A DNA stretch of 22,611 nt from a virus, in the IMG/VR virus record IMGVR_UViG_3300029787_000363, positions 1 through 22,611 of that record; one strand, written 5' to 3'. The position numbers and the translations under genes were made by a program. Shown piece after piece: positions 1 to 22,611 of this stretch (its first letter is position 1; each line of letters begins with the position of its first letter). The notes under the pieces were generated by a model. It did no database searches. It saw only the letters and a program-made list of their open reading frames with translations, and was not told where the DNA came from.

Positions 1-101
1 AAGACGCTTAATAATGCTGCTTCTTTTTCCATCTTTTCTATCATCTTTAGTCTTTTTTCCTCATACTCGCCAAATATACCTATGCTTATTGGGGGTAACA
101 T
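1..101 (-). CDS. Unknown protein, N-terminal fragment (cut by window edge)
   Basis: Only the first 33 codons are inside the window; the reading frame is open to base 1. The ATG at 101-99 is preceded by an excellent ribosome site, AAAGGAGAGTGATT, and by promoter P1 (138-166), so the start is well supported. The visible residues begin MLPPISIGIFGEYEEKRLKM and continue as a Lys/Glu-rich amphipathic helix. I do not recognise the protein and the fragment is too short to assign a role. The gene is the first of a new transcription unit that runs out of the window to the left. Confidence 0.75.
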   Translation of the reverse strand, partial: MLPPISIGIFGEYEEKRLKMIEKMEKEAALLSV

Positions 102-137
102 AATCACTCTCCTTTATATTAAATAGGGATTATATAC

Positions 138-166
138 AATGTATCTCGTTATTCTTAAGCTGTCAA
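138..166 (-). promoter_or_regulatory. Promoter P1 (sigma70-type)
   Basis: TTGACA at 166-161, a 17-bp spacer, then TACATT at 143-138 on the minus strand. The predicted start at about 131 gives a 30-nt leader for the gene starting at 101. The -35 box is identical to seven others in this window. A TATAAT at 134-129 is at the wrong distance (26 bp). Confidence 0.7.
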
Positions 167-216
167 GCAAATAAATTATTTTTATTTTGTGGACAAAAAA
201 ATACTAGTGTGTTATG

Positions 217-462
217 TTAAACAGGATTCCAATTAGAGGAGCCTGATCCGAAAAGAGTCTCGCGTAGTTCGGTATCAGCATCGGTATGTGCTGGTTTAAT
301 AAATTGCGACGGGACAGTTACATGATCTCCTGACTCAATCAAATAAACAGAATAAAATGCTTCTTCAAAGTTATTGAGATACAAAACAGCGTCAGTTATC
401 ATTCCAAGATACACTCGATCTGATACGGATTTAACGAAAACGAGTTGGCCAACTTGAAACAT
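217..462 (-). CDS. Small SH3-like barrel protein (paralogue A)
   Basis: This is an 81-aa protein of unknown function starting MFQVGQLVFVKSVSDRVYLG. The opening 'VGQLV' strand, a central 'YLGMI' strand and later short hydrophobic stretches are the pattern of a KOW/SH3-like small barrel. It shares this with four other small proteins in the window (starts at 965, 2863, 17368 and 20153). The ATG at 462 has a good ribosome site (AAGGAG, 9 nt upstream) that lies inside the end of the preceding gene, which it overlaps by 32 bp. No catalytic residues or membrane segments are visible. It is the last gene before promoter P1. The barrel assignment is an inference from pattern, not from a named family. 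Confidence 0.7.
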   Translation of the reverse strand: MFQVGQLVFVKSVSDRVYLGMITDAVLYLNNFEEAFYSVYLIESGDHVTVPSQFIKPAHTDADTELRETLFGSGSSNWNPV

Positions 463-712
463 CGTTCATCTCCTTATAGGCATCAATCATCGAAAAAGTT
501 ATTTGATAATCGTCTATTAGATCTATTATTTTTGTCTCTAAATCGTAAACAAGTTCCATCATTCTGAGGACTACGATTTCATCTTCGTACTCTATGTCGT
601 ATTTCCCTTGGTATGCGTTCATATAATGTAGCCATATACATTCAATAGAATAATCTAGCCATAGATACATATCCATAACTCGCACTTCTTCATCGGTCCA
701 AGGCATAGTCAT
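431..712 (-). CDS. Unknown acidic, aromatic-rich small protein
   Basis: The protein is 93 aa from the ATG at 712, starting MTMPWTDEEVRVMDMYLWLD. It is rich in Asp/Glu, Met, Tyr and Trp and looks largely helical; I do not recognise it. The frame extends upstream to a TTG at 787 and an ATG at 727, but only the 712 start has a plausible ribosome site (TGAGG, about 9 nt upstream). The start remains uncertain. It lies between two SH3-like genes and overlaps the downstream one by 32 bp. It probably belongs to the unit that also carries the trypsin-like protease. Confidence 0.55.
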   Translation of the reverse strand: MTMPWTDEEVRVMDMYLWLDYSIECIWLHYMNAYQGKYDIEYEDEIVVLRMMELVYDLETKIIDLIDDYQITFSMIDAYKEMNDVSSWPTRFR

Positions 713-746
713 ACACAATAGCCTCATTGATACGGGTGGGGAGTAG

Positions 747-965
747 TCATAATAATTTAATATCTCCCACGGACAAGAGTATTTCAAATCCAGATCTTGT
801 CAAATAGGAGAATGTCCCATCTGAATAAAATATATGATATGACTCCTCCCAATGAATTAGGGAGTGCTCATCTCCAGTGGATGTGGAGCCTATTTTATAA
901 ACATTAATCACGATGCCGACTTTACCATTATCGATAATTAATGTACCTTGCTTCACCTCCGTCAT
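747..965 (-). CDS. Small SH3-like barrel protein (paralogue B)
   Basis: This 72-aa protein begins MTEVKQGTLIIDNGKVGIVI. 'QGTLI' followed by 'KVGIVINVYKI' and later 'YHIFYSDGTF' matches the strand pattern of the other SH3/KOW-like small proteins here. The ATG at 965 lies inside the end of the protease gene (38-bp overlap) and has no clear Shine-Dalgarno sequence; translation may be coupled to the upstream gene. A GTG three codons later is the only nearby alternative and has no better signal. Function is unknown. The call of a real gene rests on the tight packing and the family pattern. Confidence 0.6.
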   Translation of the reverse strand: MTEVKQGTLIIDNGKVGIVINVYKIGSTSTGDEHSLIHWEESYHIFYSDGTFSYLTRSGFEILLSVGDIKLL

Positions 966-1623
966 AGTTTTTCAACGCCTTATGAATTTCTTTGTCTGAT
1001 ATGCTAGCAAGTGGGCGCACCAAACATATTCCATTAAGTAGTTGCGGAGGCATGCGAGGATCATAATAGCCGACTTTTATTCCGTGAAGCACACCAAGAA
1101 AAGCTCCATTCTGGTCAAAGATGGAAGCGCCAGACGATCCGAGCCAGCAGAAAGTCTGAAAATAATAACTGAGGTATTGAGTTCCCGCAAGGCTTCCTTT
1201 GGTATACACCATGCCGTAATCAGACGGCCATGAAACCATGTCTAGTTCCATTCCCATCTCGGGCTTATCAATACGATAAAATTTTGCTGGCTTAAGCGGT
1301 AGATCTTTTTCTGGCTTTAAAATTGCCCAATCAAGTGTCTCATCAACAACAACAGGATCAAGCGAAATTTCTTCTCCGGTATATTCTATTAATGCAACAT
1401 CATCACACGCATCAATTACATGTGCCGCAGTTAAAATAAATTTTTGACCTTTAAGTCCGAAGTGGGTTCCAGACCCTGCTCCTATTACTCTTCCCTCTTT
1501 GAGGCACATGATCATGTATGAAGCTCTAATCTTATCGTCTTTGTCATTTTTGCCGATAAACGGCCCTATACCCATCATTGACAAAGCAACGAGTCCCAAA
1601 ATTATAACTTTTATGTACCGCAT
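928..1623 (-). CDS. Exported trypsin-like serine protease
   Basis: This is a 231-aa chymotrypsin/HtrA-fold serine endopeptidase. An N-terminal hydrophobic segment (about residues 4-21, after MRYIK) looks like a signal peptide or membrane anchor. The triad is readable: His68 in 'ILTAAHVID', Asp98 in 'LDWAIL' and Ser164 in 'LGSSGASIF', where the usual GDSGG/GNSGG is GSSGA. No PDZ domain follows. The ATG at 1623 has GGGGAG 8 nt upstream, so the start is firm. It sits just after terminator T1, and I see no convincing promoter of its own in the short gap, so it may rely on read-through. Substrate is unknown; export suggests a target in the periplasm or at the cell surface. It is not next to recognisable virion genes. 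Confidence 0.85.
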   Translation of the reverse strand: MRYIKVIILGLVALSMMGIGPFIGKNDKDDKIRASYMIMCLKEGRVIGAGSGTHFGLKGQKFILTAAHVIDACDDVALIEYTGEEISLDPVVVDETLDWAILKPEKDLPLKPAKFYRIDKPEMGMELDMVSWPSDYGMVYTKGSLAGTQYLSYYFQTFCWLGSSGASIFDQNGAFLGVLHGIKVGYYDPRMPPQLLNGICLVRPLASISDKEIHKALKNYDGGEARYINYR

Positions 1624-1653
1624 GATAGTCTCCCCAATACAATAACTAGTTAT

Positions 1654-1678
1654 AAAAAAAGGCCACGTTCCCGTGGCC
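1654..1678 (-). terminator. Intrinsic terminator T1
   Basis: On the minus strand, GGCCACG pairs with CGTGGCC around a GGAA (GNRA-type) tetraloop, followed by seven T. It lies 13 bp downstream of the HExxH gene and closes the unit that begins at promoter P2. Confidence 0.9.
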
Positions 1679-1690
1679 CTCGTTTATTAC

Positions 1691-2164
1691 TCAGTTTTGC
1701 CTATCATCAACAAAAAATCCATATACTTTTTTTTTAGCCTCCGCATCATATAATAATAATGCATGCATCATCTGCTCTCTAAATTTTCTTTCATTTACTT
1801 GGAGGCCAAGATTGGTTGTAATTTTGAGACCTTCGCACCATGCTAAAGTTTCTAATAACACAACATCTTTGGGTTCAACCTTGTTAGCATAAAGAAAAGC
1901 GTGCCCCAGCTCATGTATCAAAGCATAATACTGCTCCTCAAGAGCGAGATCATTTCCAATTTCGATATCTCCAATAAGCTCGGGACTAACTGGGTCATTA
2001 ATATCTGCCCCAAAAGAACACTCTTCACTTTCATAGACAAAATCAACTAGAACATAGAGCTCATCATAAGCGAAATCTTTAAGCTTCTGGATCGCTTTTG
2101 AGATGTAGTCCTTTGTCAATATATTCTTTGAGGTCTGTGTATCCCCCGATGATATCAAAACCAT
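1691..2164 (-). CDS. HExxH zinc-metallopeptidase-like protein
   Basis: This is a 157-aa protein with a zincin signature: HELGH at residues 84-88 in 'YALIHELGHAF', with Glu105 ('LLETLAW') placed as a likely third zinc ligand 17 residues later. This resembles the short zincin core of the M78/ImmA type, but no helix-turn-helix is present and I cannot name the family. It could be a true protease or a structural remnant. The chosen ATG at 2164 has GGAGGG directly upstream (short spacing) and gives an 86-bp overlap with the glutaredoxin gene. An internal TTG near residue 16 has no ribosome site. It is the last gene before terminator T1. Confidence 0.7.
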   Translation of the reverse strand: MVLISSGDTQTSKNILTKDYISKAIQKLKDFAYDELYVLVDFVYESEECSFGADINDPVSPELIGDIEIGNDLALEEQYYALIHELGHAFLYANKVEPKDVVLLETLAWCEGLKITTNLGLQVNERKFREQMMHALLLYDAEAKKKVYGFFVDDRQN

Positions 2165-2354
2165 GGCCCTCCGTGTGTACTTTTAAGACAATTGGAACAG
2201 TTTCCATACCGTAATTAGTTTTGTGTGCCTCTAAAAGGTCAGGAGAATTTTCAATCCACGACGCAACGAATGGTAATTTTTCTTGTAATAATAGAGAGTT
2301 AGCCCGCTGACAGAAGCCACAAGAGGCAAACCCAATAATTTGATAATAGTACAC
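2079..2354 (-). CDS. Glutaredoxin-like thiol oxidoreductase
   Basis: This 91-aa thioredoxin-fold protein has the redox motif Cys12-Gly-Phe-Cys15 in 'GFASCGFCQRANSLL', the cis-proline region 'ETVPIV' and the 'IGGYTDLKEYI' glutathione-binding/terminal-helix region, which is the order expected of a glutaredoxin. CGFC replaces the common CPYC. Glutaredoxins reduce disulfides using glutathione and are classic electron donors to ribonucleotide reductase. A class II reductase gene lies at the other end of the window, so that role is possible but unproven. The start is GTG at 2354 with AGAGG 5 nt upstream, one base after the stop of the preceding gene. Confidence 0.85.
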   Translation of the reverse strand: MYYYQIIGFASCGFCQRANSLLLQEKLPFVASWIENSPDLLEAHKTNYGMETVPIVLKVHTEGHGFDIIGGYTDLKEYIDKGLHLKSDPEA

Positions 2355-2355
2355 T

Positions 2356-2634
2356 TTAACCTCTTAAGATTTGCTTTTGGGTGCTAAGCTTTTCTTGAAT
2401 TTTTTTAGGGTCACCCATAATCATTAGGACTCTAGATTGTTGACTTCCATCATATACAATCATTTTTGAGACCGAGAACTGCTCATGGACACCGGCCTTA
2501 AGCAAGCCCTCTTTAAGCTTATGGTACGCCAAGTTATCTTCAGTAACTGATACAACATGTTGTGGGTTCACATATACTCTGCTGATCGTCGGAGAGCCTT
2601 CGACCATCTCCACCTTTGTTAGTTCAACCAACAT
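2356..2634 (-). CDS. Unknown small beta-rich protein (FlbD-like layout)
   Basis: This is a 92-aa protein starting MLVELTKVEMVEGSPTISRV. A longer frame begins with an ATG at 2661, but AAAGGAG sits 7-8 nt before the ATG at 2634, which I take as the true start. The strand layout 'VYVNPQHVVSVTE' ... 'SKMIVYDGSQQSRVLMIMGDPKKIQEKL' resembles small FlbD-type or conserved phage proteins in which a short beta-sheet is followed by a 'GDPxxIxEKL' helix. No enzyme motif is visible and I would not assign a function. It overlaps the preceding small gene by 11 bp and is followed after 1 bp by the glutaredoxin gene. Confidence 0.7.
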   Translation of the reverse strand: MLVELTKVEMVEGSPTISRVYVNPQHVVSVTEDNLAYHKLKEGLLKAGVHEQFSVSKMIVYDGSQQSRVLMIMGDPKKIQEKLSTQKQILRG

Positions 2635-2863
2635 CAGCCATCTCCTTTGCAAAAGATACATCCCTAGACTTTACTAAAAAATACTCGTTTTTTATAAATA
2701 CTTTCAACAATTGGCCAGCTTTTTGAGTCGTAAGAACACAACCGATGTGAGGTTGCTTTGTAACCAATTTGGGATAAAGTAGGCTATTATGCAATGATTC
2801 TTCGTTAAAGAGCCATGTGCTTTGTGGAATCCTTATCAGATCCCCTTCTTTATAGCAATTCAT
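2624..2863 (-). CDS. Small SH3-like barrel protein (paralogue C)
   Basis: The protein is 79 aa starting MNCYKEGDLIRIPQSTWLFN. The ATG at 2863 has AGGAAG 8 nt upstream and lies one base after the stop of the preceding gene; a longer frame back to 2917 has no supporting signal. 'EGDLIRI' ... 'HIGCVLTTQKAGQLLKVFI' ... 'EYFLVKSRDV' repeats the G-D-L-(V/I) and (I)-G-(x)-(V/I)-(L/I) pattern of the other SH3/KOW-like proteins in this window. Function is unknown. Confidence 0.7.
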   Translation of the reverse strand: MNCYKEGDLIRIPQSTWLFNEESLHNSLLYPKLVTKQPHIGCVLTTQKAGQLLKVFIKNEYFLVKSRDVSFAKEMADVG

Positions 2864-2864
2864 T

Positions 2865-3194
2865 TTATTCTTCCTGTGGTGGAGTAGGCGCTGGAACCTG
2901 TTGTGCGGGAACCGCATTAGGCGGACCCTGTGGTGTTTCCTTGGCTTGATGATATCCGCTGAGGATAGCGATAGATTCGCTTAGTCTGGTGTCTAACGTC
3001 GCAAGGTTACGACGAACCTTATCTATTTTTTCTGCTGCGATTACTACATGAGGCTCAGGTTGCCGAAGTATTTCGCCTATCTCATTACACAAATGATCAC
3101 AAAAAGATAGCTGCGCTGCTTCTTCTTCAATCAATTCTGCGATATGTTCCGGAACTTCGTCGAGTTCCACGGAATACGATATTTTAACTCTCAC
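2865..3194 (-). CDS. Unknown 109-aa protein with Pro-rich tail
   Basis: The start is GTG at 3194 with GGAGG 5 nt upstream; the overlapping ATG at 3196 is followed directly by a stop. The first 80 residues are a beta-strand ('MRVKISYSVELDEVP') followed by amphipathic helices rich in Glu/Ile/Leu that could form a coiled coil. The last ~25 residues are Pro/Gln/Ala-rich and probably disordered. It is the first gene downstream of promoter P2 and has an 18-nt leader. I do not recognise a family and assign no function. Confidence 0.75.
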   Translation of the reverse strand: MRVKISYSVELDEVPEHIAELIEEEAAQLSFCDHLCNEIGEILRQPEPHVVIAAEKIDKVRRNLATLDTRLSESIAILSGYHQAKETPQGPPNAVPAQQVPAPTPPQEE

Positions 3195-3218
3195 ATTTAC
3201 CTCCAGAGTTTATATTAT

Positions 3219-3247
3219 AATATAACACACTTTAATTATTCTGTCAA
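3219..3247 (-). promoter_or_regulatory. Promoter P2 (sigma70-type, extended -10)
   Basis: TTGACA at 3247-3242, 17-bp spacer ending in TGT, TATATT at 3224-3219. The -35 box contains the TGA stop of the preceding gene. The predicted leader is about 18 nt, just enough for the GGAGG site of the gene at 3194. Confidence 0.8.
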
Positions 3248-3504
3248 ATTGTTATTAACATTTGATAAATAGTAGCAGTCACCAGAACGATTACAGAACT
3301 TATAACTGCCCATGTTACTTTAGAATAGGTCTCTTTCCATTGTTCGAGAGCACGAAGCCTAGCGTATAAACCAGAGTCGGGATTATAAACTGCTTCTTTT
3401 ATTTGTCTTATATCGGCGTTCATCTCATCTTGCTTCTCGGACATTCGTTCGAGAGTGCTTTTAAGTTCTTGAATAAGTGTTACTAGTTCTGCTTGTGTGC
3501 TCAT
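3244..3504 (-). CDS. Small coiled-coil protein with C-terminal membrane anchor
   Basis: This is an 86-aa protein. Residues ~1-60 are a charged helix with heptad-like spacing ('LIQELKSTLERMSEKQDEM'). Residues ~64-86 ('WAVISSVIVLVTATIYQMLI') form one hydrophobic segment ending at the C-terminus, so it is likely tail-anchored in the inner membrane. The layout is like XhlA-type phage proteins, which accompany holins and endolysins; that is a resemblance only. An amidase endolysin lies upstream in the same run of genes. The ATG at 3504 has a distant AAGGA (about 11 nt), and the gene follows GroEL after 7 bp. Its stop codon lies inside the P2 -35 box. Confidence 0.75.
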   Translation of the reverse strand: MSTQAELVTLIQELKSTLERMSEKQDEMNADIRQIKEAVYNPDSGLYARLRALEQWKETYSKVTWAVISSVIVLVTATIYQMLITI

Positions 3505-3511
3505 GCTTTAA

Positions 3512-5086
3512 TTAGTCCTTCGTTCCTACAATCGCATAGTTCATTGTTAACAATGTTGACGCGGCGGACACGGCATTTTGTAGGGCACACCGAGTTACTT
3601 TGCAGGGATCAGTAATCCCAGCGTCAAGCATATCAGCGTACTCCCTTGTGAGGAAGTTGTACCCTTGATTTTGTGTCTTGTTAATTACTCCGTTAACAAT
3701 TAAATCCGCTGATTCACCTGAATTTGCACAAAGTTGTCGCAGTGGTTCCTGTACTGCGTCAAGGATAATACGAGCACCCAGTGCTTGCTCTTCATTATCA
3801 GTAGAGACATGCAAACCAATAGATGCGCGTATAAGACCAACACCACCACCGGGGAGTATGCCCTCTTCCAGTGCTGAACGGACGGCTTCTAGAGCATCAT
3901 CAATACGATGCTTCTTTTCAATCATTTCCACTTCTGTCGCCGCGCCCACTTTAATAACAGCAATACCACTAGCAAGTCTAGTAATGCGTTCCTGTAGCCT
4001 TTCACACGCTTGTAAATCTTCCGTTTCTTTAATTTCGTTTTTAATTGATTCAATTCTTGTTTCAATAGTTTCCTCATCACCTAATCCTCCTACCACTGTT
4101 GTTGAATACTTTCCAACCGTGGCGCTTTTAGATCTACCAAAATGCTTTAATTGGACATTTTTTAATAGCAAGCCGTCTTCCCTAGTAAGGAACGTCGCAC
4201 CCACCGAGGCAGCCAAATCTCTTAGAATAGAGCGTCTTTCTTCACCATAACGGGGTGATTTGACGGCACATACCTTCATAGTTCCACGGACTGCGTTAGC
4301 AATCAGGGCCGCAAGTGCTTGTCCTTCAACCTCATTCGCTACAACCAACAAAGGTCTTTGATCTTTTGCGGCAAGCTCAAGTGCTGGGTAGATTTGTTCT
4401 ACCGTATCAATCTGTTCATCAGTAACTAGGATTAAGGGGTCATGATATTCTGCTGTGTTCTGTCTCTCGTTCGTAATAAACTTAGCAGATAAATAACCTT
4501 GGTCCATTCTAAAACCTTCTATAAGATCCAATGATGTATTGATTGATCTCGCTTCCTCAACAAGAACAGAGCCATCTTTACCCGCTGAATCCACAGCGGT
4601 TGCAATGAGGGTTCCGATTCCAGTGTCGTTGTTGGCTGAGATGGTTGCAATGTGTTGAATGTCCTGTTGTGATTGAACGGGTCGTGCAATTTCCTTAAGG
4701 TTTTCAACAATCATTTCTGTGGCTTTGTCCATCCCTCTCTTGATTTCAGTAGGTGAAGCACCGGCAACGATATATTTCTGTGCTCGGTTCAAGATTCCAC
4801 GGGTTAAGATTGTAGCAGTCGTTGTACCATCGCCAGCGTTTGTTGCCGATTGCTTTGCGGCTTGTTTAACGATTTGTGCTCCCATGTTTTCAAAAGGATC
4901 TTCAAAGGTGATATGCTCTGCGACAGTTACGCCGTCCTTGGTTACCATCGGGATGTCTTCTCCCTGATACATAATACCCACGGTTCTCCCTCTGGGTCCC
5001 AATGTTGATCCTACATTGTCTGCGAGTTTATTAACTCCATTTAGTACTTTATTTGTTAGTTCTTGACCGTCATTATAATGCTTCAC
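3512..5086 (-). CDS. groEL: Phage-encoded GroEL (60-kDa chaperonin)
   Basis: The product is 524 aa and the full chaperonin fold is present. Equatorial motifs are 'STLGPRGR' (28-34), 'TKDGVTVA' (49-56) and 'GDGTTTATIL' (85-94). The ATPase aspartates are kept: Asp51, Asp86 and Asp397, equal to E. coli 52, 87 and 398. The intermediate/C-terminal motifs 'EEGILPGGGVGL' and 'DAGITDPCKVTR' are also kept. Chaperonins form ring complexes that enclose and refold proteins with a GroES lid. The apical domain aligns with E. coli without gaps but has changes in the substrate/GroES groove: Lys202 (E. coli Tyr203), Tyr233 (Leu234) and Ala263 (Val264). The Gly-Gly-Met tail is absent. The start is GTG at 5086 with GGAGG 4 nt upstream. 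A candidate co-chaperonin gene lies 16.5 kb away at 21587-21865, not adjacent as in bacteria. Confidence 0.98.
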   Translation of the reverse strand: MKHYNDGQELTNKVLNGVNKLADNVGSTLGPRGRTVGIMYQGEDIPMVTKDGVTVAEHITFEDPFENMGAQIVKQAAKQSATNAGDGTTTATILTRGILNRAQKYIVAGASPTEIKRGMDKATEMIVENLKEIARPVQSQQDIQHIATISANNDTGIGTLIATAVDSAGKDGSVLVEEARSINTSLDLIEGFRMDQGYLSAKFITNERQNTAEYHDPLILVTDEQIDTVEQIYPALELAAKDQRPLLVVANEVEGQALAALIANAVRGTMKVCAVKSPRYGEERRSILRDLAASVGATFLTREDGLLLKNVQLKHFGRSKSATVGKYSTTVVGGLGDEETIETRIESIKNEIKETEDLQACERLQERITRLASGIAVIKVGAATEVEMIEKKHRIDDALEAVRSALEEGILPGGGVGLIRASIGLHVSTDNEEQALGARIILDAVQEPLRQLCANSGESADLIVNGVINKTQNQGYNFLTREYADMLDAGITDPCKVTRCALQNAVSAASTLLTMNYAIVGTKD

Positions 5087-5096
5087 TATTCCTCCA

Positions 5097-5324
5097 TTAT
5101 TCTATTTCGTTTACACTACTTGTTATTTCGTCGTCCCAGTCCAATCGTAATCGGATCATGGGGTTGAAGGTTGCCGTAACTCGTTCCTGAGTTAGAATAC
5201 CCTCGGGTTTTACCAATTCTCCATTAATATCAACAGACTCAAAGTCGATCTCTGTTCTCTGTTGATAAACAACGGTTGGTGATGGCTCATCTGCGAGAGC
5301 CACTGATAAAAGTAAAAAAATCAT
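5097..5324 (-). CDS. Small exported protein of unknown function
   Basis: The product is 75 aa starting MIFLLLSVALADEPSPTVVY. Residues 1-11 form a short signal peptide with a plausible cleavage after Ala-Leu-Ala (residues 9-11), leaving a 64-aa mature protein rich in beta-strand residues ('RTEIDFESVDINGELVKPEG'). The frame is open further upstream to 5402, but GGGGAG lies 7 nt before the ATG at 5324, and that ATG overlaps the stop of the cysteine-rich gene as TAATG, so this start is preferred. There is no lipobox Cys. It sits between the cysteine-rich gene and GroEL. No family recognised; role in the envelope is unknown. Confidence 0.75.
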   Translation of the reverse strand: MIFLLLSVALADEPSPTVVYQQRTEIDFESVDINGELVKPEGILTQERVTATFNPMIRLRLDWDDEITSSVNEIE

Positions 5325-5467
5325 TATTGATCTCCCCAACAACACCAGCAGTCGTCGCTTCCGCATCTCTTGCAAGTTATTTTTATTGTTCCCCAGCCGC
5401 AATCACACGGATCACAACCACAAGCGGGGCATGCTTTTTTAGATAATCCCTTTAATATAATCACCAT
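5324..5467 (-). CDS. Cysteine-rich 47-aa microprotein (probable metal binder)
   Basis: A very short gene: ATG at 5467 with AGGAG three bases upstream, stop TAA sharing a base with the next start (TAATG). The 47-aa product has ten cysteines, at residues 13, 16, 18, 21, 23, 32, 35, 40, 42 and 43, plus three Trp, after a short hydrophobic N-terminus (MVIILKGL). The arrangement C-x2-C-x-C-x2-C-x-C ... C-x2-C-x4-C-x-C-C looks like two metal-binding clusters, comparable in density to metallothioneins or a compact double zinc knuckle. I know of no named phage family with this spacing. It is co-directional with and translationally coupled to the exported protein and GroEL. Function is unknown; metal or redox handling is the simplest guess. 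Confidence 0.75.
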   Translation of the reverse strand: MVIILKGLSKKACPACGCDPCDCGWGTIKITCKRCGSDDCWCCWGDQ

Positions 5468-5473
5468 TTTCTC

Positions 5474-6436
5474 CTAGTCAATGTTTTTTTCTACAGATTT
5501 TGCTAATTTGTCGGCATCAGCCGCTGCTCGGGCACCGACTGTTTTGTTTTCAAAGTCTGTGAGATAAATATTCAGATTATTAGTTAGGTCAGCAAAGGCA
5601 TCAAAGATGTCTGTGATTCTTTGCCCAAGGCGAGCAACATATTTGTTTGCGATACTTTTCAGTTGTTCTCTCGATCCAAAATCCAAACGAGCCAGCAACA
5701 TATCCTCTGGTAATCTGGGAGTGTAAATCTTACCATCTGCAAATTGAACGATATCAAAGTCGCCTTCGATGCCTTGCGACTTATCTCCAATCGTAAATTG
5801 ATAAAAATCAACACCCAATACGTCTTTTCCTTCTCTTTCTTTAAGGGCAACAATATAGGTGATCGGCTTCTGGAATCTCTCTATGCCATTTCTAAGATTA
5901 TCAACAGAGCCTTTCACATATTTTGGGCCTTTAAAGAAAAACTTCAAAGACAAAGGAGTATCGCCATCAGAATTTAAGAGGTCCTCAATAGGTAGATTAC
6001 CACCCGCGAGTTCAGTCACTTGTGTCCCTTTTATGAGAACAGCCAATAAAGCTTCAAACATAAAGCCGCCAGTCTGGGCATTAAAGTCTTCAATCACACC
6101 GGCGAGCGAATCAAGAAAGACAAGATTACCGATAATGGTTTCAACCTTTGACTCGTTTATACAACTTTCATCGCAATCTTTGATAAAGTTTTGGACAGAG
6201 CTTATCTTTTCTTGAAGTGTGTCACCCTGTATATTGCTGAAGAATCTTTCGATGATCTGTCTATCGTCAGATGATGGGTCACCCCACTTTTCAGACAGAG
6301 CAAACTTTGGAAGTTTTAAGGTTTTGGATTTCTCACCTTGATCTTGAGTCACGGGCATTTGCCTTTCAACTACGAGGCCAAGATGTTGGGCACAAGCTTC
6401 TGTGATCATCTGATCTAATAATTTAAATTTATCCAT
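5474..6436 (-). CDS. Unknown 320-aa protein with PD-(D/E)xK-like motifs
   Basis: Residues 122-180 carry 'GGFMFEALLAVLIKGTQV', then Asp152, 'PLSLK' (161-165) and 'VKGS' (174-177). The order Glu128 ... Gly-Thr-Gln ... Asp152 ... Ser-Leu-Lys165 ... Lys-Gly-Ser is the same as in the 255-aa protein at 10331-11098 and is compatible with a restriction-endonuclease-like core. The rest (1-120 and 185-320) is mostly helical and unassigned, with an Ala-rich C-terminus ('ARAAADADKLAKSVEK'). It could equally be a structural protein. The ATG at 6436 overlaps the amidase stop as TAATG and has GAGGA 9 nt upstream, so the two are translationally coupled. Confidence 0.7.
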   Translation of the reverse strand: MDKFKLLDQMITEACAQHLGLVVERQMPVTQDQGEKSKTLKLPKFALSEKWGDPSSDDRQIIERFFSNIQGDTLQEKISSVQNFIKDCDESCINESKVETIIGNLVFLDSLAGVIEDFNAQTGGFMFEALLAVLIKGTQVTELAGGNLPIEDLLNSDGDTPLSLKFFFKGPKYVKGSVDNLRNGIERFQKPITYIVALKEREGKDVLGVDFYQFTIGDKSQGIEGDFDIVQFADGKIYTPRLPEDMLLARLDFGSREQLKSIANKYVARLGQRITDIFDAFADLTNNLNIYLTDFENKTVGARAAADADKLAKSVEKNID

Positions 6437-7329
6437 TACTTAATTTCCTCAAGAAGTTTTTTAAGATCCAGACCGGCACAATCAATCTTTCGATTAGTGA
6501 GATGGTAATGAGAAATAAACCCATTAAACCTACCATTGACGGCTGCTTTACAAATACCGGTGGATGTTTTGTTGTTTGGTGATAATGGACACTCCAGAGG
6601 AATGTCGTAGGCTGTGTGGATCGCTTTCATCAATGCTTGGAGTGCTTGTAATTGGACATCATAGAAGCCCAAGAAAGGGTCAAGATAACTACCATGAACC
6701 TTCTTTCTTTCCCAAAGAGGTCGTTCACCATAGCCATTCTTCACATACCAGCTTTGATGCTTTGGGTAATACGCATTTGCTATCTCAACTCCAATAGAGT
6801 TGTTGTTCCATTTAGAAGATCCAGCATGCCATGCAATGTGATTGCAGTCCATAAATTGATAGATAGTGCCGTCGTTGTCTATGCCGAAATGAACTGAGAT
6901 TCCTCGGTTCTTGAGTACCCTGAAGCAACTCTCCGAGGACAAACAAACATCCCAATGACAGACAAAGTTGCCGACCTCTCTCTTCTCGCGCACTGTGCGG
7001 TAACCGCTAGTTAGTCGAAGGCCACCCGACTCTATTGGAAGAACAACATGGGGCCATTCGATATCAACATAGTTGTTGTTACAAAGTATAAACGACTCTT
7101 GTCTTGTCTTGAGTTCACGAGGGGCGTGATCCATAAGATCGGCTTCGCGAACAGTCCAGATCCGGCGATAAGTTGTTGGCCCGACTAAACCATCAGCAGT
7201 CAATTTATATTCCTTTTGAAATTCTTTTACATTTTTAAGCAAATCCTCGTCAAAATGGGTGGACCCAAACCATTCAGGGGTCCACCCGAGTTTTGCAGAG
7301 GAAGATTCGTTATAAAAGATTTTATCCAT
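6436..7329 (-). CDS. Endolysin: PG-binding domain plus N-acetylmuramoyl-L-alanine amidase
   Basis: The 297-aa modular endolysin cuts the bond between muramic acid and the stem peptide. Residues ~26-58 are a PG_binding_1-type wall-binding repeat ('VKEFQKEYKLTADGLVGPTT'). Residues ~95-290 are an Amidase_2/PGRP domain with the expected zinc ligands His125 ('FVCHWD'), His274 ('ISHYHLT') and Cys284 ('KIDCAG'), together with 'AWHAGSS', 'NNNSIGVEIANAYY' and Lys281. No signal peptide is visible, so export would need a holin; none is obvious, though small membrane proteins lie at 8042-8443 and 3244-3504. The ATG at 7329 has AAGGAT 6 nt upstream. It sits inside a ClpP-GroEL gene run rather than in a dedicated lysis cassette. 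Confidence 0.92.
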   Translation of the reverse strand: MDKIFYNESSSAKLGWTPEWFGSTHFDEDLLKNVKEFQKEYKLTADGLVGPTTYRRIWTVREADLMDHAPRELKTRQESFILCNNNYVDIEWPHVVLPIESGGLRLTSGYRTVREKREVGNFVCHWDVCLSSESCFRVLKNRGISVHFGIDNDGTIYQFMDCNHIAWHAGSSKWNNNSIGVEIANAYYPKHQSWYVKNGYGERPLWERKKVHGSYLDPFLGFYDVQLQALQALMKAIHTAYDIPLECPLSPNNKTSTGICKAAVNGRFNGFISHYHLTNRKIDCAGLDLKKLLEEIK

Positions 7330-7350
7330 TTTTAATCCTTTTTACTATAA

Positions 7351-8013
7351 TTAGATCAAAATATCAGCAATTCCATGTTCAATTGCTTCTTCCGCAGATA
7401 AATAAACATTTATCTTTCGATCCATAAGCTTTTTCAAAGCACGCTTGGTAAAATTGGAGTTTTCAACAATCGCCTCAATGTAAGCCTCTTGGAGGTTCTG
7501 AATCTCATCGAGTTCATTCACAAGATTATGAACCGATCCAATGTTCCCAGCGGAAACAGCATGGATCATTACACGACAATTTCTTCCAATCTTTCGCTTC
7601 CCTTTGGTCCCTGCTGCTAACAGAAGGACACCAGCAGACATGACCTTTCCAAGCCCACAAGTTACGACATCGCAACGAGTTTTAGCGAAGTTCATTACAT
7701 CATAAATTGAGAACATATCGTCGGCTGAACCGCCGTATGTTGAAACATAAAAAGTAATGTCTTCTGCTTTTTCTGGTTCTTCTCCCTCAAGAGGAGTCAA
7801 AGGTTCCGACATCGTGATTAAATGGTAACAAAGTTCCCCTGCTTTCTCTTCTTCAACAGAGCCAAAGAGGCCAATGATGCGAGGATCTTTATCGCCACCG
7901 CCGAGCAGTTGACCTAAATTGATTTTAAGTTTTGCGGTCTCTTCCCCTTCTTCTTCAGACTTTTCGTCTGTGTCTTCTTTGATTTTGTTTCTTCTTTTTC
8001 CAATAAATGTCAT
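7351..8013 (-). CDS. clpP: ClpP-like serine protease (S14)
   Basis: This 220-aa protein has an acidic, low-complexity N-terminus (residues 12-28) before a ClpP fold: 'ITFYVSTYGGSADDM' (oxyanion strand), catalytic Ser126 in 'GKVMSAGVLLLAAG', His151 in 'VMIHAVSAG', and the C-terminal 'YLSAEEAIEHGIAD' helix. The position matching the catalytic Asp of E. coli ClpP (Asp171 in 'RDRFLSA') is Asn202 here ('KINVYLSA'). ClpP peptidases form barrels fed by AAA+ unfoldases; phage versions may instead process virion proteins. Start ATG 8013 with GGAGG 5 nt upstream. It is driven by promoter P3 with a 14-nt leader and leads a run containing the endolysin and GroEL. No unfoldase or capsid gene is in the window. 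Confidence 0.93.
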   Translation of the reverse strand: MTFIGKRRNKIKEDTDEKSEEEGEETAKLKINLGQLLGGGDKDPRIIGLFGSVEEEKAGELCYHLITMSEPLTPLEGEEPEKAEDITFYVSTYGGSADDMFSIYDVMNFAKTRCDVVTCGLGKVMSAGVLLLAAGTKGKRKIGRNCRVMIHAVSAGNIGSVHNLVNELDEIQNLQEAYIEAIVENSNFTKRALKKLMDRKINVYLSAEEAIEHGIADILI

Positions 8014-8033
8014 AATACCTCCATGACTTATAT

Positions 8034-8062
8034 AATATAACTTACTTTAGTAACATTGTCAA
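8034..8062 (-). promoter_or_regulatory. Promoter P3 (sigma70-type)
   Basis: TTGACA at 8062-8057, 17-bp spacer, TATATT at 8039-8034. The -35 box lies inside the coding end of the upstream membrane-protein gene (it encodes Leu-Thr). The predicted leader for clpP is about 14 nt. Confidence 0.8.
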
Positions 8063-8443
8063 GTTATTTCTATCTTTAATTATCTTTGTTATATGTTTCT
8101 TTGCTGTTTTCCAATTATGAAAGAGAGCCAAATGCTTTAGGCGCTCTGGGATAATGTGTATGAGATTACCGATAATGAGATCAAAGACGGTATCGTTTTC
8201 AATCTTGTCCATCTTGCGTTGTATCTCAATCTCTTTTTCATCAACTCCGCAGTCCGACAGATACTTGTATGTTGTCTCTTGCACTTGGATGGTTTTTTCA
8301 TACACGGTTCCTATGACTAATAAAGCATCTTCAATACTCCCCTTAACCATGAGAATCAATGTCCCAGTCCCCAAAACATAAGTGTATGTTGCATGAACAA
8401 GGATTCCAACTACAAAGAACAGAATATATAAAATCAATTCCAT
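8042..8443 (-). CDS. Small membrane protein of unknown function
   Basis: The product is 133 aa. Residues 1-35 are strongly hydrophobic ('MELILYILFFVVGILVHATY' then 'TLILMVKG') and give one long or two short membrane segments. The remaining ~95 residues are a charged helical domain ('EKEIEIQRKMDKIENDTVFD'), probably cytoplasmic, ending in Lys-rich helices. The ATG at 8443 has GGAGG 4 nt upstream. It is the only gene between promoter P4 and promoter P3. No family is recognised. Its place upstream of ClpP and the endolysin allows a lysis or membrane role, but nothing in the sequence proves it. Confidence 0.75.
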   Translation of the reverse strand: MELILYILFFVVGILVHATYTYVLGTGTLILMVKGSIEDALLVIGTVYEKTIQVQETTYKYLSDCGVDEKEIEIQRKMDKIENDTVFDLIIGNLIHIIPERLKHLALFHNWKTAKKHITKIIKDRNNLTMLLK

Positions 8444-8455
8444 TTGTCCTCCAAT

Positions 8456-8482
8456 AAAAAAAGACGGGGAATGCCCGTCTTT
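8456..8482 (-). terminator. Intrinsic terminator T2
   Basis: On the minus strand AAAGACGGG pairs with CCCGTCTTT around CATTC, running into seven T (8462-8456). It follows the acidic protein gene and overlaps the predicted start site of promoter P4. Confidence 0.9.
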
Positions 8483-8484
8483 AT

Positions 8485-8512
8485 ATTATAACACGATGAA
8501 GTTATTTGTCAA
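8485..8512 (-). promoter_or_regulatory. Promoter P4 (sigma70-type, extended -10) abutting terminator T2
   Basis: TTGACA at 8512-8507, a 16-bp spacer ending in TGT, and a perfect TATAAT at 8490-8485. The predicted start at about 8478 falls inside the 5' arm of the T2 hairpin. Leader about 35 nt to the membrane-protein gene. Confidence 0.8.
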
Positions 8513-8515
8513 GTG

Positions 8516-9211
8516 TTATTTGCTAACTTTTTTGGCTGCTTCGTTAATTCGCTTAGCAACACGTTTAGCAACTTCCTGAACAACTTCTTCTTCATTTATG
8601 TATGCTTTGTCGCCTTTCTTTTCACCACGGCCTTTGCCGCTGTGCTTAAGTTCGTCGTCTTTCTTAGTTGTGTAATCTTTTTCGCCTTTGTGGGTTGCAG
8701 ACTCATCACCTTTCATTGCGCCATGCTTTTCTTGAAGTTCAATTTCAGCATCGACATCAAGGTCTAATTCTTCAGGCTCGTCCTCTGCTTTATCAAGGTC
8801 ACCTTCGGCTCCCATTAGCTTACCCAAAAGGTCACTGAGTGTCTTATGAGCATCGTCTAGTTGGGACATTGCGGATTCGACTTCATCTTGGGATAGCATT
8901 ACATCTACATCAGCTGCTTCTTCGGCTTCTTCACCTTCGTCACCTCCTTCGGCGTCCACTTCAAGTTCAGCTTCTTCATGTGCTCCCTCGGCGTGCATTT
9001 CTTCTTTGTGCATACCTTCTTCTTTGTTATCATGCATACCCTCAGCGTGCATATCTTCTTCTTTTTTATCGTGCATGCCCTCTTCCATTGCATCTTCTTC
9101 TTTCTCTTCTTTATACATTTCGTTGATGAAGTTGGAAGAAACATTTGCATTTAAGTTGGCAAGTCCCATAAATTTGCGTACTTGGGCTTCGCTTAAAAGT
9201 TTTTTAGACAT
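8516..9211 (-). CDS. Highly acidic Met-His-repeat protein, possible scaffold/core protein
   Basis: This 231-aa protein starts MSKKLLSEAQVRKFMGLANL. The frame reaches back to 9247, but AGGAG lies 9 nt before the ATG at 9211. After a conserved-looking N-terminal helix (1-32) come a Met-His/Glu repeat (45-78), very acidic stretches ('EVDAEGGDEGEEAEEAADVD'), a helical middle (about 100-130), a Lys/Asp/Gly-rich segment and a C-terminal coiled-coil ('EEVVQEVAKRVAKRINEAAK'). Such acidic, low-complexity proteins with helical ends occur as prohead core or scaffold components in T4-like phages, but no specific homology can be claimed. It ends its transcription unit at terminator T2. Confidence 0.75.
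   Translation of the reverse strand: MSKKLLSEAQVRKFMGLANLNANVSSNFINEMYKEEKEEDAMEEGMHDKKEEDMHAEGMHDNKEEGMHKEEMHAEGAHEEAELEVDAEGGDEGEEAEEAADVDVMLSQDEVESAMSQLDDAHKTLSDLLGKLMGAEGDLDKAEDEPEELDLDVDAEIELQEKHGAMKGDESATHKGEKDYTTKKDDELKHSGKGRGEKKGDKAYINEEEVVQEVAKRVAKRINEAAKKVSK
8978..9079 (-). repeat. In-frame Met-His repeat coding segment
   Basis: Residues 45-78 of the acidic protein contain five Met-His pairs (46-47, 54-55, 59-60, 67-68, 72-73) and one Ala-His (77-78). They are set in repeated units such as GMHD(K/N)KEE and MHAEG(M/A)H, with the matching TGCAT-rich DNA repeat. Confidence 0.8.
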
Positions 9212-9265
9212 GATATAAAATCTCCTAGTGTTGTTATTAATTATCATTCAAAACAAGAAAAGGCA

Positions 9266-9601
9266 TTAAAGGTCGGGATATTCTTCTGCTATCATATCAA
9301 AAATGCCTTCAAGTTCGTCCTCTTTGATACCAAATTTTTCCAAAAGATGTTCGCCTTCCTCTATATCCTCGACAACACGGCCTCGTTTTTTCTTGTTTTG
9401 GATGCCATGTTTCTCCTTATAATTAGCAAGATAATTAGTAATTTGCCCATCATTTTCTAGATACCCTGTGATCATAGCACGGAAGAAATCTGATTGGCTA
9501 ATACCATCATGTTGTAACCTTATTCGAAGTTGAGCATGGCGAACATCTGTGTCCGTAAAAACTACTCGTTTTTCTTTACTCTTCTGATCCGCCATAGCCA
9601 T
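9266..9601 (-). CDS. Ribbon-helix-helix-like DNA-binding protein (putative)
   Basis: The product is 111 aa. Residues ~12-50 ('KRVVFTDTDVRHAQLRIRLQ' followed by 'HDGISQSDFFRAMITGYLEN') have a strand, then two helices with the hydrophobic spacing of Arc/MetJ-type ribbon-helix-helix domains. The C-terminal part is Lys-rich then acidic. A DNA-binding regulator is the best guess, without a named match. Two in-frame ATGs, 9601 and 9595, are equally possible; neither has a strong ribosome site. Both lie inside the end of the zinc-ribbon gene (overlap about 20-26 bp), so translation may be coupled. The gap down to 9211 holds nothing else. Confidence 0.65.
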   Translation of the reverse strand: MAMADQKSKEKRVVFTDTDVRHAQLRIRLQHDGISQSDFFRAMITGYLENDGQITNYLANYKEKHGIQNKKKRGRVVEDIEEGEHLLEKFGIKEDELEGIFDMIAEEYPDL

Positions 9602-9890
9602 TCTCTTTTTCGTAAGCTTGTACTACTGCTCTAGCCTTTTCCCAGCATTCAGGACAGTAAAGCCTCACTTGATTGATATCGTTGCGCACAACAACAGACC
9701 ATGTGGCCACTTGCATCCTGTTCTCTTTGTTAAAGGTCTTTGTACAGGCGCTGCATTCGTTTGGTATTTTTTCAAAAAGAGCAACTTTCTCGGGGATATC
9801 CCTTATTTGTTCTTCTGTAGGTTGCTGCTTCTTAGATGCACCTTTTTCGTTTTTTGATTTTTTGTTTTTTCTTCTTTGTTCTCTATTCAT
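9576..9890 (-). CDS. Small zinc-ribbon protein
   Basis: The product is 104 aa. A very basic N-terminus (MNREQRRKNKKSKNEKG) is followed by two Cys pairs, Cys46-x2-Cys49 ('NECSACTKTF') and Cys79-x2-Cys82 ('LYCPECW'), 29 residues apart. That is a classic four-cysteine zinc-ribbon with beta-strands between ('VATWSVVVRN'). The basic tail suggests nucleic-acid contact. No family name can be given. The ATG at 9890 has AGGAG 7 nt upstream. It lies between dUTPase and the ribbon-helix-helix-like gene, all in the P5 unit. Confidence 0.8.
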   Translation of the reverse strand: MNREQRRKNKKSKNEKGASKKQQPTEEQIRDIPEKVALFEKIPNECSACTKTFNKENRMQVATWSVVVRNDINQVRLYCPECWEKARAVVQAYEKENGYGGSEE

Positions 9891-9902
9891 GTGTAACTCC
9901 TG

Positions 9903-10322
9903 TTATGCTCCTGTGGAACCAAAGCCACCTTCACCACGATCGGTGTCCGAAAGTTCTTCAACTTCCTCAAACTCGACTTCGGGATAGGGCATAATAATTA
10001 GTTGTGCAATACGATCTCCGACATTATAACAATTAAGATTTGTGCTACAAGAGAACTTCAGCATAATTTCTCCTCGGTACCCAGAGTCAATAACACCGAC
10101 TGCATTTCGTAAAGAGCAAGAAGTTTTTGAAATCGATGATCTTGGATACAATAACCCAACATGACCTTCGGGTATTTCGATGGCCAGACCTGTGTAATGA
10201 ACAGAGTTGGAGTTGTTATCGCGTTCGTGCCGAACCGAATAAAGATCCATTCCGGCGTCACCGGCTTTTGAGTAAGATGGGATTACCGCATCTTCGTGTA
10301 GTTTTTTAATTTTGACCTTCAT
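9903..10322 (-). CDS. dut: dUTP diphosphatase (trimeric dUTPase)
   Basis: The 139-aa enzyme hydrolyses dUTP to dUMP and pyrophosphate, keeping uracil out of DNA and feeding thymidylate synthesis. All five family motifs are in order: 'AGDAGMDLYS' (20-29), 'PRSSISK' (60-66), 'NAVGVIDSGYRGEI' (73-86, catalytic Asp79), 'GDRIAQLII' (102-110) and the C-terminal P-loop-like 'DRGEGGFGSTG' (128-138). Length is typical for the family. The ATG at 10322 has AGGAG 7 nt upstream. With ThyX (20140-20844) it forms a dUTP to dTMP route, though the two are in different transcription units. Confidence 0.97.
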   Translation of the reverse strand: MKVKIKKLHEDAVIPSYSKAGDAGMDLYSVRHERDNNSNSVHYTGLAIEIPEGHVGLLYPRSSISKTSCSLRNAVGVIDSGYRGEIMLKFSCSTNLNCYNVGDRIAQLIIMPYPEVEFEEVEELSDTDRGEGGFGSTGA

Positions 10323-10330
10323 GTGTTCTC

Positions 10331-11098
10331 CTAAAAAGTTTGTACTTTGTTGATCGCTTTCAATCCATCAATGACTTTATCGACTCTATCTTGTTGTATT
10401 TTGATAACAGGGGATGATGTTGTATTGGCCTCACTGTCTCCCATCAAAGCTCCGACACCGTTGTTAAGAACTGCTCTGATTCTAAGATTGTGATCTACAG
10501 TGTTGCCTTTACTATCTTCAAATACAACCTTCGCAGAGGTTTTACCTCTACCCCATTGCAATTTTGGAGTATGATGTTCAATTGAATGCTTAAGCGGCAT
10601 ATCATCAAAGTTAAATTTGTAGTCTGTTTTGTTTTCGCGGTCTGATATAACCACAACCATACCTTTGTTCTTTGCGTTAACATGGTCATTCAAAATTGAA
10701 CTGATTTCCTCGGATGAAAGACCTCTCATAGCTTCATTAAGGACGGTAGTTACATTCTCGCGAACAGCATCTATCGAACGATCAGTATCTATTTGTTTGA
10801 TTCTCTGCTTAACGCCTTGTAGAGAAGGGCACTCCGTAAATGCCCTAGAGCTGTTAATATGGTCATAAGAACCTTTCTTTAGGCTCTTCTTGTTTTTGAT
10901 TGAGATTGGTATCTCAGTTTCATTTGCGTCTTTTATGACCGCATCAGCTTTATTTTGCGTGCCTCCCTTTAAGATAACCTCAAAGTCATCGCTTAAGTTT
11001 GGGAAAAGTTTTTGTCCAAGTTTTTCTAATTTCTTAGCTACTCGTACTTCGTTCTTAATGCCGTTCTTGTGTGATGAACCGTTTGTTTTAAAACCCAT
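10331..11098 (-). CDS. PD-(D/E)xK nuclease-like protein next to a DNA methyltransferase
   Basis: The product is 255 aa from the ATG at 11098, which has GGAGG 5 nt upstream; the ATG at 11110 has none. Residues 10-84 show 'HKNGIKNEVRVAKKL' with Glu17, 'ILKGGTQNKADAV' with Asp52, 'IPISIKNKK' with Lys68, and 'KKGSYDHINSS'. This is a plausible E...D...xSxK restriction-endonuclease-like core. The C-terminus has 'LRIRAVLNNGVGALMG' (205-220) and 'SSPVIKIQQDRVDKVI' (229-243). It sits directly downstream of the DPPF methyltransferase, in the same direction but with its own promoter P5. That position makes a restriction-type nuclease possible, but the catalytic reading is an inference, and the same motif set occurs at 5474-6436. 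Confidence 0.7.
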   Translation of the reverse strand: MGFKTNGSSHKNGIKNEVRVAKKLEKLGQKLFPNLSDDFEVILKGGTQNKADAVIKDANETEIPISIKNKKSLKKGSYDHINSSRAFTECPSLQGVKQRIKQIDTDRSIDAVRENVTTVLNEAMRGLSSEEISSILNDHVNAKNKGMVVVISDRENKTDYKFNFDDMPLKHSIEHHTPKLQWGRGKTSAKVVFEDSKGNTVDHNLRIRAVLNNGVGALMGDSEANTTSSPVIKIQQDRVDKVIDGLKAINKVQTF

Positions 11099-11125
11099 AA
11101 TATCCTCCATGATTATTATACATAT

Positions 11126-11154
11126 AATATAACTTGATCACTACTAGCTGTCAA
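11126..11154 (-). promoter_or_regulatory. Promoter P5 (sigma70-type)
   Basis: TTGACA at 11154-11149, 17-bp spacer, TATATT at 11131-11126. The -35 box lies in the last codons of the upstream methyltransferase. Predicted leader about 21 nt to the nuclease-like gene. Confidence 0.8.
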
Positions 11155-12130
11155 GTCTTTTCTTACAAATTTTTATAGCATCCGGATTTATATCGAACAA
11201 TATATAATTTCTCTTTAGATTTTTTGATACAAATCCAGTCGTTCCGCCACCTGCTACGGGATCAAGAACGGTGTCCCCCTCGTCAGTGGACATCTTAATG
11301 ATGCGTTCCAAAAGGGATTGCGGCTTCTGAGTTGGGTACACTCTTTCTTCAGAACCTTGAGCAATTGAATGAAGGTCATCCCAAAAATCAGTGCATGCCT
11401 TGCCACTTGACTCGTGCGCATAAATTTTCTTATAGGGTTTGGCGCCTTTCTTCTTTGGAAAGTATATTCTATCTAGATCAACAAGTTTTTGTAATTGTTC
11501 TCGATCAAGACGCCAGCCATATTGAGGTTTATACACCACGCCATTGTGAACAAACGAAAAGTAACGCCTGTTTGCAACAGGTTTTTGCTTGTCCTTTTTC
11601 TTGTCTGGTGCTTGGGTTTTTGTGTATGTTATATGACCAAGTGCATAGTTGCCCCTATCATCTTTATTTTTATAAGAGTTTTTAGCGTAATAAGCATCTA
11701 ACGGCTGGTATACCATGTTAAACTTCGGCTTATCTACTTTGGAGCACCAATAAATTATATCTGTGCAAGCACCCAACTTGCTTTTGGTATTGTTTTTAGA
11801 CCGAGAGCGCAACCAAAAAATGGGCTGAATACGCTTAAAGTATTTTGCAAGAATCATATGCGGTAATAACATCTGATCGGCTGAGATGTGAAAGAAGAGC
11901 GAACCATCTTTAGCCAAGGCTCGATGAGATTCTTTTACCATAGGCTCAATCAAATCAATGTATTCCTGATCGGAATGATAGATGTCGCTAAAGCCAATGC
12001 TTTGATCGCTGTTAGTCAATCGATAATTACGACTAGAATTGAATGGTGGGTCAATGTACACACTATTAATTGATTGGTCTTCTACTGACTTCAATAATTC
12101 GCGTGAGTCACCTAGTTTTATTTTGTTCAT
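11144..12130 (-). CDS. Site-specific DNA methyltransferase, DPPF type (beta-class, N4-C or N6-A)
   Basis: This 328-aa SAM-dependent methyltransferase acts on an amino group of cytosine or adenine. Motif IV is at the N-terminus (27-30, 'VYIDPPFNSS') and the SAM-binding motif I is near the C-terminus ('LDPVAGGGTTG', ~289-299), preceded by 'YPTQKPQSLLERII'. This IV-TRD-X-I order is the beta class. The middle (~110-250) is the likely target-recognition region. A frame extends to 12196, but GGGAG lies 6-7 nt before the ATG at 12130, 11 bp after the polymerase stop. It is probably co-transcribed with dnaE from P6. The target sequence cannot be read from the protein. It may protect phage DNA or regulate it. 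Confidence 0.92.
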   Translation of the reverse strand: MNKIKLGDSRELLKSVEDQSINSVYIDPPFNSSRNYRLTNSDQSIGFSDIYHSDQEYIDLIEPMVKESHRALAKDGSLFFHISADQMLLPHMILAKYFKRIQPIFWLRSRSKNNTKSKLGACTDIIYWCSKVDKPKFNMVYQPLDAYYAKNSYKNKDDRGNYALGHITYTKTQAPDKKKDKQKPVANRRYFSFVHNGVVYKPQYGWRLDREQLQKLVDLDRIYFPKKKGAKPYKKIYAHESSGKACTDFWDDLHSIAQGSEERVYPTQKPQSLLERIIKMSTDEGDTVLDPVAGGGTTGFVSKNLKRNYILFDINPDAIKICKKRLDS

Positions 12131-12141
12131 TTGTTCTCCCA

Positions 12142-15100
12142 TTATCCCAACATGACCCAGCAGTTGTTCAAGGCCCCTCGGGTTGAAAAGCCCCAAGTCT
12201 CATTGTACTGTGGTTTAATCATGTAAGGTCGATTAATATACAGAATATCCCGCTCAGGCTTTACAGACCAGCAACGAAGTCTAGTCTGAACTGAGTTGTT
12301 ATCAATCACATCAACAACATAGAATAGTTTTCCATTCTTGGTTTTCTTCTTGGTTACTTCTCGCACGATACACCAACACATTTGTAATTCAGGATCATAC
12401 TCTGAGATTGGTGGTACGCCATACTGATCTAGCTTCCGCTGGATGCCGTCATCAATAACCAGACTCACTGGGAAGATACCCGTCAGATTGGCCAAGAAGT
12501 CAATCCTCTCATCAGTTGAGAAGTTGCCCTCCGGACGATACTTAACGATGTTCTCTTCGAAGTTCTTAAGCTTCCTTGGACGGTCAACACAGGTCGCGGT
12601 CCAGAAGTGTTTGTCTCCAGTGAACCGATCATCCTGAAGGTCTTTCATCGCACCAGCACGACACAGAGCATCCAGTGCTTTCTTGTTCAGCTTTGAGTAA
12701 ACGATGTTATCATTGAACAGAAAGTCCTCGATGGTATTGAATGGCCGGTGAGCAAGAATCTGATCAATTGCTTTGTCGCCCAGACCTTTAATGGTCGTGA
12801 GCGGAGCAATCAAAGTCTGCTCGTCAAGTATCTCCCAAGCCCGATGAGAATGGTTTACATTCAGAGGCTGGATGTTATACCCGTGTTGTTTAGCCAAATT
12901 TATGGCTTTCTCTTTACGGGTTTCAGGCTCTTTATCCAAAAAGGATGCAACCCACTCTACATTGTAATAGTTACAAAGCCATGCGCATTGATAAGAAATT
13001 ATTGAATAACTTACCGCATGCGACTTATTAAAGCCGTAACCTGAGAAATACTCAAAGGTTTGCCAAAGATCGTTTCCTTGAGAAACCGCGAGTCCGTTGT
13101 CTTCGCAACCTTGCATAAACTTTTTATATATCGCATCTTTAACTTCATGTCCTTTACCTGTTCCTTTCTTTGTTAATACCTTCCGAAGAAGGTTGCCCTC
13201 ATCCAAGGTGAGATTACGGCCTAGTTTGTGAGCCAGAAGAGCAATCTGTTCTTGAAAGATCAAGAAGCCATGTGTCTCTTCGGTTACTTCACGAACCAAG
13301 TCGTTCATATACCATACCGATTCAGGGTCATTGTGAGCCGCCACATACTGACGGTCCACACCGGCGCCAAGAGGTCCGGGTCTATAAATAGATGTTATAG
13401 CAGAAATATCAATTATCGATGTGGGTTTTACTTGGCTTGCGAATGTTTGCGCTCCATTCTCAGTGAACTGGAAGATACCAATCCACTTCTTATCGTGAAA
13501 GATGTTCTTGTAAACCTCTTGGTCATCAAGGTCAATCACATCAGGATGGAGATTCTCCATGTAGAACTTTCGAATCTGCTGGAATGTTGGATTCTCAATA
13601 CCATGATGGCGACGAAGAATCTTTTCAACACAATCCTCAATCATTCGAAGAGTAGACAAACCAAGGATGTCGAACTTAATGAAGCCCATAGGCTCAAGCT
13701 GACGAACGTTTTGCCCCTCAGACCACGGAGTCTGGCGGACACCCTTGGATGAGATGAGAGGCATGTATTGGTTGAGAGACTCACCAATCACAACGCCACC
13801 GGCATGACGAGAGCAAGACTTTACCTGACCTGCGAGATCACGACAATGCTTCTCAATCTTTGGATACTTACGGAAGAATCCCTGAAGTGAATCAGAGAAC
13901 TCCATAACCTCACTGAGAGTCGGAGTATAGATGCCTGCCTTGATACCATGACGGGCCTTGGCTAATGGTGTTGCTTCACCAATCATCTTTGATGTAACAG
14001 GATTGACCTCAGAGAATGGGATCTCATACAGACGAGAGATGTCTTTGATGAGAGACTTCAACTGAAGCGTGTTCCAGTTTGAGATAGGTACAACAACATC
14101 GTTGCCCCACTCTTCGATAAGCTTCTCCTTGAGAACCATTGGATCAGATACATCATAGTCAATGTCCGGATAGTCCTTCGCATCCGAGCGAAGGAAGCGA
14201 GAGAACAGAAGACCATACTGAATGGGGTCAACTTGTGTGATGCCGAGAGCATAAGCCACAAGGGAACCAGCAGCAGAACCACGGCCCGGACCTGCAAGTT
14301 GAACCTCGTTGGTCTTATCTACAATCGCTTTCATGGTCAGGAAATACTTCGCAAAGCCACGACCATTGATTACATCAAGTTCTTCATTTAGCCTTTGACT
14401 ATACTTCTCAAACATCCCGCCATTAGGATCTAAACCACGAGATTCAAAAACACCTACAAGACCTTCGAAAGAAAGCTGACCAAGGTAGGTTGTAGCATCT
14501 GTCCCAGCAGGAACGATAAAATCAGGCAACCGCACAGTGTTGTCAGGGGAAAATCGTTCAATGCGATTGAAAGCGATGTCGTGTGTTTCTGTAATCGAAG
14601 CCAATATTTTGTCATCGTCGTAAGTAACTCCACATAATTCTGAGTAGTGCTTATAGGACTGCCACATCTGGTTACCATTCTTTGGATACAGTTCATATCC
14701 AATTTCTTCAACGGAAACAGGCAGTTCCATTTCGGCCCACTCTGGCTTCTTTCCAAGCCAACCTAGTCTTTTATATAGTTCTCTAGACTGCCAAGCGGTA
14801 GGATTAGGATAGTGACTGTCGCAGGTAGAGATCAGTTTTACACCCATTTCATCCGCAACTTGGATGATGTATTTGTTCAATTCGTGCTGCTCTGGAATGT
14901 TGTTCCATTGTAACTCAGCGTACCAACGATCCCCAAGAACGTCTTGGAATCGCTGTGTAATATCTCGCATACAATCAAGAACAGCATCGTCACCTTCGTC
15001 ACGATTCTCCCAGTAGCAACCAGCATAGACACCACCGAGACAAGCAGAGGCAGCAATGATACCTTCTCCGTATTGCTCAAGCAAGTTAAAGTCAATGCGA

Positions 15101-15582
15101 GGATAACGATAGAAGTTGTCGCCAGTGTAACTCTTGGAAATCATTTTGAAAAGATTGTTGAGACCAGTCTGATTCTGAGCCAGAAGTACCAAGTGACGGC
15201 GACGATTAATGTCATGCTTTGATACACTCTTTGAAGCGCCTTCATTCTCAATCGTGGTTCCTGATTGGCCTTTATCAATCTGCTTCGCAAGCTTCTTATC
15301 TTTTCTGTATTCTTCAAGTTTCTCTTTCCACTCATCAACGGATGGAATGAAGTAAGCCTCAACACCATAAATTGGTTTGAAGTCTTTACCTTGTGCTTGC
15401 ATCTTTTTTGCGTGCATAACTTGATAGGCCAAGCCGTTCATGTTCCCATGATCGGTCAAGGCCAATGCTTTTGATCCGTTGGAGTAAGCAAACTCCATGT
15501 GGTCTTCTGGATAGCCGAAGCCATCAAATGGTGAGCCCACTCCGCAGTGAGCATGTAATCCTACAAATGGTATTCTTTCCAT
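12142..15582 (-). CDS. dnaE: DNA polymerase III alpha-type (C-family replicative polymerase)
   Basis: The product is 1146 aa, near the full bacterial DnaE length. PHP domain: 'GLHAHCGVGSPFDGFG' (His10, His12, Asp20), 'LTDHG' (Asp44, His45), 'GVEAYF' (Glu75), His130, Cys181 and 'TCDSHY' (Asp255, His257), so the metal-binding set looks complete. Palm: 'AGPGRGSAAGSL' (430-441), 'YPDIDYD' with catalytic Asp473/Asp475, and 'IKFDILGLSTL' with Asp638. Fingers: 'GFLIFQEQIALLAHKLG' and 'GYGFNKSHAVSYSI'. A helix-hairpin-helix is at ~918-935 ('TIKGLGDKAIDQILA') and an OB-fold from ~1063. No separate proofreading exonuclease, clamp or loader is in the window. The ATG at 15582 has AAGGAGGT upstream and a 15-nt leader from P6. 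It presumably replicates the phage genome. Confidence 0.97.
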   Translation of the reverse strand: MERIPFVGLHAHCGVGSPFDGFGYPEDHMEFAYSNGSKALALTDHGNMNGLAYQVMHAKKMQAQGKDFKPIYGVEAYFIPSVDEWKEKLEEYRKDKKLAKQIDKGQSGTTIENEGASKSVSKHDINRRRHLVLLAQNQTGLNNLFKMISKSYTGDNFYRYPRIDFNLLEQYGEGIIAASACLGGVYAGCYWENRDEGDDAVLDCMRDITQRFQDVLGDRWYAELQWNNIPEQHELNKYIIQVADEMGVKLISTCDSHYPNPTAWQSRELYKRLGWLGKKPEWAEMELPVSVEEIGYELYPKNGNQMWQSYKHYSELCGVTYDDDKILASITETHDIAFNRIERFSPDNTVRLPDFIVPAGTDATTYLGQLSFEGLVGVFESRGLDPNGGMFEKYSQRLNEELDVINGRGFAKYFLTMKAIVDKTNEVQLAGPGRGSAAGSLVAYALGITQVDPIQYGLLFSRFLRSDAKDYPDIDYDVSDPMVLKEKLIEEWGNDVVVPISNWNTLQLKSLIKDISRLYEIPFSEVNPVTSKMIGEATPLAKARHGIKAGIYTPTLSEVMEFSDSLQGFFRKYPKIEKHCRDLAGQVKSCSRHAGGVVIGESLNQYMPLISSKGVRQTPWSEGQNVRQLEPMGFIKFDILGLSTLRMIEDCVEKILRRHHGIENPTFQQIRKFYMENLHPDVIDLDDQEVYKNIFHDKKWIGIFQFTENGAQTFASQVKPTSIIDISAITSIYRPGPLGAGVDRQYVAAHNDPESVWYMNDLVREVTEETHGFLIFQEQIALLAHKLGRNLTLDEGNLLRKVLTKKGTGKGHEVKDAIYKKFMQGCEDNGLAVSQGNDLWQTFEYFSGYGFNKSHAVSYSIISYQCAWLCNYYNVEWVASFLDKEPETRKEKAINLAKQHGYNIQPLNVNHSHRAWEILDEQTLIAPLTTIKGLGDKAIDQILAHRPFNTIEDFLFNDNIVYSKLNKKALDALCRAGAMKDLQDDRFTGDKHFWTATCVDRPRKLKNFEENIVKYRPEGNFSTDERIDFLANLTGIFPVSLVIDDGIQRKLDQYGVPPISEYDPELQMCWCIVREVTKKKTKNGKLFYVVDVIDNNSVQTRLRCWSVKPERDILYINRPYMIKPQYNETWGFSTRGALNNCWVMLG

Positions 15583-15603
15583 TCTACCTCCTTAAGTGTT
15601 TGT

Positions 15604-15632
15604 AATGTATCATGTTTTGTTGTGTCTGTCAA
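15604..15632 (-). promoter_or_regulatory. Promoter P6 (sigma70-type)
   Basis: TTGACA at 15632-15627, 17-bp spacer ending in TGA, TACATT at 15609-15604. Predicted leader about 15 nt to the polymerase gene. Confidence 0.78.
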
Positions 15633-15635
15633 GAT

Positions 15636-16673
15636 TTATTTGTCGATGATAAACAGAAATTCTGTTAGTTTATCTGAGATTTTATTGAGACTATTTGGTT
15701 GCGAACATATTTTGTGATCAATTGCATCAATAGATAGCGTCCCTTGTTGCTTGCAGATGGCCTCTAATTCTTCATAAGTCAAGATATTTCTCGGAGCATC
15801 ACTGTATGATAAGATAAGTCTCTTATAGTTAAAAGAAGTTAATAGTTTTGTAAAATCCTCAACTGCTCGCGGCTTTGAATAGTATGCCCCTGCGGGTTTA
15901 TTCCGCTTTCTATAGGCTGCTCTTTCTGGTCTAGGAATAGCGTAATCTTGATCTAACACTGGTTGGTCCCAAATGGCAACACTGTCGTTAAGATGGTAAC
16001 ATGTATCATACAGAACACCAGCAGTATACGGAGGATCCAAGTAAACTGTATCATAGTTTTTCTTCCTGACCTTGAGAATATCGCCTTTATAAACTTTGCC
16101 CTTTGGGCCTTGAACCAATGTTGGGATCTCGAACACCACATCATTTAAGGCAGCGGGAGTCCAATTCTTTAGGCAAGACTTCTGGTCGTTGGTGTTGTTG
16201 AACACTTTATCCATTGCCAGAATAATGGAGAAGATAACAGCATCTCTATCCTTATCGTCGGCAATAAGATCAGCATAATCTCTAGCCACATCAAGCTTCA
16301 TAGCATTAGATTTCGTGAATCCCAAAGGTCGGGACTCAATCTGCTTTATGCCTTTTATCATGCGCTTTCGCTCGCCCGAATAATTTAATGTTATCCATCC
16401 AGCATTACCAGCAAGCCAGTTAATATGTTCGATGTGCTTGGCGACTGCTCTCATATCAAAGCCGTTTAGAAAAACCGAAGCGAACAAATTGCATGACGGC
16501 ATTTTATCATTTGCATAAACTTTGTAACCTTGCGATCGTAGGTGTGCTGAGACAATTCCTGTACCCGAAAAGCCATCGAATACCTCTTTTGCTTCGATCT
16601 CTTTGACACGCTTCTCAATATTCAAAAGAAGCTTTCGCTTTGAACCCTTAAAAGATACTGTCTTGTAACTCAT
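15636..16673 (-). CDS. Adenine-specific DNA methyltransferase, Dam/D12-like (alpha-class)
   Basis: The 345-aa enzyme transfers a methyl group from SAM to N6 of adenine. The motif order is 'SFKGSKRKLLLNIEKRV' (motif X, 7-23), 'VFDGFSGTGIVS' (motif I, 31-42), then 'TVYLDPPYTAG' (motif IV, 209-219, DPPY at 213-216). This is the D12/Dam order and differs from the DPPF enzyme at 11144-12130. 'KWxGxKxxLL'-type residues are only partly kept ('FKGSKRKLL'). A frame extends to 16724, but GGAGG lies 4 nt before the ATG at 16673, so that start is chosen. It has its own promoter P7 with a 16-nt leader. It may mark phage DNA against host restriction; the recognised site is not deducible. Confidence 0.92.
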   Translation of the reverse strand: MSYKTVSFKGSKRKLLLNIEKRVKEIEAKEVFDGFSGTGIVSAHLRSQGYKVYANDKMPSCNLFASVFLNGFDMRAVAKHIEHINWLAGNAGWITLNYSGERKRMIKGIKQIESRPLGFTKSNAMKLDVARDYADLIADDKDRDAVIFSIILAMDKVFNNTNDQKSCLKNWTPAALNDVVFEIPTLVQGPKGKVYKGDILKVRKKNYDTVYLDPPYTAGVLYDTCYHLNDSVAIWDQPVLDQDYAIPRPERAAYRKRNKPAGAYYSKPRAVEDFTKLLTSFNYKRLILSYSDAPRNILTYEELEAICKQQGTLSIDAIDHKICSQPNSLNKISDKLTEFLFIIDK

Positions 16674-16695
16674 ACAACCTCCATAATTGTATAAT

Positions 16696-16724
16696 AATAT
16701 AACATGTTCAAGACTAGTTGTCAA
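16696..16724 (-). promoter_or_regulatory. Promoter P7 (sigma70-type, extended -10)
   Basis: TTGACA at 16724-16719, 17-bp spacer ending in TGT, TATATT at 16701-16696. Predicted leader about 16 nt to the Dam-like methyltransferase gene. Confidence 0.8.
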
Positions 16725-16730
16725 GTGGTT

Positions 16731-17114
16731 TTAAAACTCTTTTATATGCTCTTCGCACATTTGTGAATACAATCCCATAATACCGTCTGTTTTCTTACCG
16801 CATACGATACAAGATTCTGAAGCCATCGATTCAATCTCGCCAAGTAATGAATTTAAATAAAAATCAGAGCTTGCAAGATATATTCTCAGGAAACCAAATT
16901 TGTTCTTCACGGTCATGATTTTGTATTTCTGCGGGTCTAATTTGTTTTTTTTGGTATATACATCAAGCTTTACAACAAATTCAGCCACATAATTAAACCA
17001 CCCCGGCCCCACATCGAAGCCCCAAAAGACATCACAAAACAGATGCTCAAAGTTGTTGTAGAGGTCTTCGTACTCGTTATCTCGTCTATATTTTTTAGGA
17101 AACTGAGGGGTCAT
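16731..17114 (-). CDS. Unknown 127-aa protein with C-terminal zinc site
   Basis: Residues ~34-80 ('DVGPGWFNYVAEFVVKLDVY' then 'MTVKNKFGFLRIYLASS') match the 'GxGW ... vK.KFG.LR.Y' pattern of an unnamed small protein family seen in phages and bacteria. The C-terminus has Cys102-x2-Cys105 ('SCIVCGKKTDG') and Cys120-x2-His123 ('QMCEEHIKE'), a likely single zinc site. Function is unknown. The ATG at 17114 has GGAG about 10 nt upstream and follows the preceding gene after 5 bp. It ends the run of small genes that starts with the J-domain protein. Confidence 0.75.
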   Translation of the reverse strand: MTPQFPKKYRRDNEYEDLYNNFEHLFCDVFWGFDVGPGWFNYVAEFVVKLDVYTKKNKLDPQKYKIMTVKNKFGFLRIYLASSDFYLNSLLGEIESMASESCIVCGKKTDGIMGLYSQMCEEHIKEF

Positions 17115-17119
17115 TGGTG

Positions 17120-17368
17120 CTACACTCCATGGATTTTAAAATTGGGAATATCTCTAAGTTTATGTGGTCCAATTATAATGTCTACTAAATACTTGTATCC
17201 TAATGTTTTCCACGGATAAGTTATCTCATCGTACTTAAAAACGTGAACAATTATACCAATTTGTTCTGAGTCAATGAGTACGAAGCCCCGTGAATTTTCA
17301 CAATAATATGAACCCTGCTCTACCCGTGCAAGATCTCCTACTTTAACCTCATCGTGTGGTATATGCAT
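17120..17368 (-). CDS. Small SH3-like barrel protein (paralogue D)
   Basis: The product is 82 aa from the ATG at 17368; a TTG one codon earlier is also in frame. 'EVKVGDLARVEQGSYYCENS' followed by 'EQIGIIVHVFKYDE' and 'YKYLVDIIIGPHKLRDI' is the clearest example here of the V-G-D-L / I-G-I-(I/V)-V strand pattern of SH3/KOW-like barrels. The ribosome site is weak (GAAGA) and the gene overlaps the previous one by 20 bp, which suggests coupled translation. Function is unknown. Confidence 0.7.
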   Translation of the reverse strand: MHIPHDEVKVGDLARVEQGSYYCENSRGFVLIDSEQIGIIVHVFKYDEITYPWKTLGYKYLVDIIIGPHKLRDIPNFKIHGV

Positions 17369-17561
17369 CAATCATCTTCTCAAAGTCGGCCTTATCTATT
17401 TTAATAACGGCGCGAGAAGATGTTGTTTGATCCTCAGAAGCCCAGATTTCAAATGAGCATTCTCCAATATCTTCAATTTCGATATACACAGTATCTTTAT
17501 CTCGTAAATCTTCATAAAAATGCGTGTTCTCAGTAATACAAATTGTATCAATAGTGCTCAT
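17349..17561 (-). CDS. Unknown 70-aa protein
   Basis: The product is 70 aa starting MSTIDTICITENTHFYEDLR. Alternating strands ('DTVYIEIEDIGECSFEIWAS', 'SRAVIKIDKADFEKMIDAY') suggest a small all-beta protein with a short C-terminal helix. The ATG at 17561 has AGGAGGAG just upstream and overlaps the J-domain stop as ATGA. No family recognised; it is translationally coupled to the J-domain protein, which is the only functional hint. Confidence 0.75.
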   Translation of the reverse strand: MSTIDTICITENTHFYEDLRDKDTVYIEIEDIGECSFEIWASEDQTTSSRAVIKIDKADFEKMIDAYTTR

Positions 17562-18208
17562 AGTCTCCTCCTGAATAGTGAATAAATAAATTCGTTAACG
17601 ATGTAATCTTTGGCTTCTTTTTCTTCTGCCTCGAAAAGACGCCAGCCAAATGTTGATTTGTGGTATTTAATCTTTTTTTGCACAGCAGCAACCTCTCGAC
17701 GAAGATGACCATTCATCTTTTTATAGTTTGAAGGCTTGATTCCAAGCTCTTGTGCTACTTTAATAACTATGGACCACTTAGCATTATTATATCCCCATGT
17801 GGCTGCTTTGAATCTTGTATTCATCTTGTTGAAGTATTCCATATCCTCCGTGGGCAATCTATCTGGGTGACATTTCTTAACTATATCTTTGTAGAGTTTG
17901 GCGAAAACCTTCTTGGCTTCTTGATCTTCCTCGGACATCTCATCGAGAACAACCAAGCCGGTTTCGTCAGCTTCTGCTGGGCCTGCGGCTGCCTCCATTC
18001 GCTCTTGCAAGGCATCATACACTTTCGTTTTGGGCGATGAGTCTTCTAACTCTTGTTTAGATGTGCCCTTTTCTTCCAAAAAATCTTTGTAATACCCTTC
18101 AAACCCTAAGTGAATATCGTGTATGCCTTCCTCAATCAACTCCAACTCCTCGTTGTAAAATTTGAGTTCGTTAAGCAATTTTTTATATTTTAATTCATGA
18201 ATACTCAT
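17558..18208 (-). CDS. J-domain (DnaJ-like) protein
   Basis: This 216-aa protein has an N-terminal coiled-coil (3-30), an acidic linker, a J-domain-like segment (~97-160) with His114-Pro115-Asp116 in 'LYKDIVKKCHPDRLPTED', followed by 'FNKMNTRFKAATWGYNNAKW', and a basic C-terminal helix. The HPD loop is what stimulates Hsp70 ATPase, so this protein probably recruits host DnaK to a phage substrate. It lacks the Gly/Phe and zinc regions of full DnaJ. The ATG at 18208 has no Shine-Dalgarno sequence; the predicted start of promoter P8 falls on the A of the ATG, so the mRNA may be leaderless. It is coupled to the next gene by ATGA. Confidence 0.82.
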   Translation of the reverse strand: MSIHELKYKKLLNELKFYNEELELIEEGIHDIHLGFEGYYKDFLEEKGTSKQELEDSSPKTKVYDALQERMEAAAGPAEADETGLVVLDEMSEEDQEAKKVFAKLYKDIVKKCHPDRLPTEDMEYFNKMNTRFKAATWGYNNAKWSIVIKVAQELGIKPSNYKKMNGHLRREVAAVQKKIKYHKSTFGWRLFEAEEKEAKDYIVNEFIYSLFRRRL

Positions 18209-18214
18209 ATATTA

Positions 18215-18243
18215 TAAGTATCATGATTCAGGGCCATTGTCAA
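18215..18243 (-). promoter_or_regulatory. Promoter P8 (predicts a leaderless mRNA)
   Basis: TTGACA at 18243-18238, 17-bp spacer ending in TGA, TACTTA at 18220-18215. Seven bases on, the start site would be 18208, the first base of the J-domain ATG. The -10 box is weaker than in P2-P7. A TATAAT at 18216-18211 sits 21 bp from the -35 box. Confidence 0.6.
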
Positions 18244-19177
18244 GCCCAGTTTTGTTAAATTCTCTGTATCCCATCACAATCGGGCTTGGCCTTTTAATTT
18301 TTTTGCTTTCCTCGGTTGCTAGAAACTCACAGTATTGCTCCCAAGAACCGATGTCGTAATACCAAGAGGGCTCCACAGAATTGTCCTCCGACACATCAAG
18401 ATCGATGAAAACATCTTGTAAATCAAAATGTCGGGCAGAATATCGCTCCTCGATGGGTAATCGCTCGGTGTGAATCCCTCTTTCGTCTTTCGGGCTTTGA
18501 GGATCATACATTCCGGTGCCTTTTTGCCTAATTATTCGCCTATATTTAACAAATTCTTCCTTTCCAAATGTAAATGAAGCGTAGAGGTTGTCTTCAACCG
18601 ACAATCCATTTTTTGTTACATAGAAGTTGTTTTTTGACCTAATCTTGCGACGATGTTCTCGGAGATCAAACGAGTTAAAAACGGAGAATGGGAACGAAAC
18701 ATAATATTTGTCCGGCTTGACCCACTTCGAAAGGAAGTCTGAGATCTTTAAACACGAAACCGCACCATGAAGAACCGACCAAGCAAGACAATCTCTCTTA
18801 TCTCTGTCCTTCGGGTGGATAGGGACATAAAAGATGGGGATGTGCTTCTGATAGTTCTTTTGTGCGGTTGCAAATCTGTTGGTCACATAGATGGGGTCTT
18901 GGATCCTCTCACCGATCCGGTGTCGCAACAAAGGAGCCATGTCGTCATTTATAACAACCCAGATCGTATCGCAACCTGCCCATGCACATTCATAGATTGC
19001 GTTCTCGATGAGCGTGTAGTTTGGAGAGATGGGAGATAAACATTCGTCCCACTCCATCCCAAAGTCCAGCTTGTGTCCTGCGACGGGAATTATTCCTGCG
19101 AGGTGAAAGTTTTGGAGGTCGAGAAAAGGTTTGTCGTTAAGTTCGTCAACCGACTTCCTGTTTGTTTCATTTTGCAT
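18221..19177 (-). CDS. Nucleotidyltransferase-like protein (putative)
   Basis: The product is 318 aa from the ATG at 19177 (GAGGA 4-5 nt upstream); a longer frame to 19228 lacks support. Residues 25-140 resemble the N-terminal core of NTP-transferase (sugar-nucleotidyltransferase) folds: 'HLAGIIPVAGHKLDFG', 'CLSPISPNYTLIENAIYECA', 'AGCDTIWVVINDD' and 'IPIFYVPIHPKDRDKRD'. The usual GxGTRxxPxT signature is not exact, so activity is uncertain. The C-terminal half ('YYVSFPFSVFNS', 'NLYASFTFGKEEFVKYRR') is unassigned. It overlaps the preceding gene by 88 bp, and its 'LAGIIP' strand falls right at the end of that gene. A role in sugar or base modification is possible. Confidence 0.65.
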   Translation of the reverse strand: MQNETNRKSVDELNDKPFLDLQNFHLAGIIPVAGHKLDFGMEWDECLSPISPNYTLIENAIYECAWAGCDTIWVVINDDMAPLLRHRIGERIQDPIYVTNRFATAQKNYQKHIPIFYVPIHPKDRDKRDCLAWSVLHGAVSCLKISDFLSKWVKPDKYYVSFPFSVFNSFDLREHRRKIRSKNNFYVTKNGLSVEDNLYASFTFGKEEFVKYRRIIRQKGTGMYDPQSPKDERGIHTERLPIEERYSARHFDLQDVFIDLDVSEDNSVEPSWYYDIGSWEQYCEFLATEESKKIKRPSPIVMGYREFNKTGLDNGPES

Positions 19178-19899
19178 AATTCCTCTATTGTGTACAGTGA
19201 GTTCACTTCTTTTTTTATTTCTCTCCACGCATGTTCGATTTTGATCTTACCACGGCGAGCGGTGCCCTTCTTCGTATAACCAATGCTTGGTCCTTTAATA
19301 TTGTATTTCTTAAACAACTGAAGACACTTGTGGTGAATAGCCATCTCGCTGTAGTCCCAGAGCGAAGAGTCAGTCTCTTTTATCCTTGAAATTGCAACCA
19401 TGTCCCGCATTCCTTTCTTGACTTTTTGTCTTCGAGAAGGATAGAGAACCATTCGTGTGGGAGAGTCATCATCTCCACGGATAATGTCGGGGCAATTTTG
19501 GGAACCAGCACGGAAATCAAACCAGTCATAGAGTAACACATCGCCCGTGTCATTTAAGTCAAGTTTCATAACCTCTTGATATTCTACAATAAATCGAGAA
19601 CTTTGTTTTGTTACAATTGTTACGATTCTTTTATCACTATCGTGACGAAGATTTTGTATCATATCTGGGACAACCATCAAGCCTCCCATTCCGAGAACAA
19701 AAACAAGTCGATCCCACACTTCGGCATAGGTTGGAACTTTATCAAATAACAGGAAGTCAAAGCTGTGGTCATCGCTGACGATCTCAACATCATTGGGCCT
19801 CACCGGTTCGTGAAGAATAATAGGTAGTTCGTTTTTGTAAGCATACAATAAAGACTTGATGGTTCGTCCTAATACTAATGTTTCGAATTGGAGCCTGAT
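19090..19899 (-). CDS. Unknown conserved-looking protein, possibly with an ATC start
   Basis: The product is 269 aa if it begins at the ATC at 19899, which has AAGGAGG 4 nt upstream. The first conventional codon in the frame is a TTG at 19848 with no ribosome site. The upstream segment reads 'ETLVLGRTIKSLLYAYKNEL', a strand-glycine-helix start that looks like true protein and is cut in half by the TTG. No ATG, GTG or TTG exists between the upstream in-frame stop and 19848. The rest includes 'YAEVWDRLVFVLGMGGLMVV', 'GDVLLYDWFDFRAGSQNCPD' and a basic C-terminal third. No family is recognised. It overlaps the SH3-like gene by 25 bp and the nucleotidyltransferase-like gene by 88 bp, so the three may act together. 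Confidence 0.65.
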   Translation of the reverse strand: MRLQFETLVLGRTIKSLLYAYKNELPIILHEPVRPNDVEIVSDDHSFDFLLFDKVPTYAEVWDRLVFVLGMGGLMVVPDMIQNLRHDSDKRIVTIVTKQSSRFIVEYQEVMKLDLNDTGDVLLYDWFDFRAGSQNCPDIIRGDDDSPTRMVLYPSRRQKVKKGMRDMVAISRIKETDSSLWDYSEMAIHHKCLQLFKKYNIKGPSIGYTKKGTARRGKIKIEHAWREIKKEVNSLYTIEELCKMKQTGSRLTNLTTNLFSTSKTFTSQE

Positions 19900-20153
19900 G
19901 GTTCCTCCTTGTAGACTTTATCTAAAAATCTTTGTGGTATAGCTCTTTTTAATTCGCTTCCAAACTGAACATCATAAAGAGGTTCATTAAACATAATCCA
20001 GTCCTGATAAGAATAAGATTGATCGTAGAGTGCTTCGCTGATTATGATTCCAATCTTTTTGGAGCCGTCCTCCAAGACGGTGTATAGATTGAAAGACTCC
20101 AAATGCACAAGGTCACCAATCTTAAAAATTGGCTTTATTTTAGTTATCGTCAT
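19875..20153 (-). CDS. Small SH3-like barrel protein (paralogue E)
   Basis: This 92-aa protein begins MTITKIKPIFKIGDLVHLES. A longer frame runs back to 20402 but would lie wholly within thyX in another frame and has no family-like sequence, so the ATG at 20153 is chosen; it has no strong ribosome site and overlaps the thyX end by 14 bp. 'KIGDLVHLESFNLYTV' ... 'KKIGIIISEALYD' ... 'PLYDVQFGSELKRAIPQRFL' fits the same pattern as paralogues A-D. The C-terminal ~20 residues are polar. Function is unknown. Confidence 0.7.
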   Translation of the reverse strand: MTITKIKPIFKIGDLVHLESFNLYTVLEDGSKKIGIIISEALYDQSYSYQDWIMFNEPLYDVQFGSELKRAIPQRFLDKVYKEEPSGSNSKH

Positions 20154-20844
20154 TTTTTCTAAACGCCGATGTAGCCTCCGGCCAAAGTTCTTGGCTAATT
20201 TCAAGACAGGCTTGGGCAACTTGTTGTATTTCCCACTGCGCACCTTCATGTGAACGGAGACTAACAAATTTAAGCAAGTTATTGAGATTGCAAGTCCCAT
20301 AGTATTCCGTGTAAAGATTTTGCGGTAAGACCATCCTCGCTTGCTCACGACACACTCCTTCAAGCATAAGCTTGTCAAAAAGATACATGCTTTTTGTAAC
20401 ATGTTGTTTGATAGTTTGGGCCGCTGTTAATCCTTGACCAAAATCAGCAAGATCTGGAACAATGACAGGATTTATTTTATCAAGGTTTGATGCTTGCCGG
20501 TTGGTTTTATGTTGCGTTCGAAATGTTTTAGGCGTATAAAATTGTAGGTCTTTGTCTGTATATCTTCGTGAGATTTCGTTATAGGACCATGTGCGATGAC
20601 GCATGTGCTGAGAGCGAATGAACATAGGCACAATGAAGCGAAATGTGACGACATTGTGTTCAAAGGTTGATGTGTGACGATGCTTAACAAGATATTTGAT
20701 AAGTTTTTTGTCTCGGTTATCAAGTTCACTCTTGGTGACTCCAAATGAAACTCGGGCGGAGTTTACAATAGTTAGGTCTGAACCCATATGATCAATGTAA
20801 TCTACTCGCCCGATCTCGTCGTCGTATAAGTAGATACTTTTCAC
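20140..20844 (-). CDS. thyX: FAD-dependent thymidylate synthase ThyX
   Basis: The 234-aa enzyme makes dTMP from dUMP using methylene-tetrahydrofolate, FAD and NADPH. The ThyX signature RHRxxSxNExSxRY is intact at 82-95 ('RHRTWSYNEISRRY'), with further family segments 'VNSARVSFG' (27-35), 'HTSTFEHNVVTFRFIVPMFI' (57-76) and a C-terminal 'NLNNLLKFVSLRSHEGAQWE'. Length is typical. The start is GTG at 20844, sharing GTGA with the stop of the preceding gene, with GAGGG 5 nt upstream. It works downstream of dUTPase (9903-10322) and in the same run as the ribonucleotide reductase. Confidence 0.97.
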   Translation of the reverse strand: MKSIYLYDDEIGRVDYIDHMGSDLTIVNSARVSFGVTKSELDNRDKKLIKYLVKHRHTSTFEHNVVTFRFIVPMFIRSQHMRHRTWSYNEISRRYTDKDLQFYTPKTFRTQHKTNRQASNLDKINPVIVPDLADFGQGLTAAQTIKQHVTKSMYLFDKLMLEGVCREQARMVLPQNLYTEYYGTCNLNNLLKFVSLRSHEGAQWEIQQVAQACLEISQELWPEATSAFRKNDDN

Positions 20845-21590
20845 TTTTTCCCTCGAACAAACTTAATTTTCTTGCCGGGGTGTTGAGATGCCTTCATCAT
20901 TGCTTCAATGACAGAGTTGGGTGCCTCGACTTCAATGACACCTTCCTGTTCTTTTAGTTGATATGATTTACCGCCACGAACCCTTGACCAAAAAGCTTCG
21001 TCTTCTGGGACTTGCTCTGCTGATTTCCATGGGCCACCCCAACTTTGGTGCTTACCTTCAGCATCGTATGCTTTTATTTCTCTTTCTGGTTCGCCCTTTG
21101 GATCTTCAATCATGCGGCCATAAATAAATGCTTCTTGTTTATACTTCTTTGAAAGTTCCATGCCAACTTCGAACAAAGACTTATCAGTTTGTTCTTTGTC
21201 TGGTCTTTCCTCTTTGTAAGCGATCACAGAATGTTCAGTAACTCTTCTCTTTTCGCCTGTTTTTTCATCTGTTTCTTCCCATGAGCCTTGCTGTTCAGTG
21301 TACTGCAATCCCATACCTTCTAAGTCTTTTAGAAAGTTTTCCTCGTATATTTTCTTGTTCTCTTGATCGGATCTTTCTCCTCGATCAGAGGACATGATAA
21401 TAAACTTCTCAGCCAGTCGTCGTGGATTGTCTGGACGTGCTCCAACATTGATTCTGTCCATTACAGATTGTGAAGTTCCTTCTCCAAGAACATCTCTGTT
21501 TGTCTCGGGAGACTCAAGAAGCATAGATTCTTGTTCTTCGGTCAAAACTTGCTCAACCATCTCTTTTATGATTTTTTTTGTTAACTTCAT
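20841..21590 (-). CDS. Unknown 249-aa protein (weak DUF3293-like pattern)
   Basis: The N-terminus is a Lys/Leu helix (MKLTKKIIKEMVEQVL). A central region ~60-160 contains 'KFIIMSSDRGERSDQENKK', 'LEGMGLQYTEQQGSWEE', 'VTEHSVIAYKEE', 'SLFEVGMELSKKYKQEAFIY', an order that loosely recalls DUF3293-type proteins (N-x-x-L, G-x-x-x-E-x-S, G-x-x-x-x-Q-x-A). The C-terminus is basic. No catalytic site can be claimed. The ATG at 21590 has GGGAG 7 nt upstream and overlaps the GroES-like stop as ATGA, so it is coupled to that gene and, by GTGA, to thyX. Confidence 0.7.
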   Translation of the reverse strand: MKLTKKIIKEMVEQVLTEEQESMLLESPETNRDVLGEGTSQSVMDRINVGARPDNPRRLAEKFIIMSSDRGERSDQENKKIYEENFLKDLEGMGLQYTEQQGSWEETDEKTGEKRRVTEHSVIAYKEERPDKEQTDKSLFEVGMELSKKYKQEAFIYGRMIEDPKGEPEREIKAYDAEGKHQSWGGPWKSAEQVPEDEAFWSRVRGGKSYQLKEQEGVIEVEAPNSVIEAMMKASQHPGKKIKFVRGKK

Positions 21591-21865
21591 TGTAATCTCC
21601 CAAAAACATAGTTTTCTAACACTAAATAGTGTGTTTCAGGGCCAATAGTTACTTCATGGAGCATTCGTCTCTCAATAACTATTTTACCTACCATGCTGTT
21701 GTAAAACTTCGAATCTGCTGCCACATCAAGCACCTCGCACACCACATAGGGTGATTGAGGGGGCCTGAAGTCGTCTGGCATGAGAAGCTGTACTGTATTG
21801 TCTGCTGTTGGTGCTTCCTCAATGGGGGCAACCAACAAGTGGCGATTTTCTGGTGTGATACTCAT
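21587..21865 (-). CDS. GroES-like co-chaperonin (putative)
   Basis: The product is 92 aa, close to GroES (97). The layout follows GroES: N-terminal strand 'ITPENRHLLVAPIEEAPTAD' (cf. 'IRPLHDRVIVKR'), a loop 'TVQLLMPDDFRPPQSPY' where the mobile loop should be, strand 'VVCEVLDVAAD' (cf. 'RGEVLAVG'), 'MVGKIVIERRMLHEV' (cf. 'VGDIVIF') and 'HYLVLENYVFGRL' (cf. 'VLIMSESDILAIV'). Identity is low, as in phage co-chaperonins such as T4 gp31, so the call rests on order and length. A dedicated partner for the phage GroEL at 3512-5086 is the natural reading. The ATG at 21865 has AGGAGG 4-5 nt upstream, overlapping the reductase stop region. Confidence 0.65.
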   Translation of the reverse strand: MSITPENRHLLVAPIEEAPTADNTVQLLMPDDFRPPQSPYVVCEVLDVAADSKFYNSMVGKIVIERRMLHEVTIGPETHYLVLENYVFGRLQ

Positions 21866-21873
21866 TATTCCTC

Positions 21874-22611
21874 CTAGATCTCACAAGTGTCGTTTGTGCA
21901 GAATTTGCTTCCAATTCCACCTTCATTTGTTTCAATACGCTGGATTGGTGTAACACCTTTTATCATGTCCTCGTATTGTTCCTTTGTTATTGGTTCGTAT
22001 GGTGCCTGAACATAGCCGGTCTCTTCGTAGCGAAGAAATGATACCGCTTTGAGTCGGGTTTCATACATCTCCAAAGCATCTTTGATCTGATGTGCTTCAT
22101 CTGGTTTAAATGTGACCGTGATGGAAACCGAGTTGTCCGCCCAATAATGTTGGTATTGCGCAGCAATCTCAAGTTGCTCCCACATTGAAACATCTCGCTT
22201 GCCTTTCACAAAGTGTGGTTCCTTGACGGGAAACTCAACGCAAAGAGTGTTTGGCGAATAAGAATCATCTTCAATTTTATAACCGGCCTCTCGCAATGGT
22301 TCAATCAATTGAGAGTCCTTCGCGAAGCGAATTCGGCGGATATAATATTCATCTTCCGGAAAGTGAATGCCGGGCGTTGATCCGTTCAAAAGGGATACTG
22401 TTCCAGATGGCTTGATGGAAGTTGTTCGCACCGACCTTGGGATACATAACCAATCCGAATATTCCTCATCCAGTTCCTTGACATGTTCGTATGCGTTGTC
22501 GCACCATTGATACATGGTTCTTCGACCAAACTTGTTAAAGGCTTGAACAACTCCGGTTTGGGACAAACCGATACGGCGGTTTTTAAGCATGAGCGCGTTG
22601 GTCTCCGGCCA
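21874..22611 (-). CDS. nrdJ: Adenosylcobalamin-dependent (class II) ribonucleotide reductase, C-terminal part
   Basis: The frame is open to the window edge (starting ...WPETNALMLKNRRIGLSQTG), so the gene begins outside; 245 codons are visible. 'KNRRIGLSQTGVVQAF', 'TTSIKPSGTVSLLNGSTPGI', 'YYIRRIRFAKDSQLI', 'YWADNSVSITVTF' and 'QAPYEPITKEQYEDM' match the monomeric RTPR type, which reduces ribonucleoside triphosphates using coenzyme B12. The C-terminal Cys-x4-Cys ('KFCTNDTCEI') is the redox pair that re-reduces the active site. The catalytic cysteines lie outside the window. It depends on host cobalamin. Thioredoxin or the glutaredoxin-like protein at 2079-2354 could be the reductant. It is followed after 8 bp by the GroES-like gene. 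Confidence 0.93.
   Translation of the reverse strand, partial: WPETNALMLKNRRIGLSQTGVVQAFNKFGRRTMYQWCDNAYEHVKELDEEYSDWLCIPRSVRTTSIKPSGTVSLLNGSTPGIHFPEDEYYIRRIRFAKDSQLIEPLREAGYKIEDDSYSPNTLCVEFPVKEPHFVKGKRDVSMWEQLEIAAQYQHYWADNSVSITVTFKPDEAHQIKDALEMYETRLKAVSFLRYEETGYVQAPYEPITKEQYEDMIKGVTPIQRIETNEGGIGSKFCTNDTCEI

Follow-up and report, generated by a model that had tools for sequence, protein, structure and literature searches.

Promoter and terminator in one intergenic gap

When a strong promoter appears to start its RNA inside the hairpin of the preceding terminator, which RNA is stopped there and which is let through? We addressed this question at one gene boundary in a virus record of 22,611 bases (the whole stretch analysed, hereafter the window), whose long ORFs lie nearly all on the minus strand and which encodes DnaE, ClpP, amidase and GroEL proteins, among others; putative dUTPase and ThyX genes were recognised from reading their translations. 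All window features given below are on the minus strand. The boundary is a gap of 72 bases between the stop (8516) of a gene for a 243-aa acidic protein (8516-9247; stop codon 8518-8516, 3 nt ahead of the -35 box) and the ATG (8443) of a gene for a 133-aa protein with a hydrophobic N terminus (8042-8443), the first of the downstream unit. A ClpP-like protease gene (7351-8013; Pfam CLP_protease, E 3.4e-31) served as synteny anchor for the homologous boundary in relatives. Neither the 243-aa nor the 133-aa protein matched a family in Pfam, PHROGs or NCBIfam. The 243-aa protein carries repeated EGMHDKKEE-like motifs, and its same-position homologs have the N terminus (KKLLSEAQVRKFMGLA-like) and the acidic make-up in common.

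Three elements share the gap: a sigma70-type promoter with perfect hexamers, a hairpin and T-run resembling a terminator, and a ribosome-binding site (RBS). The -35 box TTGACA (8512-8507) and the -10 box TATAAT (8490-8485) score 12/12 with a spacer of 16 nt, inside the 16-18 nt spacing of sigma70-type promoters; this was the sole 12/12 site within the scanned positions 1-20000, and the exact hexamer pair occurs only once in the whole window. Two nucleotides below the -10 box begins the hairpin AAAGACGGG-CATTC-CCCGTCTTT (8482-8460; 5' arm 8482-8474, loop 8473-8469, 3' arm 8468-8460), with 9 bp, 5 of them G-C. It runs into seven T (8462-8456), the first three of which double as pairing partners in the stem base. 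The predicted start, A8478, lies 7 nt below the -10 box and four bases into the 5' arm, and RNA begun there would drop AAAG and keep a remnant of 5 bp (ACGGG/CCCGT). Re-reading of the hexamers and the hairpin confirmed the promoter-terminator overlap that an earlier note on this DNA had described, with the -10 box ending at 8485, the arm at 8482-8474 and, given a start at 8478, the loss of the arm's first four bases. Sequestration of the RBS (GGAGG, 8452-8448) was ruled out, as the RBS lies below both the hairpin and the T-run; in RNA started at the window's promoter the freed 3' arm can pair weakly with GGAGGAC, a pairing that locus L002 does not keep.

A second strong promoter (TTGACA-N17-TATATT, 8062-8034) lies just ahead of clpP, where it overlaps the final part of the 133-aa gene, and has no hairpin; similar sites were found in L002-L010. 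The sole other strong minus-strand terminator-like hairpin of the window, GAGGGCCACG-GGAA-CGTGGCCTTT with a T-run (1681-1658), had no overlapping promoter, and the window matched no structured-RNA family of Rfam at gathering score.

We consider it probable that the site marks an operon boundary where a terminator and a promoter overlap compactly, stopping upstream RNA and letting the promoter's own RNA escape. Polymerase arriving from the upstream genes would copy the whole hairpin and the U-tract and terminate. Host sigma70-type polymerase at the strong promoter would start some 7 nt below the -10 box, partway into the 5' arm, so that the complete stop signal would be absent from the new RNA; unable to form the full terminator stem, this RNA would continue into the 133-aa protein and clpP genes.

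Conservation across related phages

Viral contigs were scanned with ClpP and GroEL as anchors, which yielded 122 non-redundant regions upstream of clpP. Of these, 71 have a terminator-like hairpin close to a promoter scoring 10/12 or better: 63 in register A (the end of the -10 box placed -4 to +3 nt from where the stem begins), 7 with the -35 box in the hairpin, and one (L178) with the hairpin wholly downstream of the start. Register A was found in none of 1220 shuffled regions (first-order Markov, ten per real region), against 63/122 real ones. After adding weaker cases identified by eye and four loci with the module beside clpP, 79/122 regions were labelled register A. The promoter, the hairpin, the T-run, their fixed register and their joint conservation are thus plain to read in the sequences.

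Among the 63 register-A loci the hexamers are conserved (-35 exact in 54, -10 exact in 46) and the spacer length varies (17 nt in 59, 16 nt in 4). The T-run is kept in relatives, and GGAG or GAGG follows the stem within 30 nt in 54/63. The phages carrying the overlap form a large, uncultured and mostly marine family. The cultured phages searched included no near DNA relative of the window, and their ClpP and GroEL were less than 60% identical to those of the window. Two MAG contigs carry a distant ClpP (L097 without the module). In L029, L031 and L032 the promoter-hairpin module stands directly ahead of clpP, and the small gene is seemingly missing.

Specificity to the boundary

Among strong promoters of the fetched loci (at least 11/12), a hairpin at the start was present in 60 of 79 at the boundary against 7 of 254 elsewhere, and four of these seven (L029, L031, L032, L152) represent this very boundary, next to clpP. 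Conversely, 51 of 65 strong terminators at the boundary had an overlapping promoter, against 0 of 24 elsewhere. Those two terminator totals, taken over all fetched phage loci, also show that strong intrinsic terminators are scarce off the boundary. The overlap is a habit of neither the promoters nor the terminators of these phages; being essentially absent elsewhere in them, it belongs to this boundary, which is special. The idea of a general 5' leader hairpin of this phage was discarded, since the other strong promoters mostly lack one.

Covariation of the stem

The stems vary widely in sequence and are still paired (GACGGG, GGAGAGG, GGGTGGG, GACCGCG, AACCACTGG and others). A gapped MAFFT alignment of the site misregistered the stems and was dropped, so a script counted pairs from the structure instead, with positions numbered from the predicted start. 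In both groups of loci, pairs covary on both sides of the predicted start. In particular, positions -1 and -2 were paired in 24/24 members of the window's group, with four pair types each, and 0/1000 partner shuffles reached the observed pairing; the stem finder requires pairing, which inflates the excess over shuffles, an inflation limited by the near-zero yield in shuffled regions, and the counts give every related sequence a row of its own and do not represent independent events.

Bases -1 and -2 are absent from the promoter's own RNA, which places the full stem under selection for RNA arriving from upstream. Since bases 5' of the start occur in read-through RNA alone, the compensatory changes among them argue for a real terminator of upstream transcription, and the site has the usual form of an intrinsic terminator: a G-C-containing stem directly before a U-tract, with the stem kept by compensatory change. 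The terminator role for upstream transcription is strongly supported by these comparisons, termination in vivo being what they predict. The earlier proposal that upstream RNA contains the full hairpin and would stop there is well supported by the same conservation, T-run and compensatory changes.

The same data bear on two other readings of the hairpin. It could be a DNA-level element, serving around the start as an operator or a cruciform without forming an RNA hairpin, as a perfect inverted repeat spanning the start would allow; we regard this as extremely unlikely, since the sequence varies freely while pairing persists, unlike in an operator, and the T-run occurs on the 3' side alone. Alternatively, the hairpin could be maintained because it protects the promoter's RNA at its 5' end, with termination incidental. 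Stems of 4 bp or more at the 5' end were indeed predicted in 54/63 register-A leaders against 82/254 leaders of other promoters, but this is no proof of protection, because a truncated hairpin leaves a stem anyway. The remnant is weak or nearly gone in some members (L119, L124, L129, L168), such hairpins are missing at the other strong promoters of these phages, and the conserved T-run and the covariation 5' of the start would be left unexplained, all of which makes protection very improbable as the reason for the hairpin. The earlier note had also suggested a small protective 5' stem: the stem itself is commonly predicted, and a protective role for it is possible.

Probable escape of the promoter's own transcript

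The overlap as proposed would let the promoter's own RNA pass only if enough of the stem were missing from it. Starts were assigned 7 nt below the -10 box or, failing a purine there, at the nearest purine at 8, 6 or 9 nt; the exact positions are thus those we infer from this rule. The predicted start fell inside the 5' arm in 63/63 register-A loci, and truncation removed 2 to 11 pairs (mean 6.7), bringing the mean hairpin energy from -15.4 to -5.7 kcal/mol. With a terminator score of the d'Aubenton-Carafa type, the full hairpins had a median of +34 and were positive in 63/63 loci, and the truncated ones had a median of -21 and were positive in 8/63. By these scores the truncated hairpins are predicted to lose activity, and escape of the own transcript is well supported across the family.

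In the window, escape is plausible and finely balanced, hinging on a difference of one nucleotide in the predicted start. The full hairpin scored +37 and a start at 8478 reduced this to -5, but with a start at 8479 or 8480 the GACGGG/CCCGTC core would be intact and the score would stay at +37. The limit of 8482 that had been set for a start compatible with escape was accordingly too lenient. With the residual 5-bp stem one nucleotide away from the U-tract, the promoter's own RNA may still be terminated in part.

These details could instead point to a leader attenuator, in which the truncated hairpin would end some of the promoter's own transcripts as an RNA of about 25 nt and set the level of the downstream genes. 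Such a reading would draw on the residual stem adjoining the run of seven T, on the retained score for starts at 8479 or 8480, on the 8/63 loci still positive after truncation, and on L178, the sole locus where the entire hairpin follows the start (some 14 nt downstream of the -10 box), whose own RNA would therefore contain it and which is a possible attenuator. In most loci, however, the truncated score is far below zero and the residual stem lies several nucleotides from the U-tract (most clearly in the AACCAC group), and the pairs 5' of the start are conserved though absent from the promoter's own RNA. We therefore hold attenuation to be unlikely. Against a general escape of the own RNA, only 2 bp are lost in L109, L161 and L162.

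Overall, the sparing of the own transcript appears likely: it is supported for the family by score and depends in the window on the exact start. The interpretation given in the earlier note is, as a whole, partly supported.

Other registers of the overlap

The promoter and the hairpin also meet in other registers. In six clear cases (L052, L053, L055, L057, L059, L133) the -10 box TATAAT lies in the hairpin loop and the start in the 3' arm, with a poor -35 match (3 of 6); the RNA of such a promoter would thus hold the 3' arm alone. L077 is ambiguous as a case of this kind. In L013-L015, L062, L070, L078 and L082 it is the -35 box that falls in the hairpin, and the spacer holds the T-run. As the start falls at or past the 3' arm in these side registers, the own RNA would again lack the full hairpin. 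In a ClpP tree, built by a quick method and with long branches and so a rough guide, several of the deep branches contained register A, and loci without the module grouped with the remaining registers. Upstream of clpP, L136, L141 and L150 have a long inverted repeat of the form CTACCCTATAG...CTATAGGGTAG, or a variant of it, that lacks a T-run; a -10-like TATACT, which is TATGCT in L150, stands within or next to the loop.

If the overlap works as proposed, selection has maintained a self-exempting terminator in a large and diverse family of uncultured phages. The roughly 95 natural designs would bear on how much stem can be missing before termination fails, on start-site choice and on whether overlap promotes polymerase reuse, and compact insulated promoter parts are a possible use.

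Comparison with known systems

A close likeness is the boundary of genes VIII and III of M13, which we take to be the gene VIII terminator with the weak gene III promoter. Its sequence reads TACAAT, 1 nt, AAAGGCTCC-TTTT-GGAGCCTTT, a T-run, GGAG and the ATG of gene III, so that the register and the order of elements are nearly alike. M13 differs in its weak -35 box (TCGAAA, 4 of 6) and in being an unrelated ssDNA phage with other genes.

In T4, late promoters lie inside hairpins that sequester the RBS (I-TevI and segB; RBS hairpins also occur in e and soc), and the late-promoter RNA is too short for the inhibitory hairpin that longer transcripts form (PMC2988022). The likeness is that a promoter is placed so that its own RNA cannot build the full inhibitory hairpin. 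The T4 hairpin, however, blocks translation, whereas that of the present family is a terminator with the RBS outside it.

At tufB-secE of Salmonella, a terminator is reported to overlap the promoter of the next operon, an arrangement on which expression and fitness depend (described in PMC7055797). In E. coli K-12, the hairpin visible at tufB precedes a TATAAT by about 80 nt.

Polymerase can stay on the DNA after intrinsic termination, diffuse and restart at nearby promoters (PMC6978380). The phage layout likewise puts a promoter at a termination site, which suggests a hand-off, a conjecture from layout: terminated polymerase would stay on the DNA and restart at the promoter 25-50 bp away. We give this a small chance of being right; if true, downstream output would follow upstream traffic without continuous RNA.

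The principle of the overlap is thus already known, with M13 VIII/III and the T4 late promoters as precedents. What appears new, within the searchable papers, is how deeply it is conserved and that its register changes at a single boundary.
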